A program made the translations under genes and the position numbers. Source: Pseudomonas izuensis (lineage in GTDB: Bacteria; Pseudomonadota; Gammaproteobacteria; Pseudomonadales; Pseudomonadaceae). Taken from it: DNA of 64,000 nucleotides. The DNA lies in NCBI RefSeq assembly GCF_009861505.1, contig NZ_WTFT01000006.1, forward strand, positions 62,001-126,000, given 5' to 3'. The notes under the pieces were generated by a model, which saw nothing but the letters and a program-made list of their open reading frames with translations, ran no database searches and had not been told where the DNA came from. This document shows positions 1 through 64,000 of this stretch, one piece after another (within the stretch, counting starts at the first letter, position 1; every line of letters begins with the position of its first letter).

Positions 1-2
1 AA

Positions 3-1004
3 ACCATGGTGCCCTCAGTCGAAATTTACAGCATCGATGAGGCCTTTGCGGATCTCTCGGGCATCGCCAATCTTGATGCGCTGGGACGCAAAATTCGAAG
101 TCACGTATTGCGCTGCACCGGCATCCCCGTAGGGGTAGGAATAGCCCGCACAAAAAGATTGGCGAAGCTGGCAAATCACACTTCAAAACGTCTTCAGACT
201 GAAACGGGTGGGGTCGTAGATATCTGCGATCCTTTTAAGTGCGCCTGGGTTCTGAGAAATACCGACGTCAGTGAGGTTTGGGGTGTCGGCCGGCGCATGA
301 AGGTGCATTTGGACTCGTTAGGAATTAAGACAGCGATGGATCTAGCCACATCTGATCCTACGATGCTGCGTAGGAAATTCAGCGTCGTCATTGAAAAAAC
401 GGCTAGGGAGCTAGCGGGTACACCTTGTCTTGAGTTAGACGAACCTGACCCTCCCAAACAAGAAATCTGTTGCAGCAGAATGTTTGGCAGGCGTCTTACT
501 GAATTAGCCCCGATCAAAGAGGCGGTCGCGATGTACGTGATGCGAGCATCTGAAAAATTGCGAGCGCAGGGATCGGTCTGTAAAAAAATTCGTGTGAGCA
601 TCCGTACGGGGATGTTCAACCCCGAGGAGGCAAAATACACAAATGGTGTGATCGTTGATTTGCCGTATCCGACAGACGATGTAAGGTTGCTGACCAAGGT
701 AGCTGTAGATGCGCTCTACTCTGTTTATCGCCCAGGGTTCAAGTACAGCAAAGCCGAAGTTCTACTGCTAAATCTCTGTAAGCCAGGTGAGTTCACGGAT
801 GACTTGTTTCCCGTCTCGCAACCATTGGGGGCTACAAATCTCATGGGTGTGTTGGACAAGATCAACAATCGCTGGGGTAGGGGAACGCTACGCTCGGCCA
901 GCGTGCCTGCAAATCCCGATTGGGCTATGCGACGTGAGATGATGAGCCAAAGCTACACCACAAAAATTAATGAGCTTTGGACCGTCGGCAGAAAACAGGC
1001 TTAG
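3..1004 (+). CDS. rulB: UmuC/RulB-type Y-family DNA polymerase, 5' end outside window
   Basis: Error-prone translesion DNA polymerase subunit (pol V catalytic subunit; RulB is the Pseudomonas homologue in the UV-tolerance rulAB operon). The visible 333 residues open directly in the catalytic palm motif YSIDEAFADLSG, whose Asp-Glu pair binds catalytic metal. Finger/thumb sequences (GVGIARTKRLAKLANHTSK; VWGVGRRMKVHLDSLG) and the little-finger/C-terminal region follow to a normal stop. Family members are about 420 aa, so roughly the first 90 residues are missing. The first in-frame ATG at 6 is internal, not a start. Whether the missing part lies just upstream or was separated by an insertion cannot be seen. 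No downstream partner is coupled to it. Confidence 0.85.
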   Translation, partial: TMVPSVEIYSIDEAFADLSGIANLDALGRKIRSHVLRCTGIPVGVGIARTKRLAKLANHTSKRLQTETGGVVDICDPFKCAWVLRNTDVSEVWGVGRRMKVHLDSLGIKTAMDLATSDPTMLRRKFSVVIEKTARELAGTPCLELDEPDPPKQEICCSRMFGRRLTELAPIKEAVAMYVMRASEKLRAQGSVCKKIRVSIRTGMFNPEEAKYTNGVIVDLPYPTDDVRLLTKVAVDALYSVYRPGFKYSKAEVLLLNLCKPGEFTDDLFPVSQPLGATNLMGVLDKINNRWGRGTLRSASVPANPDWAMRREMMSQSYTTKINELWTVGRKQA

Positions 1005-1371
1005 GATATACAACCGCCGAGTCGTCCACTCGCGCATTGCCTTACAATGTGCACACCGCTATAGGTTATTGATTGGAGCCCCTCATTCGAGGGAAGTAGT
1101 CCACGTTGAAGTATGGGGTTGATTTGGAGTGCGCGTGCTTTCGGTGTGAGGTTTCCATTGAACAAAGCGATAGACGCTCTCTGTCCATGAGCATGACCAA
1201 CGTAACCCTTAGTAGTCACACATGCTGTGCTGCCCTTCTAGGACACATGCGTTGATTCCAACCGTGACTCAAGCTATGGCAGGCGTCTCCGAAATGCTTC
1301 GTTCGGGCGCTTCAAACGCACGGTACGCTTGTAGGCGTATTCGAATAGAACACAACATGAGGTAATCATAC
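1005..1371. other. Gene-free gap after rulB
   Basis: No convincing gene is visible on either strand; the short frames lack ribosome sites and protein-like composition. The last bases before 1372 carry GAGGTAA, the ribosome site of the next gene. Confidence 0.5.
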
Positions 1372-1710
1372 ATGTCCGCGGAATTGAACGAAGAAGAGAT
1401 GCGCCAGGCTTTATTTGGTACGCCCAAACCAGCGCCCTCTGAAGCGACGGTAGAAGCATTTGCACCCAAAGAGAGCCGTGAGCCGGAGGTTCACGCTCGG
1501 CCTACTTGGCGTCTTGTTTCTAAACCCCTTTCACCTAAGCTCAGGGTGACGTTGCACGTAACAAGGGAGTTCGAAGGACCGGTAGAAGTACTGGTCTATG
1601 ACGCTAACACCCTAAGTACTCTGACCGCGGAGCTGGAAGCCAAAGCTGAGGCAAAGAAAAAGAAGTTTAAATATATCGATGTGGTGTCGGTTTTGCCGAT
1701 CCAGCCCTAA
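1372..1710 (+). CDS. Small hypothetical protein (112 aa)
   Basis: Unrecognised. The start is supported by GAGGTAA about 8 nt upstream of the ATG. The N-terminal 45 residues are acidic and proline-rich, so probably disordered. Residues 46-112 look folded, with alternating hydrophobic strands (LRVTLHVTREFEGPVEVLVY) and a charged helix rich in Ala, Glu and Lys before a final strand. There is no signal peptide or membrane segment. It stands alone, with no close partner on the same strand, so no function can be inferred from context. Confidence 0.55.
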   Translation: MSAELNEEEMRQALFGTPKPAPSEATVEAFAPKESREPEVHARPTWRLVSKPLSPKLRVTLHVTREFEGPVEVLVYDANTLSTLTAELEAKAEAKKKKFKYIDVVSVLPIQP

Positions 1711-2102
1711 TAGAGGCAAGTAGGTCAGGCACGCATCCTGAGAAACAATGCTGAGTGTCGCTAACGGTTTAAGACTGGCCATAAACAGCCAAGTCAATTT
1801 TAATTGTTCGAGATGAAGCACTGCACCGGAAACACCTACAAAGATGGCAACTCCGATCGTTGCGCCGGTCTGTCTTGCGGTGTTGATAATTTTCGTGCCC
1901 GTGGCGTACTGCTGGAAAAAAAGTGCAAATGCCGCCTGCCAGGAAAACAGCTAGCCCGATGCCTGTTACGGGATCTACTAGGATTAGCTAGGTGTTTACG
2001 TATTCAGCTCCGTTCGCTAAAAATGCGTGCCACTAAACACCTGCGGCCAAGAAGAGCAGGCTAAGTATTTGTCCTGCCCTTCATTTTTCTGTTTCAGTGA
2101 GG
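1711..2102. other. Gap with one possible membrane microprotein
   Basis: The only protein-like stretch is a 36-codon frame (1844-1954, listed separately). The longer frame at 1804-2064 is Cys/Arg-rich, lacks a ribosome site and reads as noise. Confidence 0.4.
1844..1954 (+). CDS. Possible 36-aa single-span membrane peptide
   Basis: ATG at 1844 to TAG at 1952-1954. The product has one strongly hydrophobic segment (PVCLAVLIIFVPVAYCW) followed by KKS and a short polar tail, the topology of a small inner-membrane peptide. A GGA lies about 13 nt upstream, too far for a good ribosome site. It could equally be a remnant of a larger membrane protein, because the same frame continues for about 30 codons with scattered stops. 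No homologue is claimed. Confidence 0.2.
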   Translation: MATPIVAPVCLAVLIIFVPVAYCWKKSANAACQENS

Positions 2103-2657
2103 TCAGGCGAATTCAGCCTTGGCCATCGCAATTTTCGCTTTGACTACCTGCTGCTCCATTTTTGCCTTTTCCTTGGTTAACTCCTCAACCTTTTTGTCGA
2201 GAGAGGCTTGTTCTTCAGGCGACATTTTTTCGTACTCTTCCTTACTTACCCCCGTAAGTTGCTCTCTCGCCTTTTCCGCGTCCGTTTGATTCATGAACTC
2301 CATGAATTTGTCCGTCGCAGATTTTTCGGACGTAGGGGAGTCCTGGTACAGGCTGAGGGTGAGATTGTCCGCTACATCGTCATTACCTGCGGAAATAGTA
2401 GCCCCCTGACTCTCAGACACCAATGTAGGTAGGGGAGACACTGCTGGGGCGACTGCTTCTTCGGACGAGGATGTTGCCATCCTCAGATTTACCATCATCT
2501 TCGCAAATGCTTCATCGAAGCTTTGCTTGTCATCTGAACCTGTACTCGTCGAAGTCTCGCTACTGCTGGATACAGATTGGGAGGATTGTGGTGGTGCTGC
2601 TAGGTTGAAAAGCGAATCCTTTGGCACACCTCTGTATTGATGGCGGGCTTCTGCCAA
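2103..2657 (-). CDS. Low-complexity helical hypothetical protein, 5' end uncertain
   Basis: Unrecognised 184-residue frame. The first 60 residues are Ser/Thr-rich and the last 60 form a charged helix with heptad character (EEYEKMSPEEQASLDKKVEE then a Lys/Glu-rich helix), suggesting a coiled coil. The annotated start is TTG without a ribosome site, and the frame is closed by TAG eight codons upstream. A better start exists in another frame: AAGGA, seven bases, then ATG at about 2690, reading MIIGSRELPLASWQKPA before stopping. That suggests either a 1-nt frameshift near the 5' end or a mis-set start. Composition resembles secreted or surface accessory proteins, but no signal peptide is seen. 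Confidence 0.45.
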   Translation of the reverse strand: MAEARHQYRGVPKDSLFNLAAPPQSSQSVSSSSETSTSTGSDDKQSFDEAFAKMMVNLRMATSSSEEAVAPAVSPLPTLVSESQGATISAGNDDVADNLTLSLYQDSPTSEKSATDKFMEFMNQTDAEKAREQLTGVSKEEYEKMSPEEQASLDKKVEELTKEKAKMEQQVVKAKIAMAKAEFA

Positions 2658-3066
2658 GACGCGAGGGGAAGCTCGCGACTACCTATGATCATGATTCATT
2701 CCTTTTTGTAAGTGGAGGAGGTTACATCTTCGGCAACTAACCCTAGCAACAAAGGTGCCACATATGAAGAACCCTCAGGAGCCTTTAATTACAGGGCTTA
2801 AAGCACTAACTTCGCCTCCATCTGGGTAACTATAACGGATTTTCCGAGTTCGCCCGGCAACACTTTGCCGCCAACTCTTATCGTTTGCCGTTCGATTCAT
2901 CAATGAGAGCCAAAACTCTGTCGTCCTAAAAAGAGGCAAGTGCATTTTATGGCCGCCACAAATGCCTAGCGAGTCTTCAATCGAGAGGCAAGGTGATCAT
3001 TAGGTGACTTTAAAAATTGAGTGTATACGTATCGTTAATGAATTCTTAGACCTACGGAGATCAACT
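2658..3066. other. Gap between unrelated genes
   Basis: Contains the alternative start of the upstream minus-strand gene (about 2690) and the leader of the next plus-strand gene. A GTG-initiated extension from 3004 exists but lacks a ribosome site. Nothing else was recognised. Confidence 0.4.
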
Positions 3067-3693
3067 ATGGACGCTGGAAATGTTTCCGCAATAATTTCGG
3101 CTGTGGCTGGTATTAGCGGGGTTGTGATTGGTAACTCATTTGTCGCCGTTAAGGAAGGTTTAACGAATCGTACTAAGCGAAAAAAAGATACCGCGTATCT
3201 GGGGGTTATCGTCGTTTCTCACTTGGAGCGCTTCGCTAACGGCTGCATGCATGCAGCTTGTGATGACGGTACTGAACAAGGACAACCAGCCGGTCGGAAT
3301 GGTGAAGAACATGTGGTGAACACAGCGCTTCCAGAGTTTCATCCATTAGACATAGGTGTTGATTGGAAGCTCTTACCAAAACATCTCCTGTATTCGATCC
3401 TCAGGCTTCCCGATCAGCACGAGCAGCTCATGAGTAATCTCGCAGGAATACAGGAATACAATTATGATCCGCCGGAACACACAGATTACTTTTGGACTAG
3501 ACGCCGTGGTTACGCAGAGTTAGGACTCCGAGCGTCAGAATTCGCACGATCGCTCCGTGTACATGCCGGCTTACCTAGTGAAGAGGGGCTTCCCGATGAG
3601 TGGAGTCGAGACAAGCAAATGAGTGAAGTGATTAAAAGTGTCGATTCTGAACGAGAGGCACGCGAGCGTCGCCGTTCGGCGATTAATGTTTAG
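3067..3693 (+). CDS. N-terminally anchored membrane protein, hypothetical
   Basis: 208 aa from ATG 3067, chosen because GGAG lies 8 nt upstream; an in-frame GTG at 3004 has none. The N-terminus carries one hydrophobic segment (residues about 6-28, VSAIISAVAGISGVVIGNSF), then a basic turn (NRTKRKKD) and a soluble domain, so the bulk is probably cytoplasmic. The soluble part has a helical region with paired acidic residues and a C-terminal Arg/Glu-rich tail. No catalytic motif was recognised. Proteins of this layout are common as unassigned genes in accessory islands. Confidence 0.6.
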   Translation: MDAGNVSAIISAVAGISGVVIGNSFVAVKEGLTNRTKRKKDTAYLGVIVVSHLERFANGCMHAACDDGTEQGQPAGRNGEEHVVNTALPEFHPLDIGVDWKLLPKHLLYSILRLPDQHEQLMSNLAGIQEYNYDPPEHTDYFWTRRRGYAELGLRASEFARSLRVHAGLPSEEGLPDEWSRDKQMSEVIKSVDSEREARERRRSAINV

Positions 3694-4027
3694 CTGTCGT
3701 CAAGGTGTGCCTATACGCGAACCGATCAGATGTATCGGCACAAGCTTTATTGGCGTCAGTTGCCTGGTAACGGTCCGGCACAGTGATTTTCTCAGAGGCC
3801 GCAAAGATCGCGAGCCGGCGGTTCTTCACATTGTTTTGCTCAAACCTGCCTTAACCAATCTGATGACACGGCGAGCGAAAAGCCCCAACCTGCGCAAGAT
3901 CAACCGGAAACGCAAAATTACAGCTTATGTGCGCCACAACGTTAAGAGCATTTTCAGTGGTGGAGCATGTTGATATTAACGCAGGCATCGGTGGCAGAGA
4001 GACCGTTATGGATGGGCTCCCGTATCG
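3694..4027. other. Gap between convergent genes
   Basis: A 111-codon frame overlaps this stretch (3638-3973) but starts inside the preceding gene and has no ribosome site. Its Lys/Arg-rich end might be debris of a mobile-element gene, but no family could be named. Confidence 0.3.
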
Positions 4028-5029
4028 TTAACCTATTCCCTCAGTCGTCTCGATGATGAGGGTTGAGAGCCCACCGCGAGGCTGATCAGTTTCATCTCTC
4101 GGTGGCAAATCCGAGCCGTCATTTCCCTCTTGGAAAATAGGCACGGTTCCGAAATAACGGTCGAGCAATGAACCTTTAGACGTCAGCGTCGGGCTGGCGA
4201 TTTGTTTTTCATCAAGATACGTCAGCATGAAGCCGACAGTACCCGCGCCTGCCTCGGTGATTCTAGAAGTATGATTCTGTCTGATGTTTGCGCGCTTGAA
4301 CGTACGTTGCCCTGTGGTTTGCAGTAGCTCATTTATCGTTCGTGACCAATCATCCTTGCTGGTACCTAGATTAAACGGTCTACCGTCTTTATTGAGCAGC
4401 ATGTCGCCCAACAAGCGCGCGAGGGAGCGATCAGCCGTTAGTAGCTGTTTTGCATCACTCGCCGCCCAAGGGCACTGGTCGGCCCAACTGATATTTTCAG
4501 GGTAAGCCTCCCCCGCATGTACCAACGCATAGCGTGAGCCTTTGCCATGTTCATTGATATCTCGCACGCCCGGCGCAAGACCTCCCGTTACAAACTCAAA
4601 CGGTGGCCAATGGCTAAACAGGTCAAGCTGAGCATCAGATCGGGAAAGCCGGTGAGTAGAATCAGTCGACATTTTCGCTTGCAGTAAAATCGCTCTGGCT
4701 GACACTCGGCCCGCTTTCGTGTGCTGGTGAACGATGAGCAAATCAGCGAGTTCGACTTTTTTCGCTGGGGTGCCAAACGAAACCTGGGGGTGGCCATGGC
4801 AGAACACTCCGGCAAGTTTTAGCGATATACCTTTTGAGCGGAGCAGTGGAGCCCAGCGTTCAGCAAGGGAAGGTATTCCGGTCGTCACCAATGTAGCTAC
4901 GAAGTCTTCTTCCCTAGCCGCTTTCTTGGCGCGGTGCAGAGCATCATAATGGGAGTGCCAGATGGCCTGGTTTGCACCTGAATACAGTGTTTCGCGTTCG
5001 TGTAGCTCGAAGAGGGCGGCCAGAGACAT
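4028..5029 (-). CDS. Putative PD-(D/E)XK-type nuclease (QxK variant), hypothetical
   Basis: 333 aa. ATG at 5029 is preferred over the in-frame TTG at 5035, because AAGAG lies about 7 nt before the ATG. Residues 93-119 read Glu-Leu-Ala-Asp, a hydrophobic strand (LLIVHQ), a short loop and a second strand ending LLQAK. An acidic residue followed by a beta hairpin closing in Q-x-K is the arrangement of Mrr-like members of the PD-(D/E)XK nuclease superfamily. Candidate catalytic residues are E93, D96, Q117 and K119. The remaining 200 residues are unassigned. No methyltransferase or motor neighbour is present. If it is a nuclease, it works alone or with a distant partner. The nuclease call is inference from one motif. 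Confidence 0.5.
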   Translation of the reverse strand: MSLAALFELHERETLYSGANQAIWHSHYDALHRAKKAAREEDFVATLVTTGIPSLAERWAPLLRSKGISLKLAGVFCHGHPQVSFGTPAKKVELADLLIVHQHTKAGRVSARAILLQAKMSTDSTHRLSRSDAQLDLFSHWPPFEFVTGGLAPGVRDINEHGKGSRYALVHAGEAYPENISWADQCPWAASDAKQLLTADRSLARLLGDMLLNKDGRPFNLGTSKDDWSRTINELLQTTGQRTFKRANIRQNHTSRITEAGAGTVGFMLTYLDEKQIASPTLTSKGSLLDRYFGTVPIFQEGNDGSDLPPRDETDQPRGGLSTLIIETTEGIG

Positions 5030-5230
5030 AAACAAGCTCTTTCAGAAATGACCTGGAATACTAGCAAATTGACAGCATTCAGGCCACTCGCCCTGATCTG
5101 TAAAAGCTCGAATTACAGCGTGCTGTCCGGTCATTCTGGGGCTTTCGACGCTGATGCGTTTAACACCCTTAAAAACCTAGTCAATCCTCCTTGCCGCTTG
5201 GCTTCGTCTAAAGCGCTAGGTCTCCAAACT

Positions 5231-5497
5231 TCAATCGGACTTTTCGCTTACGCTGCGCTTGTAGGCAACTAGGCGCCTGCTTCTGGAAAACTGCTCTGCG
5301 ATTGTCTCAAACGCTCGCCCAAATCTCTCGGCCGCTTCGAGGCGTTCACTAATCGTCATTGCAGCATTCTCGGCATGCCATTTTTCTCTGATCGCATCCA
5401 TCCGCTGATGGTTAAGCGCCTTTCTTTCAACCAACTCTTCGAAGGTAAGATTGGGGCTGCTGTAAGCCTTGCCAATATCGTCGCTGGACTCTCCCAA
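5231..5497 (-). CDS. Small helical hypothetical protein (88 aa)
   Basis: Starts with TTG, supported by GGAGG 8 nt upstream, one of the clearest ribosome sites in this region. The protein is almost entirely helical and charged (EELVERKALNHQRMDAIREK), without a signal or membrane segment. No family recognised. It lies about 200 bp upstream of the nuclease-like gene on the same strand and could be cotranscribed with it. Confidence 0.5.
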   Translation of the reverse strand: MGESSDDIGKAYSSPNLTFEELVERKALNHQRMDAIREKWHAENAAMTISERLEAAERFGRAFETIAEQFSRSRRLVAYKRSVSEKSD

Positions 5498-5635
5498 CTG
5501 TAGTGCCTCCGAATTTTTGCGCTTCTAAAGCAGCGTGGATCAGGCTGAATCTATTGATCGTAGCCGATCGCCTTTGAACACTGGAATTTTCCTTATCCTA
5601 CCGCTCTGCTGGCAAAATCTTGAGGACCGGCAAGC

Positions 5636-6380
5636 CTACTTCAGTGGACCGAAGTGCTGTGGATCGCTGGCCAACACGGTAGAGAGGAAGTCGACAAATG
5701 CGCGTGCTGCCATTCGTGTGGTTCGCCCCATGGGAAAATACGCATGCACCGGAAGCTCCGCCATTTTCCACTCTGGGAGTACGCTCACCAGCGCACCACT
5801 TTCAATTTCCATGTGGCACGCCCAGGAGGTGGTAGAGGCAATGCCTAGACCTCCCACCGCGGCTGCTAATGCTCCAGCAGTATCGTTGGTCGAGACCATG
5901 GGGTTGAGGTTGATTGAGACCTCGTCGCCATCTCGAGCAAACTTCCACGAAGAAACATGTGAACCCGCAGGGCCGCCGACGATTCGATGCTGCTCGATGT
6001 CGGCGGGAGTAGCCGGAGTGCCATGGCGTTCGAGGTAATGAGGTGATGCAACAATTACCCGTCGCATGGTTCCGATCTGCTTCGCTGTACCTGCCAGGTC
6101 CGGCAGGCTGCCAACTCGTATTCCTACGTCAACCGCTTCCTTGACCATGTCTTGCCACTGATCTTCCAGTAGCAACTCAACATGAAGCAGAGGGTGGCGA
6201 TCTGTGAAGGCTGCGAGCCTCGGTATGACCACGCGTATACCCATTGTCGATGGCATCCCAATCCGAAGCAGTCCACGCAAATCACCATTCTCCCGAATAC
6301 TGTTCTCCGCATCGTCGAGGGCCGCCAGGATGGGTTCGACACGAGCCAAAAATTCAGCACCAGCTTCGGTTAGTTGGACG
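5636..6380 (-). pseudogene. LysR-type regulator lacking its DNA-binding domain
   Basis: LysR-family transcription factor remnant. The visible homology starts at VQLTEAGAEFLARVEPILA, which in intact members immediately follows the winged HTH, and continues through a complete effector-binding domain (two Rossmann-like lobes; LRIGMPSTMGIRVVIPRLA; VGGLGIASTTSWACHMEIE) to a normal C-terminus. The first 55-60 residues, including the whole HTH, are absent. At the junction (about 6375-6380) the sequence changes abruptly into a PLP-decarboxylase gene on the other strand. The open frame continues upstream to 6463, but those residues are antisense of that gene. It cannot bind DNA as a normal LysR protein, so it is called a deletion product. 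Confidence 0.85.
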
Positions 6381-6902
6381 GTAGATGGGCACAAGTGGCT
6401 GAACACACCGTACGACTGCGCAATGGCGATCTGCAAGGATCCCTCAACGCTCGCTGCGGCCATGAACAGCGACGCGGTTTATTCATCAGGGACTGCTACA
6501 TCGCAGAAAAACCTTACTCTCGAGTTTTCTCGGCGTGCCCGAGGGATACCTGTGTGGGCGATTCTTCGTACTTTAGGGCGTAACGGTGTCGCAGAAATGG
6601 TCGACAGACATTGCGCTCAGGCAACGCAACTTGCGGATACCCTAAGGGCGGAAGGTTTTGACGTCATTGATCGAGTTGTCCTCAACCAATTGATCGTCAG
6701 AGGGCAAAATGACGAAGAGACTCGGGCCATTCAGTCTGCGGCTCATGAATCCGGGGAGGTGTGGTTCGGGATGTCTTCTTGGGATGGCAAGGCTGCGTTT
6801 CGGCTCAGCATCTCCTCCTGGAGAACAACAGACGAGGACATTGCACGCCTGGTAAAGGTGCTCGTCGCGGGCAGAAACTCGTACCAACATCAAGCGAGCT
6901 GA
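6375..6902 (+). pseudogene. C-terminal fragment of a PLP-dependent group II decarboxylase/aminotransferase
   Basis: The fragment begins at WTVDGHKWLNTPYDCA. DGHKWL carries the Schiff-base lysine of the aspartate-aminotransferase-fold group II decarboxylases. It continues through the small domain to a normal end, about 175 residues of an expected 470. The N-terminal 290 residues, including most of the PLP pocket, are missing. The upstream part of the open frame (6204-6374) is antisense to the LysR remnant. An imperfect hairpin (AAAGCCCTC and GAGGGATTT, 6910-6937) follows and may be its old terminator. It is the partner of the LysR deletion scar. Confidence 0.85.
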
Positions 6903-7046
6903 ATCCAGAAAAGCCCTCTCGATGTAAGGAGGGATTTCATTTGCTGATAAGAAATCAGATGTCCCATGGTTGAAAGAGCTGAGTGAGCCCCGTTAGATCG
7001 TGCCTGCACAATCCTTGAGCCGCTTTTATGGGGCGCGACCAAACAC

Positions 7047-7496
7047 TCATACCACGACTCCGTTTTCGATCTTCCAAATAAGCGCCTCGACCAGGTTCAT
7101 ACCAACGAAGGTAGATAACAGCTCTGCTGGCGTTTTCTGGCCCAAGGCCAGGGCTGGTCGGTTCAGCCACTCTTGCGTGGCTAATTGATCTCCTTCAAAC
7201 AACCCAAGCGCGGAGTAGAGGACGGCAGCTGTCTGAAAAAGATAATCGCTTTCCCTCATATTCAGTGTGCCTGTCCTTACCCATCGCCTGCGGGCAGACT
7301 CCTTCACCCCAATGAGTCTCGCAAGATCGCTGGGAGCTAGCCCGATCAGCGTGCTGAGGTCATTGAAGAAGGATGCCGGCAATCCGTCCTTTATCAGCTT
7401 TGAGCACTTCACCCAATCGGCTCGGGTTGATACGACACTAGCCAAGCTGCCTGGGCTCGGAAAGGCATACGGCTTCTTCTCAATGTGCTCAGTCAC
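7047..7496 (-). CDS. DUF2384 (MbcA/ParS/Xre) antitoxin-like protein without a toxin
   Basis: 149 aa from GTG 7496, which has GGAGG about 7 nt upstream; the longer ATG at 7511 does not. Residues 40-95 form a helix-turn-helix-like N-terminal part (DLARLIGVKESARRRWVRTG). Residues 95-149 show the C-terminal toxin-binding DUF2384 domain (ATQEWLNRPALALGQKTPAE then L-x-x-x-x-G). In Xre/RES pairs the NAD-consuming RES toxin follows immediately downstream. Here the downstream sequence is the PLP fragment on the opposite strand, so the antitoxin is orphaned. It may act as a stand-alone repressor or protect against another element's toxin. Confidence 0.75.
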   Translation of the reverse strand: MTEHIEKKPYAFPSPGSLASVVSTRADWVKCSKLIKDGLPASFFNDLSTLIGLAPSDLARLIGVKESARRRWVRTGTLNMRESDYLFQTAAVLYSALGLFEGDQLATQEWLNRPALALGQKTPAELLSTFVGMNLVEALIWKIENGVVV

Positions 7497-7570
7497 GCAA
7501 CCACCTCCCATGACGTCGCCTAGTATTGATCAGAACCCGCCTTGGTCAAACCTGCACATCCTAAATCAAC

Positions 7571-7861
7571 TCAACGGTTCTCTACAGATCGGCGAGAAAG
7601 GTCGGATCGAATTTTGGCGAAAAGCGTCTTCAAATCGATATCTGGTGATCTCTCTAGATAGCACTCAATGAGAAGGCTGGCGGGGTGGATATCCATGACG
7701 GCAGCGAGTTGTTCAACCTTCTCAAGGGTTGGGGTTTTCAATCCCCGCTCTAGCTGACTGATATAGGTCCGGCTCGTCACCGATACAAAATCTTCCTGGG
7801 TTAGCCCTCGTCGTGACCGTGATTTTCTAAGCGCCTGGGCGAAGGCAAAATTCAGTTCCAT
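7571..7861 (-). CDS. XRE-family transcriptional repressor
   Basis: 96 aa from ATG 7861 (GAGAG about 8 nt upstream; an in-frame TTG at 7876 is less likely). A classic lambda-type HTH covers residues 7-60: ALRKSRSRRGLTQEDFVSVT then SRTYISQLERGLKTPTLEKV. A short tail that may dimerise follows. The gene is transcribed away from a three-gene operon starting at 7953, and the shared promoter region holds a perfect 14-bp inverted repeat (7895-7933), the expected operator. It probably represses itself and the facing operon. Confidence 0.8.
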   Translation of the reverse strand: MELNFAFAQALRKSRSRRGLTQEDFVSVTSRTYISQLERGLKTPTLEKVEQLAAVMDIHPASLLIECYLERSPDIDLKTLFAKIRSDLSRRSVENR

Positions 7862-7894
7862 CTTGTCATCTCTCAAAAGAGATGATGAAGCATG

Positions 7895-7933
7895 AAATGA
7901 ACACTATAATACCACGCACTATAGTGTTCATTT
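7895..7933. promoter_or_regulatory. 14-bp perfect inverted repeat, probable XRE operator
   Basis: AAATGAACACTATA (7895-7908) is the exact reverse complement of TATAGTGTTCATTT (7920-7933), separated by 11 bp. TATAAT at 7905-7910 could serve as a -10 element for the plus-strand operon and ACTATA as one for the repressor, so a bound dimer would block both promoters. It lies midway between the two start codons. Confidence 0.75.
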
Positions 7934-7952
7934 GCGATTTTTGGGAAATTAT

Positions 7953-8378
7953 ATGTTCGAAACCTATGAGGCAGCAAAGCTGCCACGCCTACCGTCGTTT
8001 GAACAAAATACGACGCGTTGGGCATTCATCGCCCAGACTGAGAACCGCGAGTGGTTCTATGTCACACATCAGTATTTCCAGGAGGGTGATCCTGAACACG
8101 TGTGCGCTCAGCAATTCTTGATCCCTGATGTCATCGGCCTTTTGAGCCTGATGCGGTCGAACTCGGACACTGCGTTTGTCAGTGGGGTACAGCTTGTTTC
8201 GCCTGGATGGATGAACGGTACGGACCAGTGGCGGATGGAGACGCTTTCGAAGCTGATTGGCATCCCGAGTGAAGAAGGAAGCAAGTATCTATACGAGGTT
8301 GCGAGCGGGAGCACCTATTCAGACGTTTCCGCGGATACGTCGTACGCCGCAGGGAAAGTCATATGGTCAGCCGGTTGA
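7953..8378 (+). CDS. Hypothetical protein, first gene of XRE-controlled operon
   Basis: 141 aa from ATG 7953, with GGGAA about 6 nt upstream; the TTG at 7932 lies inside the operator. Unrecognised. It has aromatic-rich strands (NREWFYVTHQYFQEGD) and a Gly/Ser/Thr-rich end. There is no signal peptide or membrane segment, and no catalytic motif is evident. Its 3' end overlaps the next gene by 16 nt, which implies translational coupling of the operon. Confidence 0.6.
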   Translation: MFETYEAAKLPRLPSFEQNTTRWAFIAQTENREWFYVTHQYFQEGDPEHVCAQQFLIPDVIGLLSLMRSNSDTAFVSGVQLVSPGWMNGTDQWRMETLSKLIGIPSEEGSKYLYEVASGSTYSDVSADTSYAAGKVIWSAG

Positions 8379-8770
8379 AGGTGCCCGAAATGAGCCCAAA
8401 CCTCGAGCATTTGCTCTGCAAACCCAACCTGTCACTATTCCCGAATGCCACGTTTATCAATGATCACTTTTTTTGGGGGTTTGAGTGCGGTGACGGTTGG
8501 TTCGACATCCTGAGTCATGCATTTTCCCTCGTTTCAGCCCGTACAGACTCTCACCCTGGCTGTGGCGAGGTGGCCGTGGAGGAGGTGAAGGAAAAGTTTG
8601 GCGGATTGAGGATCTACTACCGCGGAGGGGATGATTATGTTGAAGGCGTTTTCAGTCTGGCGGAATCGGCTTCCATCCACATCTGCGTCATCTGCGGTAA
8701 TCGCGTCTCGGATCGGCGAGTGCATTTCCACCATCCACGATGTGAATCCATTACGGAAGCTGAGCAATGA
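8363..8770 (+). CDS. Hypothetical protein with CxxC zinc-site-like end
   Basis: 135 aa. The start is supported by AGGGA 8 nt upstream. The core reads CGDGWFDIL, then VKEKFGGLRIYYRGG, then CVICG plus a later HHPRC. This matches a small family I have seen without assigned function in phage and accessory loci, where the C-terminal Cys/His set probably binds zinc. It is the second gene of the three-gene operon and overlaps both neighbours (16 nt upstream, ATGA downstream). Function unknown. Confidence 0.6.
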   Translation: MVSRLKVPEMSPNLEHLLCKPNLSLFPNATFINDHFFWGFECGDGWFDILSHAFSLVSARTDSHPGCGEVAVEEVKEKFGGLRIYYRGGDDYVEGVFSLAESASIHICVICGNRVSDRRVHFHHPRCESITEAEQ

Positions 8771-9243
8771 AATACAGCATGGCCAACCGCGATGGGTTGA
8801 TTGAAGTCCTGCACAGGGCGCTTAAATGCGGCGATTCGCTGATTGACCTGGACGAGGTTCGAAGCTACGTCTCGTCACCGCGACTATTCGATATCACCGT
8901 TAGGAATCTGGAGGATTCGCTGGATTGCGTAGGCGACACATTCTTGGATCAACGCACAATGCTTGCGGATTGGCCGCAGCGGACATATGGCGTTTCTTTG
9001 GAACGCTGGAGGGCAATGTCGTCCAGCGCTCAGCTCATTGACGATTTTCACCACAACGATACGAGTGTTGCAAAGATCCAGGTGTGGTCGTTCGACCCTT
9101 CGAGCGTTGAGGAGGAGCGGCTTCGACTTGCTGTGGCGTTGTCATACACCACGGCTGAATTTCGCGCGGAATCCAGGATCATTGGTGCGTTAAACGATGT
9201 GCTCAACGACCTCGGATTTTACGTCGATGGCGATCGCTACTAA
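8767..9243 (+). CDS. Hypothetical protein, third gene of XRE-controlled operon
   Basis: 158 aa. The ATG overlaps the previous stop as ATGA (8767-8770), and GGAA lies about 9 nt upstream. The protein is soluble and acidic with alternating helices (NRDGLIEVLHRALKCGDSLI; EEERLRLAVALSYTTAEFRA). No known fold was recognised. Tight coupling with the two upstream genes says the three products are needed together. Confidence 0.6.
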   Translation: MKYSMANRDGLIEVLHRALKCGDSLIDLDEVRSYVSSPRLFDITVRNLEDSLDCVGDTFLDQRTMLADWPQRTYGVSLERWRAMSSSAQLIDDFHHNDTSVAKIQVWSFDPSSVEEERLRLAVALSYTTAEFRAESRIIGALNDVLNDLGFYVDGDRY

Positions 9244-9411
9244 CCGCATTTTTATGAGTAGGGCGAGGAGTGCAGAGCCAAACGGCAGGTTTATGTTTCG
9301 ACCTTTGCGTGCCGTTTCACCCAAATCGATTGAGTTAAACAAGACTGCAAATACGCCGTCATCTATGCAGTACTGTCGCAGCTCGGAAGACCTCAGGCCT
9401 TGGCTTCGGCG

Positions 9412-9717
9412 CTAGACTAAGGCTGCCAAGTATCTATCAAGCTTGGCTTTCCCTTCTTCGCTCAACCGAAAGTAACGCTGCAAAAGATCGGCCTCAGCAT
9501 CCTCGACGGCGTAAAAATAAGCCGCAGGCAAGTTCAATTCTGCCGCTAGGCGCTCGACTAACTCGGGGTCTGGCATGCGCTTGCCCAGCTCGTAGCGATT
9601 CATCCGCGTGCTCGCAGATGCTGGCTCTAGCCCGATTCGTATGCCCAGCTCTTCCTGTGAAAGATCGGCGCACAGCCTTGCGTGCTTGAGTCTTATAGAA
9701 AGTGTGCTCGTCCGCAT
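9412..9717 (-). CDS. XRE-family regulator
   Basis: 101 aa with an N-terminal lambda-repressor HTH (LKHARLCADLSQEELGIRIG, then MNRYELGKRMPDPELVERLA) and a short C-terminal helical tail. Start ATG 9717 has GAAG about 6 nt upstream. The sequence ASASTRMNRYELG is typical of small prophage/plasmid-type repressors. A short dyad (9772-9788) 55 bp upstream is a likely self-operator and could also govern the lipoprotein gene at 9869. Confidence 0.75.
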   Translation of the reverse strand: MRTSTLSIRLKHARLCADLSQEELGIRIGLEPASASTRMNRYELGKRMPDPELVERLAAELNLPAAYFYAVEDAEADLLQRYFRLSEEGKAKLDRYLAALV

Positions 9718-9771
9718 GACGTCTTCTAGGTTTGGAAGGCTGTCATCGTGCTATTTTCGTCTTTTACAAAT

Positions 9772-9788
9772 ACTACCGTTTTGGTAGT
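9772..9788. promoter_or_regulatory. Short dyad upstream of XRE gene, candidate operator
   Basis: ACTACC, five bases (GTTTT), then GGTAGT. It lies between the divergent XRE gene (9717) and lipoprotein gene (9869) and suits binding by the HTH repressor. Confidence 0.5.
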
Positions 9789-9868
9789 TTGCGGCATGGG
9801 ATTAGCAATCCCCCTTTGATCAGCCATAGACGGCTGATTTGCGTTAGAAAACAATCAGGAGCAATGGC

Positions 9869-10795
9869 ATGAAAATGGGATCGACCTCCGTTCAGCGAGG
9901 TCTTGTGATGGCTGCGGCTGTTCTTGCCGGCTGTATCGGATTAGGCGGCTGTGGGGAGGAGGGGGATAAGGTCGGTGTCACAAATGAGTCAACAAAAACC
10001 AACTCTCTCACGGATCAAAAGACTGCAAATGATGCCGTATTCAAACAAATCGAAGATGAAAACAAGCCTCAGAGTGTGAGCTTTTCAGATCCTGGTTTAG
10101 GTGATGCGCGCGAATACCTAGACATGAGAAGCCCTTTACTCGCCTTCAATTTGTACAACGCAAGGCGTAATTGGGAGGAAAGTGCAGCGGACATCGCCGA
10201 TTCAGTTGGAGATGCATTCAATGCCCGTAAGGCAAACCCCGAGCTGTCTCGACTAGGAACCGAACGACTTACTAGTGGTGATAATTTCAAGAAAAAGGAT
10301 CTAGCAGAAAAAATCAACGCACTAGCCCTAGCGGAGGCTGGCAAAGTTAAAGAGAGGCCCTTGGTAAAATTCACGTCAGATGAATGGGTGCCCGTCACCT
10401 TGACTAATTACGACAGTGAGAAGAAAGGTTTTTCGGTCGATAACTGCCTGTTCTCGGACAAGCTTAGCTATACGGACGATGAGAGCCGCAACTCCACCAC
10501 ATTGGAGCAAGCACCGAAGCTACGTTGCTATCTAAATCCCGGTCCAGTGCCGTATTACATTGGATTCACCGGTGGCTCCCAGGTCTTCTTCGAAGTTAAG
10601 GACGAGGCTAAAGCACGCCAAATTGAAGCGCTACGCCAGAACGTCAAAATCGATGTCTATGGATATGTGCAGTCCGTGGAGCGCGAGCGTTTGGGCGGGA
10701 ATCTGGGGTCGCAAAGGTGGGTACTGATTGCGCCGCAACGCATTGACGTCATCGACGCTGCAAGTGGAAACGTGCTTTTAACAAAAACGATTTGA
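9869..10795 (+). CDS. Putative lipoprotein
   Basis: 308 aa. The start has AGGAG 7-8 nt upstream. The N-terminus is a lipoprotein signal: basic start, hydrophobic stretch (LVMAAAVLAGCIGLGG) and lipobox ending at Cys28 (GLGGC) or Cys22 (VLAGC). The mature part has a helical N-terminal half and a C-terminal half with strands resembling an OB-like fold (VKIDVYGYVQSVERERLGGN; WVLIAPQRIDVID). After export it should be lipid-anchored in the envelope. Its stop overlaps a possible TTG start of the next gene, so the two form an operon. Confidence 0.7.
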   Translation: MKMGSTSVQRGLVMAAAVLAGCIGLGGCGEEGDKVGVTNESTKTNSLTDQKTANDAVFKQIEDENKPQSVSFSDPGLGDAREYLDMRSPLLAFNLYNARRNWEESAADIADSVGDAFNARKANPELSRLGTERLTSGDNFKKKDLAEKINALALAEAGKVKERPLVKFTSDEWVPVTLTNYDSEKKGFSVDNCLFSDKLSYTDDESRNSTTLEQAPKLRCYLNPGPVPYYIGFTGGSQVFFEVKDEAKARQIEALRQNVKIDVYGYVQSVERERLGGNLGSQRWVLIAPQRIDVIDAASGNVLLTKTI

Positions 10796-11271
10796 AGCAC
10801 TCGGTGCATGAGTTGGGGGAGGGGATTTTGAGTATTTTGATTGTAGACGGCGTGATCGAAGAAATTGGCTATGGCTCGTACTCGGAGGGGGAGAGAACGC
10901 TGTCATTCATCAAGGTGAATGGCACGCGCGTGAAGAATGTTGTGTGCGATGATTTTATGAGGTCCTTTCTTAAGGTAGGGCGTCAGGTCAAGCTATCAAT
11001 GGTGCGAAGCATACTGGGGAACCACACCTTATACTCGGCGCAGCTCGCGGATGGGGAAGTGGTGAGGCTTTCCGCGGTTAAACCAGTAGCCATGACAATT
11101 GCATTGAGTGTCGTAGTCATGCTGTTGTTGAGCCCGCTTTTCATCGGGGTATTGAAGGCAACTCACTCCATTGGATTGTCGCTTTGCATCTTGGCGCTGA
11201 TGGGTGGTGGCGTGGCTTATCTCATTCTGCGACGTCACTTCAAGGCACGACGTGTTTTTGATCAAGCGTGA
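10792..11271 (+). CDS. Membrane protein paired with the lipoprotein
   Basis: Up to 159 aa. The first TTG overlaps the preceding stop (TTGA). A second TTG at 10828 has GGGGAGGG just upstream and may be the real start. Residues 1-95 form a beta-rich soluble domain. Two membrane helices follow (MTIALSVVVMLLLSPLFIGV and LSLCILALMGGGVAYLI), then a basic tail. Family not recognised. Coupling with the lipoprotein suggests a shared envelope role. Confidence 0.55.
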   Translation: MKHSVHELGEGILSILIVDGVIEEIGYGSYSEGERTLSFIKVNGTRVKNVVCDDFMRSFLKVGRQVKLSMVRSILGNHTLYSAQLADGEVVRLSAVKPVAMTIALSVVVMLLLSPLFIGVLKATHSIGLSLCILALMGGGVAYLILRRHFKARRVFDQA

Positions 11272-11640
11272 CGCCACGGGGTAATAAAACGCAAAATTGG
11301 TGTCAGTGCATGCCACTGATGCCTTACCTAGTTATCTCCTCCGAAGGGGCCCAGGCTAGAGGGGATTAGGTTGCGATGAGTTTTTATTCGAATGTCCAGG
11401 GCAAATTTATCAGCAGGTGAAAAACTATACTGAACAGCAAGCGTTGTTCTAGTATCTGGTCAGGATTAACTACTACCAGCAGCGACGCAGTCAGCGCTAA
11501 GCCGATGCTTCTCTAATGTCCGAGGCTAAACTTTTCGTACTGGGGAATAAAAATTGAGTCGCGCTGCTCTTAGCGCAGTCTCTATTGCAGGCGACAACCG
11601 CACTCAACAGAACGTTTTTTCACCAGCATAGGGTTCTCCC
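11272..11640. other. AT-rich gap upstream of the mvaT-like gene
   Basis: No gene seen. The length and AT content suit a self-regulated xenogeneic-silencer promoter, but no -35/-10 pair stands out. Confidence 0.35.
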
Positions 11641-12006
11641 ATGTCACGTCTCGCCGAATACCGAAAGCTCGAGCTTCAACTAGCTTCGCAGACAGCCGCA
11701 CTGGAAAACATGAAAAAGGATGCCGGCCTTCAGAAAGAAATGGAGTTCGAAACCAAGCTTCGCAAGCTACTCAGCGAGTATGGGCGGAGCTTGCCAGACG
11801 TCATCGCATTGCTCGACCCTCAGGCTGGTCGCCGCAAAGGAGCTGCTGCACCGTCGCGCGCAACGCGTCGGCCGCGGGAAGTCAAAGTTTATAAGCATCC
11901 TGAAACTGGTGAGACGGTTGAAACCAAAGGCGGCAACCATCGTTTGCTCAAACAATGGAAGCTTAAGCACGGCGCCGAAAAGGTTGAGACCTGGCGCACC
12001 AAATAA
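11641..12006 (+). CDS. MvaT/MvaU-family H-NS-like silencer paralogue
   Basis: 121 aa. The N-terminal half is a coiled-coil oligomerisation helix (YRKLELQLASQTAALENMKK). The C-terminal DNA-binding part reads TKGGNHRLLKQWKLKHG, the Gly-Gly-Asn loop plus basic residues that MvaT-family proteins insert into the minor groove of AT-rich DNA. In Pseudomonas these proteins silence acquired genes and cooperate as MvaT/MvaU hetero-oligomers. This copy sits in an AT-rich accessory region, so it is likely an extra, element-borne member that keeps the host silencing balance. A strong terminator follows. Confidence 0.88.
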   Translation: MSRLAEYRKLELQLASQTAALENMKKDAGLQKEMEFETKLRKLLSEYGRSLPDVIALLDPQAGRRKGAAAPSRATRRPREVKVYKHPETGETVETKGGNHRLLKQWKLKHGAEKVETWRTK

Positions 12007-12017
12007 ATTTAGTCTCA

Positions 12018-12045
12018 CGACAAAGGCCCTTAGGGGCCTTTGTCG
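12018..12045 (+). terminator. Intrinsic terminator of the mvaT-like gene
   Basis: CGACAAAGGCCC (12018-12029) pairs perfectly with GGGCCTTTGTCG (12034-12045) across a TTAG loop, followed by TTTC. It lies 12 nt after the stop codon. Confidence 0.8.
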
Positions 12046-12193
12046 TTTCAGCCATGCTGGTACGTTTTGAAAGGTGCTTGCTCGACGTCGAAGGGGACCC
12101 TGAGAGGGGGCGTGACGGTCTTGCTGCTGTCGGTTGCCCCCACCTCGAGATAAATGTGTACGATCCGCTGTAATCACCCGTTCGAGATTTACG

Positions 12194-13465
12194 ATGACCG
12201 CAGAACAAGCATTCAAGTACGAAGTTGCACTCTCGTTTGCTGGTGAGCAACGGGGCTATGTCGAGCGCGTGGCTCGGTCATTGAAAGGTTTCGGGGTGAG
12301 TTGCTTCTTTGACACTGATGAAGCCGTCCTTCTGTGGGGAACGGATGGCATCGTGTCACTAGATGGCATTTACGGTACCGATGCCCGCTACGTGGTTATG
12401 TTCGTCTCCAATGAGTACGTCGCCAAACCCTGGTGCAAGGTTGAACGCAGTGCGGCCTTGGCCTCGCGCCTCGAACGCAACGATGACACCGTGCTCCAAG
12501 TGGTTTTCGATCGTGTAAAAGTCCCCGGCATGCCGCTGAGCGAAATTTACGTCGAGGCTAAAAACTATGAACCCGAGCAGCTTGCCTTGCTGATATGCAA
12601 GAAGCTGGGTGTCGACTTGTCTACGCAGAAGGCGAGTGTTGTAGCGCCGCCATTCAGCCCAGAAGACACGAACACTGTGCGGTTCGGCTATGGCAGCTTT
12701 GGCGGTCGGTTCACTATCGGTGCTGGGGATTGGAGTTTCGAACTGCACTTCAGCAGAGCGGGCAGCGAGTCGATCCATATTTACAACGACACCCCAACCG
12801 TCCGGGGAATAGCCTTCGCTCCTGGTGCTTGGGAGTGCTCAGACGTGACTGCTGCGGCCTCATTAGATTTCTCATCACCCAACCTCAGCCCCCACATCGG
12901 TGCGTTGTGTGTCGTGCAAAGTCACCTAGGGTTTTATGCCCTAGTGAGAATTGAGTACGTGGCAGACCAGTCCCGAGGTACCGAAATCGACGAGCTGATT
13001 TTCAGCTATCGGATTTTGCGTGACCGTAGTGATGATTTCAGCAAGGTGTTGCCGTTCCACCCCCTCGCACCCAGCATTGCGCTCGATTTTGATGTGGCCC
13101 ACGGGACACTGAGCATTCACAACACTTCCAAAGAGCCCATTAAGTGGTATCTGACAGCAACTGACACCTCGGGTTTTCCTCCTCCGCCGAACACCACCTA
13201 TCGTGAGCAGGACGCAGTCACGATAGCTGGAGGCAAATGGATGTCGGCATTGAACTGTGAATTTGAAATGAAGCCTATGCCTGCACGGTCAGTCCGAGTC
13301 AACGACCTTCACATGGACATCTACGTCTCAAACAGCATCGACGAGTACTACAGAATTCGATTTATTTTGAAGATGACCTGTAGGGGCAAAGCTAACGGCG
13401 AAGCAGTACTGGTCAGTGTTGTGAGCAGGTTAGAAGCGGCTGATGCGCTGGATCCTGGTGCATAG
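12194..13465 (+). CDS. TIR-domain protein with large uncharacterised C-terminal domain
   Basis: 423 aa from ATG 12194; an upstream in-frame ATG at 12134 adds low-quality residues. Residues 8-140 are a bacterial TIR domain: YEVALSFAGEQRGYVERVA (strand A and BB-like loop), VVMFVSNEYVAKPW and the W-x3-E helix (PWCKVERSAA) with candidate catalytic Glu84. TIR domains of this type hydrolyse or cyclise NAD+ in antiviral signalling. Residues 155-423 are rich in beta strands and aromatics (FGGRFTIGAGDWSFELHFS; ALVRIEYVADQSRG) and match nothing I can name; they may sense a trigger or bind a ligand. It is monocistronic and begins a cluster of TIR and related genes. Confidence 0.75.
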   Translation: MTAEQAFKYEVALSFAGEQRGYVERVARSLKGFGVSCFFDTDEAVLLWGTDGIVSLDGIYGTDARYVVMFVSNEYVAKPWCKVERSAALASRLERNDDTVLQVVFDRVKVPGMPLSEIYVEAKNYEPEQLALLICKKLGVDLSTQKASVVAPPFSPEDTNTVRFGYGSFGGRFTIGAGDWSFELHFSRAGSESIHIYNDTPTVRGIAFAPGAWECSDVTAAASLDFSSPNLSPHIGALCVVQSHLGFYALVRIEYVADQSRGTEIDELIFSYRILRDRSDDFSKVLPFHPLAPSIALDFDVAHGTLSIHNTSKEPIKWYLTATDTSGFPPPPNTTYREQDAVTIAGGKWMSALNCEFEMKPMPARSVRVNDLHMDIYVSNSIDEYYRIRFILKMTCRGKANGEAVLVSVVSRLEAADALDPGA

Positions 13466-13883
13466 CTGCCAGCTTGGGCAAACGCCATCATTTGAAGCAA
13501 GCGCTGGCATTTCAGGTGCTCTGCATTTCACAACAGCCTGGCAAACTTATCTCTTGACTCAGGATAGTCTCAGTAACGAAAGTTTTTCTCAAAAAAACGA
13601 CTAATCATGCATGGTAGGTGTTGATTTCGCGCTGTTATCTGTCATTGTCGCATTACGGGCGTCATGCTTGACTTCAAAGTTACTGCGCATGACTACCCTC
13701 AGTTTTTCGGGTCTATCTGCAATTTAATTATTACATGCGCTCCTTGCTGCGGATTATTCGTGTCTGTTTCATTGAAACAGCTGCGTGAGAATCTGTGCAT
13801 GGTGATTAGGTGTGGCTGTCGGGCGTTTTGTTCGGTTAACGTGATCCTGTCCAATAAAATTACAATCAAAGGGAAGTGTATCA
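13466..13883. other. Gap between two TIR genes
   Basis: AT-rich with TTGACT at about 13553. Short frames on both strands are Cys-rich or lack ribosome sites. The end holds GGGAAG, the ribosome site for 13884. It probably contains the promoter of the TIR-like/TPR gene pair. Confidence 0.4.
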
Positions 13884-14300
13884 ATGGCTAAGCACAAGGT
13901 TTTTATCAGCTACGACCACTCGGAAGACGTTCTCTACAAGCGTTTACTGCAAGCTTGGGATGCCAACAAAGATTTCGATTTCGCGTTTGATAGTCGCGGC
14001 CCGGACGTAGCTATTAACAGCAGCAATGCGGGGGTAGTCAAAACCGCGCTAACCAAAATGATGATGGAAGCGACCCACATCTTGGTGCTCGTCGGGGAAA
14101 AAAGTCATGAGAGTGACTGGATGAAGTGGGAAATCGAAAGGGCTAAACAAAGTGACGTCAGACTCAAAATCGCGGCAATCAAGCTTGCTCAAGATAATAA
14201 GTCGCCGGCAGGTTTGTTGAATGTTGGGACCTCTTGGGCTACCAGTTTCACCAGGGATCGAATCGTGGACGCATTAAACAATGCGAAAATTGGTTATTAA
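13884..14300 (+). CDS. ThsB-like TIR protein (DUF1863-type)
   Basis: 138 aa, essentially one domain. It opens HKVFISYDHSEDVLYKRLL, has a central strand THILVLVGEKS and a conserved Trp/Glu helix (DWMKWEIERAKQ, Glu83 or Glu85 a candidate active residue), then a strand and a final helix. This is the layout of the MTH538-type TIR-like family that includes ThsB of Thoeris, which makes a cyclic ADP-ribose-type signal after phage sensing. No ThsA (SIR2/SLOG) gene is next to it. The next gene, 149 nt downstream, encodes a deoxyribosyltransferase-like/TPR protein that could be its effector or partner. Confidence 0.75.
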   Translation: MAKHKVFISYDHSEDVLYKRLLQAWDANKDFDFAFDSRGPDVAINSSNAGVVKTALTKMMMEATHILVLVGEKSHESDWMKWEIERAKQSDVRLKIAAIKLAQDNKSPAGLLNVGTSWATSFTRDRIVDALNNAKIGY

Positions 14301-14449
14301 GGCTATTGCCCCGTTATCAAAGCAGCGTTGAACTGAGGTGTTTCTAATTAACGCCATTCAGACGCGCTGGACCTAACCCCCTCCTGGATTATTTCGAAGT
14401 GCCTTTGGCGCTTCGGGATTTTCTATGCTTCCGGTTTAAGAGTGTTGAC

Positions 14450-15724
14450 ATGCCTGGTACAGATTTACCTGATGATTCTGAGAATATGAAAGTATGTTTC
14501 GTCATTATGGGATTCGGGAAGAAAACCGATTTCGAATCAGGCCGTACCTTGGACCTGGATGCAACCTACGAGTCGATTATTCAGCCTGCTGTAGCCGCTC
14601 AAAACATGCGGTGCATCCGTGCAGATGAAATCGTGCACTCGGGGATAATTGATACACAAATGTACGAGATGCTGCTTCGTGCGGATCTCGTCATTGCAGA
14701 TATATCCACGGGTAACGTCAACGCCGTGTACGAGCTGGGCGTCCGGCACGCTTTGCGGCCGAATTCGACCATCATAATGGTCGAGGATGAAGGGCGACTG
14801 TATTTTGACCTTAACCACGTCAGCACCTTCCGCTACAACCACATTGGATTTGATATCGCGGCAAGAGAGGCGAGGAGGGCCAGTGCTGCGCTGGGAGACC
14901 TAATTGCTGCTGTAATGCTCTCGACGCAGCCCGATAGCCCTGTTTACACCTTCTTGCCTCGCCTCCAGCGTCCTCGCCTGACCGACGAGCAGTACGCTGA
15001 CTTATTGGATGACGCAGAAGCCGCGCAAACTCGACTCGCAGGCCTGATGCATAGGGCTCAGATGTTTTCTGATCAGAGTCGCCATGGAGATGCTAAAGAG
15101 ACACTGAAGCTCGCAGCCATTATGAAACCGGGAGAGCCCTTTATTCTCCAGCAACTGGCGCTTGCTACCTACAAAGCGCAGCTTCCGACTTTATCAGTCG
15201 CATTGTTTGAAGCGATGGATGTGTTGGCGGCTCTGTCGCCTGACAGTTCCAATGATCCAGAAACGCTGGGGATTGCTGGTGCGATCTGCAAACGGCTTTG
15301 GCTGGAGCTAGGTGAAAGACACTATCTTGATTTGGCCATCAAGCATTACGGCAGAGGGTATGAGGTCCGCCGCGATTACTACAACGGAGAGAACCTGGCG
15401 CTCTGCTACGAATACCGCGGTGAAAAACAGTCAGACGCGGACGAAATGAAGTTCGATTTCATGTCAGCGCGCAAAGTTCGGGCCTCAGTCGTTGAGGGAT
15501 TGGAGCTTATCCTCGCAGAAAGCGATTCTGTCGATCGATCAGACATAAAGTGGGTATACGCCACCCTCTCAAATTGCTATCTGGCGCTAGGTCACGCGAA
15601 GGAGGCCATCGCTTACGAGGCTGAATTCATGATCAACATGTCAATCCAATGGATGATTGAGACCTTCCAGTTAGGAAAGAGTGAAATCATCAACCTGGAT
15701 ACCCGTAGACAACAAAACGCTTAG
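14450..15724 (+). CDS. Nucleoside-deoxyribosyltransferase-like domain fused to a TPR/TRAF-binding-like tail
   Basis: 424 aa from ATG 14450 (AAGAG 7 nt upstream), preferred over GTG 14399. Residues 14-150 form a Rossmann-like domain: VCFVIMGFGKKTD, RADEIVHSGIID, ADLVIADISTGNVNAVYELG, where Asp84 and Glu95 occupy positions used by nucleoside 2-deoxyribosyltransferases and TIR relatives to attack N-glycosidic bonds. Residues 180-424 are alpha-helical repeats (TPR-like; the type annotated as MAP3K TRAFs-binding domain in bacteria). The domain pair is known from conflict-system gene clusters. It is separated by 149 nt from the ThsB-like gene and probably cotranscribed with it. An enzymatic or nucleotide-ligand role is inferred, not shown. 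Confidence 0.7.
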   Translation: MPGTDLPDDSENMKVCFVIMGFGKKTDFESGRTLDLDATYESIIQPAVAAQNMRCIRADEIVHSGIIDTQMYEMLLRADLVIADISTGNVNAVYELGVRHALRPNSTIIMVEDEGRLYFDLNHVSTFRYNHIGFDIAAREARRASAALGDLIAAVMLSTQPDSPVYTFLPRLQRPRLTDEQYADLLDDAEAAQTRLAGLMHRAQMFSDQSRHGDAKETLKLAAIMKPGEPFILQQLALATYKAQLPTLSVALFEAMDVLAALSPDSSNDPETLGIAGAICKRLWLELGERHYLDLAIKHYGRGYEVRRDYYNGENLALCYEYRGEKQSDADEMKFDFMSARKVRASVVEGLELILAESDSVDRSDIKWVYATLSNCYLALGHAKEAIAYEAEFMINMSIQWMIETFQLGKSEIINLDTRRQQNA

Positions 15725-15786
15725 TCTTTTGTGCGGTACAGATTACTCGGAAGAAAGCGACACTGATGGTGTAAAAGAAATTTCGT

Positions 15787-16256
15787 ATGGAGACTCGGAA
15801 AGTCATTGTTGGCTTCACCAACAGTGACGTTCGCATGATTGGGATTATGCTCGGCTGGAGCGATGCAGAGTACGCGGATGTAAGCTTTTCGAACTGCAAG
15901 CTCACTGACGCGCTAGACCCAGAAGATGAAGGACAGATCAAACAAAAATGCAGGGAGCACCTCACGCTGCGGATACATTTGTGATCCTGATCGGAAAAGA
16001 TACTCGCTACAAACATGAATAAGTCTGCTGGGAACTTGAGGTAGCCATCGAAAAAGGTTGTCGCATCATTGCGGTCAATCTAGATAATACAAGAACCATG
16101 GTAAAGCATACGTGCCCATCGTTACTCATCAGCGCAGGGGCGATTTTCGTACCTTTTTCAGCCAAAATTGTTTTATATGCGATCGAAAATTTCTCAAAAA
16201 TGTCTACCAAGAACTACTACTATGGCGACGATATTTACAAAAAACTGGGTTATTAG
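15787..16256 (+). pseudogene. ThsB-like TIR gene broken by a frameshift and a stop
   Basis: The first frame gives VIVGFTNSDVRMIGIMLGW and continues to about IKQKCREHL, then leaves homology and stops at 15984. From about 15960, the frame one base earlier resumes with HAADTFVILIGKDTRYKHE, hits TAA at 16020-16022 exactly where the family has a residue before CWELE, and continues VCWELEVAIEKGCRIIAVNL to a tail ending KKLGY and TAG at 16254-16256. A one-base deletion plus one substitution explains both lesions. The intact protein would be about 155 aa. The downstream SLATT gene starts 11 nt after its end, so they were a two-gene operon. Confidence 0.8.
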
Positions 16257-16267
16257 GGAGTAGCGTC

Positions 16268-17131
16268 GTGCAGGAAAAAGACTTTCCAGCGTTGTATCAA
16301 TCTACAGATCAGCTATCGAAGGATCGGCAGGGGGATTTTTTCCGTGCCTTGGGCGTGAATCTGTTTCTCCTGGTCTGTGCAGCCCTGCTTTCCGTAATCA
16401 ATTTCCCTCATTGGTCCATGGCCGTGTTGCAAGCACTCACGCTGCTCGGAGCGCTGGGTTGTTCGGTTTTCCTCGCAATTCATCGTCCTGAAAGATTCTG
16501 GTATGCGGGTCGGGCTGTCGCAGAGTCGATCAAGACTTTGACCTGGAGGTACATTTCCAAAGCCGAACCGTTTGACGATGAAGATGAAGCTGCGAAAGAA
16601 ATGTTCAGACGGAAAATTAAGGCGGTTTTTGACCAGAATCGAGATATCGCTAGCGTCCTGACCTCCCACCTGGACAGTCCTCAGATCAGTGAGGAAATGT
16701 CGCGGCTTCGCGCGCAGAGCTTGGAAGCGAGGAGGGCGGCGTACCTGGAGCATCGCATCGAAAATCAGCTGGCTTGGTACAACGCAAAGGCAACTTCCAA
16801 TGCCCGCGCAGCCAAGTGGTTCTTCAGATTGTTGATCGGCGTCAACGTCGTCGCAATCATATTAGCCCTCGTCAGAATTGCCTTTCTGACCGCGCCTTAT
16901 TGGCCAACCGACGTGATGGTGGCTGCCGCAGCGAGTCTACTCAGCTGGATGCAGGCGAAAAGATACACCGAACTGTCAGCGTCCTACGCCTTGACCGCCT
17001 TTGAGATTCAGTTTGTCCGAGAACAATCTCAGGTAGAGATGACCGAACAAAGGTTTTCCTCATTCGTCGGGGACGCCGAAAACGCCTTCTCGAGAGAGCA
17101 CACGCAATGGGTTGCGCGCAAAGATAATTGA
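16268..17131 (+). CDS. SLATT/DUF4231-type multi-pass membrane effector
   Basis: 287 aa from GTG 16268, with AGGGAG 7 nt upstream; longer ATG starts lie inside the broken TIR-like gene. Hydrophobic pairs lie near residues 24-75 (VNLFLLVCAALLSVINF; LQALTLLGALGCSVFLAI) and 170-225 (LLIGVNVVAIILALVRIAFL; VMVAAAASLLSWMQA). Between them a charged helical stretch ends in the family-type NQLAWYNAKATSNA. SLATT-type proteins are predicted pore-forming effectors that depolarise the membrane when a coupled nucleotide-signal enzyme (TIR, SMODS, SLOG) is triggered. The gene looks intact although its TIR partner is dead. A stem (17138-17167) follows. Confidence 0.72.
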   Translation: MQEKDFPALYQSTDQLSKDRQGDFFRALGVNLFLLVCAALLSVINFPHWSMAVLQALTLLGALGCSVFLAIHRPERFWYAGRAVAESIKTLTWRYISKAEPFDDEDEAAKEMFRRKIKAVFDQNRDIASVLTSHLDSPQISEEMSRLRAQSLEARRAAYLEHRIENQLAWYNAKATSNARAAKWFFRLLIGVNVVAIILALVRIAFLTAPYWPTDVMVAAAASLLSWMQAKRYTELSASYALTAFEIQFVREQSQVEMTEQRFSSFVGDAENAFSREHTQWVARKDN

Positions 17132-17137
17132 TGAGTT

Positions 17138-17167
17138 GGCTGTGGCCTGTAGGTCAGCGCCACAGCC
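17138..17167 (+). terminator. Possible weak terminator after the SLATT gene
   Basis: GGCTGTGGC and GCCACAGCC form a perfect 9-bp stem with a 12-nt loop. The following sequence has only a short T run, so termination would be inefficient. Confidence 0.4.
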
Positions 17168-17214
17168 CGACTTTACCCACGCAGAGGTTTGTTCAGCTGC
17201 TTCGGGTCTCTTGA

Positions 17215-18057
17215 TCAGCCTCCGCGCAAAGTCCGTATCCTGGCGAGCAGCTGAGCCTCCAACGTCGCCAGGCCTTCATTGTTCGGGTGGTAATGCAGAT
17301 ACCGAAGGTGAGCGAGGTCGAAAGGGATGTCAGCCGGGTTTTGCGTGATCAGGATTACCTCTTTGCCCCAAGCGTGCGCCAAGCCAATCTCGTAAAACAC
17401 GTTAGCGTTTCGGCCTGTGCAGTCGCATACCACGATTGCAGACCGATCAATCAGTGCCACGACATCCTCCATAACCGTCTGGTGGTCCCAGATATCATCG
17501 GCCCGGTCACATCTCATACCTGCCGCCCCTGCGGCCCGCTGTATGGCGGCAAGTACTAAGGCAGAGTTTGCAAATGGCATCATTACCGATAGCTGGTCGT
17601 CGACGAGTGTCGCTGACTCCGGCAACTGGAAGATCCTCGGATGACGACGAGAACCTCTTAACTCGGTCAGCATGAATCGGAAAAGATCTATATCTTTCAC
17701 CGCCCAATGTGTGCGCGAAAATTCGTAGTCATTGATGCCGAGTCTGGAGCGCAAGCGATAGATTTCTGCGATAGGGATCGGGGGGACATTCGCGTCGTAG
17801 ATGTAATCTAAAAGCACCTGACCTCGAGCCCCGTCTCGAATACTCATAATGGTGCCCACCCTTGCAAACTCTTCGCCGTCCCCTCGCATTTCATCCATAA
17901 AAAGGGTCGGCATGGCGGTCAGAGCGGCAACGTTGAGCACCCCATCAGCTCTCATTTGGGTTACCAGCGCAGGGGTCGTGTACTCCAGAATTCTTCCGTG
18001 ACTGAAAGTGTCGTGATTGTCCGCCCAGCCACCGGCGTTCACCAATAAATTGAACAT
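17215..18057 (-). CDS. Protein with C-terminal nucleoside-deoxyribosyltransferase-like domain
   Basis: 280 aa from ATG 18057, set by AAGGAG 9 nt upstream; the longer ATG at 18120 has no ribosome site. Residues 1-150 are an unassigned N-terminal domain (LLVNAGGWADNHDTFSHGRI). Residues 156-280 repeat the pattern of the gene at 14450: LSVMMPFANSALVLAAIQRA, CDRADDIWDHQTVMEDVVAL, SAIVVCDCTGRNANVFYEIG, with Glu223 in the YE-x-G position. It is therefore a second member of the same Rossmannoid class within 3 kb, on the opposite strand and facing the SLATT gene. Role unknown; a nucleotide-binding or N-glycosidase function in immunity is inferred from fold and neighbours. Confidence 0.65.
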   Translation of the reverse strand: MFNLLVNAGGWADNHDTFSHGRILEYTTPALVTQMRADGVLNVAALTAMPTLFMDEMRGDGEEFARVGTIMSIRDGARGQVLLDYIYDANVPPIPIAEIYRLRSRLGINDYEFSRTHWAVKDIDLFRFMLTELRGSRRHPRIFQLPESATLVDDQLSVMMPFANSALVLAAIQRAAGAAGMRCDRADDIWDHQTVMEDVVALIDRSAIVVCDCTGRNANVFYEIGLAHAWGKEVILITQNPADIPFDLAHLRYLHYHPNNEGLATLEAQLLARIRTLRGG

Positions 18058-18398
18058 GAAACCGCACTCCTTAGCATGCTTGATACCCCGTAATTGTGCA
18101 TTCGCCAAGGCGCTACACATCCCGCCAGAATGCGGATCTTAACGTTTCAGCGCAACTTGGTTTCAGCAACTCTGGCCTAGATTTTTCCACATCGGAGGTT
18201 TTACCGAGGAGACCGCGAAAGGGTTTGCTGCGAGGACCGAGACAGCGATGTCTGAGGATGATCACGCGTTCCATGGCGGCGCGCTCCGGATCTAGTGGGT
18301 GGGTGTGGAGTGAATGTTACGCGCGCCTTTTTTTAAGAGAGCTTCCTGGGTTCGATGGTGCTATCGATGGAATGAATGATCGCTGAATTACGCGGCAT
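18058..18398. other. Gap upstream of the deoxyribosyltransferase-like gene
   Basis: Holds the AAGGAG ribosome site of that gene (minus strand). Otherwise only short frames without ribosome sites; nothing recognised. Confidence 0.35.
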
Positions 18399-18986
18399 TT
18401 AGGCCCGCAAATGAGGGGTTGAGTGACTGTGTCGTGCATCGAGTTGGTCAAGGTATTCACTGATCCTTCGATGCTGTGCATCGCCATGACAACCATGCAT
18501 CAGCGTCGAAAATTCATGGTTGAGCGTCAGGCCACCTTCGGTGAGGTTGGCCGAACCGATTAGCGCTGAGTAGCTTCTGCCATTTTCGAAGTAGTACAGT
18601 TTGGTATGAAGTCGGGTCTCTTTGGAGGCCAAGACATGCCTAAGCGCTGTCATCCTGGCAAGGCTGGAACGGCATCGTAGTGGTGTATGCCTCACGTCTG
18701 TCACGATTGTCATCTCCGCTCCTCGAGCGAGTGCAGACTTTAAAGCGGTACGAAGAAGCCTCAGCCCTTTTTGATCTATCCATCCGGAACACAGAACTAT
18801 TCGCTGAGCCTCGCCCATCAATTGGGTTATCACACCAAGGTGATCTCTTTCCTCGCGGTTTAGAATGAATTCCACATGACCTCTCTGTTCACAGATAAAA
18901 GCGATCCTCGGCCGAGTTGGGCGGGTCGATACTGCGTAGTCTTGTGACCAGCAGATAGCCCTGCACAGGATTATCTCGTGGCACAC
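18399..18986 (-). CDS. Single-HKD phospholipase-D-type nuclease
   Basis: 195 aa as drawn from GTG 18986, which has no clear ribosome site, so the true start may be later. The active-site motif is near residue 128: H-T-K, four residues, Glu, then GSANLTEGG, the HxK(x4)(D/E)...GSxN form used by PLD-type endonucleases of the BfiI/NgoFVII and helicase-associated kinds. The upstream half has the expected first-lobe pattern (RIVLCSGWIDQKGLRLLRTA; GAEMTIVTDVRH). With one HKD it would act as a dimer. It may degrade DNA as an effector in the neighbouring immune cluster. It lies 341 bp upstream of the deoxyribosyltransferase-like gene on the same strand. Confidence 0.65.
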   Translation of the reverse strand: MCHEIILCRAICWSQDYAVSTRPTRPRIAFICEQRGHVEFILNREERDHLGVITQLMGEAQRIVLCSGWIDQKGLRLLRTALKSALARGAEMTIVTDVRHTPLRCRSSLARMTALRHVLASKETRLHTKLYYFENGRSYSALIGSANLTEGGLTLNHEFSTLMHGCHGDAQHRRISEYLDQLDARHSHSTPHLRA

Positions 18987-19040
18987 CGTTCAGCAGTATG
19001 AGCAGTCTCTAAGTTGCTGATGGTCGGGACTCAGCACGCC

Positions 19041-19610
19041 TCATTCAGTCAATGACGTGGTAGCGGCCAATATCTTGGCCACCGTCTGCAACACGTGCAA
19101 GGACAAGCCCTCGTCATCGACTGCTCGGGCAATGAGCGTTGCACCGGCAGTTGATACCAGTATCTGCAATGCCTTTTCATTTTTCTCAGTCGGTGTGCCT
19201 TGGTGCATGTGCCCCATCAGGGCAGATAACAGGCCATGGATCCCACCGGTGAACGAAGCACTGGCAGAACCACCGCAGCGCGCGACATCAGATCCCAATG
19301 ATGGAATAGGACAGCTGTTCCCGCTGTCATCTCGATGCGCCTCGGAGAGGTAAAATTCAATGATCGATTTGAGCGATTCAGCAGACTTCCAGCATTCAAT
19401 ATTCGACTCAAATATCTTGCTCACCGCTTCTGCAATTAGCTGGTCTTTTCCGCCTGGAAATTGCCCATAGAATCCTCCATGAGTCAGACCTGCCGAGCGG
19501 GCCAATTCGGCGATGCCAATTCCTTCAGTCCCTTTTTCACGATAGGAACGAGCCGCGGCGAAAACCATCGATTGCTTGTTTTGAGCGGCTTTCTCCTTTG
19601 TAACCCTCAT
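19041..19610 (-). CDS. TetR/AcrR-family regulator
   Basis: 189 aa. Start ATG 19610 has AGGAG 6 nt upstream. The N-terminal HTH is typical: ARSYREKGTEGIGIAELARS, then AGLTHGGFYGQFPGGKDQLI. The ligand domain contains CPIPSLGSDVARC, common in the subgroup controlling small-molecule resistance or redox genes next to oxidoreductases. No obvious target gene is adjacent on either side. Its former target may have been lost, or it may act at a distance. Confidence 0.85.
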   Translation of the reverse strand: MRVTKEKAAQNKQSMVFAAARSYREKGTEGIGIAELARSAGLTHGGFYGQFPGGKDQLIAEAVSKIFESNIECWKSAESLKSIIEFYLSEAHRDDSGNSCPIPSLGSDVARCGGSASASFTGGIHGLLSALMGHMHQGTPTEKNEKALQILVSTAGATLIARAVDDEGLSLHVLQTVAKILAATTSLTE

Positions 19611-19942
19611 TATTTACTCCTGGTGGCGAGCTTACCGGATAGCCTGGCGCCACCATAAATAGGCAAATGGCCAAGCATGATAGTCGTCATATAACGGGAT
19701 CGCAATGAGAGTCGCCGAATGCTCAGCTTGTTTTGCCAAGCCCGGTCAGCGAACGCTGAGGACCATCACAATTCTTGGGAAGTACGCACACCTTAATTTC
19801 AGTCTCTGAGGCACAGTGCACAGAAAAGAGGGATCGAGGGACTGGGTAAATTTTGGGTCAGCTGAGTCCTTCGCCCAAGGAACGAATTACGCTGATGGCG
19901 TAAAGTTTCGAGTCGTCAGGGACCTGAATATTGACGGCATAA
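19611..19942. other. Gap, no gene seen
   Basis: Upstream region of the TetR gene and downstream of the next minus-strand gene. No clear dyad or promoter recognised. Confidence 0.3.
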
Positions 19943-21232
19943 CTAAACTTCGGGTGGATTCCAAGCTTCAAAGTGCTTGAGCGCATCCAAGTCGCCAATC
20001 AGCGCCATCGCTTTAGCCAGGCGATCCAGTACAGCCTGCCGCTGTTCTGATTCGAGGCGCTGCGCCCTTTGCGCAATGTCTTCGAAGAACGCCTGAATAC
20101 TGTTCACCTTCGCCCAGGTTTGAATTACCGTTTCAAGCTGATCTTTGCTGTCTTGAATCGCCTTGAGCCGACGCTTCTCGTCCTCCTGGCGTCGCCACTC
20201 GTCCATCTGTAACAGGTGTCGCTGCCGCTCCTGCTCGCTCCGTACTCGCTCGATCTCCACCTTGCTCGCAAGAGCCGGAGCCTCGGCTAGCAAAGCCTTC
20301 ACGATGCCTGGAATTTTGCTGACCAAATCGCCAGGCTTGTTCTCGGTCCATCGCTGAATCCACTCCACACCGTAGTAGGGGGAATACACCTGCAAACACA
20401 ATCTGCTGCTTGGCATATCGGCGCTCATCATCCAACCACCAGGGTAATTGGAGCGTCTGGTACTTACCGGAAGCGCAGTCAGGCGGACGTATTTCTTCTC
20501 GGGGCGCTTCACGTGGACGTATTCACTGATCTCATAAATGGACAGGCCGAACACAACGGTGCCGACGTAGACGACCGTGGGACGTTGAGGTCGCCACAGG
20601 GCAGGGTGCACGTACCTGTTTGATGCCACCTCTCGATGATCCACTGTCTCACGGCCCATGTGAGTCGTCGGATCAGAGAGCGCGACCGCCAGACCCTTTT
20701 TCATCAGGGCCAAAAACAGCTGATTGGCGAAGTCAATGGCGTGATTGACACCTGAGCGACTCACAATTAGATCGGCCATCGCGCGCTTTGAAGGCCGCAG
20801 ATAGCCTTCATCGGTCTCCTGGGCTTTCTTAAAATGCTCTTCAATGTCCACCAGTAACGGATGCCGGCGAGGAAGAGTCGCAACGCGACTGGACGAGCGC
20901 CCGCGACTTTTGGCGGGGGCTTTAGGCAATGATCGTGAGATCTGTTCGGGCGCACCGTTCCGGCTCCAGGCGAGGAGAGCGCCTGGCTGGACCTCCGGCA
21001 GCGGCGGACAGGTTTGACGCTGTCCCGCGGCGACCTTCGCCCAATACCCAACAGCGGGGCGGGGAATATTCAAATGGGTGAATACGCGGGCCAAGTAGCT
21101 TGAGGACACCCCATAACGTTCCGCGATCTTGGTCATCGGCATTGACCAAGCCTGCTCGTAGAGTGATTCCCGGGTAACGGTGTCCTCGGACGACTCATCA
21201 ATGACGGCTGGAGTGTTCGGTGTGTTTTCCAT
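19943..21232 (-). CDS. Large HTH-containing hypothetical protein
   Basis: 429 aa. Residues 18-70 form a helix-turn-helix (ESLYEQAWSMPMTKIAERYG, then VSSSYLARVFTHLNIPRP, then GYWAKVAAGQ). The middle is an unassigned alpha/beta domain and residues 330-400 are a long charged coiled coil (IERVRSEQERQRHLLQ; Arg/Lys/Glu-rich). I have seen this layout as an unnamed protein in plasmids and integrative elements, often near integrases. It precedes the tyrosine recombinase on the same strand, separated by 624 bp. No ribosome site is obvious at the annotated ATG. Confidence 0.6.
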   Translation of the reverse strand: MENTPNTPAVIDESSEDTVTRESLYEQAWSMPMTKIAERYGVSSSYLARVFTHLNIPRPAVGYWAKVAAGQRQTCPPLPEVQPGALLAWSRNGAPEQISRSLPKAPAKSRGRSSSRVATLPRRHPLLVDIEEHFKKAQETDEGYLRPSKRAMADLIVSRSGVNHAIDFANQLFLALMKKGLAVALSDPTTHMGRETVDHREVASNRYVHPALWRPQRPTVVYVGTVVFGLSIYEISEYVHVKRPEKKYVRLTALPVSTRRSNYPGGWMMSADMPSSRLCLQVYSPYYGVEWIQRWTENKPGDLVSKIPGIVKALLAEAPALASKVEIERVRSEQERQRHLLQMDEWRRQEDEKRRLKAIQDSKDQLETVIQTWAKVNSIQAFFEDIAQRAQRLESEQRQAVLDRLAKAMALIGDLDALKHFEAWNPPEV

Positions 21233-21856
21233 GCATGAGCGCTTAGGAGGTGGCTGATGGAGTCGATGATCAGACAGCCTAGCTCATGCAGTGTGACGCT
21301 TGACTCTGCTCAGCTCGCTTTGCGTGCACCGTCGAACCGATCATCGATTCTTGCCACACGACGCGCCATGCGGGCCCGGTTGACCACGGAGGGCGAATGT
21401 GTGAACCCGTCCTCATTATTAGAAGCCGATCGTGCGGGGAACGAGGAGGTAAACGCTGAAAAAATCACGTTCAAGCCAAAGACATTTTTCACAAGAGGCT
21501 CCAGACAATCGAATAGTTGGAGCTACGGTAGTCCTGCGTCATGACCCTTGAGAAACAAAGAACAGACATACCAGTTATCAACCGAGGCGATTCCACCTGG
21601 GACGTTGGAAAAGGGATCGGTTGTAGAACGTCGGTGCGGAGCATCGCTGAGGGAAGTATTCAGTCACCGCGAAGCAGCACGGCTGAAAGAATGTTAAAGC
21701 AGCGTGCGTGGATCAAGCGCCAGTCATAGCTAATTCAACTTAATAGTACACCACATGTACTATTAACTTGGCGGGGTCGGTGCCGTTCCACAACCACGAC
21801 TCCCTTGTGACCAAGTACACGGGACAGCATTGTATATGCCGAATCATTCAACTCCA
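21233..21856. other. Gap between HTH protein and recombinase gene end
   Basis: A 95-codon plus-strand frame (21257-21544) has a very good AGGAGG site 7 nt before its ATG and overlaps a second 62-codon frame as ATGA at 21541. However, its start lies only 24 bp from the divergent HTH gene and its composition is weak, so neither is called as a gene. A perfect dyad at 21740-21766 is listed separately. Confidence 0.3.
21740..21766. repeat. Recombinase core-site-like dyad downstream of the integrase gene
   Basis: TTAATAGTACA, spacer CCACA, TGTACTATTAA: two perfect 11-bp arms around 5 bp, 90 bp past the recombinase stop codon. Tyrosine recombinases bind 9-13-bp inverted arms around a 5-8-bp strand-exchange region. 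It could instead be a terminator stem, but no T run follows on the minus strand. Confidence 0.5.
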
Positions 21857-23137
21857 CTATTTCAACTTAAGGTGTTTGACCGAGTGCGCGCGCTGCTCGT
21901 CGAGCGAATTGTAATAAGTGTTTTGCGTGGTGCTCAGACTGTTGTGGCGCAGGTCCGCCTGCAAATCCTTCATATCGCGAAAAGGTGCATCAAAGGTTGC
22001 CGATGTGTGGCGCAGCCAATGCAACGACGCCGAACGCAGGTTATCGATCTCATCATCACTGCGGCCTTCTGCGGTCATCTTCAGCAAGCCACGATCAAAC
22101 ACCTGCTGAAGCAACAGGCGTAGGTGCCGACCTGAAAGGCCGCCCCGGCCATTCAAGGTGGTCAACAGGGGATAGGTCTCATGCGGTGAGGGCAGGGCAC
22201 TCAGCCCCAAGTGTCGGCGATAGCGTGTCAAATAGCTGTGTACATAGTCATCGCGCACACTGATTTTAGCCGACTTGTTGCCTTTCCCAACCACATGAAA
22301 CCACCAGTTGCCCATGGTATCGCGCCGAAAATCCCCCATGGTCGGCTCCCAGTTATCGCGACCAACCAGGTCAGAAACGCGTAAATACATGGCAAACAAG
22401 GTCGTGAGCACAAACAAGGTACGCTCATGAACCGGGTCTTCTTCCGCCATTTCTTCCGCGGTTTCGATCACATAATCCCACTGGAGGTGGGAGAGGGCGC
22501 GGCCAGATACCTCTTGGGTATGGCGTTGCTTATAGACCGCTTTTTGTTTGACCGCGCGAAATGGGTTGGCTTCGGTGAGGCCTTCGTCCATGGCGTACTG
22601 ATAAAAGCTGCCACAGACGGCAAACACCTGGGCCACGGAGCCCTGAGCCATCTTGTAACGGTTTTCCGTCGTGGCCGGTTCCGGAAGATACTTGTCACGT
22701 TTGGGCGCCGTCTGGCTGAAAGGACGCCAAGCGGCATTGAGCTGGTAAGTGTCGGCGCTGCATTTCTGCTTACCCCCGACCCGAACGAAGCGCGACTTGA
22801 CCACCGGGCCAACCCAAGCCGCTGCCGGCCGCAAGCAGAACTCCATAAACGCCTCGGCGTCGCTGCGACGTAATGCCAGCAAGGGTTTCTGGGCCACCAG
22901 CAGTGACCAAAGCAGTAAGCGTTCCACGTGCGTGCGGTAGGAATTGAAGGTCGCTTCATTGCCGGCATACGATTTGAGGAATCCACGCGCAGCGATATAG
23001 CCCTGGTGAGCCTCCAGTGCCTCGGGAAAGCTGGCCAAGTATTCCCGCACCAGAGGTAATTCTTCACTGATCTGCTGAAAGTTCAGCTCCAAAAAGCGTC
23101 GGTAGCTTTCAAACAGGGGTTGCGGTGACGAAGGCAT
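21857..23137 (-). CDS. Tyrosine recombinase/integrase
   Basis: 426 aa from ATG 23137 (AGGA about 7 nt upstream); the frame extends further without a better start. An N-terminal SAM-like DNA-binding region (residues 60-160) is followed by the catalytic domain. The first Arg is in MYLRVSDLVG, the Lys in VVGKGNKSAK, the box-II motif in HWLRHTSATF, then the second His-type position, and the nucleophile Tyr in NTYYNSLDEQRAHS. All key residues are present, so it should be active. XerC-like enzymes of this size occur in Pseudomonas integron-like elements that insert in rulB. Candidate core sites flank it and a repeat array lies upstream. Confidence 0.9.
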   Translation of the reverse strand: MPSSPQPLFESYRRFLELNFQQISEELPLVREYLASFPEALEAHQGYIAARGFLKSYAGNEATFNSYRTHVERLLLWSLLVAQKPLLALRRSDAEAFMEFCLRPAAAWVGPVVKSRFVRVGGKQKCSADTYQLNAAWRPFSQTAPKRDKYLPEPATTENRYKMAQGSVAQVFAVCGSFYQYAMDEGLTEANPFRAVKQKAVYKQRHTQEVSGRALSHLQWDYVIETAEEMAEEDPVHERTLFVLTTLFAMYLRVSDLVGRDNWEPTMGDFRRDTMGNWWFHVVGKGNKSAKISVRDDYVHSYLTRYRRHLGLSALPSPHETYPLLTTLNGRGGLSGRHLRLLLQQVFDRGLLKMTAEGRSDDEIDNLRSASLHWLRHTSATFDAPFRDMKDLQADLRHNSLSTTQNTYYNSLDEQRAHSVKHLKLK

Positions 23138-23257
23138 GGGACGTCCTGCATGAAATGGCAACTTGCGGGAATGAAATATCCGGGTCTGGGAGTTATCGGA
23201 TATTGGGCGTGAGTTGGAGGCCTCGAGCGGGAACACGAACTCGATTGAGATAAAAAG

Positions 23258-23291
23258 TTAACTACACTAAATAGCCGTTTAGTGTAATTAA
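23258..23291. repeat. Recombinase core-site-like dyad upstream of the integrase gene
   Basis: TTAACTACACTAAA, spacer TAGCCG, TTTAGTGTAATTAA. The 14-nt arms match at 13 positions around 6 bp. It lies 120 bp before the integrase start. Together with the similar dyad beyond the gene's 3' end it may be an attachment or self-regulatory site. Confidence 0.55.
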
Positions 23292-23553
23292 CCTTGGTGC
23301 CGATTTCGCGCTCATCAGACGGATGGTATCGAGGAGGAGATAGCAAATCAATGTCATACTATTTTTCGTTACTTAGTAGTCACAACGCTCGAATAGGAAA
23401 GTGCTGACCGCGCCGGGCGCACCCGAACTTCATCATTACATCGCACATATATTATCGACTTATCTATTAAGTTTTACGCGGTATTTCACCAACTTGGGTG
23501 CTGAATAGACGACTATCGGCTCTCGAACCATTTACGCCCGCTGATGATGGCCG

Positions 23554-24069
23554 ATTCCGGCAATTCATCATTTTTTTCACTTTTTTCCGGCGAATTAAAA
23601 ATCTTGCGCAACCCAAGCATTACGGGCGTATCCGAATTTTTATTGGTAAAAAATGAGGCTATTTCCGATAATTTAGAGGTTTTTTTCTTTTTTCCGGTGA
23701 TTAAATAATGCGGTTTTGGCTTCGAAATCGGGTCGACGAGCACCTTATCTTGCCCAAATACTGCATCTTCGCCTTCAACAATCCCCACGCGATCCCTTTT
23801 TCATGCTTCAAGGGCAAATATTCCGGCGATTTAACATTCTTTTTCCACCACGTTTTTTTTCCGGTGAATTAGCACTTTTTCTGGATCGCTCAGGGCTCCA
23901 ACCCCTCTAGCGTCGCGATGAGAGCCACAGGAGCACCAGGAGCGGCCCCATACTTTATGCGTAGGGGGTCATTTGCAATTTCTAGATGTAGGTTGAGGCT
24001 AGATCCACAGGCTTATGATTTCTAAAGGATTCCGGTGAATCAATAATTATTGTCCGGTGAATCGTTGAT
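23554..24069. repeat. Direct-repeat array, consensus TTCCGGYGAATTA
   Basis: Same-orientation copies, often after a T run: 23554 (ATTCCGGCAATTCATCA), 23585 (TTCCGGCGAATTAAAA), 23691 (TTCCGGTGATTAAATAA), 23821 (TTCCGGCGATTTAACA), 23859 (TTCCGGTGAATTAGC), 24030 (TTCCGGTGAATCAATAA), 24052 (GTCCGGTGAATCGTTGA). A weaker copy lies at 23661. Spacing is irregular (22-171 bp), so this is not a CRISPR array or an iteron set. Position beside the recombinase suggests recombination sites or relics of repeated insertions. Confidence 0.7.
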
Positions 24070-24226
24070 CGCGACAAACGCTCCCACGCCCGTATAGGAC
24101 GATACGCATAATGTATATTATGTTAAATGATGTGTCAGAGCGGAACTTTGCCAAAGTGCTTTGAGCACAGCAAGAAATTGTCTGTCACTATCGAAATCGA
24201 TCCAGTTGGAGCTATAGGCCGCGATC

Positions 24227-24412
24227 AGTAACGACTGGCGGGCACAAGCATACTGATTCTCCCCGGCTCCTGACCTGCCAACAGATCGTTGATCCGACGC
24301 AAGTCCTTTTCCGCCAGAGCGCCTACCGCGGCCTTGAGCTCAAGGTGGGCCAGCAACCTATCGTATCGGGCTGCTGCGAGCCGAGCCCGCACTCCTGACT
24401 CTCTGCCTGCAG
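24227..24412 (-). pseudogene. C-terminal remnant of a TolC-like outer-membrane secretion protein
   Basis: The minus-strand frame reads VRARLAAARYDRLLAHLELK, then AAVGALAEKDLRRINDLLAG, and ends MLVPASRY before TGA (24227-24229). The A-R-Y-D-x-L...L-x-A-A-G-x-L-x-x-x-D-L-x-x-I-N pattern is the last helix of type I secretion TolC proteins. About 400 residues are missing. It belongs with the CvaA-like fragment upstream on the same strand. Confidence 0.7.
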
Positions 24413-24420
24413 CGCAACTT

Positions 24421-24597
24421 TCATATAGGAATAGCCCTCCATATCAATACAAGTGCGGCTGCCAGCAAAAACGCTACAGGAATAGGCAGGATTGCTTGTA
24501 CAGGCGTCAAACTCTTGCCTGTTCGTTGAGTGAACACCCTCACTGCCCCAACAACAATCACCAACCCCACAATTAGCGCCCATCCAAAATCACTCAT
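24421..24597 (-). CDS. 58-aa two-span membrane protein in a secretion remnant
   Basis: ATG at 24597 to TGA at 24421-24423, with AGGT about 9 nt upstream. The product begins MSDFGWALIVGLVIVVGAV (first membrane helix), has a short basic hairpin (RVFTQRTGKSLTP) and a second helix (IPVAFLLAAALVLIWRAI). Both helices and the positive-inside loop are clean, so it looks like a real protein despite the decayed neighbours. It lies between the CvaA-like and TolC-like remnants, the place where bacteriocin loci often keep a small membrane immunity or accessory gene. The immunity idea is inference only. Confidence 0.5.
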   Translation of the reverse strand: MSDFGWALIVGLVIVVGAVRVFTQRTGKSLTPVQAILPIPVAFLLAAALVLIWRAIPI

Positions 24598-24626
24598 GAT
24601 ACATACCTGACTTTTCGTTTGTGCCT

Positions 24627-25010
24627 ACTTAAACAGCAACTCGCGCTGATTCAATTGCTCGGAAGTGAGTTTCTGGGTCCCCCCTCCAGACTGTTGCGTT
24701 CCGCGGAAAGAGTGAACAGCGGTTGACCTTTGACAACCTTTTCACCCTCGCGGATGGCAACATCTCGGACGATGCCGCTGCCCGATGCTGTCAGCCTGAG
24801 CATGCCTTGCAATGGCATCAGCAAGCCCTTGGGAGTGGCTTTGCGCGTGTACGTGCCGAAGTACGCCAGGGCGATCACTGCGAACACCAACGCCAAACCT
24901 GGCCCGGCGACCAGCGTGCAACGCAGTGGCTGATGAATCAGCACACTTCCAAACTGCTTTCCTGAGCCTGTCGCCCAAACCTCCTGGCGAAAAAAACTTG
25001 GTCTTTCCAT
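24627..25010 (-). pseudogene. N-terminal fragment of a CvaA/HlyD-type secretion adaptor
   Basis: Begins ERPSFFRQEVWATGSGKQFG with one membrane helix (LALVFAVIALAYFGTY), then TRKATPKGLLMPLQGMLRL and the first lipoyl half, VAIREGEKVVKGQPLFTLSAERNS. Adaptors of the colicin V exporter family are about 420 aa. Here a run of Gs near 24683 shifts the frame (before it: LEGG; next frame: GTQKLTSEQLNQRELLFK), and TAG at 24627-24629 then ends it. The coiled-coil and C-terminal parts, and the ABC exporter, are gone. Confidence 0.78.
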
Positions 25011-25160
25011 GACTTATTTTCAGCTGCTACTGAGAGGAGCGGATTTATATCCTTACAAAGCGTCGAATCATAGTGATTTGTAATTACGTTATTTGCTAAA
25101 TATTGCGTTGTGAAACGGCGCCTTGCATATGAGAATCGAGGACTCTATAGATCTCGGAAA

Positions 25161-25742
25161 TCACCTGCATCGTTGCGTCTTCGATCGCTCCTTCATTACG
25201 GCATAAACCCAGCCGTTATCTGCAATCGCTCCCTCGAACGCCTTGGTACAAGCGACATGTTCTTCCAGCTTATGGATCACAGTACTGCTCAGCCCACGGC
25301 GTCGTGCCGCTGCCCTCGCCCATGAAATATCAGGGGCGGTAACAACCCCGACATGCAGGTCTGGCACTCGCACGTTTCGATTAATGTTCAACTGGAGAAT
25401 CTCTGCAAACGGGACTATCCGGCGAAATGCGGCTTCAGACGGGTACCAGCGATCGATCAAGATGATGCTGCCTGGTGGCTGTTTAGCCAGGACATGCTGG
25501 GAAATCCAGGTACGGCTATCAGCAAAGCGCTCACAAACCTCCAACTCCAAATCCCGGGTGGGATTTCTGACGAGTTTGTTAACGAGGGTCATTGTTTCGC
25601 CCCTATAGGGATCGCTTTTCTTCTCGCAAAGTCGGATCACCTTTTTGTTGTCTGCCCTCAATACTTTAGTAACGGCCTCCAACAGTGTGGTTTTTCCGGC
25701 ACCCTTGGGCCCATCTAGAGAAACAAACAGCGGACGATTCAT
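25161..25742 (-). CDS. Thymidylate-kinase-like P-loop NMP kinase
   Basis: 193 aa. The Walker A/P-loop GPKGAGKTT lies at residues 10-18 (context FVSLDGPKGAGKTTLLEAV). A DRW-type motif (ILIDRWYPSEAAFRR) follows in the substrate-binding region, and an Arg-rich lid is seen (ARAAARRRGLSS). These are features of thymidylate/deoxynucleotide kinases. Sequence outside the motifs is divergent, and the host's own tmk would be next to holB, which is absent here, so this is an accessory paralogue. It could phosphorylate a modified or defence-related nucleotide. Upstream ribosome site is weak. Confidence 0.65.
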   Translation of the reverse strand: MNRPLFVSLDGPKGAGKTTLLEAVTKVLRADNKKVIRLCEKKSDPYRGETMTLVNKLVRNPTRDLELEVCERFADSRTWISQHVLAKQPPGSIILIDRWYPSEAAFRRIVPFAEILQLNINRNVRVPDLHVGVVTAPDISWARAAARRRGLSSTVIHKLEEHVACTKAFEGAIADNGWVYAVMKERSKTQRCR

Positions 25743-25962
25743 TTTTCACATAACGATTAATATTCGGTTTTTTTGCCCGGTTCGTTCGCTGGGACCGCTT
25801 GTGGCGACTACGCGAATCGTGTGGGGGGCTTATGAACAGACAATGATGAAGACTCTAACCTGGTTTCTGGCTAAAGGGTTTCAAAATCAGGGTAACAGGC
25901 GCTAATGAACATCGGGGCCTCAGTGGCCCGAAGGCGCAGCCAAGAAACGCCTCCGAGACCGA

Positions 25963-26178
25963 TCACGCGAGCTTTATGGCACCGCCTTGGATATCGTCGC
26001 GCGCCATTCGCAAATCATTGGCGTCCTGGTTGAGCCTGTGAATCATGTTGAGCAACCGTTGACGAAGCACCTCGTCCTGGAGCTGTTCTGCTGCGCGCAT
26101 CACATCGAGCGCCGCTCTCTCATTGTTAGTGGCGACTGAGTCGAGCAGTTTGCGAATGTTTCTTGATGGCCGATTCAT
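25963..26178 (-). CDS. Small helical hypothetical protein (71 aa)
   Basis: ATG 26178 is preferred over GTG 26184 because GGAGG lies 5-6 nt before it. The protein is all helix: SRNIRKLLDSVATNNERAAL, then a charged amphipathic stretch and a hydrophilic end. No motif recognised; possibly a small regulatory or chaperone-like protein. Confidence 0.55.
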   Translation of the reverse strand: MNRPSRNIRKLLDSVATNNERAALDVMRAAEQLQDEVLRQRLLNMIHRLNQDANDLRMARDDIQGGAIKLA

Positions 26179-26315
26179 CTCCACCTCCCCTGGATTTCAG
26201 TGACGCGAATCATATGGCTGGAATGTTTCGTCCGTGTTTCAGCCGCAAAAACTGATGTTGATTCACAGGCTGAAGCTGATGAGAGGCTGAAGCAGCACCT
26301 CTCACCACTCAAGTA

Positions 26316-27701
26316 TTATTCGGCCATTTGCAACTCTGGCAACTTCACCTTGAACATTCTGGTAAGGCACATCAGGCATATGATCCCAACAGCCATCCAG
26401 GTCAAGCCGATCAAGAATGACATGTGTGACAGGCTTGTCCAAAGCCATAGAGTCGAGAGAAATCCTAGCGCTGGAATAAATCCATAGAGCAGATAGTTTT
26501 TAGGGCCTACTTTGTTTTCATCGATCAAATAGTGCTTGATCACTGCCAGGTTGACCGCAGAAAACGCAAATAAGGCACCGAAGCTAATCATGTTTGCAAC
26601 GGCATCCAGTGTGATGAACAACGCAATCAGCGATAGAGCGCTGACAACAATGATCGCTGCCGCTGGAACTCGCTTTTTGGTATGCAGGACGCCAAAGACT
26701 CGAGGTAGCGCTCCATCTCTGCCCATGGCGAAAAGCACCCGGGAAACGCTAGCTTGAGAAACCATTGCAGAGGCAAAACAGCCCGCGACATAGGTAGCAG
26801 TAAACGCTGTCACCAGCATTTCACCACCTGCGCGACGCATGACATCGACGGACGCTGAATCTGCATCTACAAAAGTTTTCCACTCAGGGAAAATCAGATG
26901 TGCAAAATACGACACAACCAGGAACAAAACGCCTCCGATCAATGTTACGGCCATAATCGCTACCGGGATGCGGAAGCGAGGGTTTCGAGTTTCTTCAGCC
27001 ATCGTTGATACAGCGTCAAAGCCAAGAAAAGAAAGACATAGAACAGCCGCGCCAGAAAAAACAAGCGGCAAACTAAATTCAGAGTTGTGGAACGGAAGCA
27101 TCAAAGACACCTCGCTCGCCTGGCCACTAAGTTTACTTACGGAAAGCGCTACGAAAACAACGATGAACACCAACTGCGCAACAACAAGAACGAGATTTAC
27201 GCGATTAACAGATTCTATTCCGACAAGATTTAGTCCGGTGACCAGCACAATAGAGCCCAAAGCCCACACTGCAGCGGGAACGGCTGGAAAATACTCTGAC
27301 ATGTAAATCCCAATGAGCAGGTAGCTTAACAAAGGGAGAAAAATATAATCGAGTAATAGAGTCCAGCCTGCAATGAACCCAAAATGAGCACCAAATGCCT
27401 TTCGAGTGTAAGTGTAAACCGAACCTGAATACGGGTGAGCTTGAACCATTCTGCCGTAACTGTATGCGGTCAACAGCATAGCGACTAACGTGAACAAATA
27501 CGCAGTGGGCATGTTGCCCTTGGTCATTTGCGTGACAAGTCCATAGGTTGTAAATACAGCAAGGGGAACCATGTATGCCAATCCGAAAAGCACCAGTGCG
27601 GGTATGCCCAAGGACTTTCTGAATGTTGCGGAAGAGCCGGAGTATTCTGTTTTCTCGCCAGCATGGCCAGAAGAGTCGGGTACGCTTATTTTTGTAGTCA
27701 T
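26316..27701 (-). CDS. APC-family amine/amino-acid permease (PuuP-like)
   Basis: 461 aa with about twelve membrane helices. It opens with a short polar tail then SLGIPALVLFGLAYMVPLAV, the first helix of the YcaM/PuuP branch of the APC superfamily, and has the conserved GSVYTYTRKAFGAHFGFIAG stretch. It probably imports an amine or amino acid by proton symport. It is the last gene of a minus-strand operon (aldehyde dehydrogenase, LuxR regulator, aminotransferase, permease), 266 bp after the aminotransferase, with a GAGCGTCGAC hairpin in that gap. Putrescine or a related amine is the best substrate guess. Confidence 0.85.
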   Translation of the reverse strand: MTTKISVPDSSGHAGEKTEYSGSSATFRKSLGIPALVLFGLAYMVPLAVFTTYGLVTQMTKGNMPTAYLFTLVAMLLTAYSYGRMVQAHPYSGSVYTYTRKAFGAHFGFIAGWTLLLDYIFLPLLSYLLIGIYMSEYFPAVPAAVWALGSIVLVTGLNLVGIESVNRVNLVLVVAQLVFIVVFVALSVSKLSGQASEVSLMLPFHNSEFSLPLVFSGAAVLCLSFLGFDAVSTMAEETRNPRFRIPVAIMAVTLIGGVLFLVVSYFAHLIFPEWKTFVDADSASVDVMRRAGGEMLVTAFTATYVAGCFASAMVSQASVSRVLFAMGRDGALPRVFGVLHTKKRVPAAAIIVVSALSLIALFITLDAVANMISFGALFAFSAVNLAVIKHYLIDENKVGPKNYLLYGFIPALGFLSTLWLWTSLSHMSFLIGLTWMAVGIICLMCLTRMFKVKLPELQMAE

Positions 27702-27923
27702 TGCGAACTCCTAAATCATGAGAGTACTTTATTGCCTGTTATTCAGGCTGAAAGGAAACGCGTCGCCGAATATCTCCGGCGACTGAAAAAATCAAGATTC
27801 ACTCAAAAGGCGATTTCAACCTTCAGAATAAAATTCTATCTCTGCCCTCCCCGCTGGCAGCGCGCACGTAACCGATGCCGTCACGAACGACTCCAGCGAA
27901 AGGCAAATGTATGGGGGGAGAGA

Positions 27924-27952
27924 GAGCGTCGACGAAAAGTTTGTCGACGCTC
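27924..27952 (-). promoter_or_regulatory. Intercistronic hairpin between aminotransferase and permease
   Basis: GAGCGTCGAC and GTCGACGCTC form a perfect 10-bp stem with a 9-nt loop just after the aminotransferase stop. No U-tract follows on the minus strand, so RNA stabilisation or partial termination is more likely than full termination. Confidence 0.5.
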
Positions 27953-27967
27953 CGGGCCTTGGAATGT

Positions 27968-29350
27968 TTAAAGCCGGCCGATGAGTTTCGCGGTGCGATC
28001 TACAGCCTTGCGGGTTTTATCAACCAACTCGTCAATTTCCGTGTGCCCTGCTACCAGCGCCGGGGCCATAATCATGCGGCCCAGTGTCGAGCGGATAATA
28101 ACGCCCTCTTCGAACCCGAAAGTACGGCACTGCCAGGCAAGATCATTCTCATTTTCAAAGCGTTTGCGAGTGTTTTTATCATCAACGAACTGCAGCGCAG
28201 CAACCAGACCGGTTCCTTGAATATCACCAATCAAAGGATGGTCACCAAAGGCTTCACGCAGGCATTTTTGCAAATAGGGCCCTGAATCATTCTTCACCCG
28301 AGTGACAATGCCTTCATCACGCAACGCCTTCAGGTTCGCCACCGCGACCGCGGCTGCAACAGGGTGACCGGAGTAGGTCAGGCCGTGTGCGAACACTCCG
28401 CCCTGCTCTACCAACGCTTCTGCGATGCGCTTCGACAGTACAAGCCCACCCATGGGTACATAACCACTGGTCAGGCCTTTGGCGATCGACAGCGTATCGG
28501 GTTCAAATCCGAAGTACTCGTGAGCGAACCATTCACCGGTACGCCCGAAACCTCCGATCACTTCGTCCGCGCAAAGCAGGACGTCGTATTGACGGCAGAT
28601 CCGCTGGATTTCCGGCCAGTAGCTTTCAGGCGGGAAGATCATGCCGCCGGCGCCCTGGAACGGCTCTGCGATGAACCCTGCGACATTCTCGGCGCCCAGT
28701 TCCAGGATTTTTTCTTCAAGTTGAAGCGCGCATTTACGACCGAATTCAGCCGGTGTAAGGTCGCCGCCCTGTGCATACCAGTACGGCTCATCAATGTGCG
28801 CGATGTCCGGGATCATGCCACCCATTTCATGCATGAACTTCATACCGCCGAGCGCAGTGGCCGCCAGCGTCGAGCCGTGGTAACCGTTCCAGCGACCGAT
28901 CATGATTTTCTTCTCAGGCTTGCCGACAACTTGCCAGTAGCGGCGCACGGTGCGGATCAACACCTCGTTTGCTTCTGAGCCTGAGTTTGTATAAATCGCG
29001 TGGCTGTAGTGCTTGGGCAGCAGGCTGAACAGCAGTTCGGACAGTTCGATAACGGCCGGGTGCGTAGTATGGAAAAACATATTGTAGTAAGCCAGTTGGT
29101 TCATCTGCGCACTGGCTGCCGCAGTGAGGTCAGTACGACCGTAACCCAACTGGGTGCACCATAGACCCGACATACCATCAAGATAGCGATTACCATCATT
29201 GTCCCAGAGGTAGAGGCCCTCACCTCGCACCATCACTCGTGGCCCTTCCGCATTCAACGCTTTTTGATCAAGGAAAGCATGAATGTGATGTGCCGCGTCC
29301 GAGGCCTGGTAATCTTCAGTCGCCCGACCTGGCTTGAATGGTAAATTCAT
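27968..29350 (-). CDS. Class III aminotransferase (SpuC-like, diamine or omega-amino acid:pyruvate)
   Basis: 460 aa from ATG 29350 (AAGGTGA 5 nt upstream). PLP fold type I: YTNSGSEANEVLIRTVRRYW (cofactor phosphate site), GRWNGYHGSTLAATALGG, LCADEVIGGFGRTGEWFAHE, and the Schiff-base lysine in SIAKGLTSGYVPMGG. It closely resembles SpuC, which transfers the amino group of putrescine to pyruvate to give 4-aminobutanal for the downstream aldehyde dehydrogenase. It sits directly behind the LuxR gene (stop and start adjacent), in the same operon. Confidence 0.85.
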   Translation of the reverse strand: MNLPFKPGRATEDYQASDAAHHIHAFLDQKALNAEGPRVMVRGEGLYLWDNDGNRYLDGMSGLWCTQLGYGRTDLTAAASAQMNQLAYYNMFFHTTHPAVIELSELLFSLLPKHYSHAIYTNSGSEANEVLIRTVRRYWQVVGKPEKKIMIGRWNGYHGSTLAATALGGMKFMHEMGGMIPDIAHIDEPYWYAQGGDLTPAEFGRKCALQLEEKILELGAENVAGFIAEPFQGAGGMIFPPESYWPEIQRICRQYDVLLCADEVIGGFGRTGEWFAHEYFGFEPDTLSIAKGLTSGYVPMGGLVLSKRIAEALVEQGGVFAHGLTYSGHPVAAAVAVANLKALRDEGIVTRVKNDSGPYLQKCLREAFGDHPLIGDIQGTGLVAALQFVDDKNTRKRFENENDLAWQCRTFGFEEGVIIRSTLGRMIMAPALVAGHTEIDELVDKTRKAVDRTAKLIGRL

Positions 29351-29351
29351 T

Positions 29352-30350
29352 TCAATCACCTTCTTGTTTTTGGATTGATGGCGGGGACGGATTGTTGTCT
29401 GCACCCCTATAGTTTTCTAACGGATCCTTGAAAAAAACATCCTGAGCTTGCGCGAGAGAATGGATAAACAAGGAAAATAATTCCGATTGCGAGGCAATAT
29501 TCAGCTTGCTATACGCATGTTTACGATGAGTTTTAACGGTATCCTCAGATATGGCTAAACGCTCGGCAAGGGAGCGGGTTGAATGCCCTTTCAATATCAG
29601 TTGAGCAATTTTGCATTCGCGCTGAGACAGAACCGAGCTGCCGAAATTGTTTAACGCAGTATGTATTTTTCGGGCAAATTGATTTTCAAACATACCATTA
29701 AACGTATCGGCACCTAACCCTTCCCAATGTTTACTGAGCACCGCCAGCACCCAAGGACTTATCATCTTGAACTGTTGCAGTTGTTGCTCGTTTAATTTGC
29801 TGGCACTGGCCAGGGATACCGCAATTGTATAGCCAGGCGAAATTTGAAGAATGTAATTAAGCTCATCCTCAATATGGGCATGCTGATAAAAGGCCACATA
29901 GTACTCACTTCGCTCAAAGTGGTCGGGAGCAACATCCGCCAGGTGATAACAACCTGAACCGACACTCTCGACAGAAACACTGTAAAACGGATCAAGCAAA
30001 TAAAAGCCCGAGAGATATTGTTTTACGTTTCCTTCCGGTAACCACGGCCCCTCGTCGTCGCGTTCAAACAAGGCCTTGGGCAGACCGTCATGCGGATAGA
30101 GGTAAACCGTCGTAGCCTGGAGTGGCGCAAGTATGCTGAAGGCTCTAACTAGCGTACTCACAAAATCAGGTCGACCAACAGCAGTAACCACTTTTGCCAT
30201 CTGTTGATACCACTGCACTGATGCAAGTTGTTCACTGTCCACCACACGCCACCTGTGCTTGTAGGCGCCTCGGAATTCCTTTCCCGAGGCGTCCGAATGT
30301 ATCGCTTGCTTGTTGTGATTATCCCACGGGCAATACGTAACCGATATCAC
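29352..30350 (-). CDS. LuxR-family transcriptional regulator embedded in amine operon
   Basis: Up to 332 aa; start uncertain. GTG 30350 has no spaced ribosome site, and GTG codons at 30245/30242 follow AGGTGG and are likelier. The N-terminal 200 residues are an autoinducer-like/GAF-type sensing domain (TTVYLYPHDGLPKALFERDD; LSGFYLLDPFYSVSVE). The C-terminus is a GerE-type HTH: LSQRECKIAQLILKGHSTRS, then AISEDTVKTHRKHAYSKLNI. It is one of the non-quorum, metabolite-responsive LuxR proteins common in Pseudomonas catabolic operons and probably activates this operon when its amine is present. Confidence 0.85.
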   Translation of the reverse strand: MISVTYCPWDNHNKQAIHSDASGKEFRGAYKHRWRVVDSEQLASVQWYQQMAKVVTAVGRPDFVSTLVRAFSILAPLQATTVYLYPHDGLPKALFERDDEGPWLPEGNVKQYLSGFYLLDPFYSVSVESVGSGCYHLADVAPDHFERSEYYVAFYQHAHIEDELNYILQISPGYTIAVSLASASKLNEQQLQQFKMISPWVLAVLSKHWEGLGADTFNGMFENQFARKIHTALNNFGSSVLSQRECKIAQLILKGHSTRSLAERLAISEDTVKTHRKHAYSKLNIASQSELFSLFIHSLAQAQDVFFKDPLENYRGADNNPSPPSIQKQEGD

Positions 30351-30405
30351 CCTATAGTGGGAATTAGCGCACCCTGACAGCCGATTATTATCAGCCCTCT
30401 CAGGA

Positions 30406-31908
30406 TCAACGTAGCTGGAACCAGGTCGTTTTCAGCTGGGTATATTTGTCAAAAGAATGAAGAGACAAGTCCCGCCCAAAACCCGACTGCTTACCGCCGC
30501 CAAAAGGCACGCTGACGTCAAGCGCATCCACTGTGTTTACTGAAACAGTGCCCACGTTAAGCGCTCGAGCTACACGGTGAGCTCGATTGAGATCATCACT
30601 CCAGACAGACGCGGCCAGTCCATAGAGGCTGTCGTTAGCCATCGCAAGTGCCTGTTCCTCAGTGTCAAATGCCGTGACGGCCAACACCGGCCCGAAGACC
30701 TCGTCTCTACTCAGCGCCATGTCTTGCTGAACATCCGCAAAGATGGTGGGTTCGATGAAGTTGTTTGAACCATTGAAGGTCAGGCGATTGCCCCCGCACA
30801 CAAGCCGGGCTCCTTGCGACGAAGCCTGCTCGATTGCAGACGAGATTCGATCCGCTTGCTGAGTGTCTACGATCGCCCCTGCACGACTTGCCGGATTCAG
30901 AGGATCGCCCGGCATCCATTGGCTTGCCTTGGCGATCAAGCGTTCCATGAACTCGTCTTGAATCGAGCGTTGTACATAGAGACGGGAGTTAGCGGAACAG
31001 ACCTCACCCTGATTGAAGAAGATGCCGAAGGCAGCCTTTTCAGCGGCCAGGTCAAGGTCTTGGCAATCCTCAAATACCAGGCTTGGGCTTTTTCCGCCGC
31101 ACTCCAGCCACACCTGCTTGAGGTTCGACTGTGCGGAATACTGCATGAAATATTTGCCCACCTGAGTGGAGCCGGTGAACACAAGGCAGTCCACATCAGG
31201 GTGCAGACCCAACGCCCGGCCAGCGACCTCCCCCAAGCCAGGAACCACATTGAAGACGCCGTCAGGAATGCCCGCTTCCTGAGCCAACTCGGCCAACCTC
31301 AAAGCGGTAGCCGGGGATTGCTCGGCAGGCTTGAGCACCACGCTGTTCCCTGCAGCCAAAGCGGGCGCCAGTTTCCAGGCAGCCATATCCAAAGGGAAGT
31401 TCCAAGGGACGACCGCGGCGACCACGCCGAGTGCTTCCCGGGTGACGGTTGCCAAGGCAGATCTCGCGGTTGGCGCGACTTGGTCATAGATCTTGTCTAC
31501 AGCCTCACCGTACCAGGCGAATACGTTTGCCGCGCCAGGCACGTCAATGTTGTAGGCGTCCATCACCGGCTTGCCCATGTTGAGTGATTCAAGCAGCGCG
31601 AGTTCTTCGCGATGGGCCAGCAACAGCTCGGCCAGGCGCAGCAGGACTTTCTTGCGTTCAGCTGGAGCCATACGAACCCATGGCCCTTGGTTGAAAGAAC
31701 GCCGCGCGGCCCTTACTGCCAGGTCAACCTCGACATCGCCGCAGGCAGATATATTCGCAAGAAGTTTATTAGTCGCGGGGTTTATGGAATTGAAACTTGC
31801 CCCGGATTGAGCTGCGACCCAGCGACCGTCAATCCAGGCCTTGTCGGCAAAATTCTGTTTGGCAGCCCGCTGCTGCCAGTAGCTAAAGTCGTGCACGCTC
31901 TGCTCCAT
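30406..31908 (-). CDS. NAD(P)+-dependent aldehyde dehydrogenase (PuuC/KauB-like)
   Basis: 500 aa, full length. It begins like PuuC (residues FSYWQQRA). Cofactor-site PWNFPLDMAAWKLAPALAAG, catalytic Glu in LECGGKS and catalytic Cys in NQGEVCSANSRLY are all present, and the C-terminus closes PFGGGKQSGFGRDLSLHSF. PuuC/KauB enzymes oxidise 4-aminobutanal, 3-aminopropanal or gamma-glutamyl derivatives to the acids. It is the first gene of the operon, so it is transcribed most strongly with the regulator just behind it (56 bp). Confidence 0.88.
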   Translation of the reverse strand: MEQSVHDFSYWQQRAAKQNFADKAWIDGRWVAAQSGASFNSINPATNKLLANISACGDVEVDLAVRAARRSFNQGPWVRMAPAERKKVLLRLAELLLAHREELALLESLNMGKPVMDAYNIDVPGAANVFAWYGEAVDKIYDQVAPTARSALATVTREALGVVAAVVPWNFPLDMAAWKLAPALAAGNSVVLKPAEQSPATALRLAELAQEAGIPDGVFNVVPGLGEVAGRALGLHPDVDCLVFTGSTQVGKYFMQYSAQSNLKQVWLECGGKSPSLVFEDCQDLDLAAEKAAFGIFFNQGEVCSANSRLYVQRSIQDEFMERLIAKASQWMPGDPLNPASRAGAIVDTQQADRISSAIEQASSQGARLVCGGNRLTFNGSNNFIEPTIFADVQQDMALSRDEVFGPVLAVTAFDTEEQALAMANDSLYGLAASVWSDDLNRAHRVARALNVGTVSVNTVDALDVSVPFGGGKQSGFGRDLSLHSFDKYTQLKTTWFQLR

Positions 31909-32175
31909 GATTTGTTATGAGTCAAGATCATGATGTTGCGGCACTCGGCGATTTAGGAAAACGAGCAAAAATATGGCTTATCAGAACAAAAAAACTAATC
32001 AGGTATCTACCAGCTCGACCGCGTCCATAGTCGACAATGAATATTGAATTCACATATATAAGCGCTTCTACGCAGCCAAAACTTTAGCCAGAAGAAAAAA
32101 ATAACCTTTTCAAACTCTACCGGTGACAGCTGATTGTTGAAACTATGACGTCGTGTGATGTGACGCAGTTTGAGC

Positions 32176-32207
32176 AGCAAAACAAAAGGCCCGGTCCGTC
32201 AGGCCTT
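32176..32207 (-). terminator. Intrinsic terminator after the MBL-fold gene
   Basis: On the minus strand AAGGCC and GGCCTT (32202-32207 and 32186-32191) form a stem overlapping the stop codon, followed by TTTTGTTTTGC. It ends the long catabolic transcript. Confidence 0.6.
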
Positions 32208-33105
32208 ATGCTTCCTGATGAATGAAGTGCCCAGCATGATCGTAGGAAACGTAACGTGATTGGCGGTTACGCATGACCCTCACTAGCGCATGCTGCGGAT
32301 CCCGGGGCAAGAACAGGCGCCCTCGGTTGGATACCAGATAATCCAGAATCCGTTCCTTTTCGCCAATCAGGCTTTCAGGATTACGGTCATACCCGCTGGT
32401 GACCGTCAGGTCGAGCCAATGGCTGGTGGGAATCAGGTCACCGGCAAACAGCATTGGCCCGCCTGGCATGGCGATCTCCGGCAACAATTGCCCGCGGGTA
32501 TAGCCATCGCTCAGGTGCAGATGCCATCCACTGCCGAGTTGGGGACTCGTGCCCTCCTCGACCAGTTCAAGGCGCCCGCCGAATTCCAGTTGGCGCAAAA
32601 TCCAGGGTATGAATCGGCTGCGTTCATGGGGATGTGGATGCAGGGCCCGCCGCCAATGCTCGGCACCTGTGAGGTAACGGGCACGAGGGAACAGCACGCG
32701 AAGCAGTTGGCCCGCGTCTATGACCCGGCATTGCTGCGGTGATGGGCTGGCATGCAAATGGGTAAGCAGGACCAGATCGATATCGTTTTCGCCCAGGCCA
32801 AGCCTGCCCAGACTGTTCAGAAGACCGCTCTGCCTGGGTTGCCAGTTGCAGGTGCGCGGCAGAGGCGCCAACAACAACTCACTCCCTGCCAGTACCAGAA
32901 TATTGCGGCCGGGTTCCTGGACCAGCAGAGCGCGGGACGGCAGTTCCACCAGGTGCTCATGATCGGGAGCCATCCACTGTTCCCAGATCCGGCGTGGTGT
33001 ACTGCCAAACAGCACACCTCCATCGAGCTTGCGCGGTGCGCCGTTGAGGCTGGTCAGTCGGCGCGGCACGGCGGGAGCGCGGTAGTAGCTGCAATTCAAT
33101 GACAA
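32206..33105 (-). CDS. Degenerate metallo-beta-lactamase-fold protein
   Basis: About 299 aa from TTG 33105 (AGGGGC upstream); the frame extends to 33147 inside the MFS gene. The MBL fold is recognisable: LVLLTHLHASPSPQQC where active members have HxHxDH, SDGYTRGQ where they have a GHTPGH-like loop, and FAGDLIPTSHW with the retained bridging Asp. The Asp and fourth His of the first motif are Ser and Pro, and the later His is Gln, so two-metal hydrolysis is unlikely. It ends the operon after the MFS gene, overlapping it slightly or starting right at its stop. A thioester or lactone-binding role is possible. Confidence 0.65.
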   Translation of the reverse strand: MSLNCSYYRAPAVPRRLTSLNGAPRKLDGGVLFGSTPRRIWEQWMAPDHEHLVELPSRALLVQEPGRNILVLAGSELLLAPLPRTCNWQPRQSGLLNSLGRLGLGENDIDLVLLTHLHASPSPQQCRVIDAGQLLRVLFPRARYLTGAEHWRRALHPHPHERSRFIPWILRQLEFGGRLELVEEGTSPQLGSGWHLHLSDGYTRGQLLPEIAMPGGPMLFAGDLIPTSHWLDLTVTSGYDRNPESLIGEKERILDYLVSNRGRLFLPRDPQHALVRVMRNRQSRYVSYDHAGHFIHQEA

Positions 33106-33115
33106 AACGAAGCCC

Positions 33116-34309
33116 CTATGAGTCTGCTGGCGACAGTGCCCCGCCAACGCGGATCAATCGCATCAGCCCACACACCAACACCACATTCAGCACCGCCAAT
33201 GAACAGACACCCACCCAAACACTGGCCACGCCAGACGTCTGCATGATGTAGCCGCCCACCAGCGGAGTCAGCGCCTGAACAATCAGGGACGGCCTGGCCA
33301 TCCGCCCCATCAGCAGAACATAGTGCCATGGCGACATAAGGGCCAACGGCAGCACGCCTCGAATGATTGCGCGCAAGCCATTGCCCGCACCAAAAATCAC
33401 CAGCCCCACGGCACTGGCCGCAGGTGCCAGCGCGACCAGCATCAGGCCCGCCGCTATCAGTACGGCAGAAATGAGCGTGATCCCTATGGGGTGGTGCTTT
33501 CGTGCAAAAACCTGGAGAAATCGTGACCCCACTTGACTGGGTCCCACCAGCGCACTCAATCCGACGGCGATGGCGAGGGAATACCCTTGCCCCTGCAACA
33601 GGGCAATCAGATGGACCGACATCACCGTCATGATCACCGCCCCCACCGCAAAGATGGTCGTGAGCAGCAGGTAAACACGCCCATCCACCGAAACTGCCTT
33701 TTCGTACGGTGCATTGCTTTTGGCGAGCACGCCCAATCCCCCCGGAAGCACCCACAGGTAGAGCGGCGCCACGGTGACCAGCAGCAAACAGCCATAGGCC
33801 AGGCAGGTACTGCGCCAGCCAAAATGTTCAATGGCAAGTGCAACCACTGGCCAGACAAGGGTGGTAGCGAACCCGGAGATCAGCGTGATACCGGTAATGG
33901 CACTCCCCGCCCGCTCGCCGTACAACCCGCCCGACGTCGCCAGGAGTGAATCGTACAGACCCAGGGCCATACCCACACCAATGACCGCCCAGGCGCACAG
34001 GAACAGGGGGAGCGATGTCGAACTTGCCATGATGAACAACCCGATCGCCATGAACAGACCACTGCTCGCCAGGACGATGCGACCGCCCCAGCGCGAGATA
34101 AGCCGACTGGTCAAAGGGGCCAGCACTGCACTGACCAGGATGCCAAGGGAGACGGCACCAAATACCCATGGGCTCGGCCAGCCGGTCTCTTTCATGATCG
34201 GATCGGCCATGACCGCCATCAGGAAGAAAGAGCCGCCCCAGGCCAGAATCTGCAGCCACCCCAATACAACAATGTCCAGAACACCAGGCAAACGAGAAGA
34301 GTCTTTCAA
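33116..34309 (-). CDS. MFS transporter
   Basis: 397 aa with twelve predicted membrane helices. The annotated start is TTG 34309; no ribosome site is clear, so the start may shift by a few codons. It has VLDIVVLGWLQILAWGGSFF as first helix and a loop-2-3 region LISRWGGRIVLASSGLF with MFS-type basic residues. Likely a carrier for the acid substrate or a product of the surrounding CoA pathway. The next gene (MBL-fold) begins at its 3' end. Confidence 0.75.
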   Translation of the reverse strand: MKDSSRLPGVLDIVVLGWLQILAWGGSFFLMAVMADPIMKETGWPSPWVFGAVSLGILVSAVLAPLTSRLISRWGGRIVLASSGLFMAIGLFIMASSTSLPLFLCAWAVIGVGMALGLYDSLLATSGGLYGERAGSAITGITLISGFATTLVWPVVALAIEHFGWRSTCLAYGCLLLVTVAPLYLWVLPGGLGVLAKSNAPYEKAVSVDGRVYLLLTTIFAVGAVIMTVMSVHLIALLQGQGYSLAIAVGLSALVGPSQVGSRFLQVFARKHHPIGITLISAVLIAAGLMLVALAPAASAVGLVIFGAGNGLRAIIRGVLPLALMSPWHYVLLMGRMARPSLIVQALTPLVGGYIMQTSGVASVWVGVCSLAVLNVVLVCGLMRLIRVGGALSPADS

Positions 34310-34366
34310 AGCACAGCCATCACTATGGAGTAAGTACGGATAATCGGCTTAAACGCATCTGCGCCA

Positions 34367-35476
34367 TCATGAACGCCATACAGCGGTTGGACCACGAGCC
34401 CCGAGCGCGTCCATGACTTCTGCGGTGTGTGCACCACAGTCGGGAATTTCGCCTGGGGTGACACGCTGGCCGTCAAAACGCGGTGCCGGACTGGCTTGCA
34501 GCATGCCATCGCGTTCGAAGTACACGCCCCGCTCCACCATGTGCCGGTGCTGCGAAGCTTCTCGCGGGCTCAATACCGGGGCGAAGCAGACATCGCTGCC
34601 TTCGAGCAGATCACACCAGTGCTGGCGTGGCTGACGGGCAAAAATGTCGGCCAGGAGTCCGCGCAGTTCTTCCCAGTGCTTGCGGTCCCACTGTCTGGCA
34701 AAACGCGGGTCATCCTGCAAACCCAGCTTGTGCATCAGCAAGGTGTAAAACTGCGGCTCCAGCGAACCCAGCGCCACGTACTGGTCGTCGGCACAACGAT
34801 AAGTGGCGTAGAAATGCGAGCCATCGTGCACACTTTTACCGCGCTCTTCGAATAGCAGCCCTCGACCGCCCAGGTACATCATCAACTGCATCATGTGCGC
34901 CGAGCCATCGACGATGGCCGCATCGACCACCGTGCCCTTGCCGGTCTGCCGGGCACTGAGGATACCCGCCAGCAAGCCGACGGCCAGGTACAGCGCCCCA
35001 CCGCCGATGTCACCGAGCAGGGTGATCGGCGACGACGGTGCTTCGCCGGCCGTGCCACTGTGGTAAAGCGCACCGGACAATGCAACGTAGTTGTTGTCAT
35101 GACCTGCCGCGTTGGCCAGCGGACCCTGCTGGCCCCAACCGGTCATGCGCCCGTAGACCAGCCGTGGATTGCGTGCCTGACATTCCTGCGGACCCAGGCC
35201 CAGGCGTTCCATGACCCCGGGACGCATGCCCTCGATCACGGCATCGGCGCTTTCGAGGAGTTGCAGTAGCGTCTCGCGCCCTTCGGGGCTTTTCAGGTCA
35301 ACCACGATCGAACGCTTGCCACGGTTGAGCGAGTTGGCCGGGGCATTGCCGTTGTTCGAAACGGAATCGGAGCGCTCCACCGCGATCACGTCCGCCCCCA
35401 GGTCGGCCAGGTGCATGGCGCAGAATGGCCCCGGGCCGATTCCGCAGATTTCTACGATCTTGATTCCTGACAGCAT
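34367..35476 (-). CDS. Family III CoA-transferase/alpha-methylacyl-CoA racemase-like enzyme
   Basis: 369 aa from ATG 35476 (GAGGAAAG upstream). CaiB/BaiF fold. The start SGIKIVEICGIGPGPFCAMH followed by LADLGADVIAVERSDS is typical of alpha-methylacyl-CoA racemase (AMACR); YGRMTGWGQQGPLANAAGHD carries the His/Asp-type active residues (GHDNNY). AMACR converts (2R)- to (2S)-2-methylacyl-CoA so that the S-specific acyl-CoA dehydrogenase can act. CoA-transferase activity cannot be excluded. Its neighbours (SCPx thiolases, MaoC hydratases, SDR) support the racemase reading. Confidence 0.75.
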   Translation of the reverse strand: MLSGIKIVEICGIGPGPFCAMHLADLGADVIAVERSDSVSNNGNAPANSLNRGKRSIVVDLKSPEGRETLLQLLESADAVIEGMRPGVMERLGLGPQECQARNPRLVYGRMTGWGQQGPLANAAGHDNNYVALSGALYHSGTAGEAPSSPITLLGDIGGGALYLAVGLLAGILSARQTGKGTVVDAAIVDGSAHMMQLMMYLGGRGLLFEERGKSVHDGSHFYATYRCADDQYVALGSLEPQFYTLLMHKLGLQDDPRFARQWDRKHWEELRGLLADIFARQPRQHWCDLLEGSDVCFAPVLSPREASQHRHMVERGVYFERDGMLQASPAPRFDGQRVTPGEIPDCGAHTAEVMDALGARGPTAVWRS

Positions 35477-35520
35477 GAAACTTTCCTCAATGAATCTCGT
35501 GGCCGTTGGGCACAGGCTTT

Positions 35521-35620
35521 TGTAGGCGCGAGCCTGCACGCGATGAACTCAAGAGCGCCGCGTTTAGCCAGTAAACACGCGTCATCGTTGACGACCATCG
35601 CGAGCGAGCTCGCTCCTACA
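35521..35620. repeat. REPIN-type inverted repeat
   Basis: TGTAGGCGCGAGCCTGCACG (35521 on) faces CATCGCGAGCGAGCTCGCTC ending CTACA at 35620. These are two Pseudomonas REP sequences in inverted orientation about 50 bp apart. It lies in the gap between the racemase-like gene and the first thiolase and may interrupt or stabilise the transcript. Confidence 0.8.
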
Positions 35621-35636
35621 GGGGGGGATCGCGTTA

Positions 35637-36827
35637 TCAGGCGCGACCGTACAGGGTCACGACGCAGGCGCCACCCAGGCCAAGGTTGTGCGCCAGCGCT
35701 ACATTGGCGCCTTCGACCTGACGCTTGTCCGCCGTGCCGCGCAGCTGGTGGGTCAGCTCGTAGCATTGCGCCAGGCCGGTCGCACCCAGCGGATGACCTT
35801 TGGACAGCAGGCCACCGGACGGGTTGGTGACAACCTGGCCGCCATAGGTGTTGTTGCCGTCGAGGACAAACCGCTCGGCGCCGCCGACATCGCACAGCCC
35901 AAGGGACTCGTAAGTCAGCAGTTCGTTGTGGGCGAAGCAGTCGTGCATCTCGGCAACGCGGATGTCCAGCGGGTCGACACCGGCCTTTTCATAGACTTCC
36001 CGGGCAGCCCGCTGGGCCATGTCGAAACCGACCACTTCGATCATCGAGCGGGTTTCGAAACACACGGGTTTGTCGGTGGTCAACGACTGGGCAAGGACCA
36101 CCACGTCGGTGCGCAGGCCATGTTTTTTGGCGAAAGCTTCCGAGCAGATGATCGCCGCCGCAGCACCGCAGGTCGGTGGGCAAGCCATCAGACGGGTCAT
36201 CACCCCCGGCCAGATCAGTTGGTCGTTCATGACGTCGTCAGTGCTGACCACTTTGCGGAACAACGCCAACGGGTTGTTGGCCGCATGCCGGCTGGCCTTG
36301 GCGCGAATGGCGGCAAAGGTCCTCATCTGGGTGCCGTACTTTTGCATGTGCTCGCGACCGGCACCGCCGAACAGGCGCAGGGCACTCGGCATATCGGCAA
36401 TGTCGCCGGTCAAGGCGTCGATCACGCCCTGGGTCTTGTGCGTGGTGGCCCGTGGACGGTCGTCCCAATGGCCTTTCAAGGCGCCAGGCTGCATCTGCTC
36501 GAAACCGAAAGCCAAGGCGCACTCGACCGCACCGCTTTCCACGGCCTGGCGCGCCAGGAACAATGCGCTGGAGCCAGTCGCACAGTTGTTGTTGACGTTG
36601 ACCACCGGAATGCCGCTCATACCGACTTCATAAAGTGCCGCTTGACCGCTGGTGGAATCGCCATAGACATAGCCGGCATAGGCTTGCTGAACCAGGCTGT
36701 AGTTGAGTCCGGCATCCTGCAACGCCAGGCGAATCGCTTCGCTGCCCATTTCGATGTAGGTACCGCTGGTGCCTGGCTTGACAAAAGGGATCATGCCGAC
36801 GCCGGCAACGTAAGGTTTTTGCGACAT
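35637..36827 (-). CDS. SCPx-type thiolase (lipid-transfer-protein family), copy 1
   Basis: 396 aa. Thiolase fold of the SCP2/Ltp class: nucleophile Cys in NNNCATGSSALFLARQ, the HDCFAHNELLTYE His, KGHPLGATGLAQCYE and the C-terminal Cys-containing HNLGLGGACVV. SCPx thiolases cleave 3-ketoacyl-CoAs carrying a 2-methyl branch or bulky ring, releasing propionyl- or acetyl-CoA. It resembles the thiolase at 44960-46144 throughout, so the pathway has two paralogous thiolases, probably for successive rounds. It lies 88 bp downstream of the DUF1329 gene in the same operon. Confidence 0.88.
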   Translation of the reverse strand: MSQKPYVAGVGMIPFVKPGTSGTYIEMGSEAIRLALQDAGLNYSLVQQAYAGYVYGDSTSGQAALYEVGMSGIPVVNVNNNCATGSSALFLARQAVESGAVECALAFGFEQMQPGALKGHWDDRPRATTHKTQGVIDALTGDIADMPSALRLFGGAGREHMQKYGTQMRTFAAIRAKASRHAANNPLALFRKVVSTDDVMNDQLIWPGVMTRLMACPPTCGAAAAIICSEAFAKKHGLRTDVVVLAQSLTTDKPVCFETRSMIEVVGFDMAQRAAREVYEKAGVDPLDIRVAEMHDCFAHNELLTYESLGLCDVGGAERFVLDGNNTYGGQVVTNPSGGLLSKGHPLGATGLAQCYELTHQLRGTADKRQVEGANVALAHNLGLGGACVVTLYGRA

Positions 36828-36915
36828 TGCTGCTCTCCAGATTCAATAAGCTAGAAGTTGCACAGGGATAGCCGTCCGCCCCCTTGCGAGGACGGATGGC
36901 GATTGCTCGGTTGAC

Positions 36916-38283
36916 TCAGCGGATACCGGCGTTGCGCAGGGCTGCCGGGGTGAAGTCATTCATGGTGGGCTGATAGGCGTAGTCAGTGCCGCGCTTGTTC
37001 TCGTTGCCCAGGTTCGACACCAGATAACGACCGGCCAGCAGGTCATAAATCCCCATCGCGGCGTAAACGGCAACGCCCTGCTGGTAATCGTTGACCAGAT
37101 AACCTTCGCTGACGCGCCACAGTTGACCGCGACCGTCGTACTGGTCGATTTCCACCGCCGCCCAGGTGTCCTCGTCGATGTACATATGGCGCTTGGCGTA
37201 GATGTGGCGCTGGCCCGGCTTGAGGGTGCCCTCCACTTCCCACACCCGATGCAGCTCATAGCGGGTCAGGTCCTGGTTGATGTGCCCCGGTTTGATGATG
37301 TCGGCGTACTTCAGCGTCGGCGATTGCAGCAGGTAGTTGTTGTAGGGAACGTAGACTTCCTTCTTGCCGATCAGCTTCCAGTCATAACGGTCCGGGGCAC
37401 CGTTGTACATGTCGGCGTTGTCAGCGACACGCATGCCGTCGGCGGCTGTGCCGGGGCCGTCGTAAGCCACTTGCGGCGCACGGCGTACGCGACGCTGGCC
37501 GGCGTTGTAGGCCCAGGCCATGCGCGGGTCCTTGATCTGGTCGAGGGTCTCGTGGATCAGCAACACGTTGCCGGCCATGCGCGCTGGCGCCGTCACCGTT
37601 TGTTTGGCGTAGAACAGGATGTTGGCGCTGTCCTCGGGTTTGACGTCCGCCATCTTCCACGGCAGTCCCGCCGCGGTCTCGATCTGCACGATGGTGTAGT
37701 CACCATTGGTTTGCGGCGTGGCCTGGGCCTGGCGGCTGATGAAGTTGGTGCCCCGTGAACGGGTCAGGTGGTTCCACACCACTTCCAGCCCGGTCTTGGG
37801 AATCGGGAAAGCGTAGTAACGCGACTGTTCGAAGTTTTTCAGCGAGTAGCCATCATTCGCCGACTCGGTGGTCAGCGCGCTTTTCTTCGCCGCGTCGTAG
37901 ACCGCCTGTGGCGCCGATGCCGTGCGCTGGGTCTTGAACACCGGGATTTTGTAGGTGTCGGGGTAGCGCTGGAACATCGCCAGTTGCCCGGCCGTCAGTT
38001 TGCTTTTGTACTGCGCAACATTGGCGGCCGTGATCACGAACTGCGGCTTTTCGCCCTCGAACGGATTGCCGAGAAAGTCATTGGTCACGGGCGCAGCGCC
38101 GGGTTTGAGGCCACCGGTCCAGGCCGGAATGCTGCCATCAGCATTGCCGGCCTTTTCGCCACCCAAGGGCGTCAGGCTGGTGCCCAGTTGAGCGGCCTCT
38201 TTTTCGGAAACGGCAGCCATGACGCCGGAAGCGATCAGGCTCAGTGACAACGCGCAGGCTTTAAACAGAGTGCTGGATTTCAT
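36916..38283 (-). CDS. DUF1329 LolB-like envelope protein
   Basis: 455 aa with a clear signal peptide (MKSSTLFKACALSLSLIASG then VMAAVS). The mature part shows the DUF1329 signature: aromatic strands (AVEIDQYDGRGQLWRVSEGY), QRRVRRAPQVAYDGP, MYNGAPDRYDWKLIGKKEVY. DUF1329 proteins have a LolB-like fold and are almost always paired with DUF1302 barrels in catabolic clusters for hydrophobic acids or esters. Here the DUF1302 gene is 25 bp upstream, so a periplasmic or outer-membrane relay for the substrate is likely. Confidence 0.88.
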   Translation of the reverse strand: MKSSTLFKACALSLSLIASGVMAAVSEKEAAQLGTSLTPLGGEKAGNADGSIPAWTGGLKPGAAPVTNDFLGNPFEGEKPQFVITAANVAQYKSKLTAGQLAMFQRYPDTYKIPVFKTQRTASAPQAVYDAAKKSALTTESANDGYSLKNFEQSRYYAFPIPKTGLEVVWNHLTRSRGTNFISRQAQATPQTNGDYTIVQIETAAGLPWKMADVKPEDSANILFYAKQTVTAPARMAGNVLLIHETLDQIKDPRMAWAYNAGQRRVRRAPQVAYDGPGTAADGMRVADNADMYNGAPDRYDWKLIGKKEVYVPYNNYLLQSPTLKYADIIKPGHINQDLTRYELHRVWEVEGTLKPGQRHIYAKRHMYIDEDTWAAVEIDQYDGRGQLWRVSEGYLVNDYQQGVAVYAAMGIYDLLAGRYLVSNLGNENKRGTDYAYQPTMNDFTPAALRNAGIR

Positions 38284-38308
38284 TGTTGTTTTCTCCGTTT
38301 GACAGGTG

Positions 38309-40129
38309 TCAGAAGTTCACGCCGAAGCTCAAGGCGACGTAATCGCGATCGGTGTTGGTGTTCCACTTTCCGCCGAAGTAGTCGGTGTAACTGAGGCTGG
38401 CGGTGTAAGTGTTCATGAAGTCGGCATCGACACCGAGGCTGACGGCCTTGTTGCCTTCCTCGAAGTTGGGACCTACGCCATCGACGTCGTGGGACCAGGC
38501 CAGGTTGGGCGACAGGTTGATGCCGGCGAATACGTTGGGGTAATCCAGCTTGCCGCGCAGGCGGTAGCCCCAGGAGTCCGTGGTATAGAAACCGTGGCTG
38601 TTGCATTCCTGCTGCGGGTTGCTCGGACGGGTTACGCCCGGCTGGCCCGGGACCGGCAGGTTCTGGCCAACACAGACGGCCTGATTGACCAGTTGCCCGG
38701 CACCGAACACGGTGTTGCGGCCAAAACGCACATCGGTGCCGTCGCTGGAGCCCAGGCCGTTGATGCGGTTGTAGCCCACCTCGCCCACCAGGGTCAGGCG
38801 GTCGGCACCGAGGATCTGATCGAAGAACCGGGTGGCACTCATTTGTGTCTGCAACACGGGCATGCGTTCGTAACCGCTAACGGGCGCTCCGGCGACATTG
38901 GACGAGTGCCCGCTGACGAACAGCGGTGAAGCTGCGTTGCCCGTGGCCGCCAGGTTGATGTCGGCACCGTTGAGGTTCAATGGCATGTTGGGCCGGAAAC
39001 TGACCTCGCCACCCAGCGATGTACCCATCACGTTGGTGGCGAAACTCAGGCCATACAGGCGGACATCTTCGGGATAGACCACGTTGTAACTGGCGGTGCG
39101 GATCGCGGCCACCGAGCTGGCGGTACTGGTCGCCCGGGTGAAATCCAGGCTTGGGTTGCGACTGTGGTAGTTCATGACATAGGCACCGAACTCGGTGTCG
39201 TTCAGCTCTGCCGCAAACCAGCGCAGCGCCAGCCCATACTGGCCACTGTCGCGGGCATCCTTGGTCTTGGTGCGCGGGATGAAGGCATCATCCGTCAGGC
39301 CAGGCGTCCCGGTGTTCTTGGCCACGCCCGGCGGCAGATCGAGGCCCGCCAGCACCACGCGGTCATTGCAGCCTTCAGGCGTCACGTCGTTGCCAAAGAA
39401 GGTGCCGCAGTTATCAATGACCGAAGGCGCCCATTCGAGCTGATAGAAACCCTCGACAGTGACGTTTTCCGACAAGCCCTGGGACATGTAGAACATGTTG
39501 ACCGGGATCAGGCCCTCCTTCACTTCGGCACCGGGCCGGCGCAGGGCCGCCACGTCGATCGGGTTGATGCTGTTGATCGAGTTGCCGATGAAGGTACTTT
39601 CACCCCAGCTCACCACCTGCTTGCCCAGTCGCACGTTGCCCTGCAAATCGTCGAGGGTGTAGTTGTGGTAGACAAAGCTGTCGAGGAACATCGCCCCGGA
39701 GGACTTGGCGGCGCGCTGACGGCCGTGGTCTTCGATGTCGTAGAACGGACGGCTTTCATCCATCAACTCGAAGTCGTACCAGTACTTGCCGCGCACGAAA
39801 GCGCCGCTGTCGCCGTACTTCAATTCCAGGTCGTGCACGCCCTTGAAGATCTTCGAGAAGGTCTCGCCCTTCTTGAAGTTCAGGCGGTTGTCATCGTTGG
39901 TACGGGACGAGGCTTCGCCCCTGACACCTTGCGAGTTGAAGTTGGAAATGAAATCCGGGTCCGGTCCACGGACGGCCCAACTGGCGCCTACCGACAGTGC
40001 CGAGTCGAAATTGCCCTCGATTTCGCCAATGCTGAATGTCTGGGCATTGGCCTGTGGATGGATGGCTGCGGCGATGGCGACGGCCAACAGGTGTGGGTAG
40101 CAGACTCTGCGCATTTTCTTGGTGCTCAT
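38309..40129 (-). CDS. DUF1302 outer-membrane beta-barrel protein
   Basis: 606 aa from ATG 40129 (GGAGAACGC upstream); the frame extends to 40174 without a ribosome site. Signal peptide CYPHLLAVAIAAAIHPQANA. The barrel has alternating aromatic strands throughout and ends YVALSFGVNF, the terminal-Phe outer-membrane insertion signal. DUF1302 members are FadL-functional analogues for long or cyclic hydrophobic substrates. It pairs with the DUF1329 protein directly downstream and follows the CoA ligase. Confidence 0.88.
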   Translation of the reverse strand: MSTKKMRRVCYPHLLAVAIAAAIHPQANAQTFSIGEIEGNFDSALSVGASWAVRGPDPDFISNFNSQGVRGEASSRTNDDNRLNFKKGETFSKIFKGVHDLELKYGDSGAFVRGKYWYDFELMDESRPFYDIEDHGRQRAAKSSGAMFLDSFVYHNYTLDDLQGNVRLGKQVVSWGESTFIGNSINSINPIDVAALRRPGAEVKEGLIPVNMFYMSQGLSENVTVEGFYQLEWAPSVIDNCGTFFGNDVTPEGCNDRVVLAGLDLPPGVAKNTGTPGLTDDAFIPRTKTKDARDSGQYGLALRWFAAELNDTEFGAYVMNYHSRNPSLDFTRATSTASSVAAIRTASYNVVYPEDVRLYGLSFATNVMGTSLGGEVSFRPNMPLNLNGADINLAATGNAASPLFVSGHSSNVAGAPVSGYERMPVLQTQMSATRFFDQILGADRLTLVGEVGYNRINGLGSSDGTDVRFGRNTVFGAGQLVNQAVCVGQNLPVPGQPGVTRPSNPQQECNSHGFYTTDSWGYRLRGKLDYPNVFAGINLSPNLAWSHDVDGVGPNFEEGNKAVSLGVDADFMNTYTASLSYTDYFGGKWNTNTDRDYVALSFGVNF

Positions 40130-40236
40130 GCGTTCTCCGTTTTTATTGGCATAAAGGTCCCAAGCCGCTCGCAAGCAAGCGGCGTGGTTCCTGGGGGGTG
40201 AAAGTGATGCGCGCGACCACGGGGATCACGCGGTGG

Positions 40237-41799
40237 TCAAGCGATTCCGCGCTGCTGGTTCTCCCAGAACGGTTTGCGCAGTTCGGTTTTCAACACCTTG
40301 CCGACGCTGGTCAGCGGCAGTGCCTCGCGGAACTCGATACTGCGCGGCACCTTGTAGCCGGCAATCCGTTCGCGGCAGTGGGCAATGAGGTCTTCGCTGG
40401 TGACGACAAGCCCAGGCTTGAGCACGATCACCGCGTGCACCGTCTCGCCCCACTTCGGACAAGGGATGCCGATCACCGCGCTTTGCGCGACCGCAGGATG
40501 GCTGGCGATGGCCGCCTCGACTTCACCGCAGTAGATGTTCTCGCCGCCGCTGACCACCATGTCCTTGAGGCGGTCGCAGACATAGATGAACCCGTCTTCA
40601 TCCATGTAGCCGCCGTCCCCGGTGTGCATCCAGCCGCCGCGCAAGGTGTGCGCGGTGACTTCGGGTTTCTTCCAGTAGCCGAGCATGACATTCGGGCCGC
40701 GCACGATGATTTCGCCCACGGTGCCGTGCGGCACGTCGTTGTCATCGGCATCGACGATGCGAACTTCCACACAGTTCACCGGCAGGCCGGCCGAGTACAT
40801 CTTGCCGTTGGCCTGGTATTCGGCGGTGTGATATTGCGCAGACAGGGTGGTGGCCACCGGGGACAGCTCGGTCATGCCGTAGCCCTGGGAGAAGCCGGCA
40901 CTAGTGAACACGGCCCGGGCCCGATCAAGCAGCGCCGGGGTGATCGACGAGGCGCCGTAACCGATGTATCGCAGGGAGCTGGCGTCGTGTGCCTGACCGT
41001 TCTTGTCATGCCAGTCCAGAATCATCTGGATCATGGTCGGGGCCAGCAGGATCTCGTTGATTTTTTCCTGCTCGATGGCATCCAGAACGTTCTGCGGTGT
41101 AAAGGACTGCACGATGACGTGGGTGCCACCGGTCAGGAACAACGCCGTGATCGCCGCGAAGTCGGCAAGGTGAAACATAGGCATGGCGTGCAGGAAGATC
41201 GCATCCGCCCCCAGCCGGCCCTGGGACAGCGCGTTCAAGGCCGAGAAGGTCACATTATTGTGGCTGAGCATGACCCCCTTGGGGTGGCCGGTGGTGCCGC
41301 CGGTGTAGAAGATCCCCAGCAAGGAGTCCCCTCCCCGGCGCACGTCTTCCACCGGTTCGCTGATCGCGATCAGCGACTCATAGCGCAGCATCCCGGGCGG
41401 AGTCTCGCCCTCCCCGGCGTAAATCACCAGGTTGACGGTCTTGGCTTGTTCCAGGACCCGAACACCCAGTTCCTTGTGGTGCTCATCAACGATCAGCACC
41501 GTGGTTTCCGATTCATCCAGCGAGTACAGGATCTCCGCCGCACTCCAGCGGAAATTCACCGGGTTGACCACCGCATCTGCCCACGGCACGGCCAGGTAAT
41601 ACTCAAGAAACAGTGGCGAATTCAATGCCAGCAACGCCACACGATCGCCGCTGGCAACGCCCAGGCCTTTCAGCGCACCGGCCAGCCGCGCAACACGATC
41701 GCCAAACTCGGCATAGCTGATGCTGCGCCCCTGATAGCGGATCGCAACGGCATTTGGACGTTGCTGCAGATGACGGTGCAGCCCTTGTGTGATGTACAT
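40237..41799 (-). CDS. Acyl-CoA ligase (AMP-forming)
   Basis: 520 aa. ANL-superfamily motifs in order: FYTGGTTGHPKGVMLSH (P-loop), the A5-type GYGMTELSPVATT, HTGDGGYMDEDGFIYVCDRL with the hinge, and the catalytic Lys in PLTSVGKVLKTELRKP. It activates the imported carboxylic acid to its acyl-CoA at ATP cost, the entry step of the pathway. It lies between the acyl-CoA dehydrogenase and the outer-membrane barrel in the minus-strand operon. Aryl-, cyclic- and medium-chain ligases share these motifs, so the acid is not defined by sequence alone. Confidence 0.88.
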   Translation of the reverse strand: MYITQGLHRHLQQRPNAVAIRYQGRSISYAEFGDRVARLAGALKGLGVASGDRVALLALNSPLFLEYYLAVPWADAVVNPVNFRWSAAEILYSLDESETTVLIVDEHHKELGVRVLEQAKTVNLVIYAGEGETPPGMLRYESLIAISEPVEDVRRGGDSLLGIFYTGGTTGHPKGVMLSHNNVTFSALNALSQGRLGADAIFLHAMPMFHLADFAAITALFLTGGTHVIVQSFTPQNVLDAIEQEKINEILLAPTMIQMILDWHDKNGQAHDASSLRYIGYGASSITPALLDRARAVFTSAGFSQGYGMTELSPVATTLSAQYHTAEYQANGKMYSAGLPVNCVEVRIVDADDNDVPHGTVGEIIVRGPNVMLGYWKKPEVTAHTLRGGWMHTGDGGYMDEDGFIYVCDRLKDMVVSGGENIYCGEVEAAIASHPAVAQSAVIGIPCPKWGETVHAVIVLKPGLVVTSEDLIAHCRERIAGYKVPRSIEFREALPLTSVGKVLKTELRKPFWENQQRGIA

Positions 41800-41896
41800 G
41801 AAAACTCCAAATTGCTTTTTTATTATTCAATTGATTTGGAACTGTCGGCCCCCGGAGTGAGCGCTCTGGAGGCCTGTGCAATTCAGGACGCTGCGG

Positions 41897-43039
41897 TCAG
41901 AGCGAGCGCGCAACGACCTCGCGCTGTATCTCGTTGGAACCGCCGTAGATACGCGCCACCCGTGCATCGGCCCACATCCGGCCGATCGGGTATTCGTTCA
42001 TGTAGCCGTAGCCACCGAACAGTTGCAGGCAGCGATCGAGTACTTCGCCCTGGCGCTCGGTCAGCCAGAACTTGCCCATCGACGCCAGGGTGGTGTCGAG
42101 AGTGCCGTCGATCCAGCGCTGGATGATCACGTCGATGAACGTCCGGGAGGCCAGCACGGTGGCCTTGACATCCGCCAGCACGAAACGGCTGTTCTGGAAA
42201 TCAATCACCGGTTTGCCGAACACGGTACGGTCCTTGGTGTAGTCCACAGTCAGGCGCAGGGCGCGCTCCATCACCGCAACGGCACCGACACCAATCTGGG
42301 CGCGTTCATAGGGCAGCTGGCTCATCAAGGTGTAGAAACCTCGACCTTCTACTTCACCAAGCAGACAATCCACCGGCACTTCGACGTCATCGAAGAACAT
42401 TTCCGATGTGTCCTGGGCGTGCATGCCGACTTTGCTCAGCAGATTGCCGCGGCGGAAACCCGGGGTATTGGTGTCGACCATGAACAGCGAGACACCCTTG
42501 GCGCCCTGGCTGGTATCGGTCTTGGCAATCACCAGCACCATGTCGCAGGTCTGGCCGTTGCTGATGAACGTCTTGGCGCCGTTGATGACGTACTTGTCAC
42601 CTTTGCGCACGGCACGGGTACGCACCGATTGCAGGTCGGAACCGGCACCGGGTTCGGTCATGGCGATCGCGCAGATCACTTCGCCCGAGGCGATTTTCGG
42701 TAGCCAGTGGAGCTTTTGCGCTTCAGTGCCCGAATCCAGAATGTAGTGCCCGACGATATGGCTCAGGCCGAGGCCCAGGCCACCGCCATTGGCGGCCATG
42801 GTTTGCACCACGCTGACGTAGTGGCCGATGTCGCCGCCGCTGCCGCCGTATTCTTCCGGTACGTCAGGGAGGATCAGGCCCAACTCGCCGGCCTTGAGCC
42901 AGGCAGAACGGTCGGCGAAATGCTGTTCGCGCCATTTCAGTTCGTTGGGCTCCATGTATTCCTTGGCAAAGCGCTTGACCATGTCACTGAACTGTTCCAG
43001 GTCTTCGGTCATCCAGGGAGAGCGGTAGTTTTCCAGCAT
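41897..43039 (-). CDS. Acyl-CoA dehydrogenase (LCAD-like)
   Basis: 380 aa from ATG 43039 (GAGGT about 10 nt upstream). Standard three-domain FAD enzyme: MTEPGAGSDLQSVRTRAVRK, then GAKTFISNGQTCDMV and FGGYGYMNEYPIGRMWADAR. The C-terminal motif is ARIYGGSNEIQREV, with Gly where MCAD-type enzymes have their base Glu. A Glu occurs instead in SQLPYERAQIG, the LCAD position, and LCAD enzymes accept 2-methyl branched acyl-CoAs. Electrons would go to the dedicated ETF encoded at 51393-53071. Confidence 0.88.
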   Translation of the reverse strand: MLENYRSPWMTEDLEQFSDMVKRFAKEYMEPNELKWREQHFADRSAWLKAGELGLILPDVPEEYGGSGGDIGHYVSVVQTMAANGGGLGLGLSHIVGHYILDSGTEAQKLHWLPKIASGEVICAIAMTEPGAGSDLQSVRTRAVRKGDKYVINGAKTFISNGQTCDMVLVIAKTDTSQGAKGVSLFMVDTNTPGFRRGNLLSKVGMHAQDTSEMFFDDVEVPVDCLLGEVEGRGFYTLMSQLPYERAQIGVGAVAVMERALRLTVDYTKDRTVFGKPVIDFQNSRFVLADVKATVLASRTFIDVIIQRWIDGTLDTTLASMGKFWLTERQGEVLDRCLQLFGGYGYMNEYPIGRMWADARVARIYGGSNEIQREVVARSL

Positions 43040-43138
43040 TGCAAATACCTCGGGTTCTGAAGCCTGCTGACCGTGGACGGCCAACAGGCTCGACTCATCG
43101 TTGCCCCTGCTGACAGGGGCATACATCGCGACAGGTGT

Positions 43139-43972
43139 TTAGAAGTTGGAGCCTGGACCGCCGCCGCAGTACAGGGTCTGGCCGGAGCAGAAGTTGGACT
43201 CCGGCAGGCAGAGCATGACCACCGCACCTGCCGCCTCTTCCGGCTTGCCAGGACGACCCAGCGCAATGGCGCGGCTGGCGCCGTCGATCATGGCCTGCTG
43301 GACACCGACCTTGATTTCGCGGCCTTCGATTTTCACGGTCTTGCTGTCTTCGCCTGCCAGCGCCTGGGTCAGGCGGGTTTCGATCAGGCCGAACGCGACG
43401 GCATTGACGTTGACTTTCATGCGGCCCCATTCCTTGGCCAACGTCTTGGTCAGGCCCAAAATGCCGGACTTGCCCGAGGAGTAGTTGGACTGGCCGACGT
43501 TACCGCCCGCCGCGCCAGAGGAGATGTTCACCACCTTGCGCAGGACTTCTCGGCCTTCGGCGGCCTCTTTTTTGGCCAGGGCGCTGATCACCGGCTGAGC
43601 GGCGCGCAGGATGCGGAACGGCGCGGTCAGGTGGCAGTCGATGATCGCGTACCACTGCTCGTCGCTCATCTTCTGGATCACGTTGTCCCAGGTGTAGCCG
43701 GCGTTGTTGACGATGATGTCGATCGAGCCGTAATTCTTGACGGCGGTCTGAATGAAACGATCGGCAAAGTCGGCGGCGGTGACGCTACCCACGCATGCCA
43801 CGGCTTCACCACCAGCGGCACGGATCTCGGCGACCACTTCTTCAGCCGGTTCGGCGTCCAGGTCGTTGACCACGATTTTGGCGCCGTAGGCGGCCAGTTG
43901 CAGGGCGACTTCACGACCAATGCCACGGCCAGAACCGGTGATCAGAGCAACTTTGCCTTCAAGCTTTTTCAT
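43139..43972 (-). CDS. Short-chain dehydrogenase (3-hydroxyacyl-CoA dehydrogenase, MFE-2 type)
   Basis: 277 aa from ATG 43972 (AGGAAC 7 nt upstream). Rossmann Gly motif TGSGRGIGREVALQLAAYGA, NNAG in IIVNNAGYTWDNVI, and the catalytic Ser/Tyr/Lys set (NISSGAAGG then Y-S-S-G-K). The N-terminus is most like the SDR half of peroxisomal multifunctional enzyme 2 (17-beta-HSD4), which oxidises (3R)-hydroxyacyl-CoA. The two adjacent MaoC genes supply the hydratase half of the same enzyme, consistent with a split MFE-2. Confidence 0.85.
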   Translation of the reverse strand: MKKLEGKVALITGSGRGIGREVALQLAAYGAKIVVNDLDAEPAEEVVAEIRAAGGEAVACVGSVTAADFADRFIQTAVKNYGSIDIIVNNAGYTWDNVIQKMSDEQWYAIIDCHLTAPFRILRAAQPVISALAKKEAAEGREVLRKVVNISSGAAGGNVGQSNYSSGKSGILGLTKTLAKEWGRMKVNVNAVAFGLIETRLTQALAGEDSKTVKIEGREIKVGVQQAMIDGASRAIALGRPGKPEEAAGAVVMLCLPESNFCSGQTLYCGGGPGSNF

Positions 43973-44003
43973 GCATTTTGTTCCTGTGAAAAGGGGTAAG
44001 GGT

Positions 44004-44438
44004 TCAGGCCAGGGCCACGACGGCTTCGCCGGCGAGCTTTTCTTCGCCGTACTGGTTCGAGCAACGAATCTGCAGGCGCACGTGTTTCTCGCCGTTCTCT
44101 TCGAACTTCTCGGTGATCGTGCCGGTGCAGGTCGGCACATGGCCCAACTGGGTGATGCCGGTGAAACGAATCGACAGGCTGCGCACTTGTTGTTGCGACA
44201 CCCATCCAGTCAGCAGGCGACCGAGGTAGGCGGCCGACAACATGCCGTGGGCAAACACATCGGACATGCGTGATTTACGCGCAAAGTCGATGTCGATATG
44301 GATCGGGTTGTGGTCGCCCGAAGCGCCAGCGTAAAGCGCGAGGGCCGTGCGGTTGACCGCCGGCAATTTCAGCAGCGGCACTTCATCGCCCACCTGGATA
44401 TCGGAGAACTGCACGCCGGTTTGGGTAGAGAGAGTCAT
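44004..44438 (-). CDS. MaoC-fold enoyl-CoA hydratase 2
   Basis: 144 aa from ATG 44438 (GAGGAA 9 nt upstream); a longer frame enters the neighbour. Hot-dog fold with the hydratase 2 catalytic motif YAGASGDHNPIHIDIDFA, the Asp and His activating water for (3R)-hydroxyacyl-CoA formation. It starts 11 nt after the stop of the second MaoC gene, so they should form a heteromer of the kind known for ChsH1-ChsH2 side-chain hydratases. Confidence 0.85.
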   Translation of the reverse strand: MTLSTQTGVQFSDIQVGDEVPLLKLPAVNRTALALYAGASGDHNPIHIDIDFARKSRMSDVFAHGMLSAAYLGRLLTGWVSQQQVRSLSIRFTGITQLGHVPTCTGTITEKFEENGEKHVRLQIRCSNQYGEEKLAGEAVVALA

Positions 44439-44448
44439 CGACTTTTCC

Positions 44449-44886
44449 TCAACGCTGAACGAGGGATGAACGGACATCGGCGATGTGCACGCCATCCTGG
44501 TTGGTCACCCGCGATTCGGTGACCACAAATTGCAGGGCACCGCCCTTTTTCTCGTAGACATCCGAGATGCGCGCATCGAACGTCAGCACGTCACCGGCGC
44601 AGGCCACGGCGTGGTAAATGAAGGATTGTTCGGCATGCAGGATGCGGCCGAGGTCAAAGTCCACCAGTTTCAGGAACGCACCCAGGTCGCGACCTTCGCT
44701 TTCCAGACACTTGAGAAACGTCGGCGGTACGGGCAGTGATGTGTAGCCCGCCTCGATTGCAGCCGCTTCATTGATGTACACCGGATCGGTTTCGCCGATG
44801 GCCTTGGCGAAGAAGCGCAGGCGGCCCTTCTCCACATCGACGCTGAACGATTCGAGCTTGTGCCCGATCAGACTTTTGTCTGTCAT
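44449..44886 (-). CDS. MaoC N-terminal-type (FAS1-like) hydratase subunit
   Basis: 145 aa. It opens IGHKLESFSVDVEKGRLRFF, then AKAIGETDPVYINEAAAIEA, the N-terminal hot-dog half typical of the MaoC_dehydrat_N class, which lacks the Asp/His motif of the partner. HAEQSFIYHAVACAGDVLTF completes the fold. It is tightly coupled to the catalytic MaoC gene downstream and follows the second thiolase by 73 bp, in the same operon. Confidence 0.82.
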   Translation of the reverse strand: MTDKSLIGHKLESFSVDVEKGRLRFFAKAIGETDPVYINEAAAIEAGYTSLPVPPTFLKCLESEGRDLGAFLKLVDFDLGRILHAEQSFIYHAVACAGDVLTFDARISDVYEKKGGALQFVVTESRVTNQDGVHIADVRSSLVQR

Positions 44887-44959
44887 TGGTCTCTTCCTCT
44901 TCTTGTTATGCGTGTTTTGCTGGTTGTGCGTGGCCTGGCGGACACGCCGTCTGATGCAC

Positions 44960-46144
44960 TCAATTGCACCCGTACATCGTCACCACGCAGGCACCACCCA
45001 GACCCAGGTTGTGCTGCAAGGCGATGTTCAGGCCTTCGACCTGGCGCTTGTCGGCCGTGCCGCGCAGCTGATGGGTCAGCTCGTAGCATTGGGCCAGGCC
45101 GGTAGCGCCCAATGGATGCCCTTTGGAAAGCAGGCCGCCAGAGGGGTTGGTCACTACCTGACCACCGAAGGTGTTGTCGCCATCGAGAACGAATTGCTCG
45201 CCGCCACCGACCCCGCACAGTCCAAGGCCTTCGTAGGTCAGCAATTCGTTGTGGGCGAAGCAGTCATGCAGCTCCACAGCGCGTATGTCCTGTGGGCCAA
45301 AACCCGATTGCTCGTAGACCGTTTGCGCAGCGCGCCGGGTCATGTGGAAACCGGCATAGGCAATCATTGACGGCGGATCGAATGACTCGACCGGGTCGGT
45401 CACCAGTGACTGTGCAAGGATCACCACGTCGCTGCGCAGGCCGTGCTTCCTGGCGAAAGCCGGGGAGCAGATAATCGCCGCCGCCGCACCACAAGTCGGC
45501 GGGCAAGCCATCAGGCGCGTCATCACGCCGGGCCAGAGCACCTGGTCGTTCATCACCTCTTCGGTGGTCAGGATGTTCTTGAACAGCGCCAACGGATTGT
45601 TCGAAGCATGACGGCTGGCCTTGGCGCGAATGGCGGCGAAGGTCTCCATGCGGGTGCCGTACGTTTGCATGTGTTCGCGACCGGCACCGCCGAAGGTTTT
45701 CAGGGCACGGGGAAGGTCGACATCACGGGTCAGGTCTTCCATAACATGGACCACGCTGGCCCGCGTCTGTGGACGGTCATCCCAGTGTGACTTGAGCGCA
45801 CCGGCCTGCATCTGCTCGAACCCCAGGGCCAGTACGCAATCGGCCTGGCCGCTCTGCACCGCAGCACGGGCCAGGTACAACGCCGTGGAGCCCGTGGAGC
45901 AGTTATTGTTGACGTTGATGATCGGGATGGCTGTGCGGCCCACTTCGTAAAGGGCGGTCTGGCCGCAAGTGGAATCGCCAAAGACATAGCCGGCAAACGC
46001 CATTTGCACTCTGTCGTAATCGATCCCGGCGTCCTTCAGGGCCAGGCGTACAGCCTCGGCGCCCATCCGGGTGTAGCTTGGGCTCTTGCCGGGTTTGGAG
46101 AAGGGAATCATGCCCACTCCGGCGACGACGACTTTTTCACTCAT
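44960..46144 (-). CDS. SCPx-type thiolase, copy 2
   Basis: 394 aa, first gene of the minus-strand catabolic operon. It carries NNNCSTGSTALYLARAAV (nucleophile Cys), HDCFAHNELLTYEG, KGHPLGATGLAQC and HNLGLGGACVV. It is alike along its length to copy 1 (35637-36827), down to long identical blocks such as KGHPLGATGLAQCYELTHQL, showing a duplication. The upstream region to 46568 is shared with a divergent thioesterase and holds three dyads. Confidence 0.88.
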   Translation of the reverse strand: MSEKVVVAGVGMIPFSKPGKSPSYTRMGAEAVRLALKDAGIDYDRVQMAFAGYVFGDSTCGQTALYEVGRTAIPIINVNNNCSTGSTALYLARAAVQSGQADCVLALGFEQMQAGALKSHWDDRPQTRASVVHVMEDLTRDVDLPRALKTFGGAGREHMQTYGTRMETFAAIRAKASRHASNNPLALFKNILTTEEVMNDQVLWPGVMTRLMACPPTCGAAAAIICSPAFARKHGLRSDVVILAQSLVTDPVESFDPPSMIAYAGFHMTRRAAQTVYEQSGFGPQDIRAVELHDCFAHNELLTYEGLGLCGVGGGEQFVLDGDNTFGGQVVTNPSGGLLSKGHPLGATGLAQCYELTHQLRGTADKRQVEGLNIALQHNLGLGGACVVTMYGCN

Positions 46145-46568
46145 GGACGGTCTTCCTTCGGCATTTACGATCGGTTGTCGTATTTGCCGGCCGGTTGTTG
46201 TTGGCGTTCATCCTAGGTTTGCCAACCCGCACGCTTCGACCGTCGAAGGGATGAAGTTGCGGAGGTACCGCAAGACGTTCCAAGGAACGTGTGGAGGGAG
46301 TAGCGCCCCGCTGCCTTCACGCCGCAGTGCACGGGGCCCGCCCTGCCCGTTTGCGCCCTGGCCACCCTCCTTCGAACGACACCGGATCTACTCCGCAGCA
46401 TCATCCGTTCGGCGCTCACGACGAGTCAGGACCACAGCCTAGGATTGGGTTGTCAGCGAAGCACTAACGCGCCTGTGCGCATCGCAGGCACCACGCGTAT
46501 CTGCTGACACAACCCCCACAGATGCCGGAAGCAAGACACTCCCGGCACACTCATCGACGAGGATTCAA
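46145..46568. promoter_or_regulatory. Divergent control region with three perfect dyads
   Basis: Between the thiolase operon (minus) and the thioesterase (plus). Perfect inverted repeats lie in a row: CTTCGAC-C-GTCGAAG (46234-46248), TTGCGG-AGGTA-CCGCAA (46257-46273) and ACGTTCC-AA-GGAACGT (46275-46290). A longer imperfect pair, GGTTGTCAGC near 46446 and GCTGACACAACC near 46505, encloses the thioesterase-proximal half. Likely operators for one or more regulators. Confidence 0.55.
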
Positions 46569-47033
46569 ATGAGCGAATACAGAGCACCGTGGCCGACCGA
46601 AGGTGCCGGGGATGAACCGCCTGCCGGCTTCCTGCCCTTGGCGCGCGCAGGTTTCGTGACGCATTGCGCGGGCCTGTACTACCACGAGCACCGCCCGGTA
46701 ATAGCTGCCCGCATCCGACCGGAACACTTGAACCTGCTGGGCATTGCCCATGGCGGCTTCCTCGCCACCCTGGCCGACACGGCACTCGGATTGGTACTGA
46801 AAAAGGCCACGAACGCCGAGCTGACGCCGGCGACCATCAACCTGAGCATGGATTACCTGAGCCCGGCCCCGGTCGGTGCCTGGGTCGAGGCCCATGTCCA
46901 GGTGCACCGGCTGGGGCGCACGTTGTCTCACGCCAGTCTCGACCTGCTCCATGGCGAACGCCTGGTGGCGCGCAGCACCGCAACGTTCATCGGCAATACC
47001 GCCAGCCTTCACGGCAAGGGCCGCGAAGGCTGA
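46569..47033 (+). CDS. PaaI-like acyl-CoA thioesterase
   Basis: 154 aa, start backed by GAGGA about 5 nt upstream. Hot-dog thioesterase with the family motif GIAHGGFLATLADTALGLVL and the partner strand ATINLSMDYLSPAPVGAWVE. It probably frees CoA from dead-end acyl-CoA intermediates of the facing pathway. It is divergent from the operon and followed by a MalT-like regulator 160 bp downstream. Confidence 0.82.
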   Translation: MSEYRAPWPTEGAGDEPPAGFLPLARAGFVTHCAGLYYHEHRPVIAARIRPEHLNLLGIAHGGFLATLADTALGLVLKKATNAELTPATINLSMDYLSPAPVGAWVEAHVQVHRLGRTLSHASLDLLHGERLVARSTATFIGNTASLHGKGREG

Positions 47034-47078
47034 CTCAAGCATCGGTGGCCGGGGGCACGGCTCCAAGGGGGCTGCGTT

Positions 47079-47090
47079 AGACTAAAGTCT
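47079..47090. promoter_or_regulatory. Short dyad upstream of the first MalT-like gene
   Basis: AGACT-AA-AGTCT, 104 bp before the start codon of the MalT-like gene. A candidate regulator site; short enough to be chance. Confidence 0.3.
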
Positions 47091-47193
47091 CGGACATTCA
47101 CCAGACGTGGCAATATGGACCGACTCAGAATAATAAAACGGTCGCCTTGCCCTCGGTCTCTTTGGCAGGTGACGGCTATGGAGGTTTTTTTCA

Positions 47194-49944
47194 ATGCCTG
47201 CTCAATGGGACAACCCTACGGGAATGTCCGCCGGTCCGGCTTCCGCGCCTCCTGCACGTGAGGTATCGACCTCAAGAAATGTCCCCCTTAAGTACGCCAC
47301 GCCAAAATGTGCCGACAGCCATTTGGCGCGCACGCACCTGTTGCAGCAGATGACAAATGCACAGGCCGCCCGTCTGATCCTGATTCGCGCCGCGGCCGGC
47401 TTCGGCAAGACCACCCTCATGCAGCAATTGCGCGAGCACTACCTGACCGGCGGCAAGGCAGCACTCTGGATCAACCTGGAACCTGCCGACAACGACCTGC
47501 AACGCTTCGTCAACCTGCTGGACAACGGTTTGCGCGATCTGCTGCCGATGGCCAGCGAGCAAGCACCACGCAACGAACAGCCTGATCGTCAACGCAGCGC
47601 CCAGGACCTGCTGGAACTCATTGCCTGCAGCCCATTGCCGTTCGCTGTCCTGCTCGACGAAGTCGAAGTGTTGCAGAACCCCGACCTGCTGGATTTTCTC
47701 CAGCAACTGATCGAGCAAATCCCTTCAGGCTGCGTGGTGGTCATGGCTTCACGCTCCACACCGGGCATTGGCCTGGGGCGGATTCGCGCCCGCGGCCAAT
47801 TGCTGGAGATCCGACCGGCCGACCTGCGTTTTACTCCCGATGAAGCCATGGCGTTCATTCGCGACAAGCGGCAAATCCCGCTTGAGGACGACGAGCTGAG
47901 CGCCCTGTACCGCCGCACGGAAGGCTGGATCGCCGGGCTCTACCTGGCCAGCCTGTCACTCAAGGATCGTGACGATCACGCCACGTTCATCTCCTCCTTT
48001 TCCGGTTCCAACCTGGAACTGGCCGAATACCTCACCGAGGACATCCTCGCGCGGCAGACCGAAGACTGTCGGTTGTTCCTGATGCAGACCAGTGTCCTCG
48101 AACAATTTTGCGTCCCGCTTTGCCAAGCCGTGACCGGACGCAGTGACAGCCGCGCCATGCTCGATCACCTGGAACGGACCAACCTGTTTCTGGTGCCGGT
48201 CGACAGCCAGCAACAGTGGTTCCGTTATCACCACCTGTTTGCCAGTTTCCTGCGCCATGCGCTGGAGCGTCAGTATCCGGGCATGGCGAACACGCTTCAC
48301 GAAGCGGCTGCAAACTGGTTTTTCGATGCCGAGCAACCGATTCCTGCGATTGAACACCTATTCAGCGCCGGGCTGCCGGACAAGGCCGCCGAAGGACTGA
48401 ACACGTACCTCGACACCTTGATCGGCAGTGGCCGCACACGCTTGCTGTTGCGTTGGCTGGACCGCATTCCAGAGCAAACCCGCGACCGTTATCCCGACCT
48501 CAATCAGGCCTACGCCTGGCTGCTGGCGAGCATGACTCGTCTGAAAGATGCCCGGCAGGTTGCCGAACGTCTGGAGCGCCAGGCCGGACCAGGCTATGCC
48601 TATGTCGCCGAGGTCCTTAATTGCCTGCATCTGGGCGTAACCGACCAGGCCGAAGAATGTTGCCGCAAGGGCATCGAGACGCTGGCGCGCATACCTGCCG
48701 ATGAGGCCCACCTGTATATGGTGCTGGCCAGTACGGTGGCGATGAATATGGTTGCCAGCGGTCGCTACGACGAGGCCCGCAAGCTGCTGTCCAACGCGCT
48801 GCAGCGCGACCCCCGGATCAATTCGAGTTTCCTGCGCCATACCTACAGCGTCAACGAGAGCATTCTGGACCTGATCCAGGGACGCCTGAGCAATGCCATC
48901 GTGCGCATTCAGAGCGCGCCGCGCAGACTGCCAATCGACGGCCAGCGCAATCCGCACGAAGCCTCGCTGTCGATGGACATCCTCCATGGTCTGCTCTTGT
49001 ACGAGCAAGGTGCCTTTGACGAAGCAGAAAAATACCTGTCGCGCTGCCTGTTTTTTGCCAAGCACGTCAGCTCCCCCGACAACCAGATTGCCACTCACGT
49101 GTTGACCGCGCGTATCGCTTACCGCCAGGGCGATCGCACGACCTGGATGCGTTGTCTGCTGGAACTGGAGCACATTGGCCGTCAGGTCGGCTCACGCCGC
49201 GTGGAGTGCTCGGCCTGGCTGGAGCGAGCCCGCGTGGCGCTGCTCGAGCAACGCCTGGACACGGCAGCGCAAGCCCTGCACGCAGCAGACCTTGCCGGCG
49301 ACTGGGACCGCCCCGACTTCATTCGTTTTGCCAATGACGTGGATACCCCCGACATCGCCCGTCAGCGCTTGCGCATTGCCCAGGGTGAAGGCGCAGCGGC
49401 AGTCAAAGCCTTGCGCGCTGCCATCGAGCAGGCCCGGCAGTGGCTGCATCACCGTCGTGAGCTGAAACTGCATATTCTGCTGGCGATGGCGCTGGACAGC
49501 CTCCAGCAATCACAAGAGGCCTTCCAAACGTTGAACGATGCTTTGCGGCTGGCCAGTCATGAAGGGTTCATCGGCACGTTCGTCGAGGAAGGCGATCGTC
49601 TGGCGGGCCTGCTGCAACGTTGGGCGACGACGAACAAGGCTCTGTGCAAGGAACTGGGGATCGAGACCGGTTTTGTCGACAAGCTGCTGCAACACCTGGG
49701 CATCAGCGCCGCAAACATGGAGGCCGTGCAAAACGATAATGGCGCTCACCAGGTATTGACCGTGCGTGAGTACCAGATCCTGCAACTGCTGGCCGCCGGG
49801 CACCGCAACCGAGAGATTGCCGAGAAGGTGTTTCTCTCCGAGTTCACGGTCAAGTCGCACCTGCAAAAGATCTACGCCAAGCTGAACGCCAACGGACGCA
49901 ATGAAACCCTCGCCATCGCTCGCTCGCGAGGCTGGATCACCTGA
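47194..49944 (+). CDS. MalT-like LuxR-family ATP-dependent activator, copy 1
   Basis: 916 aa, start supported by GGAGG 8-9 nt upstream. STAND architecture: P-loop [13 protein letters not shown] (residues 67-75 region), Walker B LLDEVEVLQ, a middle winged helix and helical hub, a long TPR-like sensor, and a C-terminal LuxR HTH (LTVREYQILQLLAAGHRNRE, then VFLSEFTVKSHLQKIYAKLN). Proteins of this type oligomerise on ATP and inducer binding and activate catabolic promoters. It probably controls the facing CoA operon. A close paralogue is at 53199. Confidence 0.9.
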   Translation: MPAQWDNPTGMSAGPASAPPAREVSTSRNVPLKYATPKCADSHLARTHLLQQMTNAQAARLILIRAAAGFGKTTLMQQLREHYLTGGKAALWINLEPADNDLQRFVNLLDNGLRDLLPMASEQAPRNEQPDRQRSAQDLLELIACSPLPFAVLLDEVEVLQNPDLLDFLQQLIEQIPSGCVVVMASRSTPGIGLGRIRARGQLLEIRPADLRFTPDEAMAFIRDKRQIPLEDDELSALYRRTEGWIAGLYLASLSLKDRDDHATFISSFSGSNLELAEYLTEDILARQTEDCRLFLMQTSVLEQFCVPLCQAVTGRSDSRAMLDHLERTNLFLVPVDSQQQWFRYHHLFASFLRHALERQYPGMANTLHEAAANWFFDAEQPIPAIEHLFSAGLPDKAAEGLNTYLDTLIGSGRTRLLLRWLDRIPEQTRDRYPDLNQAYAWLLASMTRLKDARQVAERLERQAGPGYAYVAEVLNCLHLGVTDQAEECCRKGIETLARIPADEAHLYMVLASTVAMNMVASGRYDEARKLLSNALQRDPRINSSFLRHTYSVNESILDLIQGRLSNAIVRIQSAPRRLPIDGQRNPHEASLSMDILHGLLLYEQGAFDEAEKYLSRCLFFAKHVSSPDNQIATHVLTARIAYRQGDRTTWMRCLLELEHIGRQVGSRRVECSAWLERARVALLEQRLDTAAQALHAADLAGDWDRPDFIRFANDVDTPDIARQRLRIAQGEGAAAVKALRAAIEQARQWLHHRRELKLHILLAMALDSLQQSQEAFQTLNDALRLASHEGFIGTFVEEGDRLAGLLQRWATTNKALCKELGIETGFVDKLLQHLGISAANMEAVQNDNGAHQVLTVREYQILQLLAAGHRNREIAEKVFLSEFTVKSHLQKIYAKLNANGRNETLAIARSRGWIT

Positions 49945-49955
49945 GCGACGACCCT

Positions 49956-49991
49956 TGCGCCTCATCGCGGAGTAACACGCAATGAGGCGCA
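49956..49991. terminator. Hairpin between convergent MalT-like and MFS genes
   Basis: TGCGCCTCAT (49956-49965) and ATGAGGCGCA (49982-49991) pair perfectly around a 16-nt loop. It sits in the 56-bp gap where the two transcripts meet, without a strong T run. Confidence 0.45.
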
Positions 49992-50000
49992 CGGCCGGTT

Positions 50001-51335
50001 CTACGGCTTTGCCCGCTCGGTCAACTGTCGGGCCGGGATGGCCACCAGCAACACCATCGCCCCCACCACCAGCACGACCCCGATCAGTTCGAAGGCCAGG
50101 TACAGGTTGCCGGTCGCCGATTTGATCGCGCCGACCACAATCTGGCTGACAACCCCGGCCATGCCACCGATGCAGTTGATGACCGCAATGCCCACCGCCG
50201 CCTGTGAAGGCGCGAGCAAGGCCGGCGGAATGCTCCAGAAGCACGACAGCGCGGACAATGCGGCTGCGGCCCCGATGCTCATGAGCAGCAGCGACAGCAC
50301 CAGATGGTGCTGGAACGGCCCCAGCAGAAAGAAGCAGGTGGCACTGAGCAACATGGTCAGACTCACATGCCAACGCCGCTCCAGGTGTTTGTCGGAACTG
50401 CGGGCCAAGAGGTACATGCCGAACACCGCGCCGATGTAGGGCATGCTCGACAGCAGGCCGACGGTTTTCAGGTCATCCACACCGAATCCCCGAATCAGCG
50501 TCGGCATCCAGTACGACACCGTGTTCGAGCCGCTGTAGATGCAAAAGAACACCAGTCCGGCGATGTACACCCGGGGATTGCGCAATATCTGCACCAGGCT
50601 TGCCTTGGCGCTGTCACCCGGCCGTCCTTGCGCAAGGGCTGTGGCCAGGACGTGTTTTTCCTGGGGGCTCAGCCAACGGGCGTCCTCGGGTTTGTCCACC
50701 AGCCAGAACCATCCGAACACCCCCAGCAGCATCGCGGGGACACCTTCAAGCACGAACAGCACTTGCCAGTCGCGCAATCCCAGCCAGCCATCGAAATGAC
50801 TCATGATGGCCCCGGCCAACGGCCCGCTGACAATGCCCGCAAACATCGCCGACATCAAAAACACCGCCGTGATACGGCCGCGCAACGCCGGTGGGAACCA
50901 GTACGTGAGGTACAGGATGACGCCCGGAAAGAAGCCTGATTCAGCGATGCCGAGCAAGAAGCGCGCGACGATCAGCTGGTTCGACGTGGTGACAAAGGCC
51001 GTGCCCACCGATACAAGCCCCCACAGCAGCATGATGCGTGTCAGGGTGGCGCGGGCGCCGATGCGTTGCAGGTACATATTGCTGGGCACTTCCACCAGCA
51101 GGTAACCCAGGTAGAAAATACCGGCGCCAATGCCATAGGCGGCATCTGTGAGCGCAATGTCTTCGGCCATGCGCAATTTGGCGAATGACACATTCAGGCG
51201 GTCGATGGCGTTGATGGCATAGGCCAAGGCCAGAAACGGCAGTAACCGCAAGATCACCTTGCGGTACACCGCACGGGTTTGCTGCGCCGAATAATCGGCT
51301 GTTTCCGGCAGGTAATGCTCCGCTGCGAGGCTCAT
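50001..51335 (-). CDS. MFS transporter of the anion:cation symporter (ACS) family
   Basis: 444 aa, start with AAGGAG 7 nt upstream. Twelve helices; the ACS signature RFLLGIAESGFFPGVILYLT, then YWFPPALRGRITAVFL is present, and LAYAINAIDRLNVSFAKLRM opens helix 1. ACS carriers import carboxylates such as aromatic, sugar or pantothenate-like acids with protons. It lies between the etf genes and the first MalT-like gene, separated from etfA by a terminator, so it has its own promoter and probably imports the acid activated by the ligase. Confidence 0.85.
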   Translation of the reverse strand: MSLAAEHYLPETADYSAQQTRAVYRKVILRLLPFLALAYAINAIDRLNVSFAKLRMAEDIALTDAAYGIGAGIFYLGYLLVEVPSNMYLQRIGARATLTRIMLLWGLVSVGTAFVTTSNQLIVARFLLGIAESGFFPGVILYLTYWFPPALRGRITAVFLMSAMFAGIVSGPLAGAIMSHFDGWLGLRDWQVLFVLEGVPAMLLGVFGWFWLVDKPEDARWLSPQEKHVLATALAQGRPGDSAKASLVQILRNPRVYIAGLVFFCIYSGSNTVSYWMPTLIRGFGVDDLKTVGLLSSMPYIGAVFGMYLLARSSDKHLERRWHVSLTMLLSATCFFLLGPFQHHLVLSLLLMSIGAAAALSALSCFWSIPPALLAPSQAAVGIAVINCIGGMAGVVSQIVVGAIKSATGNLYLAFELIGVVLVVGAMVLLVAIPARQLTERAKP

Positions 51336-51354
51336 GCTGCTCTCCTTATTAATG

Positions 51355-51386
51355 TGAAAAAGAAAACCCGCTCTTTAGAGCGGGTT
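51355..51386 (-). terminator. Intrinsic terminator of the etfBA operon
   Basis: On the minus strand AACCCGCTC-TAAA-GAGCGGGTT is a perfect 9-bp stem followed by TTCTTTTTCAC. It ends just upstream of the MFS start codon. Confidence 0.85.
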
Positions 51387-51392
51387 GCGGGC

Positions 51393-52322
51393 TCAGAGGG
51401 CTTGTTCCAGTTGCGGGACCGCCTCGAACAGATCCGCCACCAGACCGTAATCGGCCACCTGGAAGATCGGTGCCTCTTCGTCCTTGTTGATGGCGACAAT
51501 GATTTTCGAGTCCTTCATGCCCGCCAGATGCTGGATCGCGCCGCTGATACCCACGGCGATGTACAGCTGCGGCGCAACGATCTTGCCGGTCTGCCCGACC
51601 TGCAGATCGTTGGGCACGAAACCGGCATCGACCGCTGCGCGGGACGCCCCTACCCCGGCACCGAGCTTGTCGGCCAGGCGGTACAGGTGCTGGAAGTTGT
51701 CGCCGTTTTGCAGGCCGCGACCGCCGGAAACGACGATTTTGGCCGCCGTCAATTCAGGGCGATCGGACTTGGCCAATGTTTCGCTGATGAACAAGGACTG
51801 CCCGGCTTCGTGCACGGCAGACACCGCCACGACCGCTGCAGAGCCACCTTCGGCGGCAACGGCCTCGAAGCCGGTGGCCCGCACGGTAATGACTTTTACC
51901 GCCGCCGTCGATTGCACCGTGGCAATGGCGTTGCCTGCGTAGATCGGCCGCTTGAAGGTATCGGTCGACTCAACCGAGATGATCTCGGAGATCTGGTCCA
52001 CATCCAGTAGCGCGGCAACCCGGGGCAAGGTGTTTTTGCCGTTGGAAGTGGCCGGCGCCAGGATGTGGCTGTAAGCCCCGGCCAGCTCGACGATCAGCGG
52101 CGCGAGGTTTTCAGGCAGTTGGTGGGCATAGGCCGCATGATCAGCCAGCAACACCCTGGCAACGCCTTGAATGTTCGCCGCCGACTCGGCAACGGCACCT
52201 GCGTTGGCACCGGCCACCAAGAGGTCAACTTCGCCACCGATCTGCAAGGCAGCCGCCACGGTGTTCAGGGTTGCCGAAGCGATTGCCCCGGCGTCGTGCT
52301 CTGCAATAACCAGGATAGCCAT
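51393..52322 (-). CDS. etfA: Electron transfer flavoprotein alpha subunit
   Basis: 309 aa. N-terminal domain ([20 protein letters not shown]) and the C-terminal FAD domain with the signature [40 protein letters not shown] and [20 protein letters not shown]. It passes electrons from acyl-CoA dehydrogenases to ETF-quinone oxidoreductase. Its start overlaps the etfB stop by one base (TGATG). A second, general etf pair is expected elsewhere in a Pseudomonas genome, so this set seems dedicated to this pathway. Confidence 0.93.
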
Positions 52323-53071
52323 CAGATTACCTTCGCCTCGTTTTTCAGTTTTTCCACCAGATCGGCAACCGACTTGACCTTGATCCCCGCGCTACGCGTG
52401 GCCGGCGCCTCGACTTTGAGGACCCGGACGGTGGACGCCGTGCTCACGCCCAGCGATGCCGGGGTGACGCTGTGCAGCGGTTTTTTCTTGGCTTTCATGA
52501 TGTTCGGCAGCGAGGCATAGCGCGGTTCGTTCAGGCGCAGATCGGTGGTGACGACCGCGGGCAAGCGCAATGACACGGTTTGCAGGCCGCCGTCGATTTC
52601 TCGGGTGACATGAACCGAGTCACCGGCGATTGCCAGCTTCGAGGCAAAGGTGCCTTGGGCGAAACCGCCTAGCGTGGCGAGCATCTGCCCGGTCTGGTTG
52701 TTGTCGCTGTCGATGGCTTGCTTGCCCAGAATCACCAGTTGCGGTTGTTCCTGATCGGCCACAGCCTTGAGCAATTTGGCCACGGCCAGGGAACTCAACT
52801 CTTCATTGCACTCGACAAGAATGGCGCGATCAGCACCCAGTGCCAGCGCCGTGCGCAACTGCTCCTGAGCGGCGGCGGGCCCGACCGAGACCACGACGAC
52901 CTCGTTGGCGATACCTTGTTCCTTCAGGCGCACGGCCTCTTCCACGGCAATTTCGCAGAAGGGGTTGAGCGCCATTTTCACGTTGGCGAGGTCGATGCCG
53001 GATTGGTCCGCCTTGACACGGACCTTGACGTTGAAATCGACCACGCGCTTGACGGCTACGAGGACCTTCAT
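52322..53071 (-). CDS. etfB: Electron transfer flavoprotein beta subunit
   Basis: 249 aa from ATG 53071 (GGAGT 7 nt upstream). It opens [20 protein letters not shown] and carries the AMP site [20 protein letters not shown], the [11 protein letters not shown] region and the docking-arm sequence [18 protein letters not shown], all typical of EtfB. The open frame continues upstream to 53803 but is antisense to the MalT-like gene. Its promoter must lie in the 127 bp shared with that divergent gene. Confidence 0.93.
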
Positions 53072-53198
53072 CGCATTACTCCAAAAAAGCGCCGAGCCGC
53101 ATGCCCGGGCAAGTGATAAATCCGCTGGGCCAGCAGGCAGATGACGGTTAATACTAGGAAGGGCCACCCCGGCACGACGACAACCAAAGGTAGGATGC

Positions 53199-55880
53199 AT
53201 GGAAGGTTTTGAACGTAGTTCCAACGAACCAGTACAGGGAGCAAAGCCGCCTGTTCGCGCGAGCAAATTCCTTGCGCCGGTGAGCCTGCCAGGCCAATTG
53301 GACCGTTCGCCCCTGCTTGCTCGACTCGTACAACATGAAGGTGTGCGCCTGGTCTTGATCAGCGCAAGCGCCGGGTACGGCAAGACCACCTTGATGCAGC
53401 AATACCGTGAACAGTGCCTCAATAACGGCGAGCGCGTGCTGTGGTGCAACATCGATACCGCCGACAACGACCGGGAACGCCTGACCAGCGTGCTGCTCAT
53501 GGGCCTGCGCGACCTCGGTCTGATCGACGAGGATCCTGCCAGGGACAGCAGTCCTGAACATCGGGAACAATGGCTGCTTGAGCGCATCGCCGAGAGCAAC
53601 GAGGCATTGACGATTCTGCTGGATGAATTCGAAGCGCTGCACAAGCCGCTGGCGCTGGAATTTATCCAGCATCTGATCAAGATACTGCCCGCTCGCGCGA
53701 CACTGGCAATCGCCACGCGCACAGCACCGGATATCAATCTGGGGCGACTGCGAGCCCAGGGGGAACTGCTGGAGATTGGCACCAACGACCTGCGCCTGAG
53801 CACCGAAGAGACCGCTCTTTACCTTCAGGAAAAACGGCAACTGCCGCTTGCCATCACTGAAATCGAAAACCTGCAACGGCGCACCGAAGGCTGGATCACC
53901 GGTATCTACCTGGCGACGTTGTCCCTGCAACGGCACAGCGATCCGGCCGCCTTCATCGCATCGTTCGACGGCGCCAACGCTGCGTTGGCCGAATACTTCA
54001 GCGAAGACGTATTGGCCAGGCAGACAGAACAATGTCGACAGTTCCTTTTCCAGACCAGCGTCCTGGGGCCGTTCTGTCCAGCCCTGTGCGATGCCATCAC
54101 TGGCCGCAACGACAGTAAATCAATGATCGAATCGCTGGAGCGAGCCAACCTGTTCGTTCTGGCAACGGACAGCGAGCGTCAATGGTTTCGCTACCATCAC
54201 TTGTTCGCCGACTTCCTTGTGCAAACGCTCAAGCATCAATCCCCCGACACGTTCGAACAGCTGAATCGGGAGGCGGCGCGCTGGTACTTCGCCAATGGTC
54301 GCCCGGTCGATGCCCTGGAGCACTTGTTTAGCGCCCACGCGTTGGATGAAGCCGCGACCCAACTGGAGCTGCACGTCGATACACTGGTGGAAAACGGTCA
54401 TGCCAGCTTGTTGATGCGCTGGCTCTCGCGGATCCCAGGCGAGGTTCGTGACGTACACCCAGGGCTGGGGATCGCCTACGCCTGGGCACTGCTCCATGCG
54501 CGTCGCTATCAGGACGCACTGCGCGCACTGGAAACTCCGGTACCGGTCGGTGAACACCACTATGTTCACCTGCTGTTGCTGTTGATCGGCGATCGGGTCG
54601 AGCAAGCACTGGCCGCCAGCACCGAATCGTTGCAGCAGCTCACGCCACAAGACAAAACCGGATTTCGGGTCACGGCGTTTGTAAAAGCGACCTGTCTGTT
54701 TTACATGGGGCGCTACGATGAAGCCCGGCAATTGCTCGGCAGCGCGGAACTGCGCCAGGCGCAGCTCGAGTCGTCATACCTGCGTGATGTCACCGATGCG
54801 CTGGAGGCAATGCTGGATTTGACCCAAGGGCAACTGGACAGCGCCCTGGCCCGGGTATCCACGGCCGTACGCCGCAGTCGTGAACATTTTGCCAGCACGC
54901 CGCCGGTGGGCTTCCCGATGCTGCAGACCACCCATTGCCTGGTGCTATACGAAATCGACGCGGTGGAAGAGGTCCGGCAACGACTGGATGAATTATTGCC
55001 CTATGCCCGCGAACATGCCGCGCTGGACGCGCTGATCTCCACGCATGTCTTGCAGGCACGCGTCGCCTATCTGCGCGGTGACCGTTCGGCATGGATGCAG
55101 TGTCTGGCCGAACTCGACCAGTTGGGTCAAGTGGCCGGCTCCTCTCGCATCCTCTGCTCCGCCTGGCTGGAGCGGGCGCGCGTGGCCACGCTGGAGAACC
55201 GGCTGGACACTGCCGATCATGCGATGCGCGCGGCAGAACAACTGTCCGACTGGGTACAACCGGGCGTGATACTCAGCGCCAATGATGTGGACACGCCCTT
55301 CATCGCTCGTCAGCGTCTGCAGATCGCCAAAGGTGACTACAACAGCGTCGGCCCTTTGAATCAGGCCATCGACGAGGCGCTGCAACGCCACCAGCATCGA
55401 CGTGCCCTGAAGCTGCGCCTGTTGCTGACGCTGGCGCTCGACGGCATGAAACGGGACAAGGAGGCGCTGGAGCAATTGACCGTCGCCCTGCGTTTCGCCA
55501 GCCATGTCGGCTTCATCCGCACCTTTCTCGATGAAGGCAAGCCCATGGCAGCCGTGCTGGAGCGCTGGTCGGTCACCTTCCATGGACAGGAAGATGCGCT
55601 GGGGATACGCACAGGGTTCGTCGCCCGTTTGCTGCAAGGCGAGCGCAGCAGCAAAGCTGAACCCAAGAACGAAGTTGAAACGCAGACCTGCCTTTCCGCT
55701 CGTGAACTCCAGGTAATGCGCTTACTGGCATTGGGTTACCGCAACAGCGAAATCGCCGAGAAGATGTTTCTCTCCCAGCTCACCGTGAAATCACACCTGC
55801 GCAAGATCAATACCAAACTCGGTGCCGGTGGCCGTACCGAAGCGGTCGCAATCGCCCGGACCCTGGGGTTGCTGGACTGA
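53199..55880 (+). CDS. MalT-like LuxR-family ATP-dependent activator, copy 2
   Basis: 893 aa. Start ATG 53199 follows AGGTAGGATGC. P-loop [16 protein letters not shown] (residues 55-70), Walker [11 protein letters not shown], helical sensor and C-terminal [23 protein letters not shown], then [20 protein letters not shown]. It parallels copy 1 in order and spacing, and the two share blocks such as [18 protein letters not shown], so they arose by duplication. It is divergent from etfBA and may activate those genes. The REPIN behind it may serve as terminator. Confidence 0.9.
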
Positions 55881-55889
55881 GGATCACCC

Positions 55890-55980
55890 TGTAGGAGCAA
55901 AGCTTGCTCGCGATGGCGGCGTATCAGGCAGTCCATGATTGACTGACCTGGCGCCATCGCGAGCAAGCTTTGCTCCTACA
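55890..55980. repeat. REPIN: perfect 29-bp inverted repeat
   Basis: The arm starting TGTAGGAGCAAAGCTTGCTC (55890-55918) is the exact reverse complement of the arm ending at 55980, with a 33-bp centre. This is the doublet REP form widespread in fluorescent pseudomonads. It follows the MalT-like stop codon by 10 bp. Confidence 0.9.
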
Positions 55981-56070
55981 GGGAACCGATCCACACGTCT
56001 ATCTCGCCATCATCAATACCTTCTCGAGGGGAGCCCGTCAGGTGCTCCTCAGCATTTCAATGAACAAAAA

Positions 56071-56151
56071 ACAACGATGTGTCGACAATCTTGTTGCATT
56101 AAGCGATTTATCCTTTTAGATTTCGCCTCGAAACAACAATGTGTCAACAAT
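56071..56151. promoter_or_regulatory. Direct repeats and candidate promoter upstream of acnB
   Basis: ACAACGATGTGTCGACAAT (56071-56089) and ACAACAATGTGTCAACAAT (56133-56151) match at 17 of 19 positions, 62 bp apart. The first contains TGTCGACA, a perfect dyad of the GntR-type kind. Between them TTGCAT (56094-56099), a 17-bp spacer and TAGATT (56117-56122) make a plausible sigma-70 promoter, so the repeats flank it as paired operators. Confidence 0.5.
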
Positions 56152-56170
56152 AAAAGATTCTTACAGGTTT

Positions 56171-56242
56171 GCAGGAGCAGGTTCTTTTCGGTGAGACCAC
56201 GGGTGGTCACCCTCGGACACCGAAACCCTGCTCCTGCTTTTT
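56171..56242 (+). promoter_or_regulatory. Nested three-tier hairpin with T run in the acnB leader
   Basis: GCAGGAGCAGG (56171-56181) pairs perfectly with CCTGCTCCTGC (56227-56237). Inside it TTTCGGTG (56186-56193) pairs with CACCGAAA (56218-56225), and inside that GACCAC (56195-56200) pairs with GTGGTC (56203-56208). TTTTT follows (56238-56242). The form is that of an intrinsic terminator, placed 72 nt before the acnB start, so it could attenuate acnB transcription. Confidence 0.6.
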
Positions 56243-56314
56243 CCTGGCAACGAACTGTCCCGCTACCTCAATTCGCGTGCCTGTTACCCAGCGCACTACC
56301 CGCAGGAGATCGCC

Positions 56315-58915
56315 GTGCTCCAAGCCTATGCCCAACACGTCCACGAGCGCGCCGAGGAAGGCCTGCCGCCCCTCGCGCTGAACGCCGAACAAACCGCAGG
56401 CCTGGTCGAGCTGCTGAAAAATCCCCCGGCTGGCGAAGAAGCACTTCTCGTCGACCTGATTACCCATCGCGTTCCGCCAGGCGTGGACGAAGCGGCCTAT
56501 GTCAAGGCCGGCTTCCTGTCTGCCATCGCCAAAGGTGAAGCCAAATCCCCCTTGATCAACAAGCAGCGCGCTGTAGAGCTGTTGGGCACCATGCAAGGCG
56601 GCTATAACATCGCCACCCTGGTTGAGCTGCTGGACGACGCCGGACTGGCCGCCGTTGCCGCCGAACAACTCAAACACACCCTGCTGATGTTCGATGCCTT
56701 CCACGACGTGGCTGAAAAAGCCAGGAACGGCAACGTTCATGCCCAAGGCGTACTGCAATCCTGGGCTGACGGCGAGTGGTTCACCGCCCGCCCGGCTATC
56801 GAAGAAAAGTACAGCCTGAGCGTGTTCAAGGTGCCAGGCGAAACCAACACCGACGACCTGTCCCCTGCTCCCGATGCCTGGTCGCGCCCGGACATCCCGC
56901 TGCACGCCCTGGCCATGCTGAAAATGGCCCGGGACGGCATCCTGCCTGAGCAACCTGGCGCCATTGGCCCGCTCAAGCAGATCGAAAAAGTCAAAGCCCA
57001 AGGCTTCCCGGTGGCCTACGTCGGTGATGTGGTCGGTACCGGTTCGTCGCGTAAATCGGCGACCAACTCGGTGCTGTGGTTCTTCGGCGACGACATCCCG
57101 TACGTACCGAACAAACGCGCCGGCGGTTTCTGCTTCGGCAACAAGATCGCCCCGATCTTCTACAACACCATGGAAGATGCCGGCGCACTGCCCATCGAGT
57201 TCGACGTCTCGAACCTGCACATGGGCGACGTGATCGACGTCTATCCGCATGCCGGCAAAGTCTGCAAGCACGGCACCGACGAAGTCCTGACCACCTTCGA
57301 AATGAAGACCCCGGTCCTGTTGGACGAAGTGCGTGCTGGCGGCCGTATTCCGCTGATCATTGGCCGTGGCCTGACCGAGAAGGCTCGTGCCGAACTGGGT
57401 CTGGCGCCTTCGGACCTGTTCAAGAAGCCTGAAGCTCCGGCTGAAAGCACCAAGGGCTACACCCTGGCGCAAAAAATGGTCGGCAAGGCTTGCGGCGTAG
57501 CCGGTGTGCGTCCTGGCACCTACTGCGAACCGAAGATGACCACCGTCGGCTCCCAGGACACCACCGGGCCGATGACCCGTGACGAACTCAAGGATCTGGC
57601 GTGCCTGGGTTTCTCTGCCGAATTGGTGATGCAGTCCTTCTGCCACACCGCGGCCTATCCGAAACCCGTGGATGTAAAAACCCATCACACCCTGCCGGAC
57701 TTCATGCGCAACCGCGGCGGCGTTTCGTTGAAGGTTGGCGACGGCATCATCCACTCGTGGCTCAACCGCATGCTGTTGCCGGACACCGTCGGTACCGGTG
57801 GTGACTCTCACACCCGTTTCCCGATTGGTATCTCGTTCCCGGCTGGTTCCGGCCTGGTCGCGTTCGCCGCCGCCACCGGTGTCATGCCGCTGGACATGCC
57901 GGAATCGGTGCTGGTGCGCTTCAAGGGTAAGCTGCAACCGGGTATCACCCTGCGCGACCTGGTGCATGCCATCCCTTACTACGCGATCCAGCAAGGTCTG
58001 CTGACCGTCGAAAAGAAAGGCAAGATCAACGCCTTCTCCGGGCGCATCCTGGAAATCGAAGGCCTGGACGAACTGACCGTCGAACAAGCCTTCGAACTGT
58101 CCGACGCCTCGGCCGAACGCTCCGCAGCGGGCTGCACCATCAAGCTGCCGGAAAAGGCCATTGCCGAATACTTGCGCTCGAACATCACCCTGCTGCGCTG
58201 GATGATCAGCGAAGGCTACGGCGATGCCCGCACTCTGGAACGTCGCGCGCAAGCGATGGAAGCCTGGCTGGCCAACCCTGAACTGCTGGAAGCGGACAAG
58301 GACGCCGAATACGCCGAAGTCATCGAGATCGACCTGGCCGAGATCAAGGAGCCTGTGCTCTGCGCGCCGAACGACCCGGACGACGCCCGCCTGCTGTCGA
58401 CCGTTCAAGGCCAGAGCATCGACGAAGTGTTCATCGGTTCGTGCATGACCAACATCGGTCACTTCCGCGCTGCGGGCAAGTTGCTGGATCAGGTCAAGGG
58501 TGAGCTGCCAACCCGTCTGTGGCTGGCCCCGCCAACCAAGATGGACGCTCACCAGCTGACCGAAGAAGGCTACTACGGCATCTACGACAAGGCCGGTGCG
58601 CGCATGGAAATGCCGGGCTGCTCGCTGTGCATGGGTAACCAGGCACGTGTGCAGACCGGTTCGACCGTGGTCTCGACGTCGACCCGTAACTTCCCGAACC
58701 GTCTGGGCGACGCGACCAATGTCTACCTGGCCTCGGCCGAGCTGGCGTCCGTGGCCTCTATCCTGGGTCGCCTGCCGACCGTCGAGGAGTACATGGAATA
58801 CGCTGGCAAGATCGACAGCATGGCGGCCGATGTCTACCGCTACCTGTCTTTCGACCAGATCGCCGAGTTCCGTGAAGCGGCGGCGAACGCCAACATCCCG
58901 GTGGTTCAAGCGTAA
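56315..58915 (+). CDS. acnB: Aconitate hydratase B (also 2-methylisocitrate dehydratase)
   Basis: 866 aa, full length, GTG start with AGGAGATC upstream. An N-terminal HEAT-like domain is followed by the swivel domain ([20 protein letters not shown]) and the catalytic domains. The [4Fe-4S] ligands lie in [13 protein letters not shown] and [14 protein letters not shown]. The sequence [20 protein letters not shown] is the substrate-binding region. It isomerises citrate to isocitrate in the TCA cycle and 2-methylisocitrate in propionate use. When the cluster is lost, AcnB can bind mRNA. Propionyl-CoA from the neighbouring SCPx pathway would feed the methylcitrate side reaction. A strong terminator follows. 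Confidence 0.96.
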
Positions 58916-58925
58916 GGTGTAATAC

Positions 58926-58968
58926 GCAGGGCGCCGACAGCCATGTCGGCGCTCTGCCCTTGCTTTTT
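58926..58968 (+). terminator. Intrinsic terminator of acnB
   Basis: GCAGGGCGCCGACA and TGTCGGCGCTCTGC pair at 13 of 14 positions, followed by CCTTGCTTTTT. It begins 11 nt after the stop codon. Confidence 0.88.
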
Positions 58969-59173
58969 AATCGTTTGAAAATGAAACAAACAGTTCAAAA
59001 AAATGGATTTTTTGGGCTTGCACCCCCTCACAAACAATCGATTTTTTGAACAAAAATTCTTTGATATGCCTCAGCGCTCGGGCGGTCCTACCTCTAACAC
59101 GAGATCAACAATCTCCGGCTGCCTACCTCACCCCAGGCTCGGCAAGGTTGTTCGATTGCATTCGGAGGTGACC

Positions 59174-59557
59174 ATGTACTCCCATCACACCAATACCCAC
59201 CTCATGGCTTGTCGCCGTTTGGCGATGGAGCAGAATGAAAAACTGTTCGAAGAAGCGAATGCCCTCAATCGATCAGCCATCGACTTGCTGGATCGACCCG
59301 ATCTGGACAGCGAAATGTTCCTTCACTACTTACAACTTCGAGGAAAGGCGCAAGCCCTGTTTCGTGAAGCGTTGGATCATCTCTCCTTGATCAATGAGCA
59401 GTTCCCTATCCCCTCCAACGAGCCAGAGACGCTCCCCGGGTTGGAGCAGATGGCATTCACCTCATCAACCGTTCAGGGGCGATCTGATTGGGCTGCGTCT
59501 GGCGAGGCGACTATGGCACCTGCCTCCCTCCCCGAGATGAGGCCAAAAGACTATTGA
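59174..59557 (+). CDS. Conserved-looking hypothetical protein (127 aa)
   Basis: ATG 59174 has GGAGG 5-6 nt upstream, far better than the ATG at 59003. Helical N-terminal two-thirds (CRRLAMEQNEKLFEEANALN; LDRPDLDSEMFLHYLQLRGK) and a flexible Ser/Pro tail. No signal peptide or known motif. The 200-bp upstream gap has an AT-rich inverted repeat, GTTCAAAAAA and TTTTTTGAAC (58993-59051), which may be an operator. Confidence 0.6.
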   Translation: MYSHHTNTHLMACRRLAMEQNEKLFEEANALNRSAIDLLDRPDLDSEMFLHYLQLRGKAQALFREALDHLSLINEQFPIPSNEPETLPGLEQMAFTSSTVQGRSDWAASGEATMAPASLPEMRPKDY

Positions 59558-59696
59558 GCACCCAATGCATTCTCTTATGGGCCTGAAGGGGCATCTCACG
59601 CCGTAACTCACCGATAAGCTGCGCGATCGCTTGGCTGGATGTCAGCTTCTCTGTGGTGACTGCCACTGCCCCCTCCTGCACACCCTTCTCGCTCAC
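59511..59696 (-). CDS. Possible 61-aa protein coupled to the ABC exporter
   Basis: GTG at 59696 overlaps the exporter stop as GTGA, the classic coupling arrangement; an internal GTG preceded by AGGAGG is an alternative start. The product is an amphipathic helix-rich peptide (SSQAIAQLIGELRREMPLQA, then HKRMHWVLNSLLASSRG). Its end overlaps the convergent hypothetical gene by 47 bp, which weakens the case. It could be a small exporter accessory. Confidence 0.4.
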   Translation of the reverse strand: MSEKGVQEGAVAVTTEKLTSSQAIAQLIGELRREMPLQAHKRMHWVLNSLLASSRGGRQVP

Positions 59697-61552
59697 ACTT
59701 GATCCATGGCCTCGACCACGCCCTGATCCTCACCCAGGAACCCGCCACTCTGATGGTGCCAAAGCCGCGCATAGATGCCGTTCTTCGCGAGCAATTCGGC
59801 GTGGGTACCCTGTTCGATGATGCGTCCGTCATCCATGACGATGAGCCTGTCCATCGCCGCAATCGTGGACAGCCGATGGGCGATGGCAATCACGGTTTTG
59901 CCCTGCATCATTTCATCGAGGCTTTCCTGAATGGCCACTTCGACTTCCGAGTCCAGCGCGCTGGTGGCCTCGTCAAGCAACAGGATCGGGGCGTTCTTGA
60001 GCATCACCCGGGCAATCGCGACGCGCTGGCGCTGGCCGCCCGACAGCTTGATACCGCGCTCGCCCACCAGGGTGTCGTAGCCGGTATGGCCTTGCCGGTC
60101 GCTCAGTAGACTGATGAACCCGTCGGCCTGGGCATTGGCCGCGGCGCTGCGGATTTGCGCGTCGGTCGCATCGGGACGGCCGTAGGCGATGTTGTCGCGA
60201 ATGGAACGGTGCAGCAGGGAGGTATCCTGCGTGACCATGCCGATGGCGCCGCGCAGGCTGTCTTGCGTCACGTGTGCGATGTTTTGGCCGTCGATGCGAA
60301 TCTCCCCGCTGTCGACGTCATAAAAACGCAGCAGCAAGTTGATCAGCGTGGATTTGCCGGCGCCGGAGCGACCAACCAGGCCGATTTTTTCGCCCGGGCG
60401 AATGCTCAGGCTCAGGCCATCGAGCACCTGGCGTTCGCCATTGTAGTTGAAGCTCACCTTATCGAAGGTGACTGCGCCGCCGGTGGTCACCAGGACGCCC
60501 GCGCCCGGCGCGTCCTGCACCTTTGGGCCGCGGGTAAGCGTTGCCATGCCATCCTGTACGGTGCCGATGCTCTCGAACAGCGAGGTCATTTGCCACATGA
60601 TCCAGTGCGACATGCCATTGATACGCAGCGCCATGGCGGTGATGGCCGCCACTGCACCTGCGCCGACCTCACCCTGGTGCCATAGCCACAGGGCATAGCC
60701 CCCGGCTGCCATGATCAACGCCACCACCAACGTCTGGTTCACGATCTCGAACTGGCTGACCAGGCGCATCTGGCGAAAGCCGGTTTGCTTGAAGTCCTCC
60801 ATCGCTGCACGCGCGAAGTGCGCTTCACGATTGGAGTGGGAGAACAGCTTCACCGTCGTGATGTTGGTGTAGGCGTCCGAGATACGTCCGGTCATCATCG
60901 ACCGCGCATTGGCCTGTTCCTGCCCGACTTTCCCCAGGCGGGGCACGAAGTACCACATGGCCAGTCCGAACAAAACGACCCAGGCAACGAAAGGCAGCAT
61001 CAGTTTCAAGGCGAAGCCGCCGGCCAGTGCGATGATCGCAATGAAATACACTCCGATACCGGGTGCGATCTCGATGAGGGTGAATAGCAGGTCGCGCACC
61101 GCCAGCGCCGTCTGCATCACCTTGGTAGTGACCCGACCGGAAAACTCATCGGAAAAAAACGAAAGGCTTTGCCGCAGCATCAGGCGATGGAAGTCCCAAC
61201 GCAGGCGCAACGGCAAGTTAATCGCCAATATCTGGTGCTGCACCATGGTGCGCAACGCCACCAGACCGACGCTGGTCACCATGATGATGCCCATGCCCCA
61301 CAACACGCGACTTTCCTGCGCGGCCGCTTCACCGCCGGCCTGCCAGGTCGAGAGCAGGTCCACGACCTGGCCGAGGAAGGAAAACAGCCAGGCTTCGTAA
61401 ATCGACACACTGGCACTGAGCAGCGCAAAAGCAAGGATGTAACCGCGGGCGCCCCGCGTGCAGGCCCACAGGAATCGAGCCAGGCCGTTGGGTGGCGGTG
61501 GTCCCTCGTCGGGAGGAAAGGGGTCGAGCCTTCGTTCAAACGCACGAAGCAT
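59693..61552 (-). CDS. ABC exporter with fused membrane and ATPase domains (MsbA/multidrug type)
   Basis: 619 aa from ATG 61552 (GGAGAAC upstream). Six membrane helices in residues 30-320, with LYLPR-less linker, then the ATPase: Walker A GRSGAGKSTLINLLLRF, Q-loop region MVTQDTSLLHRSIRDNIAYG, signature LSGGQRQRVAIAR, Walker B ILLLDEATSALDSE and switch His in IAIAHRLSTIAAMDR. As a half-transporter it works as a homodimer exporting lipids or drugs. It is followed by the possible 61-aa coupled gene. Confidence 0.92.
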   Translation of the reverse strand: MLRAFERRLDPFPPDEGPPPPNGLARFLWACTRGARGYILAFALLSASVSIYEAWLFSFLGQVVDLLSTWQAGGEAAAQESRVLWGMGIIMVTSVGLVALRTMVQHQILAINLPLRLRWDFHRLMLRQSLSFFSDEFSGRVTTKVMQTALAVRDLLFTLIEIAPGIGVYFIAIIALAGGFALKLMLPFVAWVVLFGLAMWYFVPRLGKVGQEQANARSMMTGRISDAYTNITTVKLFSHSNREAHFARAAMEDFKQTGFRQMRLVSQFEIVNQTLVVALIMAAGGYALWLWHQGEVGAGAVAAITAMALRINGMSHWIMWQMTSLFESIGTVQDGMATLTRGPKVQDAPGAGVLVTTGGAVTFDKVSFNYNGERQVLDGLSLSIRPGEKIGLVGRSGAGKSTLINLLLRFYDVDSGEIRIDGQNIAHVTQDSLRGAIGMVTQDTSLLHRSIRDNIAYGRPDATDAQIRSAAANAQADGFISLLSDRQGHTGYDTLVGERGIKLSGGQRQRVAIARVMLKNAPILLLDEATSALDSEVEVAIQESLDEMMQGKTVIAIAHRLSTIAAMDRLIVMDDGRIIEQGTHAELLAKNGIYARLWHHQSGGFLGEDQGVVEAMDQV

Positions 61553-61740
61553 GGTGTTCTCCAAAACGATCAAATTGAGGCGATTCTGCCATTGAACGAT
61601 GCGTTGAGGGTTTTGAAGAATTGAGTTGTGGCGCCAGGAACCATCAGAAACGCCCGGAATTTGTGCGCAAGAGCCCTCGTAAATGACGTTAATCCGTCAA
61701 CTACACTGAGGCGACGCATGGCCGCACAGAGACTTCGAGC

Positions 61741-62607
61741 ATGGTGACCAAAACTGCAATCGTATTCGCAGGCGGCGGCAGTTTGGGTGCTGTCCAGGTG
61801 GGCATGTTGCGGGCCCTGGTCGAGGCCAATGTGCGGTTCGATATGGTGGTTGGCGCTTCGGTAGGCGCTATCAACGGTGCCTACTTTGCCGCAAGGCCCG
61901 ATGCCGATGGCGTCGAGGCGCTCGCCGGGTTCTGGCGTGGGCTGAGTAAAACTGACATTTTCCCCCTGTCCTGGCTCGATACCTGTAGAGGACTGATCAA
62001 GCGGCGTGGCTTTCTGCTGCAGCCGGCGGCCTTGAACCGATTGCTGGGTCGGGCACTGCCCATTCATCGCATCGAGGATGCGGTGCTGCCGCTGTACATC
62101 GTCACCACCGACTTGCTCAGTGGTGCCGAGACCGTTTTGTCCAGTGGTGAGCTTGGGCAGGCGCTACTGGCCAGCGCAGCCATCCCGTTGGTATTCCCCA
62201 GCGTACAAATTGCCGATCAGTTCCTGATTGACGGTGGTGTGGCAAGCAATACACCCATTTCAACTGCCGTGGCCCTGGGCGCCACCAACGTCGTGGTCGT
62301 CCCCACTGGAATGAGTTGCGCCCTATCACAACCGCCCCGCGGCCTGATCGCCCTGGCCCTGCATACCGTCAACCTGATGAGCATGCGCCAACTGGTGAGC
62401 GACATCGAACACTTCCGCACGCTCACCAGCCTGCACATCGTCCCGCCCTTGTGCCCTGTAGATGTCTCGGTGTTCAACTTTGACCAGACTGAATCTTTGC
62501 TGCAGCGTGCTTATGAACAGACCCTCCGGTGGCTGGACCGTGGGGGGCTTGAACGCACCAAGGTACCGGGGGCCCTGACGATCCATTCACATGCCCATGA
62601 GCATTGA
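61741..62607 (+). CDS. Patatin-like phospholipase/esterase (RssA-like)
   Basis: 288 aa. Patatin fold: the oxyanion motif GGGSLGAVQVGMLRA, the nucleophile Ser in VGASVGAINGAYF, and the dyad Asp in FLIDGGVASNTPI. It should hydrolyse acyl esters of membrane lipids or related substrates. No membrane segment beyond a surface helix is seen. A small conserved gene starts 122 bp after it. Confidence 0.88.
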   Translation: MVTKTAIVFAGGGSLGAVQVGMLRALVEANVRFDMVVGASVGAINGAYFAARPDADGVEALAGFWRGLSKTDIFPLSWLDTCRGLIKRRGFLLQPAALNRLLGRALPIHRIEDAVLPLYIVTTDLLSGAETVLSSGELGQALLASAAIPLVFPSVQIADQFLIDGGVASNTPISTAVALGATNVVVVPTGMSCALSQPPRGLIALALHTVNLMSMRQLVSDIEHFRTLTSLHIVPPLCPVDVSVFNFDQTESLLQRAYEQTLRWLDRGGLERTKVPGALTIHSHAHEH

Positions 62608-62729
62608 GTGTCCGCCGCCACGCAAACACCCCGAGCATTGGTGATTTCAGGTCGCTCGTTGACGGCTTTTGCTGCTTTCTCCCTGCAGACGGTGCAAAGT
62701 ACCTCTCTTTTTTTCCAAAGGAGCCGGCC

Positions 62730-63101
62730 ATGCCCCTGGGCAAACGTGAACTTGCGCGGATCGAGCGCCGTTTGGTTACAACGCTTACCGAGGCCTGCGA
62801 GACAGCAAAAGGTGAAATCAAAGGCTTTGCCTGGCTCACCCACACGGCTGACTTGAACGCCCTGGCGCAAACGCTGAAGGTGACTTGGGTATTCGAAACC
62901 TTGACCGACAAAAAGCTCGCGCAGGCTAGCGCGAAAGCGCGAATTTTCGAGCTGACGGCTATCGCGCTGATCGAGGCAAACATCGATGTGAAGCCTTCGG
63001 ATCTCACTGTCCGATTCGACTCTGAAGAGGAGTGCCTGCGCACCCATGGTGGCGATTGGCAGAGGCGTCTTGCGCAATCACCCGTGACCAAGGGTTTTTG
63101 A
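62730..63101 (+). CDS. Conserved hypothetical protein (123 aa)
   Basis: ATG 62730 is chosen for AAAGGAG 7 nt upstream; a longer frame begins at the preceding stop. It opens PLGKRELARIERRLVTTLTE and is an alpha/beta protein with the strands GEIKGFAWLTHTADLNALAQ and KVTWVFETLTD. A charged end contains EEECLRTHGGDWQRRLAQ. No active site recognised. It is followed closely by a DUF1289 gene (3 bp), so the two form an operon. Confidence 0.65.
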   Translation: MPLGKRELARIERRLVTTLTEACETAKGEIKGFAWLTHTADLNALAQTLKVTWVFETLTDKKLAQASAKARIFELTAIALIEANIDVKPSDLTVRFDSEEECLRTHGGDWQRRLAQSPVTKGF

Positions 63102-63103
63102 AG

Positions 63104-63283
63104 ATGGCCAAGGAAATCGAAAACCCATGCATTTCGGTTTGCCAGTTGAGCGGCGATCTGTGTGTGAGCTGCGGACGCAGCAAGGAAGACATCAAGAAGT
63201 GGAAACGCATGAAGCGGCCTGAAAAAATGGCCGCTGTGCAAAGGGCGAATGTGCGTTTGAAGGGCCTGAAGAAAGCACACTGA
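63104..63283 (+). CDS. DUF1289 small Cys-rich protein
   Basis: 59 aa from ATG 63104, two bases past the previous stop. The motif NPCISVCQLSGDLCVSCGRS, with its four cysteines, is the family signature and probably binds zinc. These proteins are widespread in proteobacteria next to small oxidoreductase or hypothetical genes; function unknown. Confidence 0.82.
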   Translation: MAKEIENPCISVCQLSGDLCVSCGRSKEDIKKWKRMKRPEKMAAVQRANVRLKGLKKAH

Positions 63284-63303
63284 CAAACGCCCTCTCGTTG
63301 CCC

Positions 63304-64000
63304 TTACTTGTTAAGGCGCAGCGCGTCGAAAGCATCTCGCGCCTGGCAGGCGGTATAGGTCATTTGCGCGGCGACCAGACCGGCCAGGCCAAAAGTGCGG
63401 GTCAACCCGAACTGGCGGAAACCGTCGGGAATCGGAATGGACTTGGCGATAGCGTCAGCCAGAACCTCGCCCGCCACCGTCGTGGGCGCCATGCCATGAC
63501 CACCAAAACCAACGGCGTGCCAGACGCCCGCTTCATCCTGGCCGATCTGGGCCATTTGATGCCGGCCATAACTCATCAACCCGCCCCAGGAATATTGAAT
63601 GTCTACACCGTCGAGCTGGGGAAATACGTTTAAAAGATCTGCCTTGAGCAGGCTTGCGATCGCATCCGGGCTGCGATTGAGCACCGAAATCCGCCCTCCC
63701 CACAGAATCCGGCTGTCGCGAAGCGGGCGGTAGTAATCAAAAGCGAACCGCGTGTCATAGATGGCGGATTCACAATCAATAGCCTCTTTCAGGCGAGCCC
63801 CGAGAGGTTCGGTTGCAACCACATAGGTGGCAATGGGCAACACGGCACGTTCGACAGGACGATAGACACCGCGCGCGTATCCGCCACAGGAAAAGATGAC
63901 ATGCTCGGCATGCACTTCCCCGCCGTCGGTTTTCACGACATATTTCTGTCCACGCTTCTCGATGATCAGGGCAGATGATTGCTCGTGGATACGCACCCCC
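63304..64000 (-). CDS. FAD-dependent amine/amino-acid oxidase, 5' end outside window
   Basis: About 231 C-terminal residues of a roughly 430-aa DadA/PuuB-like enzyme. Visible parts: VHAEHVIFSCGGYARGVYRP (end of the first FAD half), a substrate-domain stretch TRFAFDYYRPLRDSRILWGG and the closing FAD motif GFGGHGMAPTTVAGEVLADA. PuuB-type members oxidise gamma-glutamylputrescine, which would fit the amine operon at 26-32 kb, but the gene is 30 kb away and could be a general D-amino acid or glycine-type oxidase. The start lies beyond 64000. Confidence 0.82.
   Translation of the reverse strand, partial: GVRIHEQSSALIIEKRGQKYVVKTDGGEVHAEHVIFSCGGYARGVYRPVERAVLPIATYVVATEPLGARLKEAIDCESAIYDTRFAFDYYRPLRDSRILWGGRISVLNRSPDAIASLLKADLLNVFPQLDGVDIQYSWGGLMSYGRHQMAQIGQDEAGVWHAVGFGGHGMAPTTVAGEVLADAIAKSIPIPDGFRQFGLTRTFGLAGLVAAQMTYTACQARDAFDALRLNK

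Follow-up and report, generated by a model that had tools for sequence, protein, structure and literature searches.

A reiterated split MFE-2/SCPx-type gene module in Pseudomonas izuensis with a predicted role in the degradation of 2-methyl-branched side chains

Gene content and layout of the locus

The window analysed here, a stretch of 64,000 nucleotides from a contig of Pseudomonas izuensis (NZ_WTFT01000006.1), contains a block of minus-strand genes of 12-kb scale (34367-46144), running from the gene of an SCPx-type thiolase (thl1, 46144) to that of an AMACR-type racemase (34367) with gaps of no more than 160 bp (Table 1). Its products, assigned to families by Pfam, NCBIfam and comparison with PDB sequences, comprise a pair of SCPx thiolases, the two subunits of a hydratase 2, one SDR, one dehydrogenase of LCAD type and a CoA ligase, along with DUF1302 and DUF1329 proteins and the racemase. 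Judged from its coordinates, the run is consistent with one transcription unit. The enzyme genes that the original prediction had named on the minus strand within 32206-46144 are all present and in the families stated, with a reservation for the SDR label (see below). The run itself, which it had drawn from 32206, holds from 34367; the stretch 32206-34309 is occupied by genes for an MBL-fold protein and an MFS transporter absent from its gene list. The canonical HxHxDH motif was not seen in the translation of this MBL-fold protein, which reads THLHAS. Past thl1 the locus extends rightward with genes for a thioesterase, two LuxR-MalT regulators, an MFS transporter and EtfBA. At another locus (L026) a 4HBT gene likewise adjoins thl1.

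Table 1. Genes of the locus, in window coordinates. The upper coordinates given for the racemase, dehydrogenase, SDR and MaoC genes are likely better starts.
Feature	Position	Strand	Evidence
MBL-fold protein (mbl), downstream neighbour	32206..33147	-	Pfam Lactamase_B, 33.2 bits
MFS transporter (mfs1)	33116..34309	-	Pfam MFS_1
AMACR/MCR-type 2-methylacyl-CoA racemase (predicted)	34367..35476	-	Similarity to MCR; active-site residues
SCPx-type thiolase 2 (thl2)	35637..36827	-	413 bits to SCP2-thiolase type-1 (6hsj); NCBIfam PRK08256, 659.7 bits (cut-off 436)
DUF1329 protein, presumed periplasmic carrier	36916..38283	-	Pfam; role inferred
DUF1302 protein, presumed outer-membrane channel	38309..40174 (likely start about 40129)	-	Pfam; role inferred
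Acyl-CoA ligase	40237..41799	-	Pfam AMP-binding; NCBIfam
LCAD-type acyl-CoA dehydrogenase	41897..43039	-	328 bits to 2pg0; 302 bits to 8w0t (long-chain ACAD)
SDR, candidate (3R)-hydroxyacyl-CoA dehydrogenase (FabG/MFE-2 type)	43139..43972	-	Pfam; NCBIfam; structure sequences; residues
MaoC subunit of hydratase 2	44004..44438	-	Pfam; catalytic Asp and His
FAS1_DH/HadA-like partner subunit, degenerate half	44449..44886	-	Pfam FAS1_DH_region, 151 bits
SCPx-type thiolase 1 (thl1)	44960..46144	-	NCBIfam PRK08256, 654.3 bits
4HBT-fold acyl-CoA thioesterase	46569..47033	+	Pfam
LuxR-MalT regulator 1	47194..49944	+	Pfam; counterparts in relatives 73-79%
MFS transporter (mfs2)	50001..51335	-	Pfam; 82-84% in G149, G150 and G305
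EtfA, electron transfer flavoprotein alpha	51393..52322	-	Pfam
EtfB, electron transfer flavoprotein beta	52322..53071	-	Resemblance of translation; position beside EtfA
LuxR-MalT regulator 2	53199..55880	+	Pfam

Enzyme families and active-site residues

Catalytic residues were found in the window proteins, and alignments show them to be kept across homologues. The two thiolases belong to the SCPx type as predicted: the nucleophilic Cys, the His and Cys of HDCF and the His of GHP occur in 94 of 95 homologues, the remaining row being gapped. At 394 and 396 aa, both gave thiolase-superfamily matches only in Pfam, and the C-terminal SCP2 domain of full-length animal SCPx was not found on them. The acyl-CoA dehydrogenase (ACAD) had been called LCAD-like for the Glu in LPYER, and this catalytic residue on the G helix is present in 65/65 homologues, with Gly at the site of the MCAD Glu in 63 of them. 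For the hydratase, the catalytic Asp and His of the MaoC subunit are conserved throughout (73/73), and the corresponding Asp is found in none of 74 sequences of the FAS1_DH-like partner, which scores 26.9 bits against Pfam MFE-2_hydrat-2_N, just below the cut-off of 27. This supports the predicted two-subunit hydratase 2, composed of one active hot-dog half and one degenerate half.

The SDR family of the next protein stands, and its description as MFE-2-like is weak: compared per domain, the best FabG structure scores 154 bits against 124 bits for the MFE-2 domain, and an MFE-2 chain tops the match list because its two domain matches add up. The family III protein scores 337 bits to MCR/AMACR structures and 127 to the top transferase, and equivalents of the His, Asp and Glu of the MCR active site (H126, D156 and E241) are present in 34/34 homologues, the window protein included. 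A protein of racemase type rather than a CoA-transferase, as the original prediction had it, is thus supported.

Recurrence of the module

Among the best 80 loci picked by SDR similarity alone, the order thiolase-hydratase-hydratase-SDR was found in 62, from Proteobacteria (including Pseudomonas and Burkholderiales) and Actinobacteria; because this order recurs in loci chosen without regard to the other genes, the arrangement is more than chance. A racemase gene lies within the fetched stretch of 20 of these 62 core loci. Among the environmental Pseudomonas that carry the locus is P. azerbaijanoccidentalis SWRI74 (L028).

Four HadA-like copies are present in the genome of P. izuensis itself (contigs C56, C30, C55 and C45), and by its encoded families the thiolase-HadA-HadB-SDR core is a putative split MFE-2/SCPx module in four copies. 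The SDRs of these copies are 62-83% alike mutually and 91, 98.9, 98.5 and 92% alike to their best matches elsewhere, each copy being closer to one in another genome than to its sisters. They are old paralogues and therefore probably serve different substrates or rounds.

Steroid-ring genes in the genome and the genus

The absence of steroid-ring genes, from which the original prediction had argued, holds for the window, where queries with KshA, KstD, TesB and TesD gave no match at E 1e-20 over 60% of the query length. It fails for the genome, as contig C29 carries a ring cluster of the 9,10-seco type. This includes KshA (266.9 bits), a KstD-like protein (best NCBIfam model 3-ketosteroid-delta-1-dehydrogenase, 602 bits, under the cut-off of 789), HsaC- and HsaD-like enzymes, likewise under their NCBIfam cut-offs, and acetaldehyde dehydrogenase and 4-hydroxy-2-oxovalerate aldolase, both over theirs. 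Across 398 genomes of the genus, KshA was found in 17 of the 23 with the module and 50 of the 375 others (Fisher p 4.9e-10, uncorrected for phylogeny), and of 12 genomes searched for TesB, 8 gave a match with E below 1e-97. Given the ring cluster and this correlation, the argument from absent ring genes falls.

KshA is absent from six of the 23 module genomes; two of these (G073 and G131) have KstD-like matches of only 36-39% and the other four have none. At E 1e-40, TesB gave no match in G113, G152 and G154 and a single one (37%) in G153. The single-contig genome G305 carries the orthologous locus, yet neither KshA nor, at E 1e-60, KstD gave a match in it, on which ground a steroid-only reading was rejected. 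From G305 and the other KshA-less module genomes it follows that the pathway would have no need for steroid-ring genes.

Predicted pathway and substrate

From the families, catalytic residues, gene order and distribution observed, a pathway can be proposed in which the reactions, the import role and the substrate are all predicted. The substrate would enter through the presumed DUF1302/DUF1329 channel and carrier and be activated by the acyl-CoA ligase, and its 2-methyl centre would be racemised by the AMACR/MCR-type protein. The LCAD-type enzyme, together with EtfAB, would then dehydrogenate the acyl-CoA, the two-subunit hydratase 2 would add water and the SDR would oxidise the product, after which SCPx thiolysis would release propionyl-CoA, or acetyl-CoA in unbranched rounds. 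The 2-methyl-branched substrate originally proposed remains reasonable because of the enzyme families: the racemase-type family III protein, the SCPx thiolases, the LCAD-type Glu and the hydratase 2 with its active and degenerate halves. We consider it fairly probable that the cluster is an operon for the breakdown of hydrophobic acids whose side chain carries a 2-methyl branch (isoprenoid-type). The best reading is of a reiterated module for such side chains of steroid or terpenoid acids, with propionyl-CoA predicted to be released; in P. izuensis, which also carries the 9,10-seco-type cluster, a steroid-type side chain or comparable terpenoid acid is the likely substrate.

The substrates might also be exclusively non-steroid, either isoprenoid or cyclic terpenoid acids or a compound formed from a sulfated alcohol, with the link to ring genes reflecting a general lifestyle on hydrophobic compounds. 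This is a serious contender, if somewhat short of an even chance. The G305 locus agrees with it, and the loci of G149, G150 and G305 also carry genes for a sulfatase, a zinc alcohol dehydrogenase, an aldehyde dehydrogenase and paired ACADs. Pseudomonas schmalbachii (G153) contributes four of the best 80 SDR loci and has five racemase and seven sulfatase matches with no KshA or KstD match. The strong association of the module with KshA in the genus and the ring cluster of P. izuensis itself speak against it. A more specific version of the steroid reading is speculative and rather doubtful: that a group of Pseudomonas uses C27-type branched-side-chain steroids through the split MFE-2/SCPx module, which would pass its products to the 9,10-seco ring pathway. 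The substrates may then be acids derived from sterols, or 27-sulfated bile alcohols of the kind that fish excrete, and in some relatives the sulfatase and the alcohol and aldehyde dehydrogenases of the same locus would carry out the first steps. Among the literature matches listed, cyprinol sulfate occurred only in a bile acid review.

It is unlikely that the core instead removes acetyl-CoA from unbranched side chains, in the manner of nematode MAOC-1/DHS-28/DAF-22, with the racemase serving another step. Nematodes are described as removing two-carbon units with the same kinds of enzyme (PMC12292910), and no racemase lies in the fetched stretch of 42 of the 62 core loci; however, in the window only 160 bp separate the racemase gene from thl2, whose strand it shares, and the C30 copy also has a racemase next to its core. 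A CoA-transferase function for the family III protein, in activation of the substrate, is highly improbable: its Pfam family is CoA_transf_3 and its NCBIfam matches, every one well short of the cut-off, are to six CoA-transferase models and one isomerase model, but the structure scores and invariant MCR residues oppose this, and the operon already encodes a CoA ligase.

Comparison with known systems

In animals, AMACR, MFE-2 and SCPx oxidise the side chains of bile acids and pristanic acid. The window resembles this set in its kinds of enzyme (racemase, hydratase 2, hydroxyacyl dehydrogenase and SCPx thiolase), and to that extent the proposed bacterial copy of the peroxisomal pathway stands. 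It is not an exact copy, as three separate genes cover the functions of MFE-2 and an LCAD-type dehydrogenase, mitochondrial in animals, is found where animals use an acyl-CoA oxidase. The nematode ACOX-1/MAOC-1/DHS-28/DAF-22 set resembles the window in having a separate hydratase, dehydrogenase and thiolase; its substrates are ascaroside side chains, and the sections cited do not mention a racemase (PMC12292910).

The bile-acid route of Pseudomonas Chol1 and Comamonas (StdA1, Scd1AB, Shy, Sal, Sad) shares with the window a CoA ligase, an ACAD, a MaoC hydratase and an SCPx-fold enzyme. According to the sections cited, its C5 chain is cut by an aldolase without nucleophilic Cys, and thiolase and hydroxyacyl dehydrogenase are tabulated as absent for both at this stage (PMC8399759, PMC12329534). 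The window, in contrast, encodes true thiolases, with the nucleophilic Cys in both. A pair of a Sal/Shy-type Cys-less SCPx-fold enzyme and a DUF35 protein is not present in the window, and the sole PF01796 match of the genome lies on contig C18. The single P450 match of the genome is about 17 kb from this DUF35 gene with other catabolic genes around, and no tie to the window cluster was seen. Actinobacterial degradation of the cholesterol side chain (Cyp125, Hsd4A, FadA5, ChsH1-ChsH2, Ltp2) resembles the proposed pathway in yielding propionyl-CoA by thiolysis, in round one; as described in the sections cited, the chain is activated by Cyp125 and FadA5 is a thiolase like that of the trifunctional enzyme, not SCPx (PMC6678751).

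Degradation of sterols with alkyl side chains by the 9,10-seco route is described as occurring in Actinobacteria and, on present evidence, not in Proteobacteria (PMC4810484, PMC6678751); cholesterol breakdown by anaerobic Proteobacteria does occur, through a 2,3-seco route, according to the parts cited (PMC6678751). A reiterated module that is thiolase-based rather than aldolase-based like the known proteobacterial bile-acid route, equipped with a predicted racemase and tied statistically to ring genes, makes the Actinobacteria-only statement directly testable in Pseudomonas. Enzymology would also gain bacterial counterparts, encoded separately, of human AMACR, MFE-2 and SCPx, functions the loss of which causes disease.

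Precedents for the operon were sought in the literature. Among the matches listed, judged by titles and the starts of abstracts, none described an operon of SCP-x, racemase and MaoC in Pseudomonas, and the racemase term occurred in none of the papers listed for side-chain degradation with AMACR, thiolase and MaoC in this genus. By title, none of the matches listed for DUF1302, DUF1329 and thiolase concerns this operon and none of those listed for juvabione its breakdown by bacteria, and a proteome paper on Alcanivorax with pristane and isoprenoids leaves the racemase unmentioned. Plasmid pREC1 from the pristane-grown strain Rhodococcus erythropolis PR4 was dropped as a precedent: although its ACAD is 53% alike, the CoA-transferase is 27% alike, with neither GHDxNY nor GDxGxG present, and both thiolases have NEAF in place of HDCF. 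Relatives of the window racemase (67%), thiolase (74%) and ACAD (69%) were found on Cupriavidus plasmid H1, in a stretch that carries no annotation.

Organisation of the gene cluster

The operon is real, well conserved and enzymatically coherent. Gene calls and family assignments confirmed the minus-strand run described in the original prediction, with the genes it had named falling in the order shown in the table. By their coordinates, all intergenic gaps from SCPx thiolase 1 to the racemase are 160 bp or shorter, so these genes likely form a single transcription unit. The MBL-fold protein carries THLHAS at the expected HxHxDH site; three of five homologues have THLHAF or THVHAH, and a pattern search gave no match in the other two. 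Literature searches, limited to a set of open papers, gave no description of this operon in the titles and opening lines of abstracts that they listed.

Genes of the cluster in order of transcription (46144 to 34367), its flanks, and features of neighbouring (L006, same contig) and related (L026) loci
Feature	Position	Strand	Remark
SCPx thiolase 1	from 46144	-	
FAS1_DH/HadA-like		-	
MaoC		-	
SDR		-	
LCAD-type ACAD		-	
CoA ligase		-	
DUF1302		-	
DUF1329		-	
SCPx thiolase 2		-	
AMACR-type racemase	to 34367	-	
MFS transporter			3' of racemase
MBL-fold protein	32206-33147		follows MFS transporter
Thioesterase			right of thiolase 1
LuxR-MalT regulator 1	47194-49944	+	right of thiolase 1
Second MFS transporter	50001-51335	-	right of thiolase 1
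EtfBA			right of thiolase 1
LuxR-MalT regulator 2	53199-55880	+	right of thiolase 1
Aconitase B			beyond these genes
Second racemase	L006:6066-7181		
Mu-transposase C-terminal gene, TniQ match	L006:14509-17517		
DUF2889 protein	L026:2071-2643		
570-aa protein	L026:18598-20307		

Enzyme families and predicted pathway

A sequence search of solved structures showed the nearest relative of the racemase to be MCR/AMACR (337 bits; top CoA-transferase, 127 bits) and that of the thiolase to be SCP2-thiolase type 1 (413 bits; runner-up, 181 bits). For the ACAD, a bacterial ACAD structure scored 328 bits and mitochondrial long-chain ACAD 302 bits, while the two hot-dog subunits are nearest to HadAB-type hydratases. 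The SDR had been called MFE-2-like: its top chain is of this type, a (3R)-hydroxyacyl-CoA dehydrogenase, through the sum of two domain matches, but by single domain FabG (154 bits) scores above MFE-2 (124 bits), so the label is a guess from context.

Homologues taken from the fetched loci were aligned together with the window genes, which are included in the counts. Equivalents of the MCR His, Asp and Glu are kept in all 34 racemases. All 65 ACADs have the LCAD-type Glu, and 63 of them carry Gly where MCAD has its Glu. Both Asp and His occur in 73/73 MaoC subunits, and the Asp in none of the 74 HadA-like partners. The SDRs retain Tyr (91/92) and Lys (92/92). Of the 95 thiolases, 94 have both Cys and both His, and the remaining row is gapped.

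Based on these families and residues, the substrate would be imported, ligated to CoA by the ligase and racemised. Dehydrogenation, paired with EtfAB, would be followed by R-hydration and R-dehydrogenation, and SCPx thiolysis would release propionyl-CoA. As the other enzyme kinds of the set also remove two-carbon units in nematodes (available text of PMC12292910), the racemase is the main support for a 2-methyl substrate. Candidate substrates are steroid-type or other terpenoid side chains. The rubber degrader that needs a racemase for isoprenoid use is reportedly a Gordonia. Such a requirement in a rubber-degrading bacterium is cited in the available text of PMC8538451.

It has been described that in the known proteobacterial bile-acid route the aldolase Sal cleaves the C5 chain, and a review table lists the thiolase as 'absent' in Chol1 and Comamonas at this stage (accessible portions of PMC8399759 and PMC12329534). 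The accessible portion of PMC4810484 states that there is no evidence of cholesterol catabolism via the 9,10-seco pathway in Proteobacteria.

Relationship to steroid-ring genes

The KshA, KstD, TesB and TesD of this genome, used as queries, gave no match within the 64-kb window; the absence of steroid-ring genes, from which the original prediction had argued, thus holds for the window as far as these four queries reach, but not for the genome, in which KshA (266.9 bits; matched in 0/14 control genomes) is encoded on contig C29. Near it, one protein has 3-ketosteroid-delta-1-dehydrogenase as best NCBIfam match (602 bits against a cut-off of 789). An extradiol dioxygenase comes closest to HsaC (312 against 450), a hydrolase to HsaD (189 against 400), and another enzyme resembles 2-oxopent-4-enoate hydratase (390 against 409). 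Acetaldehyde dehydrogenase and 4-hydroxy-2-oxovalerate aldolase (both above cut-off) and a DUF1302/DUF1329 pair are also present. A putative KshB is nearest PaaE, below cut-off, and no NCBIfam model matched a putative IpdB-like gene at E 1e-40. A further catabolic region on contig C18 (L180-L181) contains a DUF35 protein, a thiolase-like gene, EtfA, a P450, and ADH-like and ALDH-like genes.

Among 398 genus genomes, the HadA-like subunit was found in 23 (E 1e-25), and KshA occurs in 17 of these 23 module genomes versus 50 of the 375 others (odds ratio 18.4, Fisher p 4.9e-10, a test that ignores kinship among genomes). TesB was matched at E <1e-97 in 8 of 12 genomes with a relative of the cluster SDR or ACAD, a set that overlaps the 398-genome sample, so that the two counts are not independent.

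Six module genomes lack KshA: G073 and G131 have KstD-like matches of 36-39%, and G089, G123, G222 and G305 gave no KstD match (E 1e-60 for G305). TesB had no match at E 1e-40 in G113, G152 and G154, and one of 37% in P. schmalbachii (G153). The single-contig genome G305 has the locus in the same gene order as the window, with 80-94% identity from racemase to thiolase 1 (HadA-like 87%; MaoC left unscored) and, in the flanks, 62% for the MBL gene, 79% for LuxR regulator 1, 82% for the second MFS and 81% for EtfA. It additionally carries an exported protein between racemase and thiolase 2, and more genes between thiolase 1 and LuxR regulator 1. These genomes speak against a role confined to steroids. 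Strains of this kind would either use only the side chain or act on a substrate other than a steroid.

Related loci and distribution

In G149 and G305, a sulfatase, two paired ACADs, a zinc alcohol dehydrogenase and an aldehyde dehydrogenase lie between EtfB and LuxR regulator 2. G150 has the same order, its Etf genes unresolved by gene calling, and Pfam confirmed its sulfatase (164 bits), ADH and ALDH. Sulfatase matches of at least 78% were found in 8 of 12 genomes searched. The window is without this stretch, LuxR regulator 2 directly following EtfB; own-genome sulfatase matches reach only 36-55%, one adjoining the module copy on contig C45.

Loci L021 (G015), L023 (G027) and L033 (G153) encode a thiolase-like protein with Gly for the nucleophilic Cys and YDAF for HDCF, adjoined by a DUF35 protein. 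This pair looks like the retro-aldolase step that ends a side chain at a ring carbon; in G153 it is present without KshA or KstD matches. The 570-aa protein and its homologues, apparently exported, lie between thiolase 2 and racemase in relatives and have no Pfam or NCBIfam match. The DUF2889 protein recurs, with matches in 22 fetched loci, some overlapping.

The SDR was searched against named genomes, and of 561 relatives the 80 best loci were retained. Thiolase, HadA-like, MaoC and SDR occur in this order on one strand in 62 of these 80; within the fetched stretches of the 62, at 40% identity or more, ACAD is found in 42, ligase in 34, racemase in 20 and all three in 12. Record titles place four of the 80 in the Actinobacteria (two Actinomadura, two Streptomyces), each with the order intact. 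The window ACAD is rare in the genus (4/149 genomes at E 1e-130). Cupriavidus oxalaticus plasmid NZ_CP038636.1 (L186), typed as mobilizable, carries relatives of the racemase (67%), SCPx thiolase (74%) and ACAD (69%).

The genome itself has four module copies, on C56 (the window's contig), C30, C55 and C45. Their SDRs are 62-83% identical to one another, and 91, 98.9, 98.5 and 92% identical to their best matches in other genomes' fetched loci. The copies look like old paralogues maintained together, not recent duplicates.

The cluster adjoins a low-GC stretch (window 1-31900, and L006 from ~14000; 0.45-0.54 in 4-kb bins), apparently ~80 kb long (C56 ~14 kb to 94 kb, 60001-62000 left out), with GC of ~0.61 on either side. 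It contains TIR-domain, TPR-S and SLATT genes resembling defence effectors. At its far edge, an ATPase-like gene (by eye) lies between the Mu-transposase C-terminal gene and the TniQ match, the latter below cut-off; the origin of the stretch is perhaps Tn7/Tn5053-like. Across it, the second racemase, 86% identical to that of the window, adjoins ACAD, ECH and TetR genes that by eye resemble those following LuxR regulator 2 in G305, and the locus appears to have been rearranged here.
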